NCBI RefSeq assembly: GCF_000331105.1 | Contig: NC_020054.1 | Span: forward strand, 4,576,257 to 4,640,256 | Source of the DNA: Fibrella aestuarina BUZ 2 | GTDB lineage: Bacteria > Bacteroidota > Bacteroidia > Cytophagales > Spirosomataceae | Direction: 5' to 3' | DNA length: 64,000 nucleotides | Part shown: positions 1 through 64,000 of the stretch, one piece after another | Layout of the letters: each line of letters opens with the position of its first letter | Position numbering within the stretch: the stretch's first letter is position 1 | Notes under the pieces: model-generated | What the model saw: the letters and a program-made list of their open reading frames with translations, nothing else | Told to the model about the DNA's origin: nothing | The model's database searches: none | Made by a program: the position numbers and the translations under genes

Positions 1-187
1 GCTCGCCGCCATCAACGAATACGAAAGCACCATCTCGCTGGGAGGCTCGGGCGTGGCGGGTATCGAATATTTCGTTCCCAACAAGCCCTATTCGATCTTC
101 GCCGAAGTCGGTGTGTATGCCGAAGTCATCCCTGCCCCCCTGTTTCTCAACGTCAGCACAGGGTTGGGCATCCGGTTTAATCTGTAA
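1..187 (+). CDS. Outer-membrane protein, C-terminal fragment
   Basis: The window opens inside a reading frame that ends with TAA at 185-187. About 61 residues are visible. They alternate hydrophobic and polar residues (IEYFVPNKPYSIFAEVGVY) and finish with GIRFNL, a terminal aromatic beta-strand typical of outer-membrane beta-barrels. The N-terminus lies outside the window, so the family cannot be named. A barrel of the OmpA/porin-like class in the outer membrane is an inference from the last strands only. Confidence 0.5.
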   Translation, partial: LAAINEYESTISLGGSGVAGIEYFVPNKPYSIFAEVGVYAEVIPAPLFLNVSTGLGIRFNL

Positions 188-288
188 GAATGATGTGTTG
201 TAAATGACGATTATGGCTTATGAAATAGATAGCTGGCTAGTGAGTACCATTTCATAATTCATAGTTCATCAGTCACGGCGCATCATTC
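188..288. repeat. Imperfect long inverted repeat
   Basis: Between the first gene and the helicase the sequence folds on itself. The left arm (188-226) starts GAATGATGTG and ends TGAAAT; the right arm (249-288) starts ATTTCATAA and ends CATCATTC. About three quarters of positions pair, around a short loop. It belongs to the pattern of long intergenic hairpins seen throughout this window and may terminate transcription of the upstream gene. No poly-T tract follows. Confidence 0.5.
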
Positions 289-310
289 CTCATTCACAAC
301 CCGTGTTCTC

Positions 311-3300
311 TTGTTCAAAATCTACAGCGCATCGGCCGGGTCGGGCAAAACGTATACCCTGACCAAAGAATACCTCAAACTCGCGTTGGGGGAAGGGCAG
401 CCGTTGGCGGATACAACATACCGAGGCACGTATTTCCGGCACATCCTGGCCATCACGTTTACCAACGCGGCGGCCAACGAGATGAAAGACCGGATTCTGC
501 GCGAACTGGCCCAGATCACGCAGATTGACCTGACCGAAGCGGGCGACATCGCGGCGATTCAGGCCCGGAAAGACGCCCAGTTTTTGCTGGTCCTGACGAC
601 CGAACTGGCGAACGTACCTGACACGGCTCAGCTGACGGTAGCGCAGGTGATAGAGGTGCAGCGGCGGGCCAAACGGCTCTTTCAGGCCATTCTGCACCGC
701 TATTCCGACTTCTCGGTTACCACCATCGATGCGTTCACGCAGCGCCTCGTGATGGCCTTCACCGACGAACTGGGTCTTCCCTATTCGTTTGAGGTGGAAA
801 TGGAAACCGACCTGGTGCTGGAAGTGGCCGTCGATAACCTCATCGAACGCGTTGGCACCGACGAAATGGACGACATTTCGGCCATCCTGCACCAGATCTA
901 CGCCGAAACGGCCCGCGACGGTAAAAGCTGGAACATGATCGCCGACGCCCTGCGCGACTTCGGCAACGTGCTCACGTCTGATCAGCACTACGAAGCCATC
1001 GGCCGCATTGCCGAGCTCACGCCCGCTCAGCTGCGCACCATCCGGCAGCAACTGCTTCAGTTTGGGGCCGACGTCAAAAAACGCATTCAGGACGCTGGCC
1101 AACAGGCCTGGACGGCCATCACCCGCGCGGGGCTGGGCGTCGATGATTTCGCTCAGAAGTCGAAAGGGATCGGGGCGTTTTTCAAGGCCGTGGCGGAGGG
1201 TGACACCGACAAGGAACCGAACTCTTACCACCGCGCCGCCATCGACGAGGGCAACTGGATGGGCAAGAAGCCGCTGCCAGGTACGTTGGCGATCATTGAA
1301 GGCATTGCCGACGAGCTCTGCGCCTGTTTTGCGCTGATCGAGCAGGAGCGTACCGCCAACGGCAAGCTGCTGACGCTGTTCCGGGCCATCGACCCGCATT
1401 TGCAGAAAATGGCCCTGTTGCAGCAGATTCGGGCCGAGTTTGTGGAACTGCTGCGCAAAGACAACCGGGTGCACATTTCGGAGTTCAACAAACGCATCAA
1501 GGCGATTGTCGAGAGCGAGCCGGTGCCGTTTCTATTCGAGAAGCTCGGTAGTCGCTACAACCACATCCTGATCGACGAATTTCAGGACACCTCGCAGTTG
1601 CAGTTTGCCAACCTGCTGCCCCTGATCGAAAACGCGCTGGGCAGCAACTATTTCAACCTGGCCGTGGGCGATGGCAAGCAGGCCATTTACCGCTGGCGGG
1701 GCGGCGATATGGACCAGATTGTGGCACTGCACCGCAACCAACTCACCGACCTGCAACGCATTCACGGCCCCGACACCTGGACCGCCGAACGCATCGACAC
1801 GCTGGGCGGGCACATTCAACCCCAGTTGCTCGACACCAACTGGCGGTCGGCGCGGCCCATCGTGCAGTTCAATAATGACTTTTTCGACTTCGTGGCGCGC
1901 CGCTACGCCGCCGACAACCGGCGCATCGACGAGGTGTACGACGAACTAAAGGCCTTTCAGCAAAAACCGTCGCCCCGCGCCGCCGACACCGCGCACCTGC
2001 AACTGAACTTCCTCAGCGCCGACGACGCGGCACTGGCCGGGTTGGGTTCGCAGGCGGGCCGCAGCCTGGCCGACGAGGTGGTGAAGCAGACGGTGGCACA
2101 CATCCGGCAGGCCCGCGCCGATGGCTACGACTACGGTGATATGGCCGTGCTGACCCGCAGCCGCAAAAACGCGCAGCTCGTCGCCAATGAACTGAACCGC
2201 CTCAACATCCCGCTCGTTTCGGCCGATTCGCTGTCGTTGCAGTTTTCCGAGCCGGTGCGTTTTCTGGTGTCGTTGCTGACGATGCTGAGCCGACCCGGCC
2301 AGAAAACGCTGCATTACGAGGTGCTTTACCTCTACCACAGCGTGGTGCACAACCGCGTGCCCAACGACGAGCAGACCGAAGAGCTGCGTCAGGTGGCCGA
2401 CACCACCGAAGACTGGCCTACGTTCGACTACCTGGCCCGCGAAGGCTACGCGCTTGACGCCGGGATGCTCGTGCAGCTTAGCGTATATGAACTGGCCGAA
2501 AAGCTGACGCACGGCTTCCGCCTCTTCGACCGCACCCACGACCAGCCCTTCCTCTTCCGGTTTCTCGACGAAATCCTGACGTTCTGCGGCCGGCAAAGCG
2601 GGCACCTGGCCGATTTCCTGCTGCATTGGGAAGCCGTCAAAGGCAAGGTGTCGGTAAGCGAGGGCCTTACCCGTAACGCCGTTACCATCCAGACGATCCA
2701 CAAATCGAAGGGGCTGGAATACCCCGTCGTGATCGTGCCCTTTGCCGACTGGACGGTGGAGCCCAGCGCCCGCGACACGATCTGGGTCGATCTGGACGGC
2801 ATCGACGCCGAGGCGCTCTACGTGCAGCTCCCCGATGGCGGCACGGCCAAACTGCCCAACGCGCAGGTGACGCTGAAGAAAGAGCTGGACGGTGCCCCGC
2901 AACAGGTCGCGGCCCAGTATGCCGAGGAAAAAAGCCGGGCGTTCATCGAAAACATGAACCTGCTCTACGTGGCCTTTACCCGCCCCACCGACCGGCTGTA
3001 TATTATTGCCGAAAGCAAGAAGTTCAGCGACGCGCGGGCGCAGGCTACGGCGGCCTACTGGCTCCACAGCTTCCTGCGCGACAGCGACGTAGCCCAACAG
3101 GCCGGTTGCTGCTGGGAAGACGGGCGGCAGCAATACATCCTCTGTCAGGATGTGTCGACCATGAGGCCGTCGAAGCACGCGCTCGACTCGGCCGCGCCTG
3201 ACCGCATCGACTTTCGAGCCGTCAACAGCGGCTCGCGGGCGCAGAACCTGCAACTGCGCCGCCTGGCCGAGCGGGTGTTCGACACGCGCACCTTTGAACA

Positions 3301-3766
3301 GCACCGCGAGCGCGACCGCAAGCTGTGCGCAGCGCTGAGCCTCATCAAAGGCATCGGCTGCATCGACAAAACGCTGGCCCGGCTCATCCGCGAAGGGGTC
3401 ATTCGCGCCACCGAGCTGCCCGACCTGCGCGACGGGCTTACCGCCATTGTGACCCACCCCGACCTGACCGACGCCTTCGGCTATGACCGCCGCATCGACA
3501 CCGACCGGAGCATCCTGACGCGCAACCTCGCTAAAGAGGCCCTCAAAGGCGCCCCCCACCGTGTGGTGCACCGGCCCGATGGGCACATTGTGCTCATCCA
3601 GTACGAAAGCGTCGTTGGCCCGTCGGAGTCGCACCTGGAAACGTTTATCGAACTCTACCATCAGATGGGGTACCCACAGGTCGAAGGCCGGATTGTCTGG
3701 CTCGCCAACGAACCGACCGTCGAACGAATCAGCGTGTCGGTAACGCAGGTCGTCAGCCCTGTCTAA
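311..3766 (+). CDS. RecB/AddA-like UvrD-family helicase with degenerate nuclease domain
   Basis: This is a superfamily 1A DNA helicase of 1151 residues, likely the helicase half of a two-subunit double-strand-break repair nuclease in the cytoplasm. Motif I is SASAGSGKTYTL at residues 6-17, motif II is LIDEFQDTSQ near 417, motif III is VGDGKQAIYRWRGG near 451, motif V is TIHKSKGLEYPVV near 796 and motif VI is NLLYVAFTRPTDRL near 880. In family members the C-terminal 150 residues form a PD-(D/E)XK nuclease with PDRVV and DFKTG motifs. Here the matching stretches read PHRVV and IQYES, so the metal ligands and catalytic lysine appear lost. The only start in frame with motif I this close upstream is TTG at 311. 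An AddB partner is not in the window. Confidence 0.85.
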   Translation: MFKIYSASAGSGKTYTLTKEYLKLALGEGQPLADTTYRGTYFRHILAITFTNAAANEMKDRILRELAQITQIDLTEAGDIAAIQARKDAQFLLVLTTELANVPDTAQLTVAQVIEVQRRAKRLFQAILHRYSDFSVTTIDAFTQRLVMAFTDELGLPYSFEVEMETDLVLEVAVDNLIERVGTDEMDDISAILHQIYAETARDGKSWNMIADALRDFGNVLTSDQHYEAIGRIAELTPAQLRTIRQQLLQFGADVKKRIQDAGQQAWTAITRAGLGVDDFAQKSKGIGAFFKAVAEGDTDKEPNSYHRAAIDEGNWMGKKPLPGTLAIIEGIADELCACFALIEQERTANGKLLTLFRAIDPHLQKMALLQQIRAEFVELLRKDNRVHISEFNKRIKAIVESEPVPFLFEKLGSRYNHILIDEFQDTSQLQFANLLPLIENALGSNYFNLAVGDGKQAIYRWRGGDMDQIVALHRNQLTDLQRIHGPDTWTAERIDTLGGHIQPQLLDTNWRSARPIVQFNNDFFDFVARRYAADNRRIDEVYDELKAFQQKPSPRAADTAHLQLNFLSADDAALAGLGSQAGRSLADEVVKQTVAHIRQARADGYDYGDMAVLTRSRKNAQLVANELNRLNIPLVSADSLSLQFSEPVRFLVSLLTMLSRPGQKTLHYEVLYLYHSVVHNRVPNDEQTEELRQVADTTEDWPTFDYLAREGYALDAGMLVQLSVYELAEKLTHGFRLFDRTHDQPFLFRFLDEILTFCGRQSGHLADFLLHWEAVKGKVSVSEGLTRNAVTIQTIHKSKGLEYPVVIVPFADWTVEPSARDTIWVDLDGIDAEALYVQLPDGGTAKLPNAQVTLKKELDGAPQQVAAQYAEEKSRAFIENMNLLYVAFTRPTDRLYIIAESKKFSDARAQATAAYWLHSFLRDSDVAQQAGCCWEDGRQQYILCQDVSTMRPSKHALDSAAPDRIDFRAVNSGSRAQNLQLRRLAERVFDTRTFEQHRERDRKLCAALSLIKGIGCIDKTLARLIREGVIRATELPDLRDGLTAIVTHPDLTDAFGYDRRIDTDRSILTRNLAKEALKGAPHRVVHRPDGHIVLIQYESVVGPSESHLETFIELYHQMGYPQVEGRIVWLANEPTVERISVSVTQVVSPV

Positions 3767-3813
3767 CTACGTCTCACCAATTTCGCCAGGGCTTGACCCA
3801 CTGGCTATTTGTT

Positions 3814-4674
3814 ATGAAAAACCTGCTTCTCTCGTTCTTTACGTTTACCTCGTTTACCCTCTTTGCCCAGACGCCCTATTCCCTCAAAACCGGCCGTGAG
3901 GCCGTGTTGCTGGGGGCGGGAGTCGTTTCCTACGGCGCGGCCTATGCGTTCAACAAAAACCTCGACCCGCTCACGCCCGCGCAGATTAGTCAGCTCAACC
4001 CCGCCAACGTACCCAGCTTCGACCGCAGCGCCACCACCAACTTTTCGGTGGGGGCCGATAAACTGAGCGACGCCACGCTCATTGGCGGAATTGGCCTGAC
4101 GGGCGCCGTCATTGTCACTAGCCACTCGCCCAGCCGACGCAACGCATCGTTTACCGACAGCGACCTGTTTACCGTGGGTATGATGTACGCCGAGACCATG
4201 CTGCTGACCAACGGGGTGAAGAGCGCCGTCAAAAACGCGGTGGAACGTACCCGGCCCTACGCCTACAACCCCGTCGCGCCCCTGAGCGACAAGCTGGAGA
4301 AAGATGCGCAGCGGTCGTTTTATTCGGGCCATGCGGCCAACGCCTTTGCCACGGCGGTGTTTGCGGCCGAGGTGTTCCGGCATTATCACCCCAACTCGGC
4401 GGCCAAACCGTGGGTCTGGATCGGCTCCCTGGGACTGGCGTCCAGCACGGCCTACCTGCGCTACCATGCCGGGCAGCACTTCCCGACCGATCTGCTGGCC
4501 GGGGCGGCCATTGGCTCGCTGGCGGGCTGGGGCATCCCCAAGCTACACCAGAACCGCACGGGGGCATCAGCGGCGCGCTGGCGCGAGGTCACCGTAACGC
4601 CCTGGAGCAACGGACTGGCCAGCGGGGTATATTTGCGCTGGACGCTGACGAGCCACCCGACGGCCGTTCAGTAA
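3814..4674 (+). CDS. PAP2-family membrane-associated phosphatase
   Basis: The product (286 residues from ATG 3814) begins with a signal peptide, MKNLLLSFFTFTSFTLFAQ, and then carries the three PAP2 phosphatase signatures: KNAVERTRP (K-x6-RP), YSGHAANAF (SGH) and RYHAGQHFPTD (R-x5-H-x3-D). The family dephosphorylates lipid pyrophosphates or phosphatidic acid at the envelope. Several hydrophobic segments between the motifs fit an inner-membrane enzyme facing the periplasm. An in-frame TTG lies at 3793, but starting there would put a polar extension before the signal peptide, so I prefer 3814. Substrate cannot be told from sequence. Confidence 0.85.
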   Translation: MKNLLLSFFTFTSFTLFAQTPYSLKTGREAVLLGAGVVSYGAAYAFNKNLDPLTPAQISQLNPANVPSFDRSATTNFSVGADKLSDATLIGGIGLTGAVIVTSHSPSRRNASFTDSDLFTVGMMYAETMLLTNGVKSAVKNAVERTRPYAYNPVAPLSDKLEKDAQRSFYSGHAANAFATAVFAAEVFRHYHPNSAAKPWVWIGSLGLASSTAYLRYHAGQHFPTDLLAGAAIGSLAGWGIPKLHQNRTGASAARWREVTVTPWSNGLASGVYLRWTLTSHPTAVQ

Positions 4675-4689
4675 GGTCCTGCCCACACG

Positions 4690-5071
4690 ATGCGTAAATC
4701 ACTACCCTTTCTTTTGCTGCTGTATCTATTGCGGCTGCCGGTACTGGCGCAACCCGTCGCCTCGATTCAATCGCCCAACCGCCAACTGACCCTTCAGGTA
4801 CAGTCGGCCCTACCGGCAAGCTTACCTACCGGCTGCGTCATAAGCATAAGCCATCTCCGACGAAAACAGCCACGAGCTGCCGCTATTCCTCGATTTTCTG
4901 GACCCCAACCATACCTACAAAGCCATCCTTTACCGCGACGCTGATAACGCCGACTGGGCAACTAATCCGGCTGCTTACGTTGTTGAGAAGAAAACGGTAA
5001 CGGCCCAGACCAACCTCACCCTGCGGCTGGCCAAAGGCGGCGGCTGTGCCATCCAGCTGGTGCGCCGCTAA
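4690..5071 (+). pseudogene. GH97 glycoside hydrolase remnant (both ends only)
   Basis: The start encodes a signal peptide (MRKSLPFLLLLYLLRLPVLA) and the first strand of a GH97 N-domain (SIQSPNRQLTLQVQSA). The frame then shifts: GKLTYRLRHKHKP continues in another frame from about 4815. From about 4860 a third segment encodes a typical GH97 C-terminal domain, including LDFLDPNHTYKAILYRDAD and LRLAKGGGCAIQL, ending at 5071. The catalytic barrel, about 500 residues, is missing. GH97 enzymes are periplasmic alpha-glucosidases or alpha-galactosidases of the SusB type. The structure indicates a large internal deletion plus a frameshift, so no functional product is expected. The family call rests on recognised motifs, not a search. 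Confidence 0.75.
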
Positions 5072-5097
5072 CTCCCTCCCCGGACTTACAGAGACCA

Positions 5098-6057
5098 ATG
5101 ACCAAGATTACCGAACACATTCGCCGGGCCAACGGCAAACCCATTTTTTCGATTGAAGTCATTCCGCCCATCAAGGGTGATACGCTCAAGAACCTGCTCG
5201 ACAACATCGAGCCGCTGATGGAGTTCAAGCCGCCGTTTATCGACGTGACCTACCACCGTGAAGAATACATCGAGCAGCCCCAGCCCGACGGCACCATCCG
5301 CAAGATCGTGACGCGGCGGCGGCCCGGCACGGTGGGTATCTGTTCGGCGATCATGCACCGCTTCAATGTCGACCCGGTGCCGCACGTGCTCTGCGGGGGG
5401 TTCAACCGCGACGAAACCGAGGATTTTCTCATCGACCTGAATTACCTCGGCATCGACAACGTGCTCGTGCTGCGGGGCGATCCGGCCAAACCCTTCAAGA
5501 CGTTTAAGGCAAAAGAAAACGGCTACGCCTACGCCAGCGAACTGGTGGAGCAGGTGGCCAACATGAACAAGGGCACGTACCTGCACGAGGAAGACAAGCC
5601 CATGGCCCCCACCGATTTCTGCATCGGCGTGGCGGCCTACCCCGAAAAACACTTCGAGGCCATTGACCATGACATCGACTTCGAATACCTACGCCAGAAG
5701 ATCGCCCGCGGGGCCGATTACATCGTGACGCAGATGTTTTTCGACAACGCCCGTTACTTCGATTTCGTGAAGCGGTGCCGCGAACACGACATCCACATCC
5801 CGATCATCCCCGGCCTCAAGCCCATCAGCACCCGCAAACAGTTGGAAGTGCTGCCGCGCCTGTTTCACCTGCAAATGCCTGATGACTTGAAGAAGGCCAT
5901 TGAGGCCTGCCAAACCGACGCCGACGCCCGGCAGGTCGGTATCGAGTGGAGCATTCAGCAGGGCCGTGAACTCATCGCCAACGGTGCGCCCGTGCTGCAC
6001 TTCTACACGATGGGCAAGGGTGATAACGTTCAGAAGATCGCGCGGGAGTTGTTTTAG
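5098..6057 (+). CDS. metF: Methylenetetrahydrofolate reductase
   Basis: This is a cytoplasmic flavoprotein of 319 residues that reduces 5,10-methylene-THF to 5-methyl-THF for methionine synthesis. Diagnostic segments are FSIEVIPPIKGD near the start (with the conserved Glu), FIDVTYHREEY, the LRGDPAKP loop, and ADYIVTQMFFDNARYFDFV. Length and colinearity match Bacteroidota MetF. The gene lies alone, 26 bases after the GH97 pseudogene. Its last 69 coding bases are duplicated at 7404-7472, beyond an AT-rich islet, and its probable terminator now lies at 7484-7522. This suggests an element inserted at the 3' end and rebuilt the coding end. Confidence 0.95.
   Translation: MTKITEHIRRANGKPIFSIEVIPPIKGDTLKNLLDNIEPLMEFKPPFIDVTYHREEYIEQPQPDGTIRKIVTRRRPGTVGICSAIMHRFNVDPVPHVLCGGFNRDETEDFLIDLNYLGIDNVLVLRGDPAKPFKTFKAKENGYAYASELVEQVANMNKGTYLHEEDKPMAPTDFCIGVAAYPEKHFEAIDHDIDFEYLRQKIARGADYIVTQMFFDNARYFDFVKRCREHDIHIPIIPGLKPISTRKQLEVLPRLFHLQMPDDLKKAIEACQTDADARQVGIEWSIQQGRELIANGAPVLHFYTMGKGDNVQKIARELF
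5988..6056 (+). repeat. Left direct repeat (metF 3' end), att-like
   Basis: These 69 bases, the last codons of metF, recur at 7404-7472 with two differences (5994 G to A, 6030 T to C). The two copies flank a roughly 1.35 kb AT-rich islet. The arrangement, a gene 3' end restored on one side with a copy on the other, is that of site-specific integration into a gene terminus. No recombinase gene is present between the copies. Confidence 0.85.
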
Positions 6058-6268
6058 AATAATTACTTTTCTAATGACCTAGTCTTACAGATAGTGTATC
6101 ATTCACTCTTGCATACAGTATCTGTAAGATCTAGATTCTATTCGCGCAGTTACAAAAGCTCATCCTCTACAGGCTACTCCATCAAAGTGAAATACAATAA
6201 TTTGATAGTCATATTTTTTTGATATTTTTCCATAGGTAATACATGACTCACCTTTAATAATAAGTTTT

Positions 6269-7303
6269 ATGAGTATCAGCATAGATCATATTATAAGATA
6301 TGAATCTGAGAGTTCTAGGTTCGAATTTAAAAAGGAGGAGTACTTTTTAGGTAGAGATGGCAAGAAGCATGAGTTAATAAAAGATATATCTGCCTTTGCT
6401 AATCACCTTTCTGACGATGACAAATTTATCATTGTAGGGGTTAAAAATACCTTAGGCAATTACAATGAAGTATTTGGCATCCAAAATCCAACAGATGATG
6501 CACAATATCAGCAACTTATAATTGATAACATAGAACCCAAAGTTAACTTCGAATATAGAACTATAAAGCACAAAGATTATACTATATGCTATTTTAGAAT
6601 ATTTGATAATACTAATAGACCCTATCTAATAAAAAAAGACATCATAGGCCCTAATGGCAATAAAATAATTAGCTATGGTGATGGATTTGTGCGTGTTGGA
6701 ACATCAACAAAGAAGATGGGCAGAACTGAGCTTGATGATTCCTACAATAGTATAATCAATTATATAGATAGGCGCAACGATATAATTATTTCCCCAATCA
6801 TTAAGGAGGCAAACCTTGATTTGCCAAAGGCTTTATCAAAATTTAAAGAAAAGCTTTCGCTAAAACACCTTGATATTTCTATAACCAATAATTCACATAA
6901 ATCAATCAATCTGAACCCTGAGATTAGAATAAAAAAGAAAGACGACTTGTCTATCATTTCCAGCTACAAATACCATAGAATGTTGTATGAAGAAAAGATA
7001 GAATCAAAATCTCAATATTCTCTATTCCAATCACCTAGTCTACAAATCCCACCAATGCCCGACATGTTTGTCAACTTTGAGGAGAACGAATCCGAGTTCA
7101 TTTTTCAGAGAAACCGAATGAGTCACCAGACGTCAGCTATCAGAATAGACCAGAAAGACTCCCAAACTTCCGTTTTTGGAGATTCAATTATAGCGTTTTC
7201 TGGAAAAGGCTATAATACCATTCTATGCGAAGTTATAATTCGTAGTGATGAATTTGTAAAAGGGCCGCTGATTCAAGAAGTTTGCTTTAGTACAACTCAA
7301 TAA
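6269..7303 (+). CDS. Schlafen/AlbA_2-like putative nucleic-acid-binding protein
   Basis: The 344-residue product starts with an AlbA_2/Schlafen-type pattern: SSRFEFKKEEY, then ELIKDISAFANHL, then DDKFIIVGVKN, and FVRVGTSTKKMG at the end of the domain (residues about 12-160). This domain occurs in transcriptional regulators and in several anti-phage or nuclease proteins. The C-terminal half (160-344) is unfamiliar. Base composition is strongly AT-rich with many AAA, ATA and AAT codons, quite unlike metF or the curlin genes on either side, which points to recent transfer. It is the only gene in an islet bounded by 69-base direct repeats. A defence role is an inference from the domain and the context. 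Confidence 0.6.
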   Translation: MSISIDHIIRYESESSRFEFKKEEYFLGRDGKKHELIKDISAFANHLSDDDKFIIVGVKNTLGNYNEVFGIQNPTDDAQYQQLIIDNIEPKVNFEYRTIKHKDYTICYFRIFDNTNRPYLIKKDIIGPNGNKIISYGDGFVRVGTSTKKMGRTELDDSYNSIINYIDRRNDIIISPIIKEANLDLPKALSKFKEKLSLKHLDISITNNSHKSINLNPEIRIKKKDDLSIISSYKYHRMLYEEKIESKSQYSLFQSPSLQIPPMPDMFVNFEENESEFIFQRNRMSHQTSAIRIDQKDSQTSVFGDSIIAFSGKGYNTILCEVIIRSDEFVKGPLIQEVCFSTTQ

Positions 7304-7403
7304 AAAATGTAATTATCAATAATTCTGTTTAAAATCCTCAGCATACGAGAATCCAAACACTAATCAACATCGTTCTACGTACAATTTTAATTGATAAACA
7401 TAT

Positions 7404-7472
7404 GCCCGTACTGCACTTCTACACGATGGGCAAGGGTGATAACGTCCAGAAGATCGCGCGGGAGTTGTTTTA
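7404..7472 (+). repeat. Right direct repeat (metF 3' end copy)
   Basis: This is the second copy of the metF terminal 69 bases, identical at 67 positions. It has no upstream coding continuity. It is followed after 11 bases by a strong GC-rich hairpin, so this copy probably marks the original end of metF and its terminator, displaced by the islet. Confidence 0.85.
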
Positions 7473-7483
7473 ACCCGTTATAA

Positions 7484-7522
7484 CGACAAAGCGCCCGGCC
7501 ATCACAGCCGGGCGCTTTGTCG
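7484..7522. terminator. Strong hairpin, probable original metF terminator
   Basis: The arm CGACAAAGCGCCCGGC (7484-7499) and its exact complement (7507-7522) make a 16-base-pair stem with a 7-base loop. It lies between the displaced metF end (+) and the curlin gene (-), so it can serve both strands. There is no long T-run. Confidence 0.7.
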
Positions 7523-7574
7523 CTATGGGTACGTAGTCATCGATTCGGCTGTTCAATTAGCTGACCGAAGCCGA

Positions 7575-8948
7575 TTAGTTGCGGCCCGTCTGCATGATCG
7601 AGGCCGAGTTGCCCGAACCCAGCTGGCTTACATTGGCGACGTTCTGTACGAACCCGCTGGCGCTGGTACCCGAATCCTGGGTGATCATCAGCGTGTTGTT
7701 GTTACCCCGTTGCGTCGCGAAGCTACCCGCGCTGCCATCGACCGACTGGATCAGGTTACCGTTGCCGACCTGCGACAGCGTCGCCGAGTTGCCGTTCCCA
7801 ACCTGCAGCAACCGGGCCTGGTTTTCACTGTTCTCCTGCGTGATCAGGGCCGTATTGTTGCGCGATTGGGCACCACCCTGCTCGCCCTGGTTGATTTGAG
7901 CCGTATTGTTATCGCCATCCGTAGTCATACCCTGCCGGATCGTTGCCTGGCTACCATCTACGTTGAACTGGTTGATACCCCCGTTGTTGAAGTAGCCTTT
8001 CTGCTGAATCGTCGCCTCGTTGCTTGTTGCGTTGTATTGCTGATAGATAGACGCTCCGTCGCTTCCCAAACCCGTCTGCTCGATCGTTGCGCTGTTGCCC
8101 ACGCTGTTGTCCGTCTGGTACACGTTCACAACATCGCCACGCCCGGTCTGCGTGACAGAGGCCTCGTTATTACGTGAGTCATTGCTCTGCCGCACGAAGG
8201 TATTTTCGTAGGTAGCGCCATCAATCTGCGTGATTGTGACTTCGTTGCCGCGGGAGTTGTTGTTCTGTTCAACCGTACCAACGCTTCCCTCGCCGGTCTG
8301 GGTGATGGTCGCCAGGTTGTTTCGGCTATTACCACTCTGCTGAATGTTAGCCGCTGTTCGGTACGCTTCTACATCCGGATTTCCCTGGAAGATACGGGCT
8401 TCGTTGTTTACCGAAAGATTCGCCTGTTCGATCTGTGTTTGCCGAGTCGAACGGGAATACTGGGTGATCTCGCCAAAGTTTTTACGGCTGTCGTTGCTCT
8501 GGTTGATCGAGACGTCCTTGTTGTCGGTTCCATTCTGGTAGATGCCCCCCCAGTTACCGCCCGCACCCCGGACAGCGTCGGATGAGGTACCCTCCGTAAC
8601 TTGAAGCGACCCGTCGCCGCTGCCATTACTTTGGGTAATGAGCCCGAGGTTGCCCGTTCCTTCCACCTGCGTGACGTAGCCCCGGTTGCCCCGCGACCCT
8701 ACATCCTGGCGAACGATCGCTTCGTTGCCCGCCGAGCCGGTGCTCTCCTGCCGCGTGGCGGCAAAGCTACCGACGTTGGTCTGGGTGGTCTGGTTCTGAC
8801 TGATCGTCGATTTCAGGTAACTACCCGTTTGCTGTTGCTGAGCGGTCTGGCGTGAGCCGTTCTGGGTAAGAGTGGCCGTGTTGGTCTGGGCGAATCCGGC
8901 GGCGGCGAAGGCCATCAGGCTGGCGCCGGTAAGAAATAGCTTTTTCAT
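7575..8948 (-). CDS. Curlin-repeat fibre protein (CsgA-like)
   Basis: The 457-residue product has a signal peptide (MKKLFLTGASLMAFAAAGFAQ) followed by some twenty short repeats rich in Gln, Asn, Ser, Thr and Gly, with the curlin pattern N-x-A-x-I-x-Q-x-G (for example NEATITQ-like units and GNSATIEQTGLGSDG). Curlin repeats stack as a beta-helix into extracellular amyloid fibres that support biofilms. It is about three times longer than enterobacterial CsgA. A shorter curlin protein starts 63 bases upstream on the same strand, so the two are probably co-transcribed. No CsgG/E/F secretion genes are in the window. Confidence 0.8.
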   Translation of the reverse strand: MKKLFLTGASLMAFAAAGFAQTNTATLTQNGSRQTAQQQQTGSYLKSTISQNQTTQTNVGSFAATRQESTGSAGNEAIVRQDVGSRGNRGYVTQVEGTGNLGLITQSNGSGDGSLQVTEGTSSDAVRGAGGNWGGIYQNGTDNKDVSINQSNDSRKNFGEITQYSRSTRQTQIEQANLSVNNEARIFQGNPDVEAYRTAANIQQSGNSRNNLATITQTGEGSVGTVEQNNNSRGNEVTITQIDGATYENTFVRQSNDSRNNEASVTQTGRGDVVNVYQTDNSVGNSATIEQTGLGSDGASIYQQYNATSNEATIQQKGYFNNGGINQFNVDGSQATIRQGMTTDGDNNTAQINQGEQGGAQSRNNTALITQENSENQARLLQVGNGNSATLSQVGNGNLIQSVDGSAGSFATQRGNNNTLMITQDSGTSASGFVQNVANVSQLGSGNSASIMQTGRN

Positions 8949-9011
8949 GGGTTTGATTGACAGTAAGCGTTGATTGGGTGAAACGTTGATTATGCGATTG
9001 GTAAAAGCGGT

Positions 9012-9413
9012 TTATTGACGCCGTTTGCGCCGGTTTGGCGAAGGGGTCTTGTCGCCGTCTGGCGGCGCGCCGGGCAGGACGTTGATGGTGTTGTCGTTGG
9101 TGGCCGACGACTGATTGATGGTGGCCGTTGCCTGCCCTTCCTGCGAAATCTCGACGACGTTGGGGCCAGGGTTGGTCTGGTTGACGGTCGTTTCGGTGCC
9201 CTTGGGTACGTGCAGGCTCACCCGGTTGCCCGCCTTCCGGCCATTGGCCCCAGCGCTGCCCTGTTGGCTGATGCTCACGCTGTTGCCCTCACCCGACTGC
9301 GAGACCGACGCGGTGTTGCCCGCCCCACCCGACTGGACGATGGTCACGCTGTTCTGCCCGAATGCGGTGGCGGCCGAGAACGTAGCCAGCATGGTTAGAA
9401 GGAGTTTATCCAT
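9012..9413 (-). CDS. Short curlin-repeat protein (CsgB-like candidate)
   Basis: The product has 133 residues with a signal peptide (MDKLLLTMLATFSAATAFGQ). Curlin-like units follow: SVTIVQSGGAGNTASVSQSG, then GNSVSISQQG, then ATATINQSS. The C-terminus is basic (SPNRRKRRQ). Small size, fewer repeats and first position in the operon fit a nucleator or minor subunit that seeds polymerisation of the larger curlin protein downstream. The basic tail resembles the C-terminal charge of CsgB, but this analogy is inference. Confidence 0.65.
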   Translation of the reverse strand: MDKLLLTMLATFSAATAFGQNSVTIVQSGGAGNTASVSQSGEGNSVSISQQGSAGANGRKAGNRVSLHVPKGTETTVNQTNPGPNVVEISQEGQATATINQSSATNDNTINVLPGAPPDGDKTPSPNRRKRRQ

Positions 9414-9848
9414 GACGAATTGTTGATTGATTGGGTTATCAGGTACGTGTCAAGCTGTCGGCGACGCCGCTGCCCGGTTTGCTCTGTTGCCGGGCATAAC
9501 CGGCAGGAACAGCGTGTCGTACTGACCGGGGATTGGCGAATCGACGGATCAAAAGTATCCGGCTCTTCAGCGCCGTGCCGGGGAAGAGCAGTGAATGACG
9601 GTCAGGCGTATGTGAGCCGACGGGATTTGGAAGGGAATGGAAATGGGCCGTTTTCCGATAGGTCAAAACGCCGGATCGGTGGCCGTCTGGGAGCGGCAAC
9701 GAACGTACCTACAGCTTGGCCGGAAGGCACAGGCAACAACAAAATTGGCCCACCCCGGCAGGGCAGGCCAACAGCAACATAACATACTCTTTGTCAAAAA
9801 CTTAACCCTTTTTCGTGCGAGAAGTACACGCCCTGAAACGGCCTGCGC
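9414..9848. other. 435-base intergenic region upstream of the curlin operon
   Basis: This holds the upstream region of the curlin genes and the 3' flank of the LytTR regulator gene, all on the minus strand. I see no convincing gene, tRNA or terminator. Two copies of the genome-wide GTAC word (near 9441 and 9703) occur. It is a natural place for LytTR-binding direct repeats, but I could not identify a clear pair. Confidence 0.5.
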
Positions 9849-10610
9849 TTACCGATACGAAAAGCGGCGCATGAAATCATCTTTACAACTCCGGCTCAGG
9901 GGCAGCAATTGCTGGCCAATGCTGACTTCCACGTCGTTGAACGACTCGACCGAATTGATGTTGATGGCGTATGACCGGTGAATCCGGACGAGCCACGGCT
10001 GGCTGATCCGCTCCAGGATGTTGCTCAACGTCAGGCGCAGAATGTATTTGCGCGTCGCCGTCACCAGCTTGGTGTGCGTGTTGTCGGCTTCCAGGTAGAG
10101 CAGATCGTTCATGTCGAACCGTACGAACTGGTAATTCTGCTTGATGTAGAAGTAGTTGTTGATTTGCAGCAGGGCTTCGCGGCCGCCGCCGTCGCGTTCG
10201 GCGGGTGTGGGCGTTGCGCGCAGGGTCGCGTTGTGGATCGCCAGCTCCACCGCCGTTCGCAGGCTGGGCAACTGGCAGGGTTTGGTCAGGAACGCGGCCG
10301 GGTACGTTTGCTTGGCCCGTTCCAGCGTATCCCGGTCGTTGAGGGCGGTCAAATACACCACGGGCACGGGTCGCTCGGCCGTTAGCTGCCGGATAGTCTC
10401 GATGCCATCCCAGTCGCCTTTGATCCGGATATCACAGATGACCAGATCAACCGGCTGGCTCTGGAACAATTCGAGGGCTTTGCGGCCATTGTTGGCGACA
10501 CCAATCACGCAATAGCCTTCGGCTTCCAGGCTATCCGACAGGTCCATGGCCAGAATGGGTTCATCTTCAACGATGAGGATATGCATTCGCTCAGGTACGT
10601 TCATGGTCAT
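9849..10610 (-). CDS. LytTR-family response regulator
   Basis: The 253-residue protein has a receiver domain (about residues 9-125: ILIVEDEPILAMDL with the acidic pocket, VICDIRIKGDWDG with the phospho-acceptor Asp, YLTALND, FLTKPCQ with the conserved Lys) and a C-terminal LytTR DNA-binding domain (about 150-253: FIRFDMNDLLYLEAD-like core, VRIHRSYAINI). It would bind direct repeats upstream of target genes when phosphorylated. It starts 49 bases after the histidine kinase gene, so the pair is an operon and a cognate two-component system. The curlin genes immediately downstream are the obvious candidate targets. Start could also be Met at 10604 or 10586. Confidence 0.9.
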   Translation of the reverse strand: MTMNVPERMHILIVEDEPILAMDLSDSLEAEGYCVIGVANNGRKALELFQSQPVDLVICDIRIKGDWDGIETIRQLTAERPVPVVYLTALNDRDTLERAKQTYPAAFLTKPCQLPSLRTAVELAIHNATLRATPTPAERDGGGREALLQINNYFYIKQNYQFVRFDMNDLLYLEADNTHTKLVTATRKYILRLTLSNILERISQPWLVRIHRSYAININSVESFNDVEVSIGQQLLPLSRSCKDDFMRRFSYR

Positions 10611-10659
10611 ACAAAATCAGTACGGTGGCGGTCGATGGTTGCAGTCGTGTTGGTGACTG

Positions 10660-12738
10660 TTAGGCCGCTGCCAGCCGGGTATGTTGAATAGATAGTCGGA
10701 AAAGGGTGCCATTCTGCTGAAGCCACTCCCCTTTGCCATCGAGTTGTTCACTAAGCGACATGATCAGCCGTTTGCCAAACGAGTCGCGCCGGCTGAGTTG
10801 AGGCCAGTCGGCAATGCCGGGTCCATTGTCCTGCACTTCCAGGGTGATCCCCGTCTGCCCTTTTTGCTGGTGTTGCTGAAGCTCTATGCGCAGCAAGGGC
10901 CGCCGACTAGTCTGGTATGCGTATTTGAACGAGTTGGTCGCCAGTTCGTTCACGATCAGCCCCAGCGGAATGGCCATATCCACGTCCAGTTCGGGCAGAT
11001 CGACGTTCAGCTGAAGGTCGAAGGCTTCGCGCTGATACCCGTAGGCCCGAATCAGGCTATTGGCCAGATCATCGAGGTATTCAGCCATGTTCACTGTGGT
11101 CAGCTGATCGGTCTGGTACAGGCGCTGGTGGATGAGCGACATGGCTTCGACGCGCTGCTGCCCCACCCGTACCGCCTGAATCGCCTTTTCGTCATCGAGC
11201 CGGTTGAGTTGCAGTTTCAGCAGGCTCGACACGATTGCCAGGTTATTCTTGACGCGGTGGTGCAATTCCTTCATCAGCACGCGCAGCTGATCGGCCTGGC
11301 TGATGAGTTGCTGGCTGTTGGTGGTGATGATGCCGTTCTGAACGGATAGGCGGCGGTTGGTCTGGCGGATGGTCGAATACTGAACGATCAGCCCACTCAC
11401 CAGCACCAGTAACACACCCAGCCCGGCCGTCATGTACTTGATCTGCTGCGCCCGTTGCTGGTTGTGCTGATCGAGCTGGGCAATCCGATGGCTCTTCTTC
11501 TGGGTTTCGTACTTCGTCTGGATATCGGCCACGGCTCTGGTCTTTTCCACTTCCGCCGTGGCTTCGATCTGCGCAATGCGGCGGGTCTTTTCCGCCTGAA
11601 TGAGGGCAATCGCGCGGGCCTTTTGCGCTTCGACCAGGGCGATTTCCCGCGTTTTGGCCAGTTCCAGATTGGCTTTGATCGTCGCCATGGTGTTGGCCTG
11701 CTGGCTTTCATACTGGCCCTGTAGCTGCGCAATCAGCCGCGTCTTGTCGAGGGTCATCAGCGAGTCTTCCACCTGCTTGTGCTTGGCCACCGCTTCGTAG
11801 GCTTTCTGGTAGTGCCCCGCGGCGGCATGCGACAGCGCCAGTTCGCCGTATACCGAGCTGGTCAGGGGCGACTCTTTGGCCGACCGCACGGCAGCCAGCG
11901 CTTTTTCGGCAAAGTAAACGGCCGAATCGGGTTGTTTCAGCCCCCGGTAGGCACTCGCCAGATTCCGGTAGTTGTGCGCCAGGCTGCTCAGCTTCTTCAT
12001 CGACAGGTTGATCGCCAACGCCTGTTGCAGGTAGCCAATCGCCAGTCGGTATTGCCCCGTTACGTGGTAATTCTTGCCGAGGTTGTTGAAGAGCACGCGG
12101 TAGTCGGCCGGCGGAGCCCCCACCTGATCGTTGATGGCGATGGCTTTGAGAAAGTAGCTCCGCCCGAGTTCGGGCTGCCCTAGGTCTTCGTAGAGAATAC
12201 CCGCGTTGATGTAGTTATCGACCAGTGGGGTCGAGGGGCGAAACCGCTGGTTGATGGCGATGGCTTGTTGAACGTAGCCCAGCCCTTGTTTGGTGAGGCT
12301 AAGCACGTGCTGGCTGTCGCCCATCATTTTGTAGAGCCAGCCCATGTTGTTGTATACCTGCGCGGTGGCTTTGGGCATGGCGGCTTTGTTGTAGTTCGTT
12401 ATGGCCGCCTGATAATAGACGAGCGCCTCCCGGTAGAGCCCCCGGTGCATATGCAGAGCGCCCTGCAACCGGTTGTAGTCGCCCAGACCGGGCTGGTAGT
12501 TAAGCTGTCGGCTACGCTGCAACAGGTGGCTCAGGTAACGCCCGGTGGAGTCGGTCTGTCCCAGTTTGTAAAAGGCGTTGGCGATATCGTAGAGGGTGTG
12601 AATCCGGGTGGTATCCGCTATGGGCAGGGTCAGTACGCGCCTGAGGCTGTCGAGCTGTTTCTGCTGCGCGGACGCGGTCGACGTGGCCATAGTCAACAGC
12701 AACAGCGCGCTGGCGGCACACGTAAAAATGAATTTCAT
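10660..12738 (-). CDS. TPR-containing sensor histidine kinase (HisKA_2 type)
   Basis: The 692-residue protein has a signal peptide, tetratricopeptide repeats (about 30-340, e.g. PKATAQVYNNMGWLYKMMGD), a long charged helix (350-430), one transmembrane segment (about 437-457, AGLGVLLVLVSGLIVQYS) and a cytoplasmic kinase. The phospho-acceptor His is in ELHHRVKNNLAIVSSLLKLQ (about 496) and the ATPase has the N-box IVNELATNSFKYAY and G-box VQDNGPGI. The TPR region would sense a periplasmic partner. The helix before the membrane contains near-perfect 11-residue repeats (see findings). It partners the LytTR regulator encoded directly downstream. Confidence 0.9.
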   Translation of the reverse strand: MKFIFTCAASALLLLTMATSTASAQQKQLDSLRRVLTLPIADTTRIHTLYDIANAFYKLGQTDSTGRYLSHLLQRSRQLNYQPGLGDYNRLQGALHMHRGLYREALVYYQAAITNYNKAAMPKATAQVYNNMGWLYKMMGDSQHVLSLTKQGLGYVQQAIAINQRFRPSTPLVDNYINAGILYEDLGQPELGRSYFLKAIAINDQVGAPPADYRVLFNNLGKNYHVTGQYRLAIGYLQQALAINLSMKKLSSLAHNYRNLASAYRGLKQPDSAVYFAEKALAAVRSAKESPLTSSVYGELALSHAAAGHYQKAYEAVAKHKQVEDSLMTLDKTRLIAQLQGQYESQQANTMATIKANLELAKTREIALVEAQKARAIALIQAEKTRRIAQIEATAEVEKTRAVADIQTKYETQKKSHRIAQLDQHNQQRAQQIKYMTAGLGVLLVLVSGLIVQYSTIRQTNRRLSVQNGIITTNSQQLISQADQLRVLMKELHHRVKNNLAIVSSLLKLQLNRLDDEKAIQAVRVGQQRVEAMSLIHQRLYQTDQLTTVNMAEYLDDLANSLIRAYGYQREAFDLQLNVDLPELDVDMAIPLGLIVNELATNSFKYAYQTSRRPLLRIELQQHQQKGQTGITLEVQDNGPGIADWPQLSRRDSFGKRLIMSLSEQLDGKGEWLQQNGTLFRLSIQHTRLAAA

Positions 12739-12963
12739 GCGTAGGTAACGGTTGCGAAAGTGGTCCGGTCAATGCCCCCGCCCAACCAATTCTTACCTGG
12801 GCGAGCAGTAGCAGCGGACTGCCCGAAATAAGCCAACATCATCTCCATGAGCGTGTCAAAAGACAGCACGAGCGTGCCAAAAAGGTCCGTTTGAGCCTTT
12901 TTCGGCCCTACAGGGTTCCTCCGAGGCAGTCGCTAACCATCGCTGACTATTTGGCCGGTAACG

Positions 12964-15900
12964 TTACAGGTAATCGATGGGGGCGCGGCCGAACCGCTGG
13001 TTATAGAGCTGGGCAAAGTGGTTCACCTGCCGGAGGCCCACCTGATGCGCGACCTGCTTGACGGTCGACACCTGACGCGTTTCGAGCAGCAGCCGGGCCT
13101 GCCGGAACCGGGCCTCGGCCAGGTACTGGGCGGGCGTCAGGCCCGTGAGGCGTTTGCACATCCGGTAAAAAGTAGACCGGCTCATCGCCAGTTCCGCGGC
13201 CAGTTCGTCGGTGGTCAACTCAAAATCACTCAACCGGGCCTTCGTTCGCTCCTCCAGTTGCTGGAGCCATTTCAGTTCGTCCGGCGTGTAGAGTGGCCCG
13301 GCGGCGGGGGCCTCCTGCGCTATGGTCGCTTCCCCCTCACCAGCGGCCAAAGCGAAGGCGGCCGCTCGCTCGCGCTGATTGTGCAGCAGGGTTGTGACAC
13401 GCGCCGTGAGTTCAGCCTGCTCAAACGGCTTCAGCAGGTAGTCGTCGACGCCCAGCCGCAGCGCCCGCAGTTTGTCGGCCAGCTCAGCGCGGGCCGTGAG
13501 CATAATCACGGGAATCTGGCGATACTGAGGGTGGCTTTTCAGGGCTTCCAACAGTTGAAAGCCATCCATCGTCGGCATCATGATATCGGAAATGAGCAGG
13601 GCCGGTAGCGTGTCCATCGCCCCCAGTGTCGTCAGCGCTTCCTGGCCGTTGGTCGCCGTTTTCACCGTCAGCGATGCCGAGAGGACCGTGGTCAGGTACG
13701 TTCGCAGATCGGGGTGGTCTTCGACAACCAGCACGGTGTCGGTGGGCTGACCCGCTGATTCTGGTACCTCGGTCGGCCAACTGTCCGGGAGTTGGTCCCT
13801 TAGTGACGTGGCGTCGTGATGTTGGTCGGTCTCGGTCGGCTGAATGGGCCCGCGTTCGGCGGCGGGGATAAGCAGCGTAAATGTGCTTCCTTTCCCCCAT
13901 TCACTATCAACCCACAGGCTGCCGTTCATCAACTGCACCAGTTCCTGGCACAGCGCCAGCCCAATGCCCGTTCCGCCTTCGGTGGGGGCGTCGGCCGCCT
14001 GCGACTGAAAATACGGGTCGAACACGTGGGGCAGGTCGTTGGGGCTGATACCCCGGCCCGTGTCCGACACGGCCACCCGCAGTTGGCCGTTTTCATACTG
14101 AGCCAGCACCCGCACGGTACCACCAGCGGCCGTAAACTTAAGGGCGTTGGTCAGCAGGTTGGTCAGTACCTGACTCACTTTCCGTTCGTCCAGGTCCAGG
14201 GTGAGTTGGGCTGGTATGGGCAGGTCGCCCGTCAGCGTAATTTCCTTTTGCTGGGCGTAGGTCTCAAAGCCAGCGATCTGGGTGCTCAGCAGGGCCTTCA
14301 GCGGAACGGGTTGCGGGTACAGCGCCAGTTTGCCTGCTTCCAGCTTGGTCAGGTCCAGCAGGTCGCTCACCAGCACCAGCAGTTGCCGCGCATGGCGACG
14401 GGCCAGCTGTACCAGTTGGTCGTCGCGGCGGGTCAGTTGCCCGTTGGCCAGCACGCTGTCCAGCGGCCCCAGTATCAGGCTGAGGGGCGTCCGCAATTCA
14501 TGCGACACGTTGGCAAAGAACCGGCTCTTCGCCTTGTCGAGTTGCCGTAGGTCATTGGCCTGCTGCTCCCGTAGCGCAATGGTCTGTTGTTCCTGCGCCC
14601 GACGGATCCGGAACCGCACCAGCCCCAGTAGCAGTGCCAACGTACCGGCAACGTAGAAGCCGTAGGCCCACCCACTCGCCCAGATCGGGGGCGCTATCGT
14701 GATCGCCAGTTCCCGCACCTGCCCACTCCACTGCCCGAGCCCGTTGGCGGCATTGATACGCAGGGTGTACTGCCCCGGCGGCAGTTTGGTGTAACTGGCT
14801 GTTGGCTGGCGGCTCACGGTCCACCGGTCGTCATACCCGGCTAATTGGTACCGGTAGGTCACCCGGTCGGGCTGATGATACCGCAGGGCGGCAAACCCGA
14901 CGGTCAGGTAGTTCTGTTCGTGCGTCAGTGGCAAATCGGCCAGCGTCGTCATCAGCGGGGCGTCGGTTGTCGGCTGGCCCCTCAAGTCTACGGGTTCGTT
15001 GTTGATCGTCAGGCCGGTCAGCGCCACCACGGGCTTCGTCGTATCGGGCCGAATGGCGTCCGGCTGAAACAGCACCCAGCCGTCGACCCCGCCAAACGCC
15101 AGCCGCCCATCAGGCAGGGTCAGCCGGTGAAACCGGTTAAATTCTTCGCCCGGCAGGCCATCCGACCGCCCGAAGGTGACCACCTCGTGCGTCGTGGTAT
15201 GAAACCGGCACAGCCCCCGATTGGTGGTCAGCCACAGATACCCGTTCGAGTCAGACAGGATGGCGTATATGGTGTTGTTAGGCAGACCCTGCGCGGTGGT
15301 GAAGCGCCGAAACCCGCCCGTTCGTTTGTTGAACCACAACAGCCCCTGATAGCTGCCGATCCACAACCAGTCGGGGTGGCGTCGGTCCTGGTGGATGTCC
15401 ATCAACTGGTCTTCCTGCCGGTCGGCGGTATGCGCCCGAAACCGGACCGACCAGTGGCGACGAGTGGTCTTATCGAACCGAACCAGCCCGTTGCTGACGG
15501 TCGTGACCCACAAGGCGCTGGCGTCGGCTACCACCTCGTTGGCTTGCATCGCCAGCTTGCCGAAAGGCTGCGTCCAGCGGCGCGTCGTCTGGTCGTACTG
15601 CATGGGCGTACCCGCGTTCGACACGACCCACGCCGTGCCAGCCGAATCAACGGCGATGCCCTTCAAAAAGCCATCGGTGTAGCCAGATCGGGCGGCCTGA
15701 AGCGGCGCGAGCCGGGTAAACCGGCGGGCCGCGACATCGTAATACCCCACCTCGTTATCAATCCCCATCCAGATCCGCCCCTGCCGGTCGTAGGTATGGC
15801 GAAAGATGTAGGATGAGGGCATTTTGAGGCTCTCGAAGGGCCAGTGAAACAACTCACTCAGCGAGAGCCCAAGCGCCGAACGAACCACGTCGGTACAAAA

Positions 15901-17079
15901 CATGGTTTGGTAGCGATACGCATACAGCGGCGGGGCAGCCAGATCAATCCGAAACAGCCCCTTCGTATTGGCGCCGAGCCAGAGTACGCCCGACCGATCG
16001 ATGCTCAGGCTGGTGGGCAGGAAATCGTTGAGTTTGGTTTCGATCGGTGCTACGTACTGCCAGATGGGCGTGAACCCTTTCTCCTCCGTGTAGCGGTACA
16101 GCCGGCCGCCGACGATGATGTACAGCGTGCCATCGGTATGCCGGTACAGCATGGATTCATCCGCCATTGGTGGCGACGGAAACGGCACCGATCGAACGCT
16201 GTTCCCGGTTGGATCGATGAATAACAGCGCCGTCCGGGTGTTGAGCAGTATCGTGCCGTCGGGACGAACGTAGGCCTGCATACCGGCCCCAACGAGCGCC
16301 AGCGCCTGTAACGGCATCAACGGGCTTCGGAACCGAACCGAGCGCAACGGCCCCTCGTCGGCGGCGATCGACGTAAGACCGGCGGGGGTAATGGCCCAGA
16401 TACGCCCCTGCGGGTCTTCGGTGAGCACGTTGACGGTATCGCTAACCAACCCCGCCCGGTACCGGCCCGACCCGACACGCCCCCCGGCGGCGCGGCTCAT
16501 GTGGGTAAATTGCGCCGACCGAACATTGTAGTGAAAAATGCCGTGGTTGAGCAACACGCCCCACACGTCGCCCCGGCGGTCTATGTGGATCTTCCGGGCG
16601 GGCGGCAACCCATGAAGCGCCCGCACCAACTGGGGGAAATAGGTACTCTGGCCCGTCTGCGTGTTCATCCGGCCCACCTGCGTGTTTATCCGGCTTCCCT
16701 CCCCGCTTTCATAAATCAGCCAGAGTTCGTTGGTCTTGCCTTTTGACAGACTAGTGATGGTGCTGTTGAGCGGCGAAGCCGGGTTAGTCGCCTGGTGATA
16801 GAGGGGAAGGATCTGCCGACCGTCGTAGCGGGCCAGCCCGCCCAGGGTGCTTATCCAGATAAAGCCATCATCATCGTCAACGACGCTGGAAACAAAGGCC
16901 TGGGGCAAGCCACGATCTACGTTAAGAACGGTCAGCGGCGGGTAGCCCACCGACGACTGCGCCCGGGCCACCGTTAAGCCCAGCCAAACGCCTAAAACAG
17001 CAAATAGCCAACTCAACCAACGAAACGGTATGGGTACGTTTAGAGACAAAAAACGACACGGTGGGCTACTGGTAGGCAT
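12964..17079 (-). CDS. Hybrid two-component sensor/regulator (HTCS)
   Basis: The 1371-residue protein unites a full signalling chain. It has a signal peptide/anchor (about 17-41), a periplasmic double propeller of Reg_prop repeats (50-700, e.g. DRGLPQAFVSSVVDDDDGFI), a Y_Y_Y domain (about 735-800), a transmembrane helix (803-820), HisKA (SHELRTPLSLI, His near 860), an ATPase (LLTNALKFT), a receiver (VLVVEDHPDLRTY near 1115, phospho-Asp in SDIMMPTMDG near 1163, LKPF) and an AraC-type DNA-binding domain (1285-1371). Such proteins usually sense oligosaccharides and activate adjacent polysaccharide loci. Here the immediate neighbours are not carbohydrate genes; the pectin locus begins 6.5 kb away, so its ligand is open. 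Confidence 0.95.
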   Translation of the reverse strand: MPTSSPPCRFLSLNVPIPFRWLSWLFAVLGVWLGLTVARAQSSVGYPPLTVLNVDRGLPQAFVSSVVDDDDGFIWISTLGGLARYDGRQILPLYHQATNPASPLNSTITSLSKGKTNELWLIYESGEGSRINTQVGRMNTQTGQSTYFPQLVRALHGLPPARKIHIDRRGDVWGVLLNHGIFHYNVRSAQFTHMSRAAGGRVGSGRYRAGLVSDTVNVLTEDPQGRIWAITPAGLTSIAADEGPLRSVRFRSPLMPLQALALVGAGMQAYVRPDGTILLNTRTALLFIDPTGNSVRSVPFPSPPMADESMLYRHTDGTLYIIVGGRLYRYTEEKGFTPIWQYVAPIETKLNDFLPTSLSIDRSGVLWLGANTKGLFRIDLAAPPLYAYRYQTMFCTDVVRSALGLSLSELFHWPFESLKMPSSYIFRHTYDRQGRIWMGIDNEVGYYDVAARRFTRLAPLQAARSGYTDGFLKGIAVDSAGTAWVVSNAGTPMQYDQTTRRWTQPFGKLAMQANEVVADASALWVTTVSNGLVRFDKTTRRHWSVRFRAHTADRQEDQLMDIHQDRRHPDWLWIGSYQGLLWFNKRTGGFRRFTTAQGLPNNTIYAILSDSNGYLWLTTNRGLCRFHTTTHEVVTFGRSDGLPGEEFNRFHRLTLPDGRLAFGGVDGWVLFQPDAIRPDTTKPVVALTGLTINNEPVDLRGQPTTDAPLMTTLADLPLTHEQNYLTVGFAALRYHQPDRVTYRYQLAGYDDRWTVSRQPTASYTKLPPGQYTLRINAANGLGQWSGQVRELAITIAPPIWASGWAYGFYVAGTLALLLGLVRFRIRRAQEQQTIALREQQANDLRQLDKAKSRFFANVSHELRTPLSLILGPLDSVLANGQLTRRDDQLVQLARRHARQLLVLVSDLLDLTKLEAGKLALYPQPVPLKALLSTQIAGFETYAQQKEITLTGDLPIPAQLTLDLDERKVSQVLTNLLTNALKFTAAGGTVRVLAQYENGQLRVAVSDTGRGISPNDLPHVFDPYFQSQAADAPTEGGTGIGLALCQELVQLMNGSLWVDSEWGKGSTFTLLIPAAERGPIQPTETDQHHDATSLRDQLPDSWPTEVPESAGQPTDTVLVVEDHPDLRTYLTTVLSASLTVKTATNGQEALTTLGAMDTLPALLISDIMMPTMDGFQLLEALKSHPQYRQIPVIMLTARAELADKLRALRLGVDDYLLKPFEQAELTARVTTLLHNQRERAAAFALAAGEGEATIAQEAPAAGPLYTPDELKWLQQLEERTKARLSDFELTTDELAAELAMSRSTFYRMCKRLTGLTPAQYLAEARFRQARLLLETRQVSTVKQVAHQVGLRQVNHFAQLYNQRFGRAPIDYL

Positions 17080-17669
17080 ATAAGCAAGCTAATATACCGG
17101 CTTAATGGATTATAAGCCTACACTGGCCCAAATCGATTCGTCGGCTTTTCTAGAAGCAGCCGCTCTTTCGTTTGTTTCCATTTGGTGCGGATATTGATTG
17201 GGCGTGGCGCAACCCAAAGACGAGGTTGGGTAGCTCTCGTGGCTGGCTGGTTACGTTGGCAACAGACAGCCAATGGCAAAGTGGGAGCCTCTCCCAACCG
17301 GTTACGAACCTTAACCTTGCCTTAACAACCCTTATAGAGCAACCCGCTAGCTTTGCGGTCGCTAATGGCGCCCGACTTCCGCGCCCTTCCGACCGATGGG
17401 ACACCCTGTCTTACGACTCACTACCGCGAACATTATCAGACTCTGGTTTGGCGCCGATACGCCCATTCGGCGGTACAAAATCCGGATGAATCCCCGCTTA
17501 TGGGCTGCCTGCAAACAGGTGGCAGCCGACTTCACGCCCCCATCCGGCGCGCCGTCGCCCGATCGGTACCGAAAAGCTGACCGCGTCCGGTTTGCGCAGG
17601 TTGTGCAGCAACGCGTAGAAACCAACGTACCTGACGCTTCACTCGCTTAGCCACGCCCCACCCTGTTTA
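17080..17669. other. 590-base divergent intergenic region; no supported gene
   Basis: This separates the hybrid sensor (-) from the phosphatase operon (+) and must hold both promoters. Short overlapping frames exist; the best is 17396-17650 (+, 84 codons, ATG start, ending ETNVPDASLA), whose codon third positions are moderately GC-rich. It has no recognisable domain and competes with equally long frames, so I do not call it a gene. No strong hairpin or RNA gene was seen. Confidence 0.4.
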
Positions 17670-18674
17670 ATGCGTTCACTTCGACCACCGCTCCAACTCC
17701 TGCTTCTTTTTCTGGTCTTCGTAAGTCGTCAGGCGCAGGCACAGCGGCCAGCCGATTACAGTGCCCAGCTTGCCGCCGGTTACGAACTCGGGGTGATCCC
17801 CAAGCTGCAAACGCTCGACAAGGCGTTGCACTTTGCCGTGGTTGGCGATTGGGGACGGCAGGGCGAGTTTCATCAGCGCGACGTGGCCCTGCAAATGGCC
17901 AAAGCCATGGCCGGACTGGGTGGTAGCTTCATCATCTCGACAGGCGACAATTTCTACCCCAGTGGCGTGAGGAGCACGCAGGACCCGCTCTGGCAGGGCA
18001 GTTTCGAGCAGATTTACCACTACGCCTGGCTCCAGCGCGACTGGTACGCCATTCTGGGCAACCACGATTATGCCGGGAACGTCGAGGCGCAGATTGATTA
18101 TTCGAAGATCAGCCGCCGCTGGCACATGCCCGCGCGCTATTACTCGCTCAAAAAGAAACTGGCGGGCAACGGCTGCGTGCAGTTTGTGTTTCTGGATACC
18201 AACGGCCTGGAACCGGATTACTATACCAACGACGAACTGGCCCCGGCCCTGAGCCAGCAGGACACGACGGCACAATTACGCTGGCTGCGCGAAACCCTCA
18301 GCGACCCCGACCCTACGATCCGCTGGCGCATTGTGGTGGGGCACCATCCCGTCTACACGGCGGGGAAGCGAACCGCCATCACCGGCCCCGTTCGGCGCAG
18401 CCTGGAACCGATCCTCAACCAATACAACGTCGACCTGTACATCTGCGGGCACGACCACGATTTACAATACAACAAGCCCGCTGGACCGACGCACCATTTT
18501 CTGTCGGGGGCGGGTTCCGAGCTGAGCAACGTACCCCACAAGACGCCCGAGAATGTCTTTTATCGGGGGGTCAATGGCTTCATGACGTTTTCTGTGCAGC
18601 CCACCCAATTTCTGGTGCAGATCATCGACGGAAAAGGAGCCATTCTGTTTTCACGCCTCATTCCCAAGTCATGA
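17670..18674 (+). CDS. Secreted metallophosphoesterase (purple acid phosphatase type)
   Basis: The 334-residue protein begins with a signal peptide (RPPLQLLLLFLVFVSRQAQA). Metallophosphoesterase ligands follow in order: AVVGDWG (D-x-G variant), STGDNFYPSG (GDN), ILGNHDYAG (GNHD), VVGHHPVY (GHH) and CGHDHDLQ (GHDH). The set and length match the tartrate-resistant (type 5) acid phosphatase group, which hydrolyses phosphomonoesters with a di-metal centre. It overlaps the next gene by four bases (ATGA at 18671), so the two phosphatases are translationally coupled. Role in scavenging phosphate from organic esters outside the cytoplasm is inferred. Confidence 0.9.
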   Translation: MRSLRPPLQLLLLFLVFVSRQAQAQRPADYSAQLAAGYELGVIPKLQTLDKALHFAVVGDWGRQGEFHQRDVALQMAKAMAGLGGSFIISTGDNFYPSGVRSTQDPLWQGSFEQIYHYAWLQRDWYAILGNHDYAGNVEAQIDYSKISRRWHMPARYYSLKKKLAGNGCVQFVFLDTNGLEPDYYTNDELAPALSQQDTTAQLRWLRETLSDPDPTIRWRIVVGHHPVYTAGKRTAITGPVRRSLEPILNQYNVDLYICGHDHDLQYNKPAGPTHHFLSGAGSELSNVPHKTPENVFYRGVNGFMTFSVQPTQFLVQIIDGKGAILFSRLIPKS

Positions 18675-20539
18675 TCCGCTTCCCGATTACGGTCCGCCGG
18701 AGCTGGCTGATCGCCCTCACCGGGCTGATCGGCTACTCGGCTGGGCTGGCGCAGCCCGTTGGCCGCTACACCACCGCCCAAGCCCATTCGCACAACGATT
18801 ACGAGCAAAACATCCCCTTCTGGACGGCTTATTACGCCCGGTTTGGCTCCATCGAAGCCGATGTGCACGCCCAGCAGGGAAAGCTCTACGTCGCCCACGA
18901 TGCCTCGGCCATCGACAGCAGCCGCACCCTCGACAACCTGTATATTCAGCCCATTCTCCAGAAAATCAGGGAGCACAAGGGGCAAATCTACGAAGGGGGC
19001 GAACCGCTGCAACTGCTAATCGACCTGAAAACCCCGGCGGCTCAGACACTGCCCCTGTTGGTCAACGCGCTGGCGGCACACCCGGCGGTGTTCGGCCCCA
19101 ACGGGCCCGTGCAGGTGGTGGTCAGCGGCAACGTACCTGCGCCCGAGCAGTTGGGCCAATACCCCGACTGGCTGCGCTTCGACGGCCGGCCGGGCGTCGC
19201 CTACACGCCCGAGCAACTCCGGCACATCGGCCTCATCAGCCAGTCGTTTCTGGCCTTCAGCCGCTGGAACGGGAAAGGCCTCGTCGTTAAAAAAGAAGCC
19301 GAGGCGCTGCGGGCGTTCGTCGCGCAGGGGCATCGGTTGGGCAAAAGGGTTCGGCTTTGGGCTACGCCCGACAACATTAATACCTGGAAAGCGCTCATCA
19401 ACCTGGGTGTCGATTACATCAATACCGACCAGATTGGGCCACTCGCGGCCTTCCTCAATACCCGGTCGACGGCGGACTATGTACAGCCGGCCCCGCACCC
19501 GCTCTACCAGCCGACGTACCGCAACAACGACGCCCGCAGCCGGGTCCGCAACGTGATTCTGCTGATTGGCGACGGCATGGGGCTGGCCCAGATTTACGCG
19601 GGCCTCACCGCCAACCGGGGTCAGCTCAACCTGAGCCGGATGCTCAACATCGGTTTCTCGAAAACCAGCGCGGCCGACACTTACATCACCGATTCGGCGG
19701 CAGGTGCAACGGCCATGGCGACGGGGCAAAAAACCAATAACCGCGCCATCGGTGTCGACACGCTGAACCGCCCGCTGCGGGCCATACCGGCGCTGGTGAA
19801 GCCGTGGGGCATGAAAAGCGGGCTGATCTCGATGGGTAGCGTGACCGATGCCACCCCGGCGGCGTTCTTCGCACACCAGCCCGACCGCGCCTTCGAGCGG
19901 GAAATCGCCGCCGATTTTCTGGCCAACAACACCGACATACTCATTGGGGGTGGGTTACGTCATTTTCAGGAGCAGCACCTGCTCGATTCGCTGCAACGGC
20001 GGGGCTACCGCATCGGCACCCAGTATAGTCAGCTGGCGCAGTTGAAAGCGCCCTTCGTGCTACTCGACGATAAAGCCGTAGTATCGGTCGAGGCTGGCCG
20101 GCCGCAGGTGCTGACTGGCAGCCTGCAAAAAACGCTGGCCGAATTAAGCCCCAACCCGGCCGGTTTTTTTATCATGGCCGAAGGCGCCCAGATCGACTAT
20201 GGCGGTCACGCCAACAAGCTCGGGTACGTGGTGCGCGAACTGCTCGATTTTGACGAAGCCATTGGCGCGGCAATGCGCTTCGCCGACGCCGACGGGCAAA
20301 CGCTGGTGGTCGTGACGGCCGACCACGAAACCGGCGGCCTGACCTTGCTGGATGGCAACCTGCAAAAGGGCTACGTCGACGGGCAATTCAGCACCAACGA
20401 CCATACCGGCGTGATGGTGCCCGTTTTTGCCTACGGCCCGCACTCGCTGGATTTTCGGGGTGTCTACGAAAACACCGACATCTTTGCCCGGATCATGGCC
20501 ATTCTCAACCAATACAAGATAAAGCCCGCTCAGAAATAG
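18671..20539 (+). CDS. Phosphodiesterase-like / alkaline phosphatase fusion
   Basis: The 622-residue secreted protein has two enzymes in one chain. After the signal peptide, residues about 38-280 form a GDPD/PLC-like barrel (AHSHNDYEQ, GSIEADVH, LYVAHD, DLKTP). From about 294 it is a PhoA-type alkaline phosphatase: LLIGDGMGLAQ, nucleophile Ser in TDSAAGATAMATGQKT, DATPAAFFAHQ, AEGAQIDYGGHAN and VTADHETGG. The arrangement suggests sequential cleavage, diester to monoester to phosphate. It is coupled by a four-base overlap to the acid phosphatase upstream. A strong palindrome follows at 20563-20614. Enzyme identities are family knowledge; the sequential use is inference. Confidence 0.85.
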   Translation: MIRFPITVRRSWLIALTGLIGYSAGLAQPVGRYTTAQAHSHNDYEQNIPFWTAYYARFGSIEADVHAQQGKLYVAHDASAIDSSRTLDNLYIQPILQKIREHKGQIYEGGEPLQLLIDLKTPAAQTLPLLVNALAAHPAVFGPNGPVQVVVSGNVPAPEQLGQYPDWLRFDGRPGVAYTPEQLRHIGLISQSFLAFSRWNGKGLVVKKEAEALRAFVAQGHRLGKRVRLWATPDNINTWKALINLGVDYINTDQIGPLAAFLNTRSTADYVQPAPHPLYQPTYRNNDARSRVRNVILLIGDGMGLAQIYAGLTANRGQLNLSRMLNIGFSKTSAADTYITDSAAGATAMATGQKTNNRAIGVDTLNRPLRAIPALVKPWGMKSGLISMGSVTDATPAAFFAHQPDRAFEREIAADFLANNTDILIGGGLRHFQEQHLLDSLQRRGYRIGTQYSQLAQLKAPFVLLDDKAVVSVEAGRPQVLTGSLQKTLAELSPNPAGFFIMAEGAQIDYGGHANKLGYVVRELLDFDEAIGAAMRFADADGQTLVVVTADHETGGLTLLDGNLQKGYVDGQFSTNDHTGVMVPVFAYGPHSLDFRGVYENTDIFARIMAILNQYKIKPAQK

Positions 20540-20562
20540 ACGTTTCGGCGTCGGTTGGTTCC

Positions 20563-20614
20563 GTGCGGCTCCCCATAGCGGGCGGTTCAGTCCGTCCGCT
20601 ATGGGGAGCCGCAC
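20563..20614. terminator. 19-bp perfect palindrome, REP-like terminator
   Basis: The arm GTGCGGCTCCCCATAGCGG (20563-20581) is exactly complementary to 20596-20614, with a 14-base loop and a TTTTCC run after it. It can terminate the phosphatase operon. Its inner part (AGCGGGCGGTT) and the following TTTTCCTACGG are shared with the palindrome at 23319-23356, so the two belong to one repeat family. Confidence 0.75.
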
Positions 20615-20692
20615 ACTTTTCCTACGGTTGACACCCGGCGATAGCCTCTGCCTACTCGCGCCGGTCTGAGTATGTTGCTACCGCGGGGGGCA

Positions 20693-20722
20693 TTGCGAGG
20701 CTGCAACGCTTTCGTATATTTA
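20693..20722 (+). promoter_or_regulatory. Candidate Bacteroidota promoter of the channel operon
   Basis: A -33 TTG (20693-20695) is followed after 19 bases by TATATTTA (20715-20722), which matches TAnnTTTG except for the last base. Transcription would begin near 20729, leaving a leader of about 120 bases before the first gene. The surrounding 20540-20848 gap otherwise contains only the palindrome upstream. Confidence 0.4.
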
Positions 20723-20848
20723 CTTATACTTTTTCTATAGAATAATACCGATTCATCAAGTTTTTCTTATCCTTATGCACTCAGGCTTGGCGATGAGAGG
20801 ATCAGCAGGCCTTTACCGCTACCAATCGGTATCTCCGTTTCTGCGACC

Positions 20849-21535
20849 ATGCGTTCTACAGCTATCATGACTGTGCATCAACTGATACAGCCCAGAAAAT
20901 ATGAAGTTCTGCTGGCAGCCCTGATTCAACATTTGTTCGTCGGTATTTTTCTGTCCAACTTATCCATTTACACGCGCATCATCTGGCCCATCAATATGTT
21001 GGTACTCGGCATTGCCAGTATTGGCATTTTTAGTGAAAAAAGGCGATGGAAAAACCGCGTCAGAGATATATTATTCCTGTTTGTTTTATTGTTACCCATT
21101 GGCCTGCCTTTTTTCGGCTACATACCTGCCTACTTTTTCGCGCTAAATGGGCTTTACGTAGCCTTCTTTATCTTCATTTTTCTGGAGGTTATTAACTTCC
21201 TGATCAGGCCCAGTTATATCAATACGGATATCATATCGGCGGCCGCCTGTGGCTTTTTTCTGTTGATTGAAATGGCTGTTTTTCTTCTGCAAGCTTTTCA
21301 GTACGTCAACCCAGGCTCATTTAGAGGGATTGATCGCAGTAGCCCAGCCAGCACGTTCATTGATCTGGTTTATTTCTCCTGCATAACCATTACCAGTATT
21401 GGGTTTGGCGACATTACACCCAATACCTACCAGACCAAATTAATCACCTCGCTTTTTGGTGTAGTCGGGCAGTTTTATACCGTCGTTCTGGTAGGTATTC
21501 TGATTAGCAAATTCACCTCAAAAACCACAGAATAA
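20849..21535 (+). CDS. Two-pore-domain-like K+ channel protein
   Basis: The 228-residue protein has about six hydrophobic helices and ends with an ion-channel pore module: a pore helix and the selectivity filter TSIGFGD (residues 182-188) followed by a last transmembrane helix (VVGQFYTVVLVGILISKF). GFGD is a known variant of the K+ filter GYGD. No C-terminal RCK/TrkA-N domain follows, so gating must come from elsewhere. It is the first gene of a tight three-gene operon with a bestrophin-like channel (6 bases downstream) and an LCIB-like protein. The operon is less GC-rich than its neighbours. Met at 20867 is an alternative start. Confidence 0.75.
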   Translation: MRSTAIMTVHQLIQPRKYEVLLAALIQHLFVGIFLSNLSIYTRIIWPINMLVLGIASIGIFSEKRRWKNRVRDILFLFVLLLPIGLPFFGYIPAYFFALNGLYVAFFIFIFLEVINFLIRPSYINTDIISAAACGFFLLIEMAVFLLQAFQYVNPGSFRGIDRSSPASTFIDLVYFSCITITSIGFGDITPNTYQTKLITSLFGVVGQFYTVVLVGILISKFTSKTTE

Positions 21536-21541
21536 CGAAGT

Positions 21542-22549
21542 ATGCATGCAGGACGATCGTACCGCTTTTCGGAGTTTCTACGCTGGACCCGCCGCACCAT
21601 CTATTGGTTATTAGGAATCGGAATACTACCTACTTTATTGTATCAGGTAGCGGGGCTGAAGTGGCTGGCCATTCCCTGGACGGTGGTTGCCCTCTTGGGT
21701 ACAGCTACGGCCTTTATCGTTGGTTTTAAAAATACCCAAACCTACAATCGAACCTGGGAAGCCCGACAGATTTGGGGTGCCATCCTGAACAGCAGCCGGT
21801 TTTGGGGCACCATGTGCCGTGATTTTCTGCACGACCCCGACGCCTCTAAAGAGCTGATTTACCGTCATTTTGCCTGGCTCACCGCCCTTCGCTATCAGAT
21901 GCGGGACAGCCGTATCTGGGAAACCACCAGCAAGACATACAATGCTGAATATCAACAGTTCTATTCAGTTCCGGAAAGAGAAACACCGCTGCAAACGGAA
22001 CTGTCCAACTACCTGCCACCCGACGAGTTAGCGTATATCCTGACGACCAAGAACCGAGCAGCCCAGCTGATGAGTTTGCAGAGTAAAACCACTAAACAGC
22101 TTTTCGACGACGCTCGAATAGACAGCTACCAGTTTGTGGAAATGCAACGGATGATCAAGGATTTTTTCGATCAGCAGGGCCGCAGTGAACGTATCAAAAA
22201 CTTTCCATATCCACGCCAGTTCGCGACGATCAACGCGCTGTTCATCAAGCTTTTTTGCGTCCTGCTGCCTTTTGGTATGCTGAGGGAGTTTGACAAACTG
22301 AACGATGGCATGACGGGTATTATGCAGGGTCACATGGTCTGGCTGGTGATTCCGTTCAGTGTGCTTATTTCGTGGGTATATACCTCGCTGGAACAGGTAG
22401 GCGAAAGCACCGAAAACCCGTTTGAAGGTAGCGCCAACGACGTACCTATCTCGCAATTGAGCCGCACCATCGAAATCGACTTGCGCGAGATGCTCGGTGA
22501 AACGGATCTGCCTCCCGCTCTGCAACCCAAAAACGATATCATTCTCTAA
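21542..22549 (+). CDS. Bestrophin-like anion channel (UPF0187 family)
   Basis: The 335-residue membrane protein carries the prokaryotic bestrophin signature FIVGFKNTQTYNRTWEAR-QIWG near residues 60-80, preceded by two hydrophobic helices and followed later by GMLREFD-linked helices and a final FSVLISWVYTSLEQVGE segment with NPFEG. Bestrophins form pentameric anion (chloride/bicarbonate) channels in eukaryotes; bacterial members are less studied. It sits between the K+-channel-like gene (6 bases upstream) and an LCIB-like gene (20 bases downstream). In algae, bestrophin-like proteins BST1-3 are linked to the LCIB/LCIC system for CO2/bicarbonate, so bicarbonate is a reasonable but unproven substrate here. 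Confidence 0.85.
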   Translation: MHAGRSYRFSEFLRWTRRTIYWLLGIGILPTLLYQVAGLKWLAIPWTVVALLGTATAFIVGFKNTQTYNRTWEARQIWGAILNSSRFWGTMCRDFLHDPDASKELIYRHFAWLTALRYQMRDSRIWETTSKTYNAEYQQFYSVPERETPLQTELSNYLPPDELAYILTTKNRAAQLMSLQSKTTKQLFDDARIDSYQFVEMQRMIKDFFDQQGRSERIKNFPYPRQFATINALFIKLFCVLLPFGMLREFDKLNDGMTGIMQGHMVWLVIPFSVLISWVYTSLEQVGESTENPFEGSANDVPISQLSRTIEIDLREMLGETDLPPALQPKNDIIL

Positions 22550-22569
22550 CACGATTACCAGCCAATACC

Positions 22570-23313
22570 ATGCTAAAAAAACAAAAACTGGCCATCATCC
22601 GAGCGTGGTACCCGAACGCGATGACGACCATCGACAGTGTAAACAGGCTCATTGACTTTGTCGAAGAAACGCTCGAACTCGAGCCTACGCAGGTTATGCT
22701 CGCCGATAGCATTTGTAGCGATGATGTCAACAGCATCCAATATCCGGCCAGAGCTATGGAGTTTTTGGGGCCCTTCAAAATGGGTGGGTTGGATGGTTTT
22801 CCCTTTACAGGACTGACCGGCATGGGCGCTTTTGCCAGCCACGTACCTGACAGTGGCGCCGTATTTATTTATTATGGCCCGCATATCGGCATCACCAAGA
22901 CGGGTGTTATTGGCGAAATTCACCGGCTGGGGCAGCACCAGAATAGCGGCTGCTGCGGGGCCGCCAAAGGTGCGCTGGCCAAATTATTGACCAACCAGAT
23001 CGTGGAGGGCAACATCACTGAGCTGGACTATCAGATGAACACAATCGAACAGATTCTGTGGAAACAGAAAGACCGGATTGTACAGGCCGAAACACCGCTT
23101 TTTGAAGCCACAGAAGTCATCTACGAAGCCATTGACAAGCGCATCAACGAGTTGGTAGCACAGACCAGCTACACCTGTAAATATGTCATCCTGATGGGTG
23201 CCGTACTGGTCAATAGCGACAGCGACATGGGTTCTTATACATCAGCCAAACGCTTTGATGTCATCGACCTGACCACTAACGAACGGCAGGATCTACTGGC
23301 TCATTTCAACTAA
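22570..23313 (+). CDS. LCIB/LCIC-like (theta-type) carbonic anhydrase homologue
   Basis: The 247-residue cytoplasmic protein shows the conserved pattern of limiting-CO2-inducible B/C proteins: SICSDDVNS (Cys49, Asp51), GGLDGFPFTGLTG, SHVPDSGAVFIYYGPHIGI (His91, His105), IGEIHRLGQ and SGCCGAAKG (Cys128-129). In the LCIB family a Cys, a His and a second Cys bind zinc and the fold is that of a beta-type carbonic anhydrase. No signal peptide is present. It is the last gene of an operon with a bestrophin-like channel and a K+ channel, which suggests coupling of anion flux to CO2/bicarbonate interconversion. Assignment is from recalled motifs; activity is not provable here because some LCIB proteins are inactive. 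Confidence 0.75.
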   Translation: MLKKQKLAIIRAWYPNAMTTIDSVNRLIDFVEETLELEPTQVMLADSICSDDVNSIQYPARAMEFLGPFKMGGLDGFPFTGLTGMGAFASHVPDSGAVFIYYGPHIGITKTGVIGEIHRLGQHQNSGCCGAAKGALAKLLTNQIVEGNITELDYQMNTIEQILWKQKDRIVQAETPLFEATEVIYEAIDKRINELVAQTSYTCKYVILMGAVLVNSDSDMGSYTSAKRFDVIDLTTNERQDLLAHFN

Positions 23314-23318
23314 GCGGG

Positions 23319-23356
23319 TTCCATTAGCGGGCGGTTTAAACCACCCGCTAATGGAA
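23319..23356. terminator. 38-base near-perfect palindrome after the LCIB gene
   Basis: TTCCATTAGCGGG (23319-23331) pairs with CCCGCTAATGGAA (23344-23356), with GGTTTAAACC between them also palindromic. It lies 6 bases after the stop and is followed by a T-rich stretch, so it should terminate the channel operon. It is related to the palindrome at 20563-20614 on the other side of the operon. Confidence 0.75.
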
Positions 23357-23471
23357 TAAGTCAATTTTTCCTACGGATAGCCACTACTCGACACTGGCCT
23401 GCCGAAATGCCCAACTGCCCGCTTGCAGCCCCTTTGTAGGCCGATCGGTATTCGGAGTCTTTCGTTGATAA

Positions 23472-23490
23472 CGTTCCCGACAACGATTGC
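23472..23490 (+). promoter_or_regulatory. LacI-type operator O1 upstream of susC
   Basis: CGTTCCCGACAACGATTGC recurs exactly at 34985-35003 and 36131-36149, each time in a regulatory position of the pectin locus. The right half-site AACGATTGC is intact; the left half is only partly symmetrical here. It lies about 150 bases before susC. Binding by the LacI-family protein encoded at 35007-36035 is inferred. Confidence 0.75.
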
Positions 23491-23541
23491 GTAATTAATC
23501 TAGCGTGTTCGCTTGGTAATCCTCCGGTTGCCCGGCTACTT

Positions 23542-23575
23542 CCCCTACCGATATCGGCAGGGGTTTATTTTTTTT
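23542..23575 (+). terminator. Terminator-like hairpin in the susC leader
   Basis: CCCCTaCCG-ATAT-CGGcAGGGG (23542-23563), an imperfect stem, is followed at once by TTTATTTTTTTT. It stands between operator O1 and the susC start, on the coding strand. It could be an attenuator within the leader, or the terminator of an unrecognised upstream transcript. Confidence 0.6.
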
Positions 23576-23639
23576 ATGCCGTGCCCTCTTCGGATAGTGC
23601 AATTCCAATACCCTGTCACGTCTTCCAATCCGTTTCTTT

Positions 23640-26600
23640 ATGAAGTACTTCTACCTGTATCTGATGTTGCTTGGACTCACAATGGCGGCTCAGGCACAGT
23701 CGACCCGTCAGCTCACGGGACAGATCAACGACGGGAGTTCCAACAGCGCCCTGCCCGGTGTCAGCATCGTGGTTCAGGGTACGTCCGTCGGCACCACCTC
23801 CGATGGCTCGGGGAACTTCAGCCTGCGGGCACCCGATCGCGACAACCTCACGCTGGTTGTCAGTTTCATCGGCTATACCTCTAAACAGGTTAAAGTGGGT
23901 AACCAGACCAACCTGACGATTGCCCTCGACGCCGACACCAAAGCGCTCGACGAAGTGGTCGTGGTCGGCTACGCCACCGTCAACAAGCGCGACGTGACGG
24001 GGTCGGTATCGTCGGTGAGTACCAAACAGCTGCGCGATATCCCGCTGACCAATGCCGCCGAGGCACTGACGGGGCGGTTGGCGGGAGTGCAGGTCACCAC
24101 CTCGGAAGGGTCGCCCGGCGCGAACATTCAGATCCGGGTACGTGGGGGTGGCTCCATCACGCAGGACAACTCCCCGATCTACGTTGTCGATGGCATACAG
24201 GTCGAAAATGCACTCAATTTTTTGTCGCCACAGGACATTGAGAGCATCGACGTGCTGAAAGACGCCTCCACCACGGCCATTTACGGGGCTCGCGGGGCCA
24301 ACGGTGTCGTGATCATCACGACCAAATCGGGCCGGGGTGGCAAGACCACCGTCAGCTACAACGGCTCGATGGGTTTTCGGGAAATCACCAAAAAAATGGG
24401 CGTGCTCGACCCCTACGAGTTTGTGCGCTGGCAGTATGAACGCAGCCGCGGCGATGCTACCCTCGAAAGCTCCTTTGCCGCTCAGTATGGTACCTGGGAC
24501 AACATCAACCAGTACAAAACCGCCGAGCCCATCAACTGGCAGCAGGAAGTGTTTGGGCGGCGGGCACCCTACCAGAACCACAACGTCGTGGTCAACGGCG
24601 GCTCGGCGCAGACCAATTTTAACCTGAGCCTCACGGCCAATAAGGAAGATGGCGTGCAACTCGAATCGGGTTTCGACCGCTACCTGGCCACCTTCCGCCT
24701 CGACCATAAGGCGTCCGACAAACTGAAGGTGGGCCTGAACGTGCGGTACCTGAATCAGACGATCCGGGGTGCGGGCACCACCACGAGCGGCACCAAAGCC
24801 ACCAACCGCCTGCGTCACTCGATTCAGTACCGTCCGCTGCTGGTGGGCGTCAACCCGACCGTCGATGATTTCGACGAAAACCTGTACATCTCGTCGGGCA
24901 ACCTGGTCAACCCCATCCTGATGACGCAGGCCGAGTACAGCCGCAACTACACGCGCGCCCTCAACCTGAGTGGGTACGTTAATTACAACATCACCAACGA
25001 CCTGACCTTCCGCTCGACAATTGGCCTCGACGACAACGACAACCAGATCAATCAGTTCTGGTCGAAGGTGACGGGAACGGCCCGCAACTATGCCTCGCTG
25101 CCGGTGGCGTCGATCTACCAGCAGAACGCCATCACGATCAACAACGCCAACACGCTGCAATACCACAAGCTGCTGGCAGGAAAGCATGACCTCACGGTGT
25201 TGCTGGGGCAGGAGATTTATGATTACAGCGCGAAGAACACCACCATGGAAACGCGCTACTTCCCCGCCGACATCGGCCCGGAACCGGCGCTGGCCAATAT
25301 GGGGCTGGGCTCAGCCCCGACGGGGGCGGCCCAGCCGCGCAACATCTCAAACGAACTGCCGCCCAACCGCCTGTTTTCGCTCTTCGGGCGCGTGAGCTAC
25401 AACCTGTCCGACAAATACCTGGCGACGGTATCGCTGCGCTCCGACCGGTCTTCGAAGTTCAACTACGAAAACGGCGCGCTGGTGTTTCCATCGGGCACGG
25501 CCGCGTGGCGGTTTTCGAAAGAGCCGTTCCTGAAAAACGCGACCTGGCTCACCGACGGTAAGCTGCGCATCGGCTACGGCGTGGCGGGCAACAACCGGAT
25601 CGGCGATCTGCTCTACCAGCAGTTGTATGGCGTAACGGGCGAATATGCGCTCAGCCACTCGGTCCTGCCCGCCTACGCGCCCATCTCGCTGGCCAATCCC
25701 AACCTGAAGTGGGAATCGACGGTATCGGAGAATATCGGTCTGGACCTGGCGTTCCTCAACAACCGCTTCCAGCTGTCGATCGACGCCTACCAGAACACCG
25801 GCCGCAACCTGTTGCTCGCCGTCGCCATTCCGCCAACGTCGGGCTATTCGTCGCAGATTCAGAACCTGGGTTCGACGCAAAACCGGGGCCTGGAATTGCA
25901 GCTGACGGCCTATCTGGTGCAGAAGCGCGACTTCTCGTGGACATCGAGTTTCAACCTGTCGGCTAACCGCAACAAGGTGCTGGATCTGGGCCCGGTCACG
26001 CAGCAAACGCGCAACTCGGGCTGGCAGGGGTCGGATGGCACCGACGACTACCTGGTGAAGGTGGGCGAGCCGGTGGGGCTGATGTATGGCTTCGTCACCG
26101 ACGACTATTACAAAGTGGACGACTTCACCTACAATGCCGCCACGCAGACGTACACGATCAAACCGGGCATCGCCGTCAATTCGGTCTACGGCGTGCCGCA
26201 GCCGGGGATGCTGAAATGGAAAGACCTCAACGGTGACGGCGTTATCACGGCCGACAAAGACCGGACGGTGATCGGCAACGCGAACCCGAAGTTTATCGGC
26301 GGCTGGAACAACCAGTTTACCTACAAAAACTTCGACGCCAGCATCTTCGTCAACTGGGTCGTGGGCAACGATATCTACAACGCTAACAAAATCGAGTGGA
26401 CCGACGGGGCCTTCCCGAACCTGAACCTGCTCGACATCATGAAAACCCGCTGGACCAACATCAACGACGCCGGGCAGGTGGTTACCGACCCCGACGCGCT
26501 GAAGGCCCTGAACACCAACGCGACCATCTGGACGCCCGTTCGGGTGCAGCGGTACTGGCTGCACTCGTGGGCGGTCGAAGATGGCTCGTTCCTGCGGATC

Positions 26601-26828
26601 AACAACGTGACGCTGGGCTATACGCTACCGACCAATCTGCTCAGTAAAGTGGGCGTATCGCGGCTGCGGGCTTTCGCCACGGTCAACAACCTGGCTGTCT
26701 TTACGAAATACAGCGGCTACGATCCCGAGGTGAGCACCCGCCGCACCGATCCGCTCACGCAGGGCGTCGATTTTGCCGGGTATCCCCGCTCGCGGGCGGT
26801 CGTCTTTGGTGTGAACCTGACTTTCTAA
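23640..26828 (+). CDS. SusC-family TonB-linked outer-membrane transporter
   Basis: The 1062-residue protein has a signal peptide, a carboxypeptidase-like N-terminal extension (about 25-105: GVSIVVQGTSVGTTSDGSG), the TonB box region (LDEVVVVGYATVNK), a plug domain (about 115-225, VIITTKSGRGGK) and a 22-strand barrel ending VVFGVNLTF. With its SusD partner it imports oligosaccharides across the outer membrane using TonB energy. There is no anti-sigma-interacting N-terminal (STN) domain, so regulation by an ECF sigma is unlikely; an operator for the LacI protein lies upstream instead. Genes downstream indicate pectic oligosaccharides as ligand. Confidence 0.95.
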   Translation: MKYFYLYLMLLGLTMAAQAQSTRQLTGQINDGSSNSALPGVSIVVQGTSVGTTSDGSGNFSLRAPDRDNLTLVVSFIGYTSKQVKVGNQTNLTIALDADTKALDEVVVVGYATVNKRDVTGSVSSVSTKQLRDIPLTNAAEALTGRLAGVQVTTSEGSPGANIQIRVRGGGSITQDNSPIYVVDGIQVENALNFLSPQDIESIDVLKDASTTAIYGARGANGVVIITTKSGRGGKTTVSYNGSMGFREITKKMGVLDPYEFVRWQYERSRGDATLESSFAAQYGTWDNINQYKTAEPINWQQEVFGRRAPYQNHNVVVNGGSAQTNFNLSLTANKEDGVQLESGFDRYLATFRLDHKASDKLKVGLNVRYLNQTIRGAGTTTSGTKATNRLRHSIQYRPLLVGVNPTVDDFDENLYISSGNLVNPILMTQAEYSRNYTRALNLSGYVNYNITNDLTFRSTIGLDDNDNQINQFWSKVTGTARNYASLPVASIYQQNAITINNANTLQYHKLLAGKHDLTVLLGQEIYDYSAKNTTMETRYFPADIGPEPALANMGLGSAPTGAAQPRNISNELPPNRLFSLFGRVSYNLSDKYLATVSLRSDRSSKFNYENGALVFPSGTAAWRFSKEPFLKNATWLTDGKLRIGYGVAGNNRIGDLLYQQLYGVTGEYALSHSVLPAYAPISLANPNLKWESTVSENIGLDLAFLNNRFQLSIDAYQNTGRNLLLAVAIPPTSGYSSQIQNLGSTQNRGLELQLTAYLVQKRDFSWTSSFNLSANRNKVLDLGPVTQQTRNSGWQGSDGTDDYLVKVGEPVGLMYGFVTDDYYKVDDFTYNAATQTYTIKPGIAVNSVYGVPQPGMLKWKDLNGDGVITADKDRTVIGNANPKFIGGWNNQFTYKNFDASIFVNWVVGNDIYNANKIEWTDGAFPNLNLLDIMKTRWTNINDAGQVVTDPDALKALNTNATIWTPVRVQRYWLHSWAVEDGSFLRINNVTLGYTLPTNLLSKVGVSRLRAFATVNNLAVFTKYSGYDPEVSTRRTDPLTQGVDFAGYPRSRAVVFGVNLTF

Positions 26829-26837
26829 AGCCTTAAC

Positions 26838-26864
26838 CCTGATAGGCTTTTAAAGTCTATCAGG
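26838..26864 (+). promoter_or_regulatory. Intercistronic hairpin between susC and susD
   Basis: CCTGATAG (26838-26845) pairs with CTATCAGG (26857-26864), and the bases between continue the stem (CTTT with AAAG). The 27-base hairpin lies in the 56-base gap and has no T-run after it. It may set the relative amounts of the two messages, by stabilising ends or partial termination. The role is inferred. Confidence 0.5.
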
Positions 26865-26884
26865 ATGATTATCAGCTAGTTTAC

Positions 26885-28672
26885 ATGAAAACCATTTTTT
26901 CGAAATTCACCCTCCTTGCCAGCACCCTGGCGCTTTGCCTGCTGGCGGTGACCAGTTGCCGGGAGTATCTGGAGGTACAGCCCAAGTCGCAGATCAGTCT
27001 GGACGACGCCTTCTCGAACCTGCCCAACGCCACCAACGCCGTACTGGGCGTGTATGACGAGTTGATGGGCGACAACGGTTACGGCATCCGTATCAACATG
27101 TACTACCCCTACGACTCCGACGAGATCATCGTATCGGGTAACCTCGACAACGGGCGCCGGGGCATTGGCCGCTACCAGTTGCTGCTCACCAACACCGAGA
27201 TTCGGAACCCCTTCCTGCAACTGTACCGGGGCGTCGAAAAAGCCAACCTCTGTATCGAGCAGTTGCCGAAGATGGCGCTCTACACCAACGGAACCGACGC
27301 CGAAAAGAAAGAGCTGCGGCGGCTGCACGGTGAAGCCCTGACCCTACGGGCGCAGTTTTATTTCGAACTGATGCGCAACTGGGGCGACGTACCGGCACCC
27401 ATGCAGCCGTCCTACACGCAGGCCAATCTGTTTATTCCGCAAAGCAACCGCGACGACACCTACGCCAAGCTGATCGACGACCTGAAAACCGCCACCGACC
27501 TGGTGCCCTGGCGCTCGGAAGTGGCCGTGCGCAACGAACGCATCACGAAAGGAGCCGTGAAAGCCCTGCGGGCGAAGATGGCGCTCTTCCGGGGTGGCTA
27601 CGCCCTGCGCAGCAGCGGGCAGATGGAGCGCAACGCCGATTACCTGACCTACTACAAAATTGCCCGCGACGAGTGCGCCGACCTGATGGCCAAGCGGGGC
27701 GAGCACACCCTCAACCCCAGCTACGAAGACATCTGGCGCAAGGTGACGTCGTTTCAGTACGACCCGGCGGGCGAGATCATCTTTGAAGCGGGGGCCGGGG
27801 GCGCCAACTCGACCTCCGACAGCCGGATGGGCAACTACAACGGGCCGGTGGTCAACGCGTCGTCGCGCTACGGCACGGGCGGCGGTGGCCTGGTAGTGCT
27901 GCCCAATTACTTCTACGCCTTCGATTCGACGGACGTTCGGCGCGACGTAACGGTGACGCTTTACTCGGTGGCCGCGACCAACATCAAAGCCCCCCGCCGC
28001 CTGGGTGAGCTGACCGACGGCAAATTCCGTAAAGACTGGCGGGTGCCCCTCCTGCCCGGCACCGCCCTGAACCCCGGCTACAACTGGCCGTTTATCCGGT
28101 TTGCCGATGTGCTGCTGATGTTTGCCGAAGCCGAAAACGAACTGACCGGCCCCACCCCGGCGGCCATCGCGGCCTTCGAGGAAGTACGGAAACGGGCCTT
28201 CCCGAAAGGATCGGCGGCCGTGGGCACCACCCCGGCCACGAAAGCGGCCTTCTTCGACGCGCTTGTCAACGAGCGCTACCTGGAGTTTGGCTCCGAAGGC
28301 ATCCGCAAGTTCGACCTGATCCGGTGGAATCTGCTGGCGCAGAAAATCGCCGAAACCCGCCAGAAACTAATTCAGCTTCGGGATGCTACCGGCCCCTACG
28401 CCAACGTACCCCGCTACCTGTTCTGGAAAAATAACGGCGAGGAAATCCAGTGGGGCAACTCGTTCTACAAACCAACGGCGCTTACCACGGCACCCACCGG
28501 CTTCACCCGCCTCGACTGGCGGCAGCACCTGACCACCAACATCATCGACGGGCTACAACTCGACGCCGCCATTGCCCGTTTCTTCGTAGCGGGTAAAAGC
28601 GAACTCTTCCCCTTCGATCAGGCCACCGTCGACGCCTATCAGGGCAAAATCAAGCAGAACCCGGGGTATTAA
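26885..28672 (+). CDS. SusD/RagB-family glycan-binding lipoprotein
   Basis: The 595-residue protein has a lipoprotein signal (LALCLLAVTSC, lipid-modified Cys near residue 24), then the SusD-like N-domain (YLEVQPKSQISLDDAFSNL; ATNAVLGVYDEL) with TPR-like helices, and the C-terminal RagB region (FIRFADVLLMFAEAENEL, ERYLEFGSEGIRKFDLIRWN). It is surface-exposed and forms the lid of the SusC transporter. It is second in the operon and its TAA overlaps the ATG of the pectate lyase by one base. Ligand is inferred as pectin fragments from the neighbours. Confidence 0.95.
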   Translation: MKTIFSKFTLLASTLALCLLAVTSCREYLEVQPKSQISLDDAFSNLPNATNAVLGVYDELMGDNGYGIRINMYYPYDSDEIIVSGNLDNGRRGIGRYQLLLTNTEIRNPFLQLYRGVEKANLCIEQLPKMALYTNGTDAEKKELRRLHGEALTLRAQFYFELMRNWGDVPAPMQPSYTQANLFIPQSNRDDTYAKLIDDLKTATDLVPWRSEVAVRNERITKGAVKALRAKMALFRGGYALRSSGQMERNADYLTYYKIARDECADLMAKRGEHTLNPSYEDIWRKVTSFQYDPAGEIIFEAGAGGANSTSDSRMGNYNGPVVNASSRYGTGGGGLVVLPNYFYAFDSTDVRRDVTVTLYSVAATNIKAPRRLGELTDGKFRKDWRVPLLPGTALNPGYNWPFIRFADVLLMFAEAENELTGPTPAAIAAFEEVRKRAFPKGSAAVGTTPATKAAFFDALVNERYLEFGSEGIRKFDLIRWNLLAQKIAETRQKLIQLRDATGPYANVPRYLFWKNNGEEIQWGNSFYKPTALTTAPTGFTRLDWRQHLTTNIIDGLQLDAAIARFFVAGKSELFPFDQATVDAYQGKIKQNPGY

Positions 28673-28822
28673 TGAATAATGAACGATGTACAATGGATAA
28701 TGGGCATCGCCTGCGAATAGCTTCTCATCTACATACGCTTTGGTCAAACGGCCTGACGAAGAGGGCACGGGCTGCCTTGGTCCTTATTCATTGTACATTA
28801 TTCATTATACATTGTGCATGCT
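28671..28822. repeat. Inverted repeat embedded in the pectate lyase leader
   Basis: The first 28 bases (28671-28698, AATGAATAATGAACGATGTA...) are complementary at 24 of 28 positions to 28786-28813. The words (ATTCATT, TGTACATT, ATTGTGCAT) are those of the intergenic palindromes at 40286-40397 and 51089-51195. Unlike those, it lies within an open frame and its right arm encodes the hydrophobic core of the signal peptide. Confidence 0.7.
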
Positions 28823-30153
28823 CTCAACCCCTTGCGTTTCCGGGGGCCGAGGGGGCCGGGCGGTTCACCACGGGTGGGCGCGGCGGGGCGGTGTATGTCG
28901 TGGATAACCTGCTCGATGCCGCGAAAAACCCGCCCGCAGGTTCGTTGCGCTGGGCCATTGAGCAGCCGGGTACGCGCACCGTCGTGTTTGCCGTATCGGG
29001 CACGATTGCGCTGGCGGCCCCACTGCGCATTCGGCAGGGCGACCTGACCATTGCGGGCCAAACGGCGCCCGGCGACGGCATCTGCCTTAAAGATTACGTG
29101 ACGAACGTCGAAGCGTCCAACGTCATTATCCGCTACCTGCGGTTTCGGTGCGGCAACGAAAAACTAACCAGCGACGCCCAGGATGCCCTCAACTGCGTGC
29201 GGCAGCACGACGTCATCATCGACCATTGCTCCATGAGCTGGTCAGTCGATGAAGTGGGCTCGTTTTATGATAATCAGCGCTTTACACTCCAGTGGTGCCT
29301 CCTGAGCGAGAGCCTCTACGCCGCCGGACACAAAAAAGGGGATCACGGTTTCGGCGGGATCTGGGGCGGGCAGGGCGTATCGTTCCACCACAACCTGCTG
29401 GCAAGCCATACCAGCCGCAACCCGCGTTTCTGTGGTTCACGCTACACCCGCCGCCCCGACGACGAACAGGTCGATTTCCGCAACAACGTAGTGTTCAACT
29501 GGGGCTTCCAGAGCATCTACGGCGGTGAAGGCGGCAACCAGAATGTAGTCAACAACTACTTCAAGCCCGGACCCGCTACCAAAAAAGGAGCCGTTCAGTA
29601 CCGGATCATGGAGCTGACGGCGATTTACTACGATGCCACGGTTCGGCCCGACACGCTCGGGGCGGGTCGCTTTTACGTAGCGGGCAACGTGGTGGAAGGT
29701 TTCCCGGCCGCCACCAACGACAACTGGGGGGTAGGCGTCCAGACGAAAGACCTGACCGCAAAAGCCCATGCGAAGGCCGAACAGGCCTTCGTCGTTGCGC
29801 CGGTCAACACGCAGTCGGCTAACGATGCCTACGAATCGGTGCTGCAACAGGCGGGTGCCCGGCTTCCGCGCACCGATGCCGTCGATGCGCGGATTCTGGC
29901 GCAGGTACGTTCCGGGCAGTGCACCGTGGGTGGCAAGTGGGGTGCCAATACCGGTATCATCGACGCCGCGACGCAGGTAGGCGGCTGGCCCATCCTCAAC
30001 ACCGGCACGGTACCGCCCGACACCGATAAAGACGGCATGCCCGACACCTGGGAAACGGCCCATCACCTCAACCCCAACAACCCCACCGACGGCGCACAGA
30101 TCGCCAAGGGATCGGCCTACACCAACTTAGAATTGTATTTGAACAGCCTCTAA
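28672..30153 (+). CDS. Pectate lyase (PL1-like)
   Basis: This 493-residue secreted lyase cleaves polygalacturonate by beta-elimination. After the signal region the mature part starts PLAFPGAEGAGRFTTGGRGG, a typical start of this class. A parallel beta-helix follows with SLRWAIEQPGTRTVVFAVSG, VIIRYLRFRCG, DVIIDHCSMSWSVDE (Ca-binding Asp residues) and SFHHNLLASHTSRNPRF (catalytic Arg). The C-terminus has a dockerin-like stretch, PPDTDKDGMPDTWE. The N-terminal 55 residues are unusual: a 38-residue leader of no clear function, then RARAALVLIHCTLFIIHCAC, encoded by an inverted repeat. Start could be 28672 or 28693. It completes the susCD operon. Confidence 0.85.
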   Translation: MNNERCTMDNGHRLRIASHLHTLWSNGLTKRARAALVLIHCTLFIIHCACSQPLAFPGAEGAGRFTTGGRGGAVYVVDNLLDAAKNPPAGSLRWAIEQPGTRTVVFAVSGTIALAAPLRIRQGDLTIAGQTAPGDGICLKDYVTNVEASNVIIRYLRFRCGNEKLTSDAQDALNCVRQHDVIIDHCSMSWSVDEVGSFYDNQRFTLQWCLLSESLYAAGHKKGDHGFGGIWGGQGVSFHHNLLASHTSRNPRFCGSRYTRRPDDEQVDFRNNVVFNWGFQSIYGGEGGNQNVVNNYFKPGPATKKGAVQYRIMELTAIYYDATVRPDTLGAGRFYVAGNVVEGFPAATNDNWGVGVQTKDLTAKAHAKAEQAFVVAPVNTQSANDAYESVLQQAGARLPRTDAVDARILAQVRSGQCTVGGKWGANTGIIDAATQVGGWPILNTGTVPPDTDKDGMPDTWETAHHLNPNNPTDGAQIAKGSAYTNLELYLNSL

Positions 30154-30264
30154 AGACGCAAGAGAGTGCCGCGCCGACGGCAATCACGCGTCAGCAACGT
30201 ACCTGACAAGCATCCCCTTGGTTTCTATCGGTTATGAACAGGTAAGACGCAAGCAATGGCATCT

Positions 30265-31344
30265 CTACGGGCGCGGGTGCCATTTACCCTCGAAGGTCCA
30301 GGCGACGGTAATGTCGCGGGCGGGAATGGGCAGGTTGTCTTTGTGCCAGGCGTAGTCGCCGCCGCGGCGGTGGCAGTCGTAATAATAAACGCGGCGGCCC
30401 CACTTCGGCGGGGCGGGTGAGCCCGTCACCCAATAAATGTCCGCGTCGGCCATGTTCTGAGCAAAGCGGCAGCCGATGAGGTAGAACTGCGCGTCGCGGT
30501 GGTAGCGGCCGAGCTTGAAGCCATCATCACCCACAAACGTGCAGTTTTTCAGCACCGTCCTGGCCGATTCGGCGCCCGACCCATCGTGCCAGATAGCGGC
30601 GTTGAGGTTGTGGCAGATAAACCGGCACCCCTCGGCATAGGCCCAGCCGCGCGGACAATAGAGATCCACGGCCCCCTCCATCGTGCAGTCTTTGAAATAA
30701 TACAGCCCATTGACCACATCCCAGGGGCTGACGGTGTCGCCGCCGAGCGCCCGCAGTGTACAGTTTTTGAACACCAGCCGGATCGCCCCCGGAAACGATC
30801 GCATGGCAAACTGATGCCCATCTTTGCGCACCCGCTTGGTACCCGGCGTTTCGCCCGCTTCCCGGGGCAACGCAAACCGATCCGTCCGCGGTGCCATGGC
30901 GGCCCCACCCGATTCGTTGGTGCAAGCAATGACCGTGTCACCTTTGGCCCGGAACCCGTAGTCGTTAATGAGGGTGAGCCGCTCGAAACGCAGGTCGTGG
31001 GCGTTTACGTTGAGCGTGGCAGCGCCGTTATCGTCGGGGTGGTCACAGCGCCACATGTCGCGGGCCTGCGAACACACAATCTGCACACCTTTTTCGCTTT
31101 CGCCGCGCAGGGTCAGGAAGTGCCGTTTGTCGATGAACAGTTTTTCGGGATAGCGGCCATTTCGGATAAAAATCACCCGCTCGCCCCCCGACGAATCGGC
31201 TTGGGAAACGTGGTCGATTGCCGCCTGAATGGTCGTAAAATCGCCCTTTCCATCCGCCGACACGACGATGGGTTTGGGGGCTTTGCTGGCAGCAAGCGCC
31301 AGCGTCATCGAGGCCAGAAGCGACGTCCAGAAAGCTGTTTTCAT
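30265..31344 (-). CDS. Pectinesterase (CE8)
   Basis: The 359-residue secreted enzyme removes methyl esters from homogalacturonan. It has a signal peptide (MKTAFWTSLLASMTLALA) and a right-handed beta-helix with VVSADGKGDFTTIQAAID, the GNGRYPEK-like IRNGRYPEKLFI, LKNCTLRALGGDT, FKDCTMEGAVDLYCP (the Gln/Asp catalytic region, G-x-V-D) and GWAYAEGCRF. An upstream in-frame extension to 31428 would overlap the next gene and precede the signal peptide, so Met at 31344 is chosen. It converges on the pectate lyase and is first of the three minus-strand pectin genes from the left. Confidence 0.85.
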   Translation of the reverse strand: MKTAFWTSLLASMTLALAASKAPKPIVVSADGKGDFTTIQAAIDHVSQADSSGGERVIFIRNGRYPEKLFIDKRHFLTLRGESEKGVQIVCSQARDMWRCDHPDDNGAATLNVNAHDLRFERLTLINDYGFRAKGDTVIACTNESGGAAMAPRTDRFALPREAGETPGTKRVRKDGHQFAMRSFPGAIRLVFKNCTLRALGGDTVSPWDVVNGLYYFKDCTMEGAVDLYCPRGWAYAEGCRFICHNLNAAIWHDGSGAESARTVLKNCTFVGDDGFKLGRYHRDAQFYLIGCRFAQNMADADIYWVTGSPAPPKWGRRVYYYDCHRRGGDYAWHKDNLPIPARDITVAWTFEGKWHPRP

Positions 31345-31382
31345 AGAACGAAACCCGACAAGTCTGTTGAGAACGAATCGGT

Positions 31383-32444
31383 TTATGGGTAAAGGGTTTG
31401 GGCCAGAAAGCGGAGTGTTTCCTGCCACATGGCGGGGGTGTATTCGTGTTTTACGCCGGGGTATTCAACGTACCTGAACCGGCCAGGCGCGCGCATGATC
31501 CCATACACCGATTCGACCGCCCGGTTGATGTACTGCACTCCGGCGAAAGGCGCGTTCTGATCCTGATCGCCCGAGAGCGACAGCAGCGGACGCGGCGCAA
31601 TGCAGGCCAGAATACTCTCATTATCAAAATGCTGAAGGAGCGCCGGTACATAGTAGTAGATGCCATGCGCCCGCAGCCGCCCCGCCCGGATTAGCTCGGC
31701 GTTGCGGGTGATGCAGGCCACCGCGACCGTGGCCCGGATGCGGTCGTCGAGCGCCGCCAGCCAGAACGACCGCAGGCACCCCATGCTCATGCCCACGGCG
31801 GCGATGCGGCGGGCATCCACTTCGGGGCGAGTGCAGAGGTAATTCAGGGCCATCTGATCGTCGCGGACCATCATGCCCCAGAAACTACGGCCTTTCCACA
31901 TGTTGATTTTGGCCCAGGTCAGTTCCTCGTTACTGCCTTTTTCCGACGGCCCGTTGGGGCCCATCCCCGACCGTTCGCCAAAGGCGTAGGCGTCGATGGC
32001 CAGCACCACGTACCCCTGCTTCACCAAGTCTTCAGCGGGACCGTTTTCGTTCACCCAGTTTTTCTTGAACAGTTCGTCTTTGCCGTGGCTGTACTCGCCG
32101 CCGTGGTAGTGGTGGTAGAGCACCGCCGGGGCCTTGCCCTTTAGGCCGTCGGGAATCAGCAGCAGCCCCGGTACCTGCGCATCGACGCCATTGAAAAACG
32201 TGAACGACTCCACCGTGTAGCCCACTCGTTGCTCGCGCTGACGTACCTGAACGACGGGCTTTGCCAGCGCTGGCGGAATAGCCCCGAACAGTTGCCGGAT
32301 GGTTTTCCGAATCTGGGTACGTCGGTTCACCCACTCAGCCTGGCTCGTTGGCCGTTTGAATACCGGCAGCCGGAAGGTGCTATCGACGTAGGGCGTCTGC
32401 GCCAGCGTAGCCAACGGCAGCCACAAAAAGAGAAGGTAACGCAT
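31383..32444 (-). CDS. Secreted alpha/beta-hydrolase, probable carbohydrate esterase
   Basis: The 353-residue protein has a signal peptide (MRYLLFLWLPLATLAQ) and an alpha/beta-hydrolase fold: LYHHYHGGEYSHGK (oxyanion region), VVLAIDAYAFGERSG, the nucleophile elbow GMSMGCLRSFW, a late acidic residue in LSGDQDQNAPF and a final His in GVKHEYTP. Related proteins in pectin and xylan loci act as acetyl or feruloyl esterases. The true start is taken as 32444; the frame is open upstream to 32576 only because it runs through an inverted repeat, giving an Arg/Lys-rich stretch with no signal character. It sits between pectinesterase and the CE12-GH28 fusion, so pectin deacetylation is likely. Confidence 0.75.
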   Translation of the reverse strand: MRYLLFLWLPLATLAQTPYVDSTFRLPVFKRPTSQAEWVNRRTQIRKTIRQLFGAIPPALAKPVVQVRQREQRVGYTVESFTFFNGVDAQVPGLLLIPDGLKGKAPAVLYHHYHGGEYSHGKDELFKKNWVNENGPAEDLVKQGYVVLAIDAYAFGERSGMGPNGPSEKGSNEELTWAKINMWKGRSFWGMMVRDDQMALNYLCTRPEVDARRIAAVGMSMGCLRSFWLAALDDRIRATVAVACITRNAELIRAGRLRAHGIYYYVPALLQHFDNESILACIAPRPLLSLSGDQDQNAPFAGVQYINRAVESVYGIMRAPGRFRYVEYPGVKHEYTPAMWQETLRFLAQTLYP

Positions 32445-32457
32445 GAAAAAACGGCAA

Positions 32458-32566
32458 CGCGGATGACACGGCTTCAACGGATTTACACAGATTTTTTCAT
32501 TCCTCTTATTGGTGGATCGTTTCATAAAATCCTTTCTAAAAATCCGTTGAATCCGTGTCATCCGCG
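32458..32566. repeat. 27-bp inverted repeat between two esterase genes
   Basis: The left arm 32458-32484 (CGCGGATGACACGG...) and right arm 32540-32566 (...CCGTGTCATCCGCG) are complementary at 26 of 27 positions around a 55-base loop. The word ATCCGTGTCATCCGCG is one I recall from intergenic regions of several phyla. It lies between the CE12-GH28 stop and the next start, both on the minus strand. Confidence 0.7.
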
Positions 32567-32576
32567 ATTCTATCAA

Positions 32577-34910
32577 CTACCGGATGAGCGCGCCTTTGGG
32601 TACGTGGTTGCCCAGTTCGACCAGTTGTTTTTGGTCAGGTACGTTGGTGTTCGTCAGGCGAATGCCTTTCGTGCGGTCGCCCGAGATCTTGAGCAGCCGC
32701 TCGGCGGTTTTTGGGTACGTTATGCCATCGAGTGTGATCTGTTGACTGTTCTGCACCTGCATGACGGTCGGTTCGGTAGCTAACAACGACACATTTTTCA
32801 GGCGGATGTCCGACGCTTCGATGCACACCAGCCCTTTGCGGGTTTGCAGCACGGCATTTTCGATCAGGATATTACTGACGGGCATTTCGGGCAAACCCCG
32901 GATCAGGATGCCCGTTTCGGCGCCGAGGCAGCTGACGTTGTGTACGAAAAATGACCGGAACCGGGGCGTACCTTCGTTGAGCGGCTTACCCTCAATTGTC
33001 GGCAGTTCGTTTTTGTCGCCCGCCTGCGGCACCGGGTCTTTGGCGGCATAATACATATCGAACAGGATGGCCTCGCCCGCAATCTGCGTCATGCTGATGT
33101 TGTTGACGTAAATATTTTCGACGACGCCCCCCCGGCCCCGCGCCGTTTTGAACCGCAGCCCCACGTCGGTACCCATAAACTGGCAGTTGGAAACGTACAT
33201 ATTCCGCACGCCGCCCGACATCTCGCTGCCGATCACAAACCCGCCGTGGGCCTGATAGACCCGGCAGTCGCGGATGATGAAGTTCTCCGTCGGGACGCCG
33301 CGTTTGCGCCCTTCTTCGTCGCGGCCCGATTTGATCGTGATGCCGTCGTCGCCGGTATCGAAGGTGCAGTTTTCGAGCAGCCCGTTGCGGCACGACTCCA
33401 GGTCGACACCGTCGCCGTTCTGCGCATACCACTGGTTTTTGACGGTTACGCCGCGCATCGTGACGTGCTCACACAACAGCGGGTGGAGTGTCCAGGCCGG
33501 TGAGTTCTGGAACGTAACGCCGTCGAGCAATACATACTGGCAGCGGGTGAGGCTCACCATGTTGGGCCGCAGAAAATCGCGGATTTCAGTCAGCTCGGCG
33601 GGGGTTTTGCCGTTAGCGATCCGGGCCAGATCGGGCGACTGCGCGCCTTTCATCGACCCCGCCGACGGGTACCACGTTTCTTTCTTGTCGTCGAGTACCC
33701 CGCCCGACGCCACCAGTTTGGCCCACTGCGACGCTGTCTGTTTGCTTTTCTTCACCGCCCGCCAGACCTCGCCGCCGCCGTCGATCACGCCCGAACCGGT
33801 AATGGCTACGTTGACCAGATCGACGCCCCAGATGGGTGCCTGACAACGGTAGGCATCCTGCCCTTCCCAGGTGGTAGCCACGATGGGGTAGTCGTCGCGG
33901 TTGCGGCTGAACTGAAGCAGCGCCCCGCTCGCCAGGTGCAGGTTTACGTTGGACCGCAGCACCAGCGGTCCTGTCAGCCACAGCCCTTCCGGAATGAGCA
34001 CGGTGCCGCCCCCCGCCTGACTACAGCGCGTAATGGCCTGATTGATCGCCTGCGTGTTGAGCGTGATGCCATCCGCCTTCGAGCCGTAGCGGGCAATGTT
34101 GAACGTGTCTTTGCGGAAATACGGCTGGTACACCTTCGGCAGTTCGAACGCCAGCTTTTCGGGAAAATCGGAGCCTTTCAGGAAGTTCCGCAGCGGCAGC
34201 CCCTGCTCAACCAGGCTCTGCGCCACCAAACTGGCCATCAGCGCCGCGCCGTAGGGCGAAAAGTGCGTATCATCGGTAATGCCTTTGACGTGCTTCGGAA
34301 ACATACCCGGCGGGTAGTGCATGAACAGCACCTTCGAGCCTTCGGGGCCGTGCTGCTCGATCACCGCCTGACTTTTGGCGTGCAGGTCGATGAGGGGCAC
34401 ACCAAGTTCCTTGGCGACGGCCTTCACCACGCCGGGGTATTCGCCGTGCTGATCGACAAACTTGCCGTTGGCGTCGAATTTGCGGCGCATCACGGGCGTT
34501 AGTAGTACCGCGTTACCGCCTTTGGCCTTCACCTCGTTGACGAAGCGCGTGAGGTTCTGCCGGTAGGTCGTTTGTGGGGCAGCGTAACGCGTGCTGTCGG
34601 TGCTTTTCTGGTCGTTATGCCCAAACTGAATCAGCACCCAGTCGCCGGGACGTACCTGACCGATCACGTTGGCCCAGCGACCTTCGGTAATGAAACTTTT
34701 GGTGCTCCGGCCATTGACGGCGTGGTTTTGTAGCGCCACCACCGACGTAAAGTAATCGGCGAAGGGCATACCCCAGCCGGTTTCAGGTACGTCGATCGGG
34801 AGCTTGGGGGCCATCGTCGAATCGCCGCAGAGAAACACACGGACACGCTCGTCGGCGGGCCGGAGCGCCACCAGCAGGCCAGCGATCAGGAACAGGAAAA
34901 CGGGCTTCAT
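32577..34910 (-). CDS. CE12 acetylesterase - GH28 polygalacturonase fusion
   Basis: The 777-residue secreted protein has two pectin enzymes. Residues about 22-240 are an SGNH esterase of the rhamnogalacturonan acetylesterase type (FLCGDSTMA nucleophile, NHAVNGRSTKSF, IQFGHNDQKS, DTHFSPYGA with Asp/His). From about 270 it is a GH28 beta-helix (FNIARYGSKADGITLNTQAI, then NGDGVDLESC, TGDDGITIKSGRDEEG with the catalytic Asp pair, and GFVIGSEMSGG with the catalytic-site His replaced around G-x-V-I-G-S-E). The fusion would deacetylate and cut the same galacturonan chain. An operator for the LacI regulator lies about 75 bases upstream, and the lacI gene beyond it. Confidence 0.85.
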   Translation of the reverse strand: MKPVFLFLIAGLLVALRPADERVRVFLCGDSTMAPKLPIDVPETGWGMPFADYFTSVVALQNHAVNGRSTKSFITEGRWANVIGQVRPGDWVLIQFGHNDQKSTDSTRYAAPQTTYRQNLTRFVNEVKAKGGNAVLLTPVMRRKFDANGKFVDQHGEYPGVVKAVAKELGVPLIDLHAKSQAVIEQHGPEGSKVLFMHYPPGMFPKHVKGITDDTHFSPYGAALMASLVAQSLVEQGLPLRNFLKGSDFPEKLAFELPKVYQPYFRKDTFNIARYGSKADGITLNTQAINQAITRCSQAGGGTVLIPEGLWLTGPLVLRSNVNLHLASGALLQFSRNRDDYPIVATTWEGQDAYRCQAPIWGVDLVNVAITGSGVIDGGGEVWRAVKKSKQTASQWAKLVASGGVLDDKKETWYPSAGSMKGAQSPDLARIANGKTPAELTEIRDFLRPNMVSLTRCQYVLLDGVTFQNSPAWTLHPLLCEHVTMRGVTVKNQWYAQNGDGVDLESCRNGLLENCTFDTGDDGITIKSGRDEEGRKRGVPTENFIIRDCRVYQAHGGFVIGSEMSGGVRNMYVSNCQFMGTDVGLRFKTARGRGGVVENIYVNNISMTQIAGEAILFDMYYAAKDPVPQAGDKNELPTIEGKPLNEGTPRFRSFFVHNVSCLGAETGILIRGLPEMPVSNILIENAVLQTRKGLVCIEASDIRLKNVSLLATEPTVMQVQNSQQITLDGITYPKTAERLLKISGDRTKGIRLTNTNVPDQKQLVELGNHVPKGALIR

Positions 34911-34978
34911 AGACTAAAATTTAGACCAAATTGGACCAGACCGAGGGATAACCGGCGGGCGGGGCACGGGTTTATTTA

Positions 34979-35004
34979 TGCAATCGTTCCCGACAACGAT
35001 TGCA
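34979..35004. promoter_or_regulatory. LacI-type operator O2 (perfect palindrome)
   Basis: TGCAATCGTT and AACGATTGCA form a perfect 10-bp inverted repeat around CCCGAC. It contains the same 19-mer found before susC and uxaB. It lies just after the lacI stop codon and upstream of the CE12-GH28 gene (both minus strand), where it can control that gene or a read-through transcript from lacI. Confidence 0.85.
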
Positions 35005-35006
35005 GC

Positions 35007-36035
35007 TTACTCCGCTACAGTTACCGATCCCGTCGATGCCCGGACGACCAGCCGGGTGGGTAGTTTCTGGACACCCGTCGTGGTTTTGTGCTGCGGCCGC
35101 TCAATCAGGTCGATGAGTCGTTCGGCGGCCAGCTGCCCGATCTCGATGGCCGGCTGCTCGATGGTGGTGAGCGCTGGGGCCAGCAGGTGGGCCACCGTCA
35201 CGTTGGTAAAGCCGACCAGCGCCACCTGCTCGGGGATACGAACCCCCAGCAGGCGCAGGGCCTCCATGCACCCAAGCGCCAGCCGGTCGCTGGCGGTAAA
35301 GAACGCATCGGGCGGGGGCGACTGGCCCAGCAACTCCCGCACGACCGGCGCCATTTCATGTTGCCCCAGCCCCATGTGCCGCACCAGCGTTTCGTCGTAA
35401 GGCAGGCCATGTTTCTGGAGGGCGTCCCGGTAGCCGGCCAGCCGTTCCTGCGTGATCGACACGTGGGCCGGAATGCTGATGTGCGCAATGCGGCGGCGGC
35501 CCGTGCGAATCAGGTGCTCGGTGGCGGCAAACGCGCCTTCGTAGTTATCGGCGGTGATCTTGGGTACGTTGAGCGAAGGTGCCACCCGATCGAACAGCAC
35601 CATCGGAAACTGCTTGTCGTGCAGCGTCTGCAAATGCGACACGTCGACGGTCTGACTCGACAGCGACAGCAATAGCCCGTCGACCTTCCGGCTCACCGCC
35701 TGCTGCACGGCAATGGCCTCGCGCTCGTAGTTCTCGTGGCTCTGCATGATAATGACGTGGTAGCCCCGGTTGTAGGCGATGGCCTCGATACCGTTGATGG
35801 CCTGCGAGAAGAAATGGTTGGCGATCTGCGGCACCACCACCCCCAGCACCTTGCTTCGGTTGGCCTTCAGGCTCAACGCAATCGGGTTGGGGCGATACTC
35901 CATCCGCTCGGCATACTCCATCACCAGACGCTTCGTTTCGGGGCTGATTTCGTAGCTGCCCCGCAGGGCTCTCGACACCGTCGAGGTAGACAGGTTCAGG
36001 GCCCGGGCAATGTCTTTTATGGTGATAGCCTCCAT
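35007..36035 (-). CDS. LacI-family transcriptional regulator of the pectin locus
   Basis: The 342-residue protein starts with a LacI helix-turn-helix (TIKDIARALNLSTSTVSRAL, hinge RPNPIALSLKANRSKVLGVV) and continues with a periplasmic-binding-protein-like sensor (VVPQIANHFFSQAINGIEAIA; FTASDRLALGCMEALRLLG; VGFTNVTVAHLLAPALTTI). Family members repress sugar genes until a catabolic intermediate binds; a hexuronate derivative such as KDG is a reasonable inducer guess. Three exact copies of one operator word lie in the locus, one just beyond its own stop and one about 95 bases upstream of its start (36131-36149, shared with uxaB), so autoregulation is possible. Confidence 0.95.
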   Translation of the reverse strand: MEAITIKDIARALNLSTSTVSRALRGSYEISPETKRLVMEYAERMEYRPNPIALSLKANRSKVLGVVVPQIANHFFSQAINGIEAIAYNRGYHVIIMQSHENYEREAIAVQQAVSRKVDGLLLSLSSQTVDVSHLQTLHDKQFPMVLFDRVAPSLNVPKITADNYEGAFAATEHLIRTGRRRIAHISIPAHVSITQERLAGYRDALQKHGLPYDETLVRHMGLGQHEMAPVVRELLGQSPPPDAFFTASDRLALGCMEALRLLGVRIPEQVALVGFTNVTVAHLLAPALTTIEQPAIEIGQLAAERLIDLIERPQHKTTTGVQKLPTRLVVRASTGSVTVAE

Positions 36036-36130
36036 GCGTCAGCGGTTAATCGGTGGTCGTTCGTCGAAGTGGCTCAACGGTTACAGACAAATCACGGATT
36101 TGACCAAAATTACTTGCCACCGACTGGCAA

Positions 36131-36149
36131 CGTTCCCGACAACGATTGC
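36131..36149 (+). promoter_or_regulatory. LacI-type operator O3 between lacI and uxaB
   Basis: This is the third copy of CGTTCCCGACAACGATTGC, in the 186-base divergent gap between lacI (-) and uxaB (+). The position lets one bound dimer act on both genes. The left half-site is degenerate as at O1 (GGCAACGTT). Confidence 0.75.
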
Positions 36150-36221
36150 GTGAAAAAAGGCGTCGAATCCTTTTTTTTCGCTCAGAACGGTCAGTAACCT
36201 TACCGGGGATAACCGACCTGC

Positions 36222-37766
36222 GTGATGCACCTGTCAGCCGACTACGTCCTCAATCACCCGCCCGCCACGGCGGCTCAACGCCCCCCCGCTGCGCTGCTGC
36301 AACTGCCCGAAAAGGTGCTGCAATTTGGTACCGGTGCCCTGCTGCGTGGTCTGCCCGACTACCTGATCGACAAAGCCAACCGGCAGGGGTTGTTCAACGG
36401 GCGGATCGTCGCGGTGAAATCGACGGAGGGCGGCGATTTGGCGGCCTTTCGGCGGCAGGACAGCCTGTATACCCTTTGCATCCGGGGCGTCGATCAGGGG
36501 CAGCTGATCGACGAAACCGTTGTTTGCTCGGCCATCAGCCGCGTGCTGTCGGCCAAACGCGACTGGGCCGAAATCCTGCGCGTGGCCGCCAACCCCGACC
36601 TGCAACTGGTTCTTTCCAACACCACCGAAGTCGGCATTCAACTGGTGCAGGACAACATCCGGCAGGCCCCCCCGCAGTCGTTTCCAGGGAAGCTGCTGGC
36701 CGTACTCTATGCCCGCTATGGGGCGTTTGCGGGCGATCCGGCGCGCGGGCTGGTCATTGTCCCGACCGAACTTATCCCCGAGAACGGCACCCGGCTGGAG
36801 GCCATCGTGCTCGAGCTGGCCCACCGCAACGGGCTGGAGGCAGCGTTTATCGATTGGCTCGAATCGGCCAATACATTCTGTAACTCGCTGGTCGATCGGA
36901 TTGTACCCGGCGCCCCGGATTCCGCCACGCAGCCGCAATGGCACGCCCGGCTTGGCTATACCGATGCCCTGCTGATCATTACGGAACCCTACCGGCTCTG
37001 GGCCATCGAACTGCCCACTGAGAGTGACTCCGAACAGGTACGTTCGGCCTTGTCGTTTCAGGCGGCCGACCGGGGCATCTGGGTGCAGCCCGACATCACG
37101 CTCTTTCGGGAACTGAAGTTGCGGCTGCTCAACGGGGCGCACACCCTCAGTTGCGGGCTGGCTCAACTCGCGGGTTGCCAGACCGTGCGCGACACCATGC
37201 AACACCAGACGCTGGCGGCTTATGTGCGCAGCCTGCTGCTGGCCGAACTCGTGCCGGGCATGCCCTACGCGCTGGACGACAAACTGGTGCAGCGATTCGC
37301 GCTCGACACCCTCGATCGATTCCAGAACCCTTATATCGAGCACCGCTGGCTGTCGATCACGCTGAATTATTCGGCCAAAATGCAGGCGCGCGTGGTGCCC
37401 ACGCTGCTGCACTATCAGGCCCGTTTTAGTACGGTGCCGCGCTATATGGCGCTGGGGCTGGCGGGGTATTTGTGCTTCACCCGCCCCCTTTACCAGCACA
37501 AGGGTGTGTGGTACGGCGACGAGAACGGCACCCCCTACCCCATTCAGGATGAACGTGCTGCTTATTTCGCCGAGCTGTGGCAAACCACCCCGCCCGAGGC
37601 CCTCGTGCTCACGGTGTTACGAAATCGCTCGCTATGGGGGCACGACCTCACCCAACTACCCGGCCTGACCGACGCCGTAACCACGTACCTGACCGACCTG
37701 CTCACCGCCGGGGTTACGCCTACCGTGGCTACGTTGTTCACCCGCCCCGAATCGATCCCGCTATGA
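36222..37766 (+). CDS. uxaB: Tagaturonate reductase (altronate oxidoreductase)
   Basis: This 514-residue cytoplasmic NAD-dependent polyol dehydrogenase of the mannitol dehydrogenase superfamily interconverts D-tagaturonate and D-altronate in galacturonate breakdown. Visible features are VLQFGTGALLRGLPDYLIDKAN at the N-terminal nucleotide-binding fold, VVPTELIPENG, NTFCNSLVDRIVPG with the family Asn/Asp, LRLLNGAHTLSCGLAQLAG with the active-site Lys region altered to Asn-Gly-Ala-His, and a helical C-domain. Start codon is GTG 36222 or ATG 36225. It reads divergently from lacI and follows operator O3. Altronate dehydratase and uronate isomerase, the partners in the pathway, are not in the window. 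Confidence 0.9.
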   Translation: MMHLSADYVLNHPPATAAQRPPAALLQLPEKVLQFGTGALLRGLPDYLIDKANRQGLFNGRIVAVKSTEGGDLAAFRRQDSLYTLCIRGVDQGQLIDETVVCSAISRVLSAKRDWAEILRVAANPDLQLVLSNTTEVGIQLVQDNIRQAPPQSFPGKLLAVLYARYGAFAGDPARGLVIVPTELIPENGTRLEAIVLELAHRNGLEAAFIDWLESANTFCNSLVDRIVPGAPDSATQPQWHARLGYTDALLIITEPYRLWAIELPTESDSEQVRSALSFQAADRGIWVQPDITLFRELKLRLLNGAHTLSCGLAQLAGCQTVRDTMQHQTLAAYVRSLLLAELVPGMPYALDDKLVQRFALDTLDRFQNPYIEHRWLSITLNYSAKMQARVVPTLLHYQARFSTVPRYMALGLAGYLCFTRPLYQHKGVWYGDENGTPYPIQDERAAYFAELWQTTPPEALVLTVLRNRSLWGHDLTQLPGLTDAVTTYLTDLLTAGVTPTVATLFTRPESIPL

Positions 37767-38118
37767 CTCTACAGGAACGGCCTTGGCACAAGACCATCGG
37801 GGCAATCAGCAAGCGCGCCATCGACCCTGTACGGACCCTCGCTGGGCCACCAGATCACCCGCCCGATTGTGGTTCTGGAGCGGCTGACGCCAAAGCAGTT
37901 GGGGCGGTCCGTTCGGTAAACGGGCGGCCGTTGTTGCGGCCAGTGCAGGGGGTTCGGGCCAAGCCAACAAATTGGTTCACTAGTAGAAACGGCTACAATT
38001 GGGCTTAGGCAATGGTTCGGTATGCGTACCGACGCCGCCTGGCGACGGTTGCGCCCGTTCGCGGGTAAACCGGGCTTGCCCATCTAAATCTGTCGTTCCG
38101 CCTTTTTTCTAAACTAGT
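37767..38118. other. 352-base gap with possible decayed gene
   Basis: An ATG overlaps the uxaB stop (ATGA at 37763) and opens an 81-codon frame to 38008 (MTLQERPWHKTIGAISKRA...), which degenerates into Pro/Arg-rich sequence. Another frame around 37830-37918 reads ITRPIVVLERLTPKQLG. This looks like the wreck of a gene that once followed uxaB, but I do not recognise it. No RNA gene or clear hairpin is present. Confidence 0.3.
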
Positions 38119-39432
38119 ATGAACACACCTCCTCTTGGCCGATATCGGTGGACCATCGTTGCGCTGCTGTTTTTCGCCACCACCATCAACTACCTCGACC
38201 GACAAGTCATTGGCCTGTTGAAGCCCACGCTCGAAAAAGAGTTTAGCTGGACCGAAACCGACTTCAGCCGCATTGTGCAGGCGTTTACGCTGTCTTACGC
38301 GCTGGGGTTACTTATTTTCGGGCGGGTCATCGACAAAATCGGTACGAAACTAGGCTACATCATCTCGGTGGTTGTCTGGAGTGTGGCCGCCATGGCCCAC
38401 GCACTGGCCGGTGGTCTGCTGGGTTTCGCCGTGGCGCGGTCGGTGCTGGGGCTGGGCGAATCGGGCAACTTCCCGGCAGCCATCCGGGCCGTCACCGAGT
38501 GGTTTCCCAAGAAAGAGCGGGCCTTTGCCACGGGTATTTTCAACTCCGGGGCCAACATCGGGGCGGTGGTTACGCCCGTGATGGTGCCCTGGATTCTGGG
38601 GGCGTATGGCTGGGAGGAAGCGTTCATCGCCACGGGGGCCATCGGCTTCATCTGGCTATTTTTCTGGTGGCGCTATTACGAAGTGCCCGCCCGGCACCCC
38701 CGCCTGACGCCCGAAGAAAACGCGTACATCCACAGCGATGTCGACGAAGCCGCCGTTGCCGGGCAGCCGTCGATTGGCTGGGGCAAGCTCTTTGGCATCC
38801 GGCAAACGTGGGCGTTCGTGGTGGGTAAATTCATGACCGACCCCATCTGGTGGTTTTTTCTCTTCTGGCTGCCCAGTTACTTCTCCACGACCTTCAACCT
38901 CGATCTGAAGAAACCCAGCCTGCCGCTGGTGGTCATCTACACGGCCACGACCATCGGCTCTATCGGCGGGGGTTATCTGTCGGGCTATTTCATCAACCGG
39001 GGCTGGACGCCGGTGCGGGCGCGGCGCACGGCCATGTTCCTGTTTGCGCTGGCGGTGCTGCCCATCGTGCTGGCTCAGTTTGCCACCGGCATGTGGCAGG
39101 TGGTGGGCCTTATCAGCCTCGCCGCCGCCGCCCACCAGGCCTGGAGCGCCAACATCTATACCACCGCGTCTGACTTTTTCCCGAAACAGGCCATCAGTTC
39201 GGTCATCGGTATTGGCGGCATGGCGGGGTCAATCGGCGGCTTCCTGTTCCCGTTCCTGATCGGCTACCTGCTCGATACCTACAAAGCGGCGGGTGACCTC
39301 AACGGCGGGTACAACCTCCTGTTTACCCTCTGCGGCTGCGCCTATCTGATCGCCTGGGGACTGATGTACTGGCTCACGCGCACGGGAAAACCCGTCGTAT
39401 TGCCCACCAACCAACCGACGACCGTTGCCTGA
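38119..39432 (+). CDS. MFS hexuronate transporter (ExuT-like, ACS family)
   Basis: The 437-residue inner-membrane protein has twelve predicted helices and the anion:cation symporter signatures: TINYLDRQVIGLLKP in helix 1, LSYALGLLIFGRVIDKIGTK (motif A region), ARSVLGLGESGNFPAAIRAVTEWFPKKERA and FNSGANIGAVVTP. This set is typical of ExuT/GudP-like hexuronate carriers. Its place between tagaturonate reductase and KduI supports import of galacturonate or unsaturated uronates from the periplasm. KduI starts 10 bases after its stop, so they share a transcript. Confidence 0.9.
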   Translation: MNTPPLGRYRWTIVALLFFATTINYLDRQVIGLLKPTLEKEFSWTETDFSRIVQAFTLSYALGLLIFGRVIDKIGTKLGYIISVVVWSVAAMAHALAGGLLGFAVARSVLGLGESGNFPAAIRAVTEWFPKKERAFATGIFNSGANIGAVVTPVMVPWILGAYGWEEAFIATGAIGFIWLFFWWRYYEVPARHPRLTPEENAYIHSDVDEAAVAGQPSIGWGKLFGIRQTWAFVVGKFMTDPIWWFFLFWLPSYFSTTFNLDLKKPSLPLVVIYTATTIGSIGGGYLSGYFINRGWTPVRARRTAMFLFALAVLPIVLAQFATGMWQVVGLISLAAAAHQAWSANIYTTASDFFPKQAISSVIGIGGMAGSIGGFLFPFLIGYLLDTYKAAGDLNGGYNLLFTLCGCAYLIAWGLMYWLTRTGKPVVLPTNQPTTVA

Positions 39433-39442
39433 TTACGCGCTT

Positions 39443-40282
39443 ATGACACAGTTTAGTAAACGCCACGCCTGTTCGCCCGACGAGATGCGCGGCATGACGA
39501 CCCAGTCACTTCGGGAGCATTTTCTGATCGAGACACTCTTCTTGCCCGACGCCTGCTGCTGGACGCTCTCCTTCTATGACCGTTACCTGACTGGCGGCGC
39601 CATGCCTACGAGTCAGCCCCTGCCGCTGGACAACCCGGCCGACCTGCGGGCGAGTTACTTCCTCGAACGGCGCGAGTTAGGGATCATCAACGTCGGCGGT
39701 GCCGGGCAGGTGATCGCCGACGGGGTAACGTACCCAATGGCCTACAAAGAAGCGCTCTACCTGGGCCGGGGCACGCAGTCGGTCGTCTTTCAGTCGGATG
39801 ATGCCGCCACGCCCGCCCGGTTCTACCTGAACTCCACGCCCGCCCACGCCACGTACCCCAACCGACTGGTTACGCGGGCCGACGCCGAGGTAGTCGAGTT
39901 GGGTAGCCCGGCCACGGCCAACCACCGGACGATCAACAAACTGCTGGTCAACAGCGTGTTGCCAACCTGCCAGTTGCAGATGGGCATGACCGAACTGAAA
40001 TCGGGCAGCGTCTGGAACACCATGCCCGCCCACACCCACGACCGACGGATGGAAGTGTATTTCTACTTCGAAGTGCCCGAGGGGCAGGCCGTCTGCCATT
40101 TTATGGGCGAACCGCAGGAAACGCGCCCCATCTGGATGCAGAACCAGCAGGCCGTGATTTCGCCTTACTGGTCGATCCACGCGGGGGCCGGTACGTCGAA
40201 CTACACCTTCATCTGGGGCATGGCCGGCGAAAACCTCGACTACGGCGACATGGACTTCTGCGCCATCACGGATCTACGGTAA
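39443..40282 (+). CDS. kduI: 5-dehydro-4-deoxy-D-glucuronate isomerase
   Basis: This 279-residue cupin isomerase converts 4-deoxy-L-threo-5-hexosulose uronate, released from unsaturated galacturonides, to 2,5-diketo-3-deoxygluconate. The metal-binding cupin motif is PAHTHDRRMEVYFYF (His, His, Glu) with a late His in SPYWSIHAGAGTSNYTFIWGMAGEN. Typical start is MTQFSKRHACSPDEM; ATG 39443 gives the usual family length, while the in-frame TTG at 39425 overlaps the transporter. It acts between the lyases/GH105 and KduD. Confidence 0.95.
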   Translation: MTQFSKRHACSPDEMRGMTTQSLREHFLIETLFLPDACCWTLSFYDRYLTGGAMPTSQPLPLDNPADLRASYFLERRELGIINVGGAGQVIADGVTYPMAYKEALYLGRGTQSVVFQSDDAATPARFYLNSTPAHATYPNRLVTRADAEVVELGSPATANHRTINKLLVNSVLPTCQLQMGMTELKSGSVWNTMPAHTHDRRMEVYFYFEVPEGQAVCHFMGEPQETRPIWMQNQQAVISPYWSIHAGAGTSNYTFIWGMAGENLDYGDMDFCAITDLR

Positions 40283-40285
40283 TTG

Positions 40286-40397
40286 AATGAATAATGTATG
40301 ATGAATAATGCACAATGAGCTGACGCACAATTGAGTTGACGCCCCCTTGTACATTGTGCATCGTACATTATTCATTGTCCATCATACATTATTCATT
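40286..40397. repeat. Intergenic inverted repeat (ATGAATAATGT family)
   Basis: The outer arms AATGAATAATGTATGAT (40286-40302) and ATCATACATTATTCATT (40381-40397) are perfectly complementary, and inner words (AATGCACAATG / CATTGTGCAT) pair further. The element shares its words with those at 28671 and 51089. It fills the kduI-kduD gap. Confidence 0.75.
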
Positions 40398-40430
40398 ACC
40401 TCACCCCTTTATTCATTACCTCACCCCTTT
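40391..40430 (+). repeat. 20-base tandem duplication before kduD
   Basis: ATTCATTACCTCACCCCTTT is present twice without spacer (40391-40410, 40411-40430), ending three bases before the kduD ATG. The first copy begins inside the right arm of the inverted repeat. It lengthens the translation initiation region by two units. Confidence 0.9.
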
Positions 40431-40432
40431 CT

Positions 40433-41197
40433 ATGCAACAAGCGTTTTCCTTAGCGGGTAAAGTGGCGCTGGTAACCGGGTGCCGCCGGGGTATTGGCAA
40501 AGCGATGGCCGAAGGGCTGGCTGAAGCCGGAGCCGATATCATCGGTGTGTCGGCGTCGCTTGAACTGTCGGGTTCCGACGTCGAGCAGGCCGTGACGGCG
40601 CTGGGTCGCCGGTTCTACGCCTATCAGGCCGATTTTGGCAACCGCGATGCCCTGCGGGCTTTCGTTGAGCAGGTACGTGCCGACCACCCGATGATCGACA
40701 TTCTGGTCAATAACGCCGGTACGATTCTGCGGCAGCCCGCCGCCGAGCATGCCGACGCCTACTGGGATGAGGTCATCGCCATCAACCAGACCGCGCCGTT
40801 TATCCTGACCCGCGAACTGGGCCGCGACATGATTGCGCGGGGGTCGGGTAAGATTATTTTTACGGCCTCTCTGCTCACCTTTCAGGGCGGTATCAACGTA
40901 CCTGGCTACGCCGCCAGCAAAGGCGCCGTGGGTAGCCTGGTGAAAGCCTTTGCCAACGAATGGGCCGGGCAGGGTGTCAACGTCAACGCGATTGCACCGG
41001 GCTACATTTCGACCGACAATACCGAAGCCCTCCGCAACGACCCGACCCGCAGCGCCGCCATTCTGGGGCGTATTCCCGCCGGGCGCTGGGGTGAGCCCGA
41101 CGATTTCAAAGGACCCACCGTGTTTCTGGCCTCCGACGCCGCCCGGTACGTCCACGGCACCATCCTGACCGTCGATGGCGGGTGGATGGGGCGATGA
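40433..41197 (+). CDS. kduD: 2-dehydro-3-deoxy-D-gluconate 5-dehydrogenase
   Basis: This 254-residue short-chain dehydrogenase reduces 2,5-diketo-3-deoxygluconate to KDG. It has the nucleotide motif VTGCRRGIGKAMAEGLAEAG, the structural NNAGT, the catalytic Ser in FTASLLTFQGG, and Tyr/Lys in GYAASKGAVG. The C-terminus (LTVDGGWMGR) is that of KduD. It follows kduI across an inverted repeat. KDG kinase and aldolase genes, needed to finish the pathway, are absent from the window. Confidence 0.93.
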   Translation: MQQAFSLAGKVALVTGCRRGIGKAMAEGLAEAGADIIGVSASLELSGSDVEQAVTALGRRFYAYQADFGNRDALRAFVEQVRADHPMIDILVNNAGTILRQPAAEHADAYWDEVIAINQTAPFILTRELGRDMIARGSGKIIFTASLLTFQGGINVPGYAASKGAVGSLVKAFANEWAGQGVNVNAIAPGYISTDNTEALRNDPTRSAAILGRIPAGRWGEPDDFKGPTVFLASDAARYVHGTILTVDGGWMGR

Positions 41198-41245
41198 CAC
41201 GAACCGGTGCGTTCCAGCTCAGCCTTCTTTTGACCTCCTACCCGC

Positions 41246-43210
41246 ATGCGACTCCTCCCTTTTCTGCTCCTGCTCACTACCACTCTCCACGCGCAGCAAC
41301 CGCCTTACTCGCAGCGCATGGCCGATTCGTTTATGCGCTGGCATCCCGACTCCATCGTGGTGGGCAACCTGAAAGCGACCCGCTGGGATTATGAGCAGGG
41401 GCTGATGCTGCTGGCCCTGCAACGAGTCTGGGAACGCACCGCCGACGCCCGGTACGTCAACTACATCGTTCACGACCTCGATCTGTTTGTGGGAGCTAAA
41501 GGGCAGATCAAAACCTACCGCCCCGACGACTACAACCTTGACAACCTGACGCCCGGCCGGGTGCTGCTCATGCTGGCCCGGCAAAGCCTGCCGGGGCGCG
41601 AAAAATACCAGCTGGCCGCCCAGACCCTTCGTCAGCAACTGGCCGTCCAGCCACGTACCCAGGCCGGTGGTTTCTGGCACAAACAGCGCTACCCCAACCA
41701 GATGTGGCTCGACGGCTTGTACATGGCCGAGCCTTTCTACGCCGAGTACAGCCAGCTGTACGGCGAAACGGCCAATTTCGACGACATCGGCAAGCAGTTC
41801 GCCCTGATTGAGCAACACCTCGTCGATCCCAAAACGGGCCTGCTCTACCACGGCTACGACGAAAGCCGGCAACAGAAGTGGGCCAACCCGCAAACGGGTC
41901 AGTCGCCCAACATATGGGGTCGGGCGATGGGCTGGTACGCGATGGCGCTCGTCGACGTGCTCGACTACGTACCTGCCAGCCACCCGCAACACGCCAAACT
42001 GGTGCGCTACCTGCAACGGCTGGCCCCCGTGCTGGCCAAGTACCAGGACCCAAAATCGGGCGTCTGGTATCAGATCATCGACCAGGGCACCCGCGCCGGT
42101 AACTACCTCGAAGCGTCGGCCTCGTGCATGTTCGTGTATGCGCTGGCCAAAGCCGCCCGCCTGGGGTACATCGCGCCGACCTTTGCTCAAAATGCCCGCA
42201 CCGGGTACACGGGTATCCTGAAAACCTTCGTCGCTACCGAACCGGACGGCACGCTGAGCCTCAACGGCACGGTCAGTGTCGGGGGCCTCGGCGGAAGTCC
42301 TTATCGCGACGGCAGCTACGACTATTACCTGAGCGAACCCATCCGCAAGAACGACCTGAAAGGCGTCGGGCCTTTCATCCTGGCAAGCCTGGAGGTGGAG
42401 CTGTTGCCCAGCCTGCGCATCGGTAGTGGCAAAACCGTCGGGGTCGACACCTATTTCAATCACGAGTTGCGGGCCAACGTGCTGGCGGCCAACCGCCCTG
42501 CAACCAACACGACCCTGCCGGAACGCGAGCCCTACCACTACACCTGGGAGGATCGCATGCACTCGGGTTTCTGGTGGTGGGGTAACCTGTTCCGGGATCG
42601 CGGAGCCAAAACGGTGTCGGTAAACGCGCCGACGGCCCAAAGCCTGGCGGGTATTGATGTGTACATCATCGTCGACCCCGACACGCCCAAAGAATCGCCG
42701 CAGCCCAACTACATCGGCCCCGCCGACCGCAAGGCCATTGCCGACTGGGTAAAGGCGGGTGGCGTCCTGGTGCTGATGGCCAACGACACGGCCAACTGCG
42801 AGATCCCGCATTTCAACGAACTGGCGAGCCAGTTTGGCATCCGGTTCACCAACAAAAGTCGCAACATGGTGCAGGGAACGAAGTTTGAGCAGGGCACCGT
42901 CAACATTGCACCGGGCAATCCGGTCTTCCCCACCACCCGCGTCACGTACCTGAAAGAGTTGGCCACGCTGGCCGTGCAGCCCCCCGCCCGCGCCATCGTA
43001 TCGGCCGAATCGGATGTGATTATGGCGGTGGCAACGTACGGCAAAGGCACCGTTTTTGCCGTTGGCGATCCCTGGATTTACAACGAATATGTCGACGGGC
43101 GGCGCGTGGCGGCCCCTTTCCAGAATGCCCTGGCCGCGCAGGAACTGACCGACTGGCTGCTCGCTCAGGTACGTCGGCCAACCGCCTTATCACGTACTCC
43201 AAAACCCTAA
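41246..43210 (+). CDS. GH105 unsaturated galacturonyl hydrolase with extra C-terminal domain
   Basis: The 654-residue secreted protein has a signal peptide (MRLLPFLLLLTTTLHA) and an alpha/alpha barrel of GH105 (YteR-like) to about residue 395: RWDYEQGLMLLAL, YPNQMWLDGLYMAEPF with the catalytic Asp, NIWGRAMGWYAMALVDVLDY and YLEASASCMFVYALAKAA. It frees 4-deoxy-unsaturated uronate from lyase products. Residues 396-654 form a second domain resembling a DUF4350/ThuA-like Rossmann fold (IDVYIIVDPDTPKE, GGVLVLMANDTANCE, FAVGDPWIYNEY). This is longer than most GH105 enzymes (about 370). It follows KduD by 48 bases and feeds KduI. Confidence 0.85.
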   Translation: MRLLPFLLLLTTTLHAQQPPYSQRMADSFMRWHPDSIVVGNLKATRWDYEQGLMLLALQRVWERTADARYVNYIVHDLDLFVGAKGQIKTYRPDDYNLDNLTPGRVLLMLARQSLPGREKYQLAAQTLRQQLAVQPRTQAGGFWHKQRYPNQMWLDGLYMAEPFYAEYSQLYGETANFDDIGKQFALIEQHLVDPKTGLLYHGYDESRQQKWANPQTGQSPNIWGRAMGWYAMALVDVLDYVPASHPQHAKLVRYLQRLAPVLAKYQDPKSGVWYQIIDQGTRAGNYLEASASCMFVYALAKAARLGYIAPTFAQNARTGYTGILKTFVATEPDGTLSLNGTVSVGGLGGSPYRDGSYDYYLSEPIRKNDLKGVGPFILASLEVELLPSLRIGSGKTVGVDTYFNHELRANVLAANRPATNTTLPEREPYHYTWEDRMHSGFWWWGNLFRDRGAKTVSVNAPTAQSLAGIDVYIIVDPDTPKESPQPNYIGPADRKAIADWVKAGGVLVLMANDTANCEIPHFNELASQFGIRFTNKSRNMVQGTKFEQGTVNIAPGNPVFPTTRVTYLKELATLAVQPPARAIVSAESDVIMAVATYGKGTVFAVGDPWIYNEYVDGRRVAAPFQNALAAQELTDWLLAQVRRPTALSRTPKP

Positions 43211-43216
43211 TCGTTT

Positions 43217-43645
43217 ATGCGTCACTTTATGCTAACCGCTGCCCTGATTGGGCTGACGGCATCGGCCTCCCTGGCCCAACGTACCCAGGCGGGTATAGCC
43301 AAAGCCGTCGAGCAACTTCGGCTGGCGCTCATCGACCCCACCGAAGCCCGCCTCACGGCCTTAGTTGCCGATTCACTGAGCTACGGCCATTCGAGTGGCA
43401 AGGTCGAAGACAAAGCCGAGTTTATGCGGGCGCTGCTCAGCAACGACTCTGATTTCAAGACCATCAACGTAACCGACCAGACCATCACGCTGGTCGATCA
43501 GGTAGCGATGGTGCGGCACGTCTTGCAGGCCGAAACCGTCAACAAAGGCACGCCCGGCACCGCCAACCTGTCGGTGTTGCTCGTCTGGGTCTATCAGCGC
43601 GGCAGTTGGAAACTCCTCGCCCGGCAGGCTGTCAAGCGAGCCTAG
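43217..43645 (+). CDS. Secreted DUF4440/NTF2-like protein
   Basis: The 142-residue protein has a signal peptide (MLTAALIGLTASASLA) and a single SnoaL/NTF2-like cone domain: AVEQLRLALIDPTEARLTALVADSLSYGHSSGKVEDK, then WVYQRGSWKLLARQAVK. Members of this small fold are often found beside carbohydrate enzymes in Bacteroidota, but the function is unknown. It starts 6 bases after the GH105 stop, so it is the last gene of the uxaB-to-GH105 transcript. Confidence 0.8.
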   Translation: MRHFMLTAALIGLTASASLAQRTQAGIAKAVEQLRLALIDPTEARLTALVADSLSYGHSSGKVEDKAEFMRALLSNDSDFKTINVTDQTITLVDQVAMVRHVLQAETVNKGTPGTANLSVLLVWVYQRGSWKLLARQAVKRA

Positions 43646-43682
43646 CGTCATCAGGTATTCATCCGGTTCACTCCCTACTGCG

Positions 43683-44273
43683 TTGACCAGCCGACCTTCG
43701 GTTGCCTCACTGGCCCAGATGGTTTCAGTAATGGGGCATCCATTACTCACCCTGCCCTTGGGTGCCTTGGTTCTTCTGGTGCGCTACGAGACAACGGACC
43801 GAGCCATTGGCCTGTCGGCCTTGCTGATTGGGGCCCTGTTTATTCCCCTGGCGGTCGTTATGTACCGCAATCAGGCCAAAGGCACGTACACCAACTTTGA
43901 CGTATCGGATCAGGCGCAGCGCCAGCGCTGGTATTGGTTGGCACTGAGCTTGTTGACCGGCGTTTCGCTGCTCGTTTTTATAACGAATCAGCCCTATCTG
44001 ATACGGATCAGCCTTGCTTGTGCTACGCTCTTACTAGGCACGTCTCTTCTGCTTAACCTCCTCATCAAAAGCTCCTTACACGTCTCGCTGAACACGTACC
44101 TGGCCTGCCTCCTCTGCTTATTTGATCCCCAGGCAGGCGGGCTGTGGCTGGCGCTAGTCCCGCTGATTGGTTGGTCGAGGTACCAGTTGGGTCGGCATAC
44201 ACTCGCCGAATTAATGGTGGGCGGCATGCTCGGGTTAAGTGCTGGCGGTCTGTTCCTTTTTCTCGCCCAATAG
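43683..44273 (+). CDS. PAP2-like integral membrane protein
   Basis: The 196-residue protein has about six hydrophobic helices. The last third keeps a reduced PAP2 pattern (LIKSSLHVSLNTYLAC, then GWSRYQLGRHTLAELMVGGMLG), with the second His and the Arg/His of the phosphatase motifs but a weak first motif. It may be an inactive or divergent lipid phosphatase. Its end overlaps the convergent NadR-like gene by 39 bases. Confidence 0.6.
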   Translation: MTSRPSVASLAQMVSVMGHPLLTLPLGALVLLVRYETTDRAIGLSALLIGALFIPLAVVMYRNQAKGTYTNFDVSDQAQRQRWYWLALSLLTGVSLLVFITNQPYLIRISLACATLLLGTSLLLNLLIKSSLHVSLNTYLACLLCLFDPQAGGLWLALVPLIGWSRYQLGRHTLAELMVGGMLGLSAGGLFLFLAQ

Positions 44274-44795
44274 CGCATCAATCGCGTCGATAACCTGCTG
44301 TTTCCGGGCGGCATACACGCGGCCCGACACCACGACGTAGTGGATGCCGCGCCGGGTCAGGGCCTGCTCGAATAAATGGTACATTTCCTCGCGGCGATCG
44401 CCCAGATCGCGGAGGCCGTCGGCGACCCAGGGTACGTCGGTATTGAGCAGAAAATACGCATCGAACTGCTCCTTCGCGGCCAGTTCGGTCAAGATGGGCG
44501 GATGCGCTACGCCGTAGACATCGGCGTACAGCTGCGTGGTAATCAGGTCGGTATCGCAGATCAGCACCCGGTTGGCCAGGGGCAGGGCGCGCGTTACGGC
44601 CTCGGTCTGCGCGACGGCAATGCGGGCGTAGTCGCTGCTGTTCAGTTCTACGTTCGTCAGGTCGCCCGACAGAATCAGATCGCGGGCGACTTCAGGTACG
44701 TATACCGTGTGGTAATGGTCGGCCAGCTGCTGGGCCAACGTGGTCTTACCAACGCTTTCGGGGCCGTAAAGGCAAATTTTTAGGGGGTCGGGCAT
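44235..44795 (-). CDS. NadR-like P-loop kinase
   Basis: The 186-residue protein (from Met 44795) starts LKICLYGPESVGKTTLAQQLA, a Walker A motif, followed by VPEVARDLI and DTDLITTQLYAD. This is the nicotinamide-riboside kinase domain as found in NadR, without the adenylyltransferase or DNA-binding domains. It would phosphorylate nicotinamide riboside in NAD salvage. The start overlaps the 3' end of rluE by 50 bases; an earlier Met at 44819 is possible. Confidence 0.8.
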   Translation of the reverse strand: MPDPLKICLYGPESVGKTTLAQQLADHYHTVYVPEVARDLILSGDLTNVELNSSDYARIAVAQTEAVTRALPLANRVLICDTDLITTQLYADVYGVAHPPILTELAAKEQFDAYFLLNTDVPWVADGLRDLGDRREEMYHLFEQALTRRGIHYVVVSGRVYAARKQQVIDAIDALLGEKKEQTAST

Positions 44796-45405
44796 GAGGG
44801 GTGGCGCCAGCCTGAGCACCCATCGGCGTACTCAGCAGTTGCGTAATATCGTCGTTATCGAGCAAACGTACCTCGCCGGGCTGCATCCCCGCCGCCGTCA
44901 GGGGCCCAATGGACCAGCGCACCAGCCGCAACGTCGGGAACCCCACGGCGGCCGTCATCCGACGGACCTGCCGATTTTTCCCCTCGGTCAGCGTCAGGGC
45001 GATCCAGGAAGTCGGGATGTTGGCCCGGAAGCGGATGGGCGGGTTACGGGGCGGCAGATCGGGCTCGTCGGTGAGGCGTTGGGCGATGGCCGGGCGGGTG
45101 CGGTGCGCTTTCCCATCCACGCTGATCGTGACCCCCTCGGCCAGCTGACGCAGCGCCTCGTCGGTGATGGCTCCGTCGACTTGCACGTAGTAGGTCCGTT
45201 CGTGGGCAAACCGGGGGTCGAGCAGGCGGTGGTTGATGCGTTTGTCGCTCGTCAGCAGCAACAGCCCTTCACTATCCGCGTCGAGCCGCCCCACCGGATA
45301 TACGTCTTTCGCGAAGGCGAACGGCAGATCCGCCAGCGTTTGGTTTTCGCCTTCCGGCGAAAACTGCGAGAGCATCAGGTACGGTTTGTAGATCAGAACG
45401 TGCAT
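44746..45405 (-). CDS. rluE: 23S rRNA pseudouridine synthase RluE family
   Basis: The 219-residue protein isomerises a uridine of 23S rRNA. It has the catalytic motif YPVGRLDADSEGLLLLT (Asp), ERTYYVQVDGAI, the RluE-type insert RNPPIRFRANIPTSWIAL and the C-terminal NRQVRRMTAAVGFPTLRLVR. No S4 domain precedes the catalytic core, as in RluE. A Lys/Arg/Pro-rich tail (PPKNLPLRPRKRW) overlaps the next gene. An inverted repeat lies just upstream of its start. Confidence 0.9.
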   Translation of the reverse strand: MHVLIYKPYLMLSQFSPEGENQTLADLPFAFAKDVYPVGRLDADSEGLLLLTSDKRINHRLLDPRFAHERTYYVQVDGAITDEALRQLAEGVTISVDGKAHRTRPAIAQRLTDEPDLPPRNPPIRFRANIPTSWIALTLTEGKNRQVRRMTAAVGFPTLRLVRWSIGPLTAAGMQPGEVRLLDNDDITQLLSTPMGAQAGATPHARPPKNLPLRPRKRW

Positions 45406-45410
45406 GGAAT

Positions 45411-45521
45411 AATGAGATAAAGAGTGAAAGAGCGAATGAGTGAATGGGCTGACGCGTTCATTGCGCCTGCGTCAGCCCATTCACTCATTCACTCATTCGC
45501 TCTTTCACTCTTTATCTCATT
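45411..45521. repeat. Long inverted repeat between xth and rluE
   Basis: The left arm begins AATGAGATAAAGAGTGAAAG at 45411 and the right arm ends CTTTCACTCTTTATCTCATT at 45521; more than 40 bases of each arm pair, with one extra 8-base unit (ACTCATTC) in the right arm. The loop is about 13 bases. The right arm carries the stop codon and last ten codons of xth, so the element has inserted into or grown over the gene end. Confidence 0.85.
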
Positions 45522-46277
45522 GATCGCTACCCAAACCGGGCCGTGGTCGGAGTGGACAGCTTCGGGGTGGTGACCGGCCGCCTGAATGCGGTCGGCGATG
45601 GACTCAGCGACGGAGATGTAATCGATGCGCCAGCCTTTGTTGTTGGCCCGCGCCCCGGCCCGGTAACTCCACCAGCTGTATTCAACGGCATCGGGATTTT
45701 TCGTCCGAAATGCATCGACAAAGCCACTGGCAAACCAGCGGTCCATCCAGGCGCGCTCCTCGGGCAGAAAGCCCGTCGTATTTTTATTGCGGGCGGGGTC
45801 GTGGATGTCGCGTTCGGTATGGGCGATATTGTAATCACCCACCACGATCAGGTTGGGGCGCGACTGCCGCAAGTCCTGCACGTAGTCGAAAAACTCGGCC
45901 AGAAACTGCATCTTCACCCCCTGCCGCAGTTCGCCCGTCGTGCCCGAGGGGAAGTAACAGTTCAGCACCGTGATGTCGTCAAAATCGGTGCGCAGGATAC
46001 GGCCTTCGCAATCGTAATGCGCTAAGCCACAGCCCAGCACGGCATAGTCGGCGGGGCGTTTCGAGAACGTAGCCACGCCCGAATACCCTTTTTTCTCGGC
46101 CGCGTGCCAGTGGTAGGTGTAGCCCAGCGCCTCAAACAGGGCCAGGTCGACCACGTCGTGCGTGGCCTTCACCTCCTGAAAACAGAGTACGTCGGTCGGG
46201 TGCTGCTGCAGCCAGTCGATCAGGCCGTTTTTGATGGCTGCCCGGATGCCATTGACGTTGTAGGTAAGCAAGCGCAT
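45489..46277 (-). CDS. xth: Exodeoxyribonuclease III
   Basis: The 262-residue AP endonuclease/3'-exonuclease acts in base excision repair. Landmarks are MRLLTYNVNGIRAAIKNG, VLCFQEVKA (metal Glu), GYSGVATFSK, VVGDYNIAH (GDxN), WRIDYISVAE and the C-terminal HSDHGPVWVAI (catalytic His/Asp). The usual end is near WVAI; here it continues NEIKSERANE, encoded by the inverted repeat at 45411-45521. Confidence 0.95.
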   Translation of the reverse strand: MRLLTYNVNGIRAAIKNGLIDWLQQHPTDVLCFQEVKATHDVVDLALFEALGYTYHWHAAEKKGYSGVATFSKRPADYAVLGCGLAHYDCEGRILRTDFDDITVLNCYFPSGTTGELRQGVKMQFLAEFFDYVQDLRQSRPNLIVVGDYNIAHTERDIHDPARNKNTTGFLPEERAWMDRWFASGFVDAFRTKNPDAVEYSWWSYRAGARANNKGWRIDYISVAESIADRIQAAGHHPEAVHSDHGPVWVAINEIKSERANE

Positions 46278-46399
46278 AGAGGCGCAAAGATACGCGCTGT
46301 AGAATTTTAAGGGGCGAAAGGTCGTTTGGTCTGTACAGTTTGTCGTCTGATGCTCGTCATGCCGACAACCACTATCCTGTACTTGTTAACTGTACGTTC

Positions 46400-47077
46400 A
46401 TGCGCCTTTGCGTCATTGCCGCCACGCTGTTGCTTACCGCCTGTGCCGCCCCGAAACCGTTCGTGGCCGAATTAAAACCCAACTCCCTCAAAGCCAACAA
46501 CCTGGAAGAAACGTTGAGCCGACGCGACGAAGTCATGCTGGCCTATTCGCTGGTGAGCTACGACGCCAAGAACAAAGCCGTGGGGGTCGTCAATGGCGGG
46601 TGGGGCGTGCAGTCGCTCAAAAAAGGGCAGCAGGCCGACCTCTCAAACGCCCAGACCATTCAGCTGCCCATCCCGCAAAACGGGCGTATTGTGGCGTCGC
46701 TGGTGCTGCTGGAAGTGGACGATTACAACCAGGCCTCGACCCTGGTGAGCAAAATTCAGCGGGTCAATAACATCGTCAGCGTACCGGCGGGCGTTTTATT
46801 GTCGAGTGTGGAAGCGCTGACGCCCCTGAAATACGTATCGGCCGGACTGGCGGCGGCGGGTTTTGGGCTTCAGTTTGCCAATCAACTCGACGACGATGAT
46901 GTGTTGGGGCAAAGCAGCGTCGAGCTGACCGATGCGCAGTTGAAGCAGTCGAGCAAACGGTCGATGCGCGTACCGGTCCGGTTTACGGGCACGCACCTGC
47001 GCGATTCGTTCGATTACGAGCTGACCTACGATGTGGTGTTAAAAAACGTCAAAATCAAGCCATCTGGGCAAGATTGA
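46400..47077 (+). CDS. Hypothetical lipoprotein
   Basis: The 225-residue product has a lipoprotein signal with lipobox LLTACAAP (Cys near residue 12). Residues 140-165 include a hydrophobic Ala/Gly-rich stretch (KYVSAGLAAAGFGLQF), and the C-terminus reads DSFDYELTYDVVLKNVKI. I do not recognise a domain. The start at 46400 is chosen because an upstream frame adds a non-signal leader. It may be exposed at the outer membrane. Confidence 0.65.
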   Translation: MRLCVIAATLLLTACAAPKPFVAELKPNSLKANNLEETLSRRDEVMLAYSLVSYDAKNKAVGVVNGGWGVQSLKKGQQADLSNAQTIQLPIPQNGRIVASLVLLEVDDYNQASTLVSKIQRVNNIVSVPAGVLLSSVEALTPLKYVSAGLAAAGFGLQFANQLDDDDVLGQSSVELTDAQLKQSSKRSMRVPVRFTGTHLRDSFDYELTYDVVLKNVKIKPSGQD

Positions 47078-47201
47078 CTATCTTTGTAAGTTAGTTTTCA
47101 GTTGATGCGTCACCCCTTTCCGGTTGGTTTGCCGGCCAGAAATTGGGGTACTGCATACGCCAACTGAAAACGCTAAAAACTGGAAATTGAGCCTTTTCCC
47201 A

Positions 47202-49529
47202 TTGCGTAATTCACTCGTTCATTCCGTCCGGCTTACTGGCCCCGCCCTGCTGTTGTTGCTGGCAGCGGCCTGTAAAACGTCGGCACCCGTCGCGACTACG
47301 GCTCCGCCGCCAGTACCCGCCAAACCGGCCGTGCTGACGCTGGGCGGCACCAAAGCCTTTTCGAGCGACGAGTTTTTCGATTCCTTCACGAAAAATCAGC
47401 TCTCGGCCGATTCGTCGCAGCGCACCGATATTCGTGGTTACCTCGATCTGTATACCAACCTGAAGCTGAAAGTGCTGGCTGCCGAAAAGCAGGGGCGCGA
47501 CACCACCGAGGCGTTTCGGGAAGAGATGGCGACCTACCGCAAGCAGTTGGCCCAATCGTACCTGACCGACAAAACACTGGTCGATCAGCTCACGGCCGAA
47601 GCCTACCAGCGGATGCAGCAGGAAGTCAATGCCTCGCACATCCTGATTGGCGTGGCGGAAGATGCCGAACCGGCCGATACACTCGCGGCCTATCAGCAGG
47701 CCCTCTCGGTGCGGGAGCGGCTTCAGAACGGCGAATCGTTCGAGGCGCTGGCCCGGCAGGTATCGAAAGACCCGTCGGCGAAGCAGAACAGCGGCAACCT
47801 GGGTTATTTTACGGCCTTCCAAACGGTGTATCCGCTCGAAACGGCGGCCTACACGCAATCGCCGGGTACGTTGTCGACGCCCATCCGTACCCGGTTTGGC
47901 TACCACATTCTGCGGGTCAACGACCGCCGCCCGTCGCGCGGAAAAGTGCAGGTGGCTCACATTCTGGTGCGGCTCTCGCCCACGGCCGAGCCGCAGGGGG
48001 CCGCTGCCGCCAAAACCCGCATCGACGAAGCCTACGCCAAGTTGCAGGCCGGTGAGTCGTTTGAAACGGTTGCCCGCACCTACTCCGACGATACGCAGAG
48101 CAAAGGCGCGGGCGGTAAGCTGCCGGCTTTTGCCACCGGGCAGAATGTACCGGCCTTTGAAGAGGCCGCTTTTGCGCTCACCACGCCGGGCAGCTACAGC
48201 ACTCCGTTCAAGACTAATTACGGCTGGCATATCGTGAAACTCATTGGCCGCCAACCGATGGAATCGTTCACCGAACTGGCCCCCGCCATCCGGCAGAAAG
48301 TTGTCACCGACTCCCGCGCCGACGTGCTCCGGCAGGCCACGCTGGCGCGCCTGAGCCGCGAGTACAAGGTGATCGAAAACGAACCGGTCAAAGACGCTGC
48401 CCTGGCCAAAGGCGATTCGAGCCTGTTTATGGGCAAATGGCGGGCGGGCAAATTCCTCGACGACCCCTTTACGACCCAGCCCCTGCTGACGATCGACAAT
48501 CAGGCGATTCCGGCCCGGAAATTCTTCGATTATGTGGAGCAGAAGCAGTCGGCCCGGATGGAGCCGAGCGGTCCGCCGCGGGGCCTCATGCGCCGGTTCT
48601 ACAACCGCTTCAAAGGTGATCAGCTGATCGCCGCCGAAGAAGCGAATCTGGACCGAAAATACCCTGAATTCCGCGCCCTGCTCAACGAGGTGCGCGATGG
48701 CGTGCTGCTGTCGCAGGTGATGGAAGAACAGGTCTGGGAACGGTCGATGGCCGATTCGCTGGGGCAGAAAGACTTTTACGAGAAAAACCGGGCGAAGTAC
48801 CAGTATCCGGAACGGGCCGTGGCGACCATCATCGACGCCGCCGACGAGAAGCTACTGGCCGAAGCCAAAGCCCGGCTGGCCACCAGCCCCTACACCCTGA
48901 AACGGTCGGCACCCGGTCTGCAATTCAGTTCCAACCAGACAACCCTCTCGACGGAAGGCGACGAAGTGCTGTATGAGGTGATGGTGACGATGGTCAAGAA
49001 TCCGGCCTACGTGGTGGAAGTGACGGCCTCGCGCGACGCCTCGGAAAGCGACACGGTCTCGACGGCCCGGCTGCGGAGGGTGGTAAACTACCTCACGAAA
49101 AACGGCGTTCAGTTAGCACGGATCACCGAAAAAGATGTGCAGGCGTTTCGACCCAATGCCAACGGTGCCGCCGCCCGGCGGGTCACGTTTACGTATGGCA
49201 GTACGTCGAAGCAGGACGTGGCGCGGGTGCTGAGCAGTCAGCAGCCCAACGCCGTCGTGATCACCGAAGGCATTTTCGCCAAAGGTCAGAATAAATTGGT
49301 CGATGAATTGCCCTGGCAGAAAGGTACCAGCACGTTTACGGCTAATAACCGGGTGGTGCAGGTGACCATCAGCCGGATCGATGCCCCCCGCCCGCGCACC
49401 TTTGCCGAAGCCCGAGGCGCCGTTATTAACGATTACCAGGCGTTTTTAGAGCAGCAGTTTATCGCCAATCTGCGCCAGAAATACCCCGTTCAGGTGAACG
49501 AGGACGAGTTAAAGCGACTAGTAAAGTAA
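47202..49529 (+). CDS. Parvulin-type peptidyl-prolyl isomerase lipoprotein, two PPIC domains
   Basis: The product of about 775 residues begins with a lipoprotein signal (LTGPALLLLLAAACKTS). It then has an N-terminal chaperone helix region and two tandem rotamase domains. The first has ASHILIGVAEDAEP, FEALARQVSKDPSAKQNSGN and TRFGYHILRVNDR; the second has VAHILVRLSP, YSDDTQSKGAGGK and TNYGWHIVKLIG. The long C-terminal part is less clear. Such proteins help fold outer-membrane proteins in the periplasm. No ATG precedes the signal closely; TTG 47202 is my choice, and TTG 47124 would give 801 residues. A second SurA-like gene follows. Confidence 0.85.
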   Translation: MRNSLVHSVRLTGPALLLLLAAACKTSAPVATTAPPPVPAKPAVLTLGGTKAFSSDEFFDSFTKNQLSADSSQRTDIRGYLDLYTNLKLKVLAAEKQGRDTTEAFREEMATYRKQLAQSYLTDKTLVDQLTAEAYQRMQQEVNASHILIGVAEDAEPADTLAAYQQALSVRERLQNGESFEALARQVSKDPSAKQNSGNLGYFTAFQTVYPLETAAYTQSPGTLSTPIRTRFGYHILRVNDRRPSRGKVQVAHILVRLSPTAEPQGAAAAKTRIDEAYAKLQAGESFETVARTYSDDTQSKGAGGKLPAFATGQNVPAFEEAAFALTTPGSYSTPFKTNYGWHIVKLIGRQPMESFTELAPAIRQKVVTDSRADVLRQATLARLSREYKVIENEPVKDAALAKGDSSLFMGKWRAGKFLDDPFTTQPLLTIDNQAIPARKFFDYVEQKQSARMEPSGPPRGLMRRFYNRFKGDQLIAAEEANLDRKYPEFRALLNEVRDGVLLSQVMEEQVWERSMADSLGQKDFYEKNRAKYQYPERAVATIIDAADEKLLAEAKARLATSPYTLKRSAPGLQFSSNQTTLSTEGDEVLYEVMVTMVKNPAYVVEVTASRDASESDTVSTARLRRVVNYLTKNGVQLARITEKDVQAFRPNANGAAARRVTFTYGSTSKQDVARVLSSQQPNAVVITEGIFAKGQNKLVDELPWQKGTSTFTANNRVVQVTISRIDAPRPRTFAEARGAVINDYQAFLEQQFIANLRQKYPVQVNEDELKRLVK

Positions 49530-49638
49530 GGTCAAGGTCTCCGGTTCAAGCGGTCCGCCGCTACGGGGTCGAGGTTAGCTGCCAAGTTAGCCAACCCCGG
49601 CCAATGAATCTGGGCCATTGAATCTTGAACAGACATCC

Positions 49639-51090
49639 ATGAACAAGAGTCAAACCATTTCCCTGAGTGTGCTGGGCGTTACCCTAACGCTGGCTCAGGC
49701 CTTCAGTACGGGCGGTTTTGCGTCGCGGAAGGCGGTGTTGCCGCAGCCGCTCCGGTCGGAAGTAGCCGCGCGCGACACCATCGAAGACCCCAGCGCGGTC
49801 GTCCTGAACAAGATCATCGCCAAGGTCGACAACTACTACGTGTTGCAGTCGGACCTGGAGGAGTCATACAACTCGTATGCCGCGCAGGGGCAGCAGGCGC
49901 CCCAGAAGTGCCAGTTGCTCGAAAGCCTCGTCATCAACAAAATGATGCTGGCCAAAGCCGAGATCGACTCGGTGGTGGTCGATGATAAGCTGGTGGATAG
50001 CCAGCTCGACAGCCGGATGTCGTACATGATTCAGCAGTATGGGTCCGAGAAAAACATTGTCGAGCAGTTTGGTAAGAGCCTGGAGATGCTCAAGAGCGAG
50101 GTACGTACCCAGGTGAAAGACCAGATGCTGACCCGCAAGATGCAGGAGACGATCACGGCCAAAACCAAGGTGACGCCCCGCGACGTGCTGAAATTCTTCA
50201 ACAGTATCCCGAAAGACAGCCTGCCCTACATGCCCGCCGAAGTAGAAGTGGGGCAGATTGTGCGGTACGCCAAAGTGAGCAAAGCCCAGAAAGACCAGCT
50301 CATTCAGCGGCTGCGTTCGTTGCGTGACAGCGTTGCGGCCGGGGCTGACTTCGCCGCCCTGGCTAAAGCCAATTCGGAAGACGTCGTTTCGGCGCAGAAC
50401 GGCGGCGACCTCGGCTACGCCAAACGCGGGATGATGGTCGCTCCGTTTGAAGGGGCCGCCCTGAAACTCAAGCCCGGCGAGATGTCGGACGTAGTGGAGT
50501 CTGACTTTGGGTATCACCTGATTCAGTTGATCGAAACGCGCGGCGCCGAGTACCACGCCCGCCACATTCTGCTGCGCCCGGAATACGCCCGCCTCGACGT
50601 CAACGAGCCGACCCGTTTTCTGGACAGCCTGAAGCATCAGATCGAGATTGACAGCATCAAATTCGACAAAGCGGCCAAAGATTTTTCGGAAGACAAGGCT
50701 ACGGCCGATGCGGGTGGCATCATTCGTGATCCGCAATCGGGAGGGTCGCGGCTGGCGATGGACGGCTCGATGGACTACGCCATGTTTACGATTCTCGACA
50801 CAATGACGGTTGGCAAAATCACGCCGGTACTCCCCTACCGCTCCGACGACGGCAAAACCGGCGTGCGGATTTTGTACTACAAAACCAAAATCCAGCCCCA
50901 CACGGCCGACTATAAGGTCGACTTCGAAAAGCTGCAGAATATCGTTTTGCAGAACAAGAAGAACAAAGCCATCGACGAGTGGTTTCGTAAATCAGTCAGT
51001 GACGTCTACATTACCGTCGATCCGCAATACACGGGTTGTCGCATCTTCGGCACCACCCAGACAGGCAGTGCCCAGGCCAGTAACAATTAA
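49639..51090 (+). CDS. SurA-like periplasmic foldase
   Basis: The 483-residue protein has a signal sequence, a SurA N-domain (NKIIAKVDNYYVLQSDLEESYNSY with the conserved LESLVINKMM, residues about 55-190) and a parvulin domain (VGQIVRYAKVSKAQKDQL; NSEDVVSAQNGGDLGYAKRG; SDFGYHLIQLIETRG), followed by a second, weaker one (ARHILLRPEYARLDVNEP). It is a chaperone/isomerase for outer-membrane proteins. The gene lies directly after the larger PPIase lipoprotein. Met 49639 precedes the signal peptide; the TTG at 49618 does not add signal character. Confidence 0.88.
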   Translation: MNKSQTISLSVLGVTLTLAQAFSTGGFASRKAVLPQPLRSEVAARDTIEDPSAVVLNKIIAKVDNYYVLQSDLEESYNSYAAQGQQAPQKCQLLESLVINKMMLAKAEIDSVVVDDKLVDSQLDSRMSYMIQQYGSEKNIVEQFGKSLEMLKSEVRTQVKDQMLTRKMQETITAKTKVTPRDVLKFFNSIPKDSLPYMPAEVEVGQIVRYAKVSKAQKDQLIQRLRSLRDSVAAGADFAALAKANSEDVVSAQNGGDLGYAKRGMMVAPFEGAALKLKPGEMSDVVESDFGYHLIQLIETRGAEYHARHILLRPEYARLDVNEPTRFLDSLKHQIEIDSIKFDKAAKDFSEDKATADAGGIIRDPQSGGSRLAMDGSMDYAMFTILDTMTVGKITPVLPYRSDDGKTGVRILYYKTKIQPHTADYKVDFEKLQNIVLQNKKNKAIDEWFRKSVSDVYITVDPQYTGCRIFGTTQTGSAQASNN

Positions 51091-51195
51091 TGAATAATGT
51101 ACGATGCACAATGTACAATGGGAGCGCTCAGGTGACGTACCTGGCCGTTACGAGGTAGCCGCCCATTGTACATTGTGCATCGTACATTATTCATT
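51089..51195. repeat. 34-bp perfect inverted repeat
   Basis: The arms 51089-51122 and 51162-51195 are exactly complementary over 34 bases (AATGAATAATGTACGATGCA... / ...TGCATCGTACATTATTCATT). The 39-base loop contains one copy of the GTAC word. It separates surA-like (stop inside the left arm) and moxR genes. It is the best-preserved member of the ATGAATAATGT family here. Confidence 0.9.
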
Positions 51196-51230
51196 CCTTA
51201 CCCTACGTTCATTCTTAAACTCAACTACTA

Positions 51231-52193
51231 GTGCCTTATACTTCCGACGTGGCGGCTGCAGAAGCCCTGAAAGACGCTTATAAAAAGCTTAGTACTGAAA
51301 TTGGTAAGGTCGTTATCGGGCAGGACGAAACCGTCCGGCTGCTGCTTACCGCTATGTTTTGTCAGGGACACTGCCTGCTGGTGGGCGTGCCGGGGCTGGC
51401 TAAGACGCTGCTGATTCAGACGATTGCCAACGCCCTGCACCTCGATTTCAACCGGATTCAGTTTACGCCCGACCTGATGCCGTCGGATATTCTCGGCTCC
51501 GAAACGCTCGATCAGGACCGGAACTTCAAGTTCATCAAAGGCCCCATTTTCGCCAACATCATCCTGGCTGATGAGATCAACCGGACGCCGCCCAAGACCC
51601 AGTCGGCCCTGCTTGAGGCCATGCAGGAATACAAGGTGACCATTGCCGGGCAGAACTACCCGCTGGGCCGTCCCTTCTTCGTGCTGGCGACGCAGAACCC
51701 CATCGAGCAGGAAGGGACGTACCCACTGCCCGAAGCGCAGCTCGACCGGTTTATGTTTAACATCTACCTCGATTACCCGTCGTATCAGTCGGAGCTGGCG
51801 ATCGTGAAGAGTACGACCAGCGACGAGCGGTATCAGGTAAAACCGATTCTGACGGGCGAAGAAATCTCGGAGTTTCAGCACCTGGTTCGGCGCGTCCCCG
51901 TGGCCGACAACGTGGTGGAATACGCCGTAAAACTGGTGCACAAAACGCGCCCCAACACCGAATTGGCCGCCCCCGATGCCAACCAGTATCTGGAATGGGG
52001 CGCGGGTCCGCGGGCCTCGCAGTCGCTGATTCTGGCGTCGAAGTGCAATGCCTTGCTCAACGGCAAGTATTCACCCGATATCGAAGACGTGCGCGCCGTG
52101 GCGTTGCCCATTCTGCGGCACCGCATCGTCCGCAACTTTAAAGCCGAAGCCGAAGGCATCACCGTCGAGCAATTGGTGAAGAAGTTGATGTAG
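51231..52193 (+). CDS. MoxR-family AAA+ ATPase
   Basis: This 320-residue AAA+ chaperone-like ATPase has GHCLLVGVPGLAKTLLIQTI (Walker A variant G-x4-AKT), ANIILADEINRTPPKTQSAL (Walker B with DEIN), FVLATQNPIEQEGTYPLPEAQLDRF (sensor 1 and Arg finger) and a C-terminal lid (RASQSLILASK). MoxR proteins act with von Willebrand-type partners to insert cofactors or regulate envelope functions. Usual partners (DUF58, VWA genes) are not adjacent; a convergent gene follows. Start is GTG at 51231. Confidence 0.92.
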   Translation: MPYTSDVAAAEALKDAYKKLSTEIGKVVIGQDETVRLLLTAMFCQGHCLLVGVPGLAKTLLIQTIANALHLDFNRIQFTPDLMPSDILGSETLDQDRNFKFIKGPIFANIILADEINRTPPKTQSALLEAMQEYKVTIAGQNYPLGRPFFVLATQNPIEQEGTYPLPEAQLDRFMFNIYLDYPSYQSELAIVKSTTSDERYQVKPILTGEEISEFQHLVRRVPVADNVVEYAVKLVHKTRPNTELAAPDANQYLEWGAGPRASQSLILASKCNALLNGKYSPDIEDVRAVALPILRHRIVRNFKAEAEGITVEQLVKKLM

Positions 52194-52196
52194 ACT

Positions 52197-52322
52197 TTTG
52201 TAAGCTGGAAAGTCAAAAGTCCGGAGTCTGGAAAGTCCGTTTTTGTGATGCTTCTGCAAAACAAGTACTGGCAACTTTCCATACTTCGGACTTCATCTTT
52301 CTAAACCGACTTTCCAGACTCT
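52197..52322. repeat. Imperfect inverted repeat in convergent gap
   Basis: TAGACTTTTG...GGAAAGTC near 52197 and GACTTTCCAGACTCTA at the other end pair imperfectly, and inner words (AGTCCGGAGTCTGGAAAGT / ACTTTCCATACTTCGGACTT) pair again. It lies between the convergent moxR and mobA-like genes and may terminate both. Confidence 0.55.
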
Positions 52323-52324
52323 AC

Positions 52325-52915
52325 TTAATTGCCCAACGCCTCCACCTGCGCCCAATAGTCGAGGTCGACGGCGGCGGGTTCAAAGCCGATCTGAGCCAGG
52401 TCGGCTTTGTTTTTAATGATGACCCATTTGGGTGCTTTCTCGTCGGTGAGGGCGAGCAGCGCATCGGCGTAGGTACGTCGGAACAGGGCGGGCATGTGCA
52501 CCTGATCGGCGTAGCGCGTGGCCACGATGCCTTTACCACTTTCATCCTGCGTGGCCACCAATTGCTGAAGCAGCGCGGGCGTCAGAAACGGCTGATCGCA
52601 GGGCATGATGACGAAGGCCTCGATGCTTGGCTGCATCATAAAGAGACCAACCATGCCCATCTTCACCGACGACGCAATGCCCTCGCTATAGGTGGGATTA
52701 TCGATTAGGGTCACGCCCAAGCCGTCGAGTTCGGCGGCGACAGCCTCACGCTCATGCCCCAGCACGACCACTACAGGCCCGCCTAATTCGGCTGCCAACG
52801 CGACTTCGGCGGCCGTTCTGACGAGCGACGTGCCATTGATACTGAGTAATTGTTTGTTGATACCCCCAAAGCGTTTGGAAGAGCCTGCGGCGAGTACAAT
52901 GATGCCTATTGTCAT
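52325..52915 (-). CDS. MobA-like nucleotidyltransferase
   Basis: The 196-residue protein has the N-terminal signature VLAAGSSKRFGGINKQLL, VVVVLGHEREAV and the metal-binding MPCDQPFLTPALLQQL. It matches MocA/MobA-type enzymes that add CMP or GMP to molybdopterin, though no other molybdenum genes are here. The start overlaps the truA stop by four bases, indicating a transcript truA-mobA-like. The substrate is uncertain. Confidence 0.8.
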   Translation of the reverse strand: MTIGIIVLAAGSSKRFGGINKQLLSINGTSLVRTAAEVALAAELGGPVVVVLGHEREAVAAELDGLGVTLIDNPTYSEGIASSVKMGMVGLFMMQPSIEAFVIMPCDQPFLTPALLQQLVATQDESGKGIVATRYADQVHMPALFRRTYADALLALTDEKAPKWVIIKNKADLAQIGFEPAAVDLDYWAQVEALGN

Positions 52916-53673
52916 GAATGTCGTTTCTCAAAAACCGATTCGGGGTAGCTTACTTCGGTTAGGAACAGCCCATTGGGTGGTGCGGCCCGGCCTGCCCGCG
53001 TGCGGTCTTCGGCCTGAATAATGGCTTCAAACTCGGCTACGGTCATCCGCCCCTGCCCCACCTCCAGCATCGTCCCGACCAGGCAGCGCACCATCCCGTA
53101 CAGGAAGCGGTCAGCCTTGACGTGGTAAACGAGGTGGTTGCCCTGCCAGCGCCACTCGGACCGCATCAGCTTGCAATGGTAATGGTTAACCTCCGTCCTG
53201 ACTTTACTAAAGCTACGAAAATTGCTGTAGCGGAGCAGCGTAGCGGCCGCTTCGTTCATGGTGTCGACGTCGAGCGCAGGCCGGAAAATATAGGTCTGAT
53301 GCGTATCAAACGGGCTTTTCTGCCGACAGATGTGGTATTGGTAGTAACGCGCCGTGGCCGAGAATCGGGCGTGATCGGTGGGGCCAACTGGAAAGATGTC
53401 GTAGATGGCGATGCCATCGGGCAGCATGTTGTTGAGCGAGTAGATCAGCAGGTCCGTCTCGGGCAGGTCGCCGTCCGTCTCGAAGTGGGCGAACTGCTGG
53501 GCCGCATGCACGCCCGCGTCGGTACGCCCACTACCCACCACGTAGATCGGGCGGCTCAGGCGCTTGGTCAGCGTTTCCTCAAGCACCTGCTGCACACTAA
53601 TGCCGTTCGGCTGGTACTGCCACCCATGAAATTCGGTGCCTTTGTACGCTAACTCGATAAAATAACGCTGCAT
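52912..53673 (-). CDS. truA: tRNA pseudouridine(38-40) synthase
   Basis: The 253-residue enzyme modifies U38-40 in the tRNA anticodon arm. It opens RYFIELAYKGTEFHGWQYQP, the catalytic motif is VVGSGRTDAGVHAAQQ (Asp), and RSEWRWQGNHLVYHVKADRFLYGMVR and GRAAPPNGLFLTEVSYP complete the family pattern. It is followed by a MobA-like gene with four-base overlap. Confidence 0.96.
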   Translation of the reverse strand: MQRYFIELAYKGTEFHGWQYQPNGISVQQVLEETLTKRLSRPIYVVGSGRTDAGVHAAQQFAHFETDGDLPETDLLIYSLNNMLPDGIAIYDIFPVGPTDHARFSATARYYQYHICRQKSPFDTHQTYIFRPALDVDTMNEAAATLLRYSNFRSFSKVRTEVNHYHCKLMRSEWRWQGNHLVYHVKADRFLYGMVRCLVGTMLEVGQGRMTVAEFEAIIQAEDRTRAGRAAPPNGLFLTEVSYPESVFEKRHS

Positions 53674-53689
53674 AGGGGAATGTCAGTAG

Positions 53690-53806
53690 GCTGCGCCGTC
53701 ATTTGACTTCGTCGTCATTGGTGGTCATTGATTGTCATTTGTCGCAAAACAACGAATGACAATCAATGACCACCAATAACGCGAAGCAGATGACAGCGCA
53801 ACCCAC
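53690..53806. repeat. Long inverted repeat between truA and a Uma2 remnant
   Basis: A perfect 23-bp core (ATTGGTGGTCATTGATTGTC... at 53717-53739, complement at 53755-53777) has outer arms that pair imperfectly (GCTGCGCCGTCATTTGACTTC / GAAGCAGATGACAGCGCAAC). The loop is 15 bases. It begins beside the broken end of the Uma2 fragment. Confidence 0.85.
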
Positions 53807-53814
53807 CTAATCAG

Positions 53815-53997
53815 TCAAATTTTCCGCTGATCACGCAAGGCCAGCATCGTGTTAACGACTAACTCGTTGTGGTTGAACGTTCCGCCAGCCATGGCATAGA
53901 CCTGACCGGCGTCGAACTCATAGCGAATATCGCTTTGCTGCTCGAGCGTTTCGTAGTCTGGGTACGTTAGCAAACGGAATTGGGTGGTTGGCTCCAT
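53815..53997 (-). pseudogene. Uma2-family endonuclease N-terminal fragment
   Basis: The 60 codons encode the start of a Uma2 (DUF820) protein: FRLLTYPDYETLEQ, RYEFDAGQVYAMAGGTFNHNELV. Full members have about 190 residues and a PD-(D/E)XK-like active site further on, missing here. The frame stops 8 bases from a long inverted repeat, so the element probably replaced the 3' part. The product is unlikely to be active. Confidence 0.7.
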
Positions 53998-54012
53998 TCG
54001 TCAGGTACGTTG

Positions 54013-56289
54013 TTACGCCATGATCTTGCCCAGCGCGTTATTGTACAGCGGAGCGGCTTCGGCGGAGGTCAGCACGGTCTGCCCGTTCACCACAAAATCG
54101 GCGGGGGTTACGTTGCCGATCTGGCTGTAGGCGATGTGGGTACGTTCCATGAACTGCTCGAACGCCGACTGCTGCTCCGCCGCGACCGACACGACCACCC
54201 GGCTCTGGCTTTCGCCGAACAGGTACGCGTCGGTGCGGTAGTCGCCGTCGGTGGTGATGGCAAAGCCCGTGTTGCCCGCCATGGCCGACTCGGCAACGGC
54301 CACAAACAGGCCACCGTCGGAAATGTCGTGGGCCGAGGCGATCAGCTTCTTCGTGATCAGTTGTTTCACCGTCGCCTGCACGGCCAGTTCCTGCTCGATG
54401 TCGAAGGCCGGCGCGGGCGAGGCTTTCACCTTCCGGTACGAATAGAGGTATTCCGACGAGGCGATGTCGTTCTGCGGTGAACCGATCAGGTAGATCAGGT
54501 CGCCGCCCGCCGGCCGGAAGTTGAGCGTCATGCGGTTGTCGGGGTTTTCCATCAGGCCCAGCATGCCAATGGTCGGCGTCGGGAACACGGGGCCGTCGTC
54601 CGACGACTGGTTGTAGAAACTCACGTTGCCCCCCGTCACTGGCGTTTCAAAGCGGCGGCAGGCTTCGCCCATGCCTTTCACGGCTTCCACAAAGTGCCAG
54701 TAGACCTCAGGTACGTAGGGATTGCCGAAGTTCAGGTTGTTGGTCACGGCCAGCGGTTCGCCACCCGTGCAGACGATGTTGCGGGCGGCTTCGGCCACGG
54801 CGATCTGCGCGCCCACGTAGGGGTTGGCGTTGACGTACCGGCTGTTGCAGTCGACCGTAATGACGATGGACTTCTCGGATTTCGGGATACCGGCACCTTT
54901 CACCCGCACCACGGCCGCGTCAGACGGGGCGTTGGTGCTGCGGTTGCTGGTGCCCACCATCGAGTCGTATTGCTGGTAGACCCACTGCCGCGAGCAGATA
55001 TTCGGGTGGCTCAGCAGGTGCGTAGCTACGGCCGATAGTTCAGCGGCTGGCACGTCGGGTACGCTCGCAATCTGAAACTTCCGGAATTCGTTGATGTAGG
55101 CCGGTTCTTTATAGTCGCGGCGGTATTGGGGCGCGCCGCCACCCAGCACCAGGTCATGAGCCGGCACGTCGGCAACGAGCTGTCCGTACCGGTAGAAATG
55201 CAGCCGTTGGGTGTCGGTCACCTCACCAATCTGGGCGCAGTGCAGGTCCCACTTGTCGAAGATCCCCTGGATGATGCCTTCTTTGCCTTTTTCGATCACG
55301 ACCAGCATCCGCTCCTGTGACTCCGAGAGCAGAATCTCGAACGGGGCCATGTTGGTCTGACGGGTGGGCACTTTGTCGAGGTCGATGATCATGCCGTGTT
55401 CGCCTTTGGCACTCATCTCCGACGTTGAGCAGATAATGCCCGCCGCGCCCATATCCTGAATCCCGATTACATAGCCCGTGGCGATGATTTCGAGCGTGGC
55501 TTCAAGCAGCAGCTTCTCCATGAACGGGTCACCCACCTGCACAGCCGGCAGCTTGTCCGTCGAGGCGGCGGTAATGTCTTCCGAGGCGAACGTAGCGCCG
55601 TGGATACCGTCTTTCCCCGTGGCCGACCCGACGATGAAAACCGGGTTACCCACGCCATACGACGTAGCTTTGGCGACCTTACCTACTTCGACGATCCCCG
55701 CCGAGAAGGCGTTGACGAGCGGGTTGGTGTTGTAGCATTCATCGAAATAGATTTCGCCACCCACCGTCGGGATGCCGAACGCGTTGCCGTAGTCGCCAAT
55801 GCCTTTTACCACGCCACGCAGCAGCCGACGTGTTTTGGGCAGGGTCAGGTCGCCGAACCGCAGCGAATTGAGCTGGGCGATGGGGCGCGCGCCCATCGTG
55901 AAGATGTCGCGGTTGATACCACCAACGCCCGTTGCGGCACCCTGATAGGGTTCGAGGGCCGAGGGGTGGTTGTGCGATTCGATCTTGAACGAGCACGCCA
56001 GGCCGTCGCCGATGTCGACCAGGCCCGCGTTTTCTTCGCCGGCCTTAGCCAGCATGCGCTCGGAGTCGCGGGGCAGGGTCTTCAGCCACACGATGGAGTT
56101 TTTATACGAACAGTGTTCCGACCACATCACCGAGAAAATGCTGAGTTCGGTGAAATTGGGCTGGCGACCGAGGATGGCAATGATCCGCTCGAACTCATCG
56201 GGCAGCACGCCCAGTTTACGGGCGGTTTCGACAGTTGGCAGGGGATCGAGGTTGATCTGCGGTTGTTCTGTGGCGTTCACGTGGGGCAA
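54013..56289 (-). CDS. purL: Phosphoribosylformylglycinamidine synthase II
   Basis: The 758-residue ATP-dependent enzyme converts FGAR to FGAM in purine synthesis, together with PurS and PurQ in organisms with the short form. Landmarks: [21 protein letters not shown] near 50, [33 protein letters not shown] near 97, [22 protein letters not shown] [14 protein letters not shown], and [15 protein letters not shown] in the C-terminal half. Length matches the small PurL. The gene stands alone, reading away from tRNA-Ser. Confidence 0.95.
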
Positions 56290-56426
56290 AAATTGAGATG
56301 AGAGAGCGATTAAACGACGACCGATGAGTCGTTCGTTATCAAGATTTTACGGGGGTTGACCACTGGCTTGACGCTGCAAAAATAGCCTTTTTTAGCCGTT
56401 CGGGGGCATTTTTTTCGGCATAGTGC

Positions 56427-56457
56427 TTGACAAGCGCCGGGATTTAGCCTACTTTTG
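56427..56457 (+). promoter_or_regulatory. Promoter of tRNA-Ser
   Basis: TTG (56427-56429), 20 bases, then TACTTTTG (56450-56457) fits the Bacteroidota consensus TTG-(19-21)-TAnnTTTG exactly. Transcription would start about 56464, nine bases before the tRNA. Confidence 0.7.
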
Positions 56458-56472
56458 CATCATCAATCACCC

Positions 56473-56557
56473 AGAGAGATGGCAGAGTGGTCGATTGCGG
56501 CGGTCTTGAAAACCGCTGACTGTAACAGGTCCGGGGGTTCGAATCCCTCTCTCTCTG
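56473..56557 (+). tRNA. tRNA-Ser(TGA)
   Basis: Acceptor arms AGAGAGA (56473-56479) and TCTCTCT (56550-56556) pair; discriminator G at 56557. The anticodon stem GCGGT/ACCGC holds the loop CTTGAAA with anticodon TGA (56507-56509). The T-arm is GGGGG-TTCGAAT-CCCTC, and a long variable arm of the serine type lies between. CCA is not encoded. The gene is followed by an integrase and is the likely attachment site of the element to its right. Confidence 0.95.
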
Positions 56558-56580
56558 CAACCTAAAGTGTTTATGACGAA

Positions 56581-56607
56581 GCCCGCCCACCACAGCGGGC
56601 TTTTTTT
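56581..56607 (+). terminator. Rho-independent terminator of tRNA-Ser
   Basis: GCCCGC (56581-56586) and GCGGGC (56595-56600) form the stem, followed directly by seven T. Confidence 0.9.
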
Positions 56608-56747
56608 ATGCCCTATCAGGCCAGAAACCGCTATTTGATCGTATCGGAAGAAACCAGCCGTACGATTTTGAGGTGGCATTAAAAGGGCCGAGGTGGCACT
56701 AAAAAATACCTTTCACAACTTCTTTCATATGTTTTAATGTAACTACA

Positions 56748-56755
56748 TACGTTTG
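56748..56755 (+). promoter_or_regulatory. Candidate -7 box of the integrase gene
   Basis: TACGTTTG fits TAnnTTTG and lies 43 bases before the integrase ATG. A clear TTG at the -33 position is absent (TTC is found), so the promoter may be weak. Confidence 0.35.
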
Positions 56756-56798
56756 GTAGTTTCGTATCCTTTTTCTTTAAAAGAGGCAACGACTACCT

Positions 56799-58033
56799 AT
56801 GAAACCATCTCGAATGGAAATGCTCTTTTGGGGCCATTCTTCTGCCAAAGACCCCGATATTATCTCTCTTTATTTCCGTGTTACGATCAATTCCCAACGG
56901 GCCGAACTCGGTTCTACTGGCATCAAAGTACACCGTAAGCAATGGAGCCAGGAGGGCCAGCGTCTAACCGCCCGCACACCTGAAGCCGGGCAACACAATC
57001 AAACGCTATCGATCTGGAAAACCCGCGTTCAAGCTATCTACAACGACCTACTACGGTCTGGTGAGCCTTTCACAGCATCGTACGTCAAGAAGCTTTTTCA
57101 CCAGGAGGGCAAAGGATACTCCTTCATCCATCTATTCGATCATTACTTAGCGTCACTAGTAAAGAACCCGGACATAACAGAAGGGACACGCGAAACCTAC
57201 GCTACTGTCAGAACAAAGGTAGGCCACTGGCTGGCATCGACTAAGCAAGGCGATCTGTTGGCGGAACGTTTTGGAAAAGCTGTACTTGAGCAGTATCGTA
57301 CGTTCATGCGTAACGATGAAAGCCGCAAACCCGCCACAATTCGGAAGCACTCGAATACGATCAAACAAGTACTTTCCTACGGCTATCTAAACGACTACAT
57401 TCAGCGCAATCCCTTGCAGGGCTACCGCGTCCCATCGGTTAAGCCAAACAAGCCCGTTTATCTAACCAAAGAAGAACTGGTCACGCTGATAAACTACGAC
57501 TTTGGCCCCGACAAGGTATTGGGCGAAGTACGAGACTACTTTCTTATTCAGTGCTTTACTGGTCTCGCGTACTCCGACATTAAGGGTTTGCGTTACGACC
57601 ACTTTTCGTATCAAGAACATGAGGAGATTGGCATGATCTGGTTAGAGAAAGACCGTGTAAAACCGGAAACACCGCCCGACAGCCGCTTCACCCCGTCGTT
57701 CAGTTCATCTTATCCAGCCGCTACGATGGCAAACCGGAAAACCTTCACGTTCGCCCAAACCAGAAAACTAACCTGTACTTAAAAGTGATTGCGTTGCGAC
57801 TAGACATCGCCAAACGTATTACCACCCATACGGGCAGACGAACGTTTGCCAATCTGTGCCTGAACGGCGGATTATACGCGTCGATCTTCGCCCCAGGTGC
57901 CCGCTTGCTTGACACGGTACTTTCTAAAGAAAGCACGATAACCATGATGGGCCGTACATCGGCAAAAGGCTTGGAAGCTTACGCCAGCCCCGATGAACGG
58001 CGGATCATGCAGGAATTCAAGAAAAGCGCATAA
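56799..58033 (+). pseudogene. Tyrosine recombinase/integrase, frameshifted
   Basis: The intact protein would have about 411 residues: an arm-binding domain (ISLYFRVTINSQRAELGS), a SAM-like core-binding domain (SFIHLFDHYLASLVK; TIRKHSNTIKQVLSYGYLN) and a catalytic domain (CFTGLAYSDIKGLRYDH; ITTHTGRRTFANL; GRTSAKGLEAYASP with Tyr). The first frame ends at 57782, but the recognisable sequence switches frame near 57660: GTAAAACCGG reads VKPE, while one added base gives the catalytic VKTG and an open continuation into the 3' part. One base is therefore missing. It adjoins tRNA-Ser, a classic integration target. True decay or a sequence error are both possible. Confidence 0.85.
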
Positions 58034-58036
58034 CCA

Positions 58037-58067
58037 AAACGCCCCGGCTAGTGTAGCCGGGGCGTTT
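58037..58067. terminator. Bidirectional terminator after the integrase
   Basis: AAACGCCCCGGCT (58037-58049) and its complement (58055-58067) form a 13-bp stem with a 5-base loop between the convergent integrase and small gene. Flanking A and T runs allow use on both strands. Confidence 0.85.
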
Positions 58068-58070
58068 CTG

Positions 58071-58325
58071 CTATTCGGTATCGTCTTCGCCGGGTTCGTC
58101 GGCTGGCATGGTTTCTTCGAGCAAAGCCAATGCTTTGTCAATACCGGCCCGTTCCCGAAGCGTCAACAGTTGCGCCGGAGTCCAAATGTCTCCATCAGCA
58201 ACTGTTTCGAAGAAGTAAGCTACTGAGGCTTGTAAGGATTGAGCGGCTTCTTTAAACTCCTGGTGTTGTATGCTGATATTCTCCAGCTCGTACAGAATTG
58301 TCTCCAACGTCATCCTGATTGACAT
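58071..58325 (-). CDS. Small acidic hypothetical protein
   Basis: The 84-residue product is mostly helical, with heptad-like leucines (TLETILYELENISIQ; ASVAYFFETVADGD) and an acidic tail (PADEPGEDDTE). No domain is recognised. A TAnnTTTG box on the minus strand (58338-58345) lies 13 bases before the start, which would give a very short leader; Met at 58313 is an alternative. It belongs to the integrated element, between integrase and defence cassette. Confidence 0.5.
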   Translation of the reverse strand: MSIRMTLETILYELENISIQHQEFKEAAQSLQASVAYFFETVADGDIWTPAQLLTLRERAGIDKALALLEETMPADEPGEDDTE

Positions 58326-58337
58326 CTTTTATGGATG

Positions 58338-58345
58338 CAAAGGTA
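58338..58345 (-). promoter_or_regulatory. Candidate -7 box of the small acidic gene
   Basis: On the minus strand this reads TACCTTTG, matching TAnnTTTG. The nearest TTG lies 16 bases upstream, closer than the usual 19-21. Confidence 0.35.
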
Positions 58346-58611
58346 GCATTGTACGCGCTTACAACTCACAAACTAAAAAACTCAACGATTGGCAAATGAA
58401 CCGTTATAGCAGAGCAATAACAATGCTACGTTCATGGTACTTATTATAAAAAAATTGCAGCTTAGTGACAAACGAAGCAATTCACACCTTATTCAGCTAT
58501 CTTCAATAGCTATTTTTTGAAAAAATTGTGCGGTCAAATTGCTTCAATAAAGAGAAATCAACTAATTGATAATATTAGATTCATCTAACAATTAAGAACA
58601 CAACACAATGG

Positions 58612-59232
58612 TCAAACGTTCCAACTTTGTATAGTATGGACTAGGTTCTGACGCCCTAACTCATACGCGATAAAAGGAGCGTTTTCTTGTAAATAGCTAA
58701 ACTGAACTTTGTTTTTAACATAGTCTCTTATAATTCCAAGTCTGGCTTGAACTAAGTTATCATCAATATTGAGTTTCAATTTTCTGATTGTGAAATCCAC
58801 TAAACTATATTGATTTGAATCAAGAAAATTAGGTTGGTTGTTTGGGTGAATAAGATAAGTTCTGAAATCCAAAACGAACCATCCATACTGAACAGTAAAA
58901 GGATCTACTATAGTATAATTTAGTTTTCGACTATTAAATCGCCTAGCAGCTAATCTAAAATTAGCCCATTCGTAAGCAAGGCTAGGGTCAACATCTCTAG
59001 ATATATAATGATCTACCGTTGGATCACCAGTATGAGCAGGTATTTTTATTGCACAATATGCACAAATATTATCATAAGAAGTCTGTAACTCCGGTATACA
59101 TTTCCTCCAATATTCTTTTCTAATCCATTCTGAACCTCTTGGTCTAGGTGTCGTTTTTAAGAATTTCAACCCTTTCTGACGAACTTTAATATCAAAATCG
59201 CCAGGTTCTTGCTTCGGAGTTACTGGTATCAT
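58612..59232 (-). CDS. HNH endonuclease of the PtuB/TIGR02646-like type
   Basis: The 206-residue protein has an HNH core: CAYCAIKIP (zinc-type Cys pair), TVDHYISRDVDP (catalytic VDH), then YEWANFRLAARRFNSRK (Asn and following basic residues). The N-terminal part (FDIKVRQKGLKFL; WIRKEYWRKCIPEL) matches the small HNH proteins encoded beside AAA ATPases, such as PtuB of Septu and retron-linked systems. It starts 16 bases after the ATPase gene and is the last gene of the cassette. It is the probable toxic effector that cuts nucleic acid when released by the ATPase. AT-rich like its partners. Confidence 0.7.
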   Translation of the reverse strand: MIPVTPKQEPGDFDIKVRQKGLKFLKTTPRPRGSEWIRKEYWRKCIPELQTSYDNICAYCAIKIPAHTGDPTVDHYISRDVDPSLAYEWANFRLAARRFNSRKLNYTIVDPFTVQYGWFVLDFRTYLIHPNNQPNFLDSNQYSLVDFTIRKLKLNIDDNLVQARLGIIRDYVKNKVQFSYLQENAPFIAYELGRQNLVHTIQSWNV

Positions 59233-59248
59233 CTCTGTTCAAATATTT

Positions 59249-60532
59249 TCAAAGTTTAATACCAAAGCTATCTGCATAACTACGCCACCTTGACCAAAAA
59301 ATATCGAATGGACCTAGTACTTTTCTTAATTCGTTTGTTATTTTTTCTACATCATCCTTAGTAGCGTCTATATTACTCTGCATTTCGATCGCTTTGGAAA
59401 TGACTTTCTCTGATTTAATACTGCCTCTCGGCTGATCTAGATTAAAGGCGTCCGAAGTTAACCACGAATCAATTGTACCTCTTTTTTCAAATTCAATGTC
59501 ATTAATAGTGACATCTGCATTTTTACTATGCCTTTCACTGCTAATATCTAAGTGAAATAACCTATCCTTGTAATCGTCAAAGATGTTTTCTACAGAACCT
59601 GTTACAATTGGAGAATGTGTAGTTATCATAAACTGTATATCTAGTTCACTGCTTAGCTCACTAGAAACTTCTAGCATTGCAGGCAGTATCTTTCTTTGCC
59701 ATTGTGGATGTAAGTGCACCTCTATTTCATCGATTAGAAAAACCATATTTTTGGCAATATCCTTTCGACTATTTTCTGAATATAGCTTATGTTCCTGCCA
59801 AGTCCAGACTATTAAATAGGCTAACGAAAGTATTCGTCTAACTCCTTCAGATGCGTGAATAACTGGTATTTCACCGTAAGGATGCTTGATAGTAGGCATT
59901 ATTCGGCTGTCATAAGGCAATCGAACTAAGCTACCAGGTATTAATAAGCCTAAATCACTTGTATTTGGTGGAGAAAGCTGCTTGAGCACCCTTTTAAGGA
60001 TGTCAAAAGACGAATCGTTAGCCTGCTGCCAAATTACCCAGTCATTAATTAGTCCATTGCAAAGATAAGTTGAAGCTCCTTTCCTTGACTTCAGGGAGTT
60101 TACGTCTCTTATATTTTCGACTAATCCTTCCCAAATTTCATTTTTAGTAAAAACTAAAGACCGGCCTTCTTTTTCTGCAAATGGGCTCGAATTAATATTG
60201 GGATCCATAACAGCGAATATACCGTTCGCTTTTGCATATATAATAAGGGCTTGATCTGAGCTTTCTTCTGTTTTTTGCCATTCTGAACTCCCCCTATTGT
60301 AAAAGGCGACCTGAAAGTTTGAAGCTCCATCATTCCCCTCTGTACCTGAAGAAATAATTGAAGGACCTTTCTTTATATTCTCAATACCTGGATAAAGAGG
60401 GTCATTTGTCCAAGTATTTGTCAACATCCACCATATAGATTCTAAAATAAACGTTTTACCTAAGCCATTATCACCAGTAATGATATTGAATCTTTTATTA
60501 AAAAAAAAGCTGAAAAGCATTAGCAGGGCCAA
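59249..60532 (-). CDS. AAA/ABC-type ATPase (PtuA/OLD-like), frame-separated from the upstream ORF
   Basis: The 427-codon frame begins MALLMLFSFFFNKRFNIITG and has Walker A GDNGLGKT only 20 residues from the start, the signature-like ASEGVRRILSLAYL (about 215), Walker B KNMVFLIDEIEVHLHPQW and the H-loop ITTHSPIVTG. These are SMC-like ATPases of defence systems. The first beta-strand expected before Walker A (SITIENVGPANAFQLFF) is encoded at the end of the previous frame. Removing one T from a run of nine at the junction fuses the two into about 650 residues. An independently translated product from 60532 would lack the first strand, so frameshift or slippage is likely. Confidence 0.75.
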   Translation of the reverse strand: MALLMLFSFFFNKRFNIITGDNGLGKTFILESIWWMLTNTWTNDPLYPGIENIKKGPSIISSGTEGNDGASNFQVAFYNRGSSEWQKTEESSDQALIIYAKANGIFAVMDPNINSSPFAEKEGRSLVFTKNEIWEGLVENIRDVNSLKSRKGASTYLCNGLINDWVIWQQANDSSFDILKRVLKQLSPPNTSDLGLLIPGSLVRLPYDSRIMPTIKHPYGEIPVIHASEGVRRILSLAYLIVWTWQEHKLYSENSRKDIAKNMVFLIDEIEVHLHPQWQRKILPAMLEVSSELSSELDIQFMITTHSPIVTGSVENIFDDYKDRLFHLDISSERHSKNADVTINDIEFEKRGTIDSWLTSDAFNLDQPRGSIKSEKVISKAIEMQSNIDATKDDVEKITNELRKVLGPFDIFWSRWRSYADSFGIKL

Positions 60533-61202
60533 CGTTTTCTATAGTTATGCTTTGAAGTGACTTTACCTTCTCCGCAGGGGCATCTACAGGAGCCGGAATA
60601 GAAAAAAAATTCCTGAATACCCCCCAATTAAATCCATCCGGCGACAATAAATTATTACCTCTATATTCTATAGGAATATCAAAATCAAAAAGCACAACCT
60701 CTTCTTCTGATATATTAAATTCTGTATAAAACAATTCTTTAATGGCCTCTAAGCTTAGCTTTGTTTCAATCCAATTATGATCTCTGTACAACCAAATTGC
60801 CAAACTGTAGAAAGGAATTTTATTGCCGTTTTGAAGATTATTAGCTAGTACATCAATATAATTTTCTGACCAGCCCCATAAGTTTGATCGTTTTGGATGA
60901 ATGAATGCTTCGCCGAATTTCTGAGTTCTATTACTTTGTGAACCGCTATTAGCATAGTCGGACTTCAACCAAAACTTCTCTTTTTCTGACGGCCTAAATA
61001 CTCTAAAAAAATACGTCGTATTAACTATTGGCTTGAAATGAATTTCTAAAAACTCCGCCTCTAAATGGCTGATCTGAAACTCTATCGTTCTTCCAATTGG
61101 CAACTTATTATGTTTGCATACTAAAAAGGTAATACCATAAAATGGCTGAACATTTTCTAAGTCAGCGAATGCTCTATGAACAGCATCTTGGCTAATGTAC
61201 AT
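60498..61202 (-). CDS. Unknown protein, N-terminal part of the split ATPase
   Basis: The 234-residue frame starts 3 bases after the methyltransferase and overlaps the ATPase frame by 35 bases. Residues 1-210 are an unrecognised domain rich in aromatic residues (QPFYGITFLVCKHNKLPIG; HPKRSNLWGWSENYIDVL; LAIWLYRDHNWIETKLSL; FDFDIPIEYRGNNLL). Residues 212-234 (KSLQSITIENVGPANAFQ) are the first strand of an ABC-type ATPase and continue, one base out of frame, into the next gene. The N-terminal domain could bind DNA or the methyltransferase and give target choice. No catalytic motif is apparent. Confidence 0.6.
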   Translation of the reverse strand: MYISQDAVHRAFADLENVQPFYGITFLVCKHNKLPIGRTIEFQISHLEAEFLEIHFKPIVNTTYFFRVFRPSEKEKFWLKSDYANSGSQSNRTQKFGEAFIHPKRSNLWGWSENYIDVLANNLQNGNKIPFYSLAIWLYRDHNWIETKLSLEAIKELFYTEFNISEEEVVLFDFDIPIEYRGNNLLSPDGFNWGVFRNFFSIPAPVDAPAEKVKSLQSITIENVGPANAFQLFF

Positions 61203-61205
61203 AAA

Positions 61206-62084
61206 TCAAATCGATCTTAATTGATTAACTGAGTAGTGGCAAAATTCTTCACTAATATCAATACCTGATACGTTCCGATTCATTGTTAAGCCTACTCTAG
61301 CAGTAGTTCCACTTCCTAGAAAAGGATCAAGTACCTTCCCCCCCTCAGGGCATCCTATATTTATGCATCTTTCAACAAGTTCGTCTGGGTATGGAGCTGT
61401 ACCTAAATTTTGGGCTTTAGGACGGGCCGTGATTGTCCACATATCCTCTTGCGCGGCTTCCATCAGTGGAGCACGGTTAAAATAATAATCCTTATGCTTA
61501 GTCAACATAAAGATAAATTCATAACTGCGCCTTGGACGGTCTCTTACAGCTTCAGGCAGTGCATGCTGTCTGTACCATATGATTGTACTACGTAAAACCC
61601 ATCCTCGACTCATCATCTCGTTTGTCACTCTCCAAGGTATTCCTATTAGAGATTTTGGCTTAATGCCGATACCCAGACCACCACTTTTGTCAACTGCTCG
61701 CAAACCGAACCTCCTCTTGCTGCTTTTCTTGTCTACTCCTTTTGATTCTCCCTTTCCTGAGTAATATGTATCTCCAATATTCATGAAAAACACACCTGAT
61801 GGCTTCATGACTCGGTAGACCTCATCGAAAGTTTGGCATAAGTTATTTACGAATCCTTCGACAGAATCCTCTAGACCAATTTGATTCTCATGTCCGTAGT
61901 CTCGTAACCAGAAGTAAGGCGGTGAAGTGATAATAGTATCATAATGATTGCTCGGAAGGGTCTTCATTACGTCCCTCGAGTCACCATTATACACATTCCA
62001 AGTACATCCGTTTTTTGCAATTCCTTCGTGTGTTATGATTGTTGGCGTTGCTTTTCTCAATTCAGGTGATTCAGTAGTACTCAT
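61206..62084 (-). CDS. Site-specific DNA methyltransferase (amino-MTase, SPPY type)
   Basis: The 292-residue enzyme has the catalytic motif IITSPPYFWLRDYG near 60, a central VYRVMKPSGVFFMNIGD and the AdoMet motif VLDPFLGSGTTARVGL near the C-terminus, the beta-group order (catalytic before binding motif). TSPPY is typical of N4-cytosine and some N6-adenine methylases. Met 62084 follows a good ribosome-binding stretch (GAGAGGA), unusual for this phylum; a TTG at 62111 would lie before it. It is first in a four-gene AT-rich operon and would mark self DNA if the rest is a restriction-like system. Confidence 0.85.
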   Translation of the reverse strand: MSTTESPELRKATPTIITHEGIAKNGCTWNVYNGDSRDVMKTLPSNHYDTIITSPPYFWLRDYGHENQIGLEDSVEGFVNNLCQTFDEVYRVMKPSGVFFMNIGDTYYSGKGESKGVDKKSSKRRFGLRAVDKSGGLGIGIKPKSLIGIPWRVTNEMMSRGWVLRSTIIWYRQHALPEAVRDRPRRSYEFIFMLTKHKDYYFNRAPLMEAAQEDMWTITARPKAQNLGTAPYPDELVERCINIGCPEGGKVLDPFLGSGTTARVGLTMNRNVSGIDISEEFCHYSVNQLRSI

Positions 62085-62226
62085 TAGTATCCTCTCAAAA
62101 ATTCGTACCAAAATAGGGGTTACGGAACTCTCTATTCCTCTTTGAGCATAATTATATCAAGTTTTATCGTACTACTCTATCATAAGTTGTTATAAATCTG
62201 GCATTTGCACCACTTGAGCACTATGG

Positions 62227-62266
62227 GCCAAAATGTTGCACCCTTTTTTAAGTGCAACATTTTGGC
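62227..62266. terminator. 15-bp perfect palindrome between defence cassette and terminase
   Basis: GCCAAAATGTTGCAC (62227-62241) and GTGCAACATTTTGGC (62252-62266) pair perfectly around CCTTTTTTAA. It lies after the terminase gene (read on the minus strand) and before the methyltransferase promoter, so it may end the phage transcript or bind a repressor. Confidence 0.6.
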
Positions 62267-62386
62267 TATCAAACATTTACACCCTGTACTCCCCCTTTTC
62301 AGACCGTATTTTACTCTCCTGACCCCGCCCTTTAGCATCTTGGAAAGTCGCACTTTCCATTTTTTCCGAATATATGAACCGGGGGG

Positions 62387-63886
62387 CTACATCATTTGAA
62401 TATCAAAATCCCCCGCGCTTTCCTGCCTGCCGCCCTTCAACAGCCAAAGTACGTAGTAGTCTACCGTGTCGCTGTAGTGCGTCGCCCGCTCTTGCTCCAT
62501 GCTGCTACTTTCGCTGCTCTTATCTTTCTCGAAGCCCCGCGTAACAGGTGAAGACGTTATCGATATGATAACCGACTTACACCGTATACCATCGAACAAC
62601 AGCACATACCTTGCATCCTTACCGCTGAGTATGTCGTTGATCTTAACGTACTTGTCGTAGTGGCCGGGGTTGGTCTTAAGCGGGCTGGTACGCACTTTCC
62701 AGCCTGCCGCCTTGAGCACGTCGGCAAACTGTTGGAACATGCTTTTTGTAGAGCCTGCCGATTTATTGGCCCCGTTGCGGTCGCCTACCAGCGTTACGGT
62801 TTTGTTGCCGTGCCCGGCGTATTCGGTGGCGAATTTATGGGCCAACGTTTCCGACATCGTGAAGCCGGGGTCGGTCTCCTTTACGTGTAGCCCGTCGATG
62901 TTGCGGGCTTCCCGGCCTTGTACCTGCCAGGCCGTAAGGCTGGTAAAGTGGGCGTTGAAGTCGATACTTAAATCAATAGCCGCGCCCCGATCATAGAACG
63001 CCTTACCCTTGTAAACGGTAAAATCTTCGGTCTCGTGCTCATCGCTGACAACGTGCCGCTCGTGCTGAAACGAGGGGTAAAAACCGTTTGCCAGTCGGCT
63101 TATTCGCTTGCCTTCGACTTCGACTTCAAACACCAATTTTTGCAGCGACTTTCTAAGGGTGTCGATGTAATCAGCAGGCAAAAAGGCCATGTTGTCCCGC
63201 GTCATTATTTCCAGGTAGAAGTAGTTACCAGGCTCTTGCTTCGCCCATTCTTCGACCGAATGCAACCAAGCCGCGTCGGGTGTCCAGGGTGGCGACGAAA
63301 AGACCGCTAACGTATGGTGTAAGGCCGAATCGTACTTACCCACGTTGGCCCGGAGCGTCGGCAAGACGACCTTAAGCCAGGCTTCCCGAAAATTCAAGCC
63401 TTCGTCAATAATGTACAGATCGTAGTTACTGCCCCGGTTTTCGTCGCCGCCCAACAAAAAGCCTTCCATTTCGATCACGAAGCCATTGGGAAAGCTGATT
63501 ACATTTTCCCAATTGTCGGGGCTTTCATGGGGCCGCTCGAAGTGCGGGGGCGGCTCGCGCCAAAGTACAAAACAGCCGACGCAGGTTTTAAAGTCGTATT
63601 CGGTTAGACCCCATTTTTTCCAACGGGCTTTTAAGCCTGCGGTTAATTTGGCCTTGCCTTTTTTGACGGTCTTAACGCCCCACCCACACCGCGCTTTGGG
63701 TAGGTCTTCCATTGCGTACATGAGGTAATCAGCCATTGTAACCGACTTGCCCCCGCCGCGCCCGCCGATCATGGCCGCTATCTTGTAATGATGGGTCGTA
63801 ACAGCGGCCAAAAAGACCGCCTGTTTTTCGTTGACTTCGATTTCGATTTCTGCGGCATTTTCCAGAGCCGCTAAATTTTCGGGCAT
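62387..63886 (-). CDS. Phage terminase large subunit
   Basis: The 499-residue DNA-packaging motor has Walker A MIGGRGGGKSVTMADYL (residues 39-55), Walker B YDLYIIDEGLNF near 155, coupling motif LAVFSSPPW and a C-terminal RNase H-like nuclease (AAIDLSIDFNAHF with Asp ligands; LVGDRNGANK; ATHYSDTVDYYVLWLL). It cuts concatemeric phage DNA and pumps it into the procapsid. Base composition is near that of the chromosome, unlike the AT-rich cassette beside it. Its presence shows the element is a prophage or phage-derived. Further packaging genes must lie beyond the window. Confidence 0.88.
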   Translation of the reverse strand: MPENLAALENAAEIEIEVNEKQAVFLAAVTTHHYKIAAMIGGRGGGKSVTMADYLMYAMEDLPKARCGWGVKTVKKGKAKLTAGLKARWKKWGLTEYDFKTCVGCFVLWREPPPHFERPHESPDNWENVISFPNGFVIEMEGFLLGGDENRGSNYDLYIIDEGLNFREAWLKVVLPTLRANVGKYDSALHHTLAVFSSPPWTPDAAWLHSVEEWAKQEPGNYFYLEIMTRDNMAFLPADYIDTLRKSLQKLVFEVEVEGKRISRLANGFYPSFQHERHVVSDEHETEDFTVYKGKAFYDRGAAIDLSIDFNAHFTSLTAWQVQGREARNIDGLHVKETDPGFTMSETLAHKFATEYAGHGNKTVTLVGDRNGANKSAGSTKSMFQQFADVLKAAGWKVRTSPLKTNPGHYDKYVKINDILSGKDARYVLLFDGIRCKSVIISITSSPVTRGFEKDKSSESSSMEQERATHYSDTVDYYVLWLLKGGRQESAGDFDIQMM

Positions 63887-63912
63887 AGTGTTTTTTTGGG
63901 AAAGTCGGTTTT

Positions 63913-64000
63913 TTACTCGCTTTTTATCACTTCGTAGCCGACATCTTGCACCGCCCGTTTTTCGGGCGTCGCCTTGACGACCAACTTAATTTTGGTCGGC
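63913..64000 (-). CDS. Partial phage gene upstream of the terminase
   Basis: The last 29 codons of a gene are visible, ending VQDVGYEVIKSE with TAA at 63913-63915. It is 26 bases upstream of the terminase start on the same strand. Position suggests a terminase small subunit or other packaging gene, but the fragment is too short to tell. Confidence 0.55.
   Translation of the reverse strand, partial: PTKIKLVVKATPEKRAVQDVGYEVIKSE

Follow-up and report, generated by a model that had tools for sequence, protein, structure and literature searches.

A bestrophin–LCIB operon of Fibrella aestuarina as a candidate module for inorganic carbon and pH handling

Introduction

In the CO2-concentrating mechanism of Chlamydomonas, the thylakoid bestrophins BST1-3 and the LCIB/LCIC proteins take part in one inorganic-carbon pathway, with LCIB located at the negative face of an energised membrane. 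The bacterial locus described here likewise brings together a bestrophin and an LCIB-family protein, the latter also predicted to lie on the negative side. The Chlamydomonas system resides in a chloroplast with a pyrenoid, whereas here a single operon also holds a K+ channel-like gene and, unlike the algal mechanism, relatives of the operon put a beta-carbonic anhydrase (beta-CA) in the place of LCIB. Literature searches listed no bacterial bestrophin–CA operon.

The closest structural references differ from the operon products in several respects. Diatom PtLCIB4 (5b5y) and 6kfs resemble the operon LCIB in predicted fold (TMq 0.78-0.80), zinc-site residues and a conserved Asp and Arg, at 25-27% identity in structural alignment. 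KpBest of Klebsiella (4wd7/4wd8) is likewise a bacterial bestrophin, and the match spans residues 28-122 and 147-329; according to the available part of PMC8496536 it is selective for Na+ and its neck is I-I-F, whereas the operon bestrophin has a T-F-F neck. The thylakoid anion channel VCCN1 belongs to the same family (7ek1 match, E 8e-4) and also works in an energised membrane; the available part of PMC9076864 gives it a P-L-F neck and an N-terminal extension and describes no CA partner, in contrast to the T-F-F neck and CA partner of the operon bestrophin.

Gene organization and product assignment

The window (the whole 64,000-nucleotide stretch of DNA analysed) contains the following features, in which all three proteins match their Pfam families above the curated cut-offs:

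20563..20614, no strand: hairpin with 23-nt arms, 23 nt past the upstream gene's stop codon
20849..21535, + strand: K+ channel-like protein, 228 aa; PF07885 (Ion_trans_2) 1.9e-13; six predicted membrane helices; filter TSIGFGD
21392..21412, + strand: K+ selectivity filter TSIGFGD, residues 182-188, from sequence and alignment
21542..22549, + strand: bestrophin (Bestrophin_2), 335 aa; PF25539 5.3e-42; PDB match 4wd7 (KpBest) E 8e-23
21701..21727, + strand: bestrophin neck Thr54-Phe58-Phe62, aligned to KpBest I62-I66-F70 via 4wd7
22570..23313, + strand: LCIB-type (beta-like) carbonic anhydrase, 247 aa; PF18599 (LCIB_C_CA) 4.9e-80
22714..22956, + strand: predicted zinc/catalytic residues Cys49 (22714-22716), Asp51, His91 (22840-22842), Arg119 and Cys128/Cys129 (22951-22956)
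23319..23356, no strand: related hairpin with 19-nt arms, 5 nt past the LCIB stop codon

The first-pass annotation had proposed a same-strand row of a GFGD-filter channel, a bestrophin-like channel and an LCIB/LCIC homologue, separated by 6 and 20 nt and poorer in GC than its surroundings, and each of these points was confirmed. Gene by gene, GC is 0.425, 0.507 and 0.505 against 0.59-0.62 in the three flanking genes, and GC3 is 0.51, 0.61 and 0.62 against 0.73-0.82. An Rfam scan of 18000-26000 returned no match, and hence no riboswitch.

The third protein scores 268.4 bits against the LCIB_C_CA cut-off of 25, and its best sequence matches in the PDB are 6kfs (7e-30), PtLCIB4 (1e-23) and Chlamydomonas LCIB (9e-7). 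Its predicted model (pLDDT 89, pTM 0.88) aligns in Foldseek at TMq 0.74-0.80 to PtLCIB4 and 6kfs (0.80 to PtLCIB4 5b5z), 0.63-0.71 to LCIC/LCIB and 0.34-0.39 to classical beta-CAs. The predicted zinc and catalytic residues are invariant in alignments of 33 and of 80 sequences, the window's own included in both and the L075 sequence, which has an internal stop, left out of the alignment and tree. Of the two histidines suggested earlier for the zinc site, His91 is the one among the predicted residues, together with Cys49 and Cys128/129; it aligns, by counting of positions, with His88 of PtLCIB4, the residue mutated in 5b5z. Sequence and model thus assign the protein to the LCIB-type carbonic anhydrase family, and it is taken as cytosolic.

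The K+ channel-like protein scores 50.6 bits (cut-off 22.5), lacks an Arg-rich S4 by inspection, and finds its best PDB sequence matches among KCNQ, SK and K2P channels. The filter G-F/Y-G-D occurs in 16 of 16 aligned sequences, the window's included, with invariant filter glycines. In the best AlphaFold monomer (pLDDT 81) the helices fit six transmembrane segments plus a pore helix, the remaining four models having pLDDT 51-63, and a Foldseek search with the model gave no significant match.

The bestrophin neck

The bestrophin scores 144.7 bits against a PF25539 cut-off of 27. With KpBest numbering set by the I-x3-I-x3-F spacing, its Phe58 falls at the I66 position, which is also Phe in all 44 scored LCIB-linked bestrophins (the window's included) and in 3/3 bestrophins within 7 kb of LCIB; L100, a bestrophin in pieces of <250 aa, was left out of this count and kept as linked. 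In the available part of PMC8496536, the KpBest change I66F moves preference from Na+ to Cl-, and a row in a table of that review, apparently for human Best4, gives PHCO3/PCl 0.65. The T-F-F neck agrees, by analogy, with this anion-favouring change; other determinants of selectivity exist, as plant VCCN1 has Leu at that position and yet conducts Cl- (PMC9076864, available part).

The neck Phe was rejected as a sign of CA linkage. It is present in 8 and absent in 25 of 33 bestrophins without LCIB linkage, a set drawn from 38 bestrophin places of ten genomes and five of the host's own genome, L202-L204 among these places being LCIB-linked copies already counted. Also, 18 of 29 bestrophins picked by similarity alone carry it without a CA neighbour, and one bestrophin that lacks it (L178) adjoins a beta-CA. 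The residue thus characterises a clade of bestrophins and not the linkage to a CA.

Conservation of gene linkage

The occurrence of the three genes was surveyed around LCIB at 80 loci from named genomes, kept of 90 confirmed, with two genomes contributing two loci each. A bestrophin lies on the same strand and within 300 nt at 44 of them (a second, unlinked copy, L032b, being excluded from the linked counts), upstream of LCIB at 37 and downstream at 7, so the two genes have come together in either arrangement. A K+ channel is found at 15/80 loci, 13 of them ordered K+ channel-bestrophin-LCIB, and a CPA1 antiporter adjoins the bestrophin or LCIB at 8/80 (PF00999 was run on two). LCIB also occurs alone, since no bestrophin lies within 7 kb in the available DNA at 33/80 loci, nor within ~3 kb at any of the 13 loci examined, of 29 found, outside the host's class. 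The 120 matches listed out of 1675 LCIB homologues, and likewise 120 out of 8000 bestrophin homologues, include no two-domain fusion. Similarity of the third protein to LCIB and co-occurrence of the genes in related genomes, two points at which the first-pass annotation had considered itself vulnerable, were both checked and are both present.

In the reverse direction, the 30 best places for the operon bestrophin were selected from 395 genomes of the host's class by similarity only, and counts leave out the operon itself (n=29). A beta-CA adjoins eight of these orthologues, in five families, seven times on the same strand with gaps of -4 to 39 nt and once convergently. LCIB and the CPA1 antiporter adjoin three each, and a K+ channel one; no CA occurs within ~1.5 kb of 18. 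One neighbourhood, L176, was missed by the script and was read by eye and then confirmed. At L160 the order is CASTOR/POLLUX-like channel-bestrophin-beta-CA, and at L201 and L208 bestrophins of the operon type without a CA each have an adjoining antiporter. Lineages therefore differ in the CA that occupies the slot, LCIB in some and an ordinary beta-CA in others, and the pairing of CA with bestrophin is kept. The K+ channel is present at a minority of loci (15/80; 1/29).

Flanking hairpins and lateral spread

Related palindromes do bracket the operon, as had been reported: TTTTCCTACGG follows both hairpins, and both fold strongly. A consensus terminator scan lists neither of the pair, so that they give evidence neither of a terminator nor of a mobile unit. 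In the 6.94-Mb genome the exact pattern has three matches, namely the bracketing pair and one further copy between listed ORFs; the palindromes were accordingly rejected as element ends, as beyond the pair itself nothing in the genome supports this role.

The suggestion that the operon was acquired as a unit stands in part. The distribution is patchy and the tree crosses orders, which together with the low GC is compatible with lateral spread. Against joint acquisition, one congener has all three genes, the palindromes are no proof, and in some relatives the partners have been exchanged singly, as at L099, where LCIB is 64% and the bestrophin 81% identical. A search for an empty site in four congeners gave, for the upstream gene, matches of only 37-40% to its first part. 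LCIB has no match in 72,556 plasmid records; the K+ channel matches 182 of the records, all below 60% identity (25.6% among the matches listed). Long-term co-inheritance of the trio was dropped as an interpretation, as distances correlate moderately only: r is 0.29 for LCIB–bestrophin over 44 rows and 0.46 over the 29 near rows, and over 14 rows 0.52 for K+ channel–bestrophin and 0.32 for K+ channel–LCIB.

Proposed function

On balance, the locus is somewhat likely to be an operon in which a bestrophin and a carbonic anhydrase together manage inorganic carbon and pH at the cytoplasmic membrane. The LCIB-type zinc enzyme would interconvert CO2 and HCO3- in the cytosol, and the bestrophin would pass HCO3- across the inner membrane. 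As the membrane is inside-negative, outward movement would be favoured, a topology equal to that from algal stroma to thylakoid lumen, and the K+ channel could supply the counter-charge, so that the membrane potential would not stop the anion current. The net effect would be loss of K+ and HCO3- with retention of a proton, that is, export of base, and an over-alkaline cytosol could be acidified by means of respiratory CO2. In sister loci, the CPA1 Na+/H+ antiporters next to the bestrophin could contribute to the same result. At L160 an unrelated CASTOR/POLLUX-like channel occupies the place of the K+ channel. The earlier proposal of a CO2/HCO3-/pH module thus finds partial support: the three families, their linkage and the replacement of LCIB by beta-CA beside orthologous bestrophins stand, the last of these strengthening it, and ion, direction, catalytic activity and the role of the K+ channel belong to the model. 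Against this reading stand the LCIB loci without a bestrophin, the bestrophin orthologues without a CA, the rarity of the K+ channel, the neck Phe of bestrophins that have no CA neighbour, the Cl- conduction of VCCN1 with Leu at that position, the inactivity of Chlamydomonas LCIB/LCIC in vitro, and the additional beta-CA and bestrophins of the host genome.

The same parts could also form a small CO2-concentrating mechanism in which, with CO2 scarce and HCO3- plentiful outside, the bestrophin would admit HCO3-, the CA would equilibrate it for carboxylases and the K+ channel or a Na+/H+ antiporter would set the driving force. Such bicarbonate uptake shares its gene families with the algal mechanism and would tolerate either CA class, yet in a cell with a negative interior no passive anion channel can build up HCO3-, and any pool that did form would be dissipated by a CA in the cytosol; such uptake is considered unlikely. 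A valve for the membrane potential, in which bestrophin and K+ channel would chiefly convert the electrical component of the proton-motive force into a pH gradient while the CA gave HCO3-/H+ buffering, is rather less likely again. In thylakoids such a shift is ascribed to VCCN1, K+ channels and KEA3, and the recurrence of a K+ channel, CASTOR/POLLUX-like channel or CPA1 antiporter beside bestrophins would suit this role, but it needs no CA, whereas in the reverse test a CA is the neighbour at 11/29 loci, an antiporter at 3/29 and a cation channel at 2/29.

Alternatively, the LCIB protein could be inactive as an enzyme, bind CO2/HCO3- and regulate the channel or serve as its scaffold. Chlamydomonas LCIB/LCIC have reportedly been proposed to form a non-catalytic barrier. 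They are also inactive in vitro, as stated in the available part of PMC5876011. However, the zinc-site and candidate catalytic positions show no variation, sister loci have an ordinary beta-CA in the same place, and Chlamydomonas LCIB is more distant in sequence than 6kfs and diatom PtLCIB4, leaving this option improbable. Chance adjacency, or hitch-hiking with a mobile segment, could draw on the low GC, the patchy distribution and the bracketing palindromes; linkage at 44/80 and 11/29 loci, two gene orders, the replacement of one CA class by the other and the lack of an LCIB match among the plasmid records make it very improbable.

Beyond base export, the operon might correspond to the complete ion circuit of the thylakoid, comprising bestrophin, K+ channel, cation/H+ antiporter and a CA that feeds HCO3- from the negative side, with the bestrophin and a CA of either class joined in a physical metabolon at the membrane. 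This extension is speculative; if true, the cooperation of bestrophin and LCIB in algae would have either re-used or invented in parallel a pairing that already existed in bacteria. The presence beside bestrophins of two interchangeable CA classes offers a concrete substrate hypothesis, HCO3-, for bacterial bestrophins, and the operon provides a tractable protein pair for the coupling of bestrophin and CA outside the chloroplast as well as compact bacterial components for studies of bicarbonate transport.

The host genome also carries a beta-CA, by which LCIB was rejected as its sole CA, and four further bestrophins besides the operon copy.

Organization of the operon

Fibrella belongs to the Spirosomataceae (Bacteroidota), and the genome analyzed consists of two contigs totaling 6.94 Mb, the window lying in the larger one (6.78 Mb). 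The first-pass annotation had described three genes with gaps of 6 nt and then 20 nt; ORF calling reproduced both gaps, with all three on the + strand, and each product has a Pfam match above the curated cut-off:

20849-21535, +, K+ channel-like ORF (Pfam ion channel match)
21542-22549, +, bestrophin ORF
22570-23313, +, LCIB-type carbonic anhydrase (CA) ORF

The row is flanked by genes for a SusC-type TonB receptor and an alkaline phosphatase/GDPD protein, and its GC and GC3 lie below those of the flanking genes, in agreement with the GC-poor character first described. Among the matches listed, Fibrella sp. WM1 is the best named match for all three proteins (identity: LCIB 94%, bestrophin 93%, K+ channel 86%). 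In every case the longest contig listed measures 723,048 bases, so the three genes are probably on one contig there as well.

The first gene encodes a K+ channel-like protein with six predicted transmembrane segments, one pore and the filter TSIGFGD; on inspection, the Arg repeat expected of a voltage sensor was not seen in its segment. Its best AlphaFold model is moderate (81; remaining four 51-63), and a structural search with it gave no significant match.

Two related hairpins bracket the operon as claimed, at 20563-20614 (5' of the operon) and 23319-23356 (3' of the LCIB gene). They have a common core, and TTTTCCTACGG comes after both. They start 23 nt and 5 nt past stop codons, and their predicted folding is strong (z -8.9 and -5.5); the pattern derived from them has 3 copies in the genome, 2 of which are this pair. 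Neither was reported by a terminator scan, because no T run directly follows the stem; we consider terminators bounding the unit likelier than element ends.

The LCIB-type carbonic anhydrase

The family proposed for the third protein was recovered by the HMM search. Against PDB sequences, it matched 6kfs (7e-30), two further LCIB-family sequences (2e-29), diatom PtLCIB4 (1e-23) and, from Chlamydomonas, LCIC (4e-7) and LCIB (9e-7). Its AlphaFold model (33 aligned sequences; pLDDT 89, pTM 0.88) retrieved PtLCIB4 and 6kfs on top (TMq 0.74-0.80), Chlamydomonas LCIC/LCIB in a second tier (0.63-0.71) and classical beta-CAs in a third (0.34-0.39). The predicted zinc-site residues C49, H91 and C128/C129, along with D51, D52 and R119, are unchanged across 80 and across 33 LCIB sequences, both sets containing the window's own protein. 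By counting along the alignment, H91 corresponds to PtLCIB4 His88, mutated in 5b5z. R119, judging by its spacing, is probably the counterpart of Arg194/193, which a review (PMC5876011) lists as disordered in the Chlamydomonas proteins that lack activity. As a signal peptide was not evident on inspection, the protein is taken as cytosolic.

Linkage counted from LCIB and from bestrophin

A search of genome contigs confirmed 90 LCIB relatives, of which 80 were kept; as these were picked by similarity to the window's LCIB, the linkage rates are valid for near relatives. In 44 of the 80 loci a same-strand bestrophin gene lies no more than 300 nt away (upstream of LCIB, the window's order, in 37 and downstream in 7), and 3 more have one within 7 kb; the other 33 show none, part of them on short contigs. 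The K+ channel occurs in 15 loci, 13 of them with the window's gene order, so the co-occurrence expected in related genomes does exist. Also, a CPA1 Na+/H+ antiporter adjoins bestrophin or LCIB in 8/80 loci (L073, L083, L085, L091, L100, L106, L052, L059), identified by PF00999 in L073 and L106 and by clustering or motif in the other six. In L052 and L059 bestrophin and antiporter adjoin each other about 5 kb from LCIB, and in L100 a small ORF separates the antiporter from its neighbour.

Six loci carry a DoxX-like gene, a small gene, or both, preceding the K+ channel, antiporter or LCIB. Both occur in L043 (3367-4149), L056, L099 and L105, where the DoxX-like membrane protein and the small protein precede the K+ channel, and one of the two in L106 and L109. 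The small protein, which we take to be NTF2-like, had no match in a Pfam search. Both are possible further members of the module.

Because the LCIB-picked set is biased, the bestrophin alone was searched against 395 genomes of the class. It matched 82 at ≤1e-60, and the best 30 places were fetched, one being our own (n=29). A canonical beta-CA adjoins 8/29 bestrophins, immediately downstream on the same strand with gaps of -4 to 39 nt in L155, L159, L160, L164, L168, L170 and L173, and convergently in L158. Four of these loci fall in family f90 and four in four other families; the beta-CA profile PF00484 was applied to L155 and L159, to which the other six are homologous (55-92% identity). LCIB, the partner that had been anticipated, adjoins 3/29 (L149, L157, L176), a CPA1 antiporter lies upstream in 3/29 (L150, L157, L169), and a K+ channel of the window's family is beside one (L149). 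In 18/29 loci no CA was found in the fetched flanks. A chance CA neighbour, with few CA genes among some thousands, is expected at about 0.1% by rough reckoning.

In L160 (842-4017, -), a channel, bestrophin and beta-CA, in this order, form one apparent operon, an unrelated CASTOR/POLLUX-like channel occupying the K+ channel's place. In L176, a DoxX-like gene (2634-3002) precedes the bestrophin, and a urea transporter gene (PF03253; 1-696, opposite strand) adjoins the bestrophin-LCIB pair; CO2 is also a product of urea breakdown.

The bestrophin neck

The bestrophin matches KpBest (E 8e-23). Its neck reads T54-F58-F62, as against I62-I66-F70 in KpBest, a Na+ channel in which I66F swings preference to Cl− (PMC8496536, in part). 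Plant VCCN1 has Leu where the window's protein has Phe, yet is an anion channel (PMC9076864, in part). Phe occupies this position in 44/44 scored LCIB-linked bestrophins, window included (the broken L100 gene was left out), and in 3/3 copies within 7 kb of LCIB. Our genome and ten others contribute 33 LCIB-unlinked bestrophins; the position is filled by Leu, Ile, Met or Thr in 25 of them and by Phe in the remaining 8 (L116 in our genome, L143, L147, L201, L205-L208), and neck Phe was rejected as an independent sign of CA linkage. Since the non-Phe copies are distant paralogues (20-34% identical), Phe marks a clade and gives no independent linkage test.

No CA was found in the flanks of the 25 bestrophins without neck Phe (0/25). 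In another surveyed genome (G003), an other-subfamily bestrophin with an I-V-F neck has a beta-CA 95 nt downstream (L178, 1384-3050; lists compared by eye), so the CA link extends beyond the Phe clade and perhaps spans more than one bestrophin clade. A CPA1 antiporter lies directly downstream of two Phe-type bestrophins that lack an adjoining CA, L201 (1-2439, -) and L208 (1419-3901, +).

Proposed function

On the basis of the families, fold, residues and linkage, we lean slightly towards a CO2/HCO3− module. HCO3− would exit the cytosol through the bestrophin, ion and direction both being proposed here, with K+ as the putative counter-ion. Such an outward current would leave a proton inside and would therefore be a route of base export, which the antiporter partners fit as well. 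The thylakoid lumen is the topological equivalent of the bacterial exterior. Algal BST1-3 are held to carry HCO3− into the lumen (PMC6708349, in part); the proposed exit would be oriented alike, and LCIB would lie on the corresponding side of the membrane in both systems.

The same gene set is open to less probable rival explanations: uptake, differing in the direction of transport; membrane-potential control; and a non-enzymatic LCIB protein, against which its conserved residues speak. A literature search of titles and abstract openings (bestrophin with LCIB, CA or gene neighbourhood; LCIB/theta-CA in bacteria), with most subscription literature outside its scope, gave no bacterial bestrophin–CA operon among the matches listed.

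Distribution and transfer

Of the 200 genomes searched in the family, 40 carry PF18599 (39 over cut-off), 164 Bestrophin_2 and 188 beta-CA. Within Fibrella, LCIB was found in 1/5 genomes searched (our own), Fibrella sp. WM1 being an additional carrier. Across the phylum, LCIB occurs in 35 of 395 genomes, 29 of them outside the class; 13 of these 29 loci were fetched, and none has a bestrophin within ~3 kb. Seven further in-class loci include three with bestrophin, two of which also have the K+ channel.

The LCIB tree is clustered by order yet crosses orders, with 24 changes of order label (11 rows without label) against 38.8 when shuffled and a minimum of 7, a count inflated by MAG labels and paralogues. 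Partner gene distances show moderate correlation only, and in L099 the bestrophin is near to the window's whereas the LCIB is distant, which indicates that partners are also swapped singly. The low GC, the patchy distribution and the order-crossing tree fit transfer; the suggested acquisition as a unit is supported in part, being qualified by this single-partner exchange and by the presence of all three genes in a congener. In Spirosoma lacussanchae (L015/L075) the LCIB gene carries an in-frame stop and is probably decaying.

Other features of the window

58612-62084, -, defence cluster of low GC (0.35-0.42): Septu PtuB, PtuA, type II DNA methylase
6269-7303, +, Schlafen/AlbA_2-domain gene of very low GC (0.33), candidate defence family PDC-S50
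45404-45521, 51089-51195, 40286-40376 and 53713-53781, long inverted repeats with arms of 30-52 nt

PtuA is present as two adjoining ORFs, each matching one half of the single PADLOC model, and the PDC-S50 match covers the first part of its gene. The four inverted repeats are mostly intergenic, two share AATGAATAATGTA-type sequence, and they may constitute a genomic repeat family.
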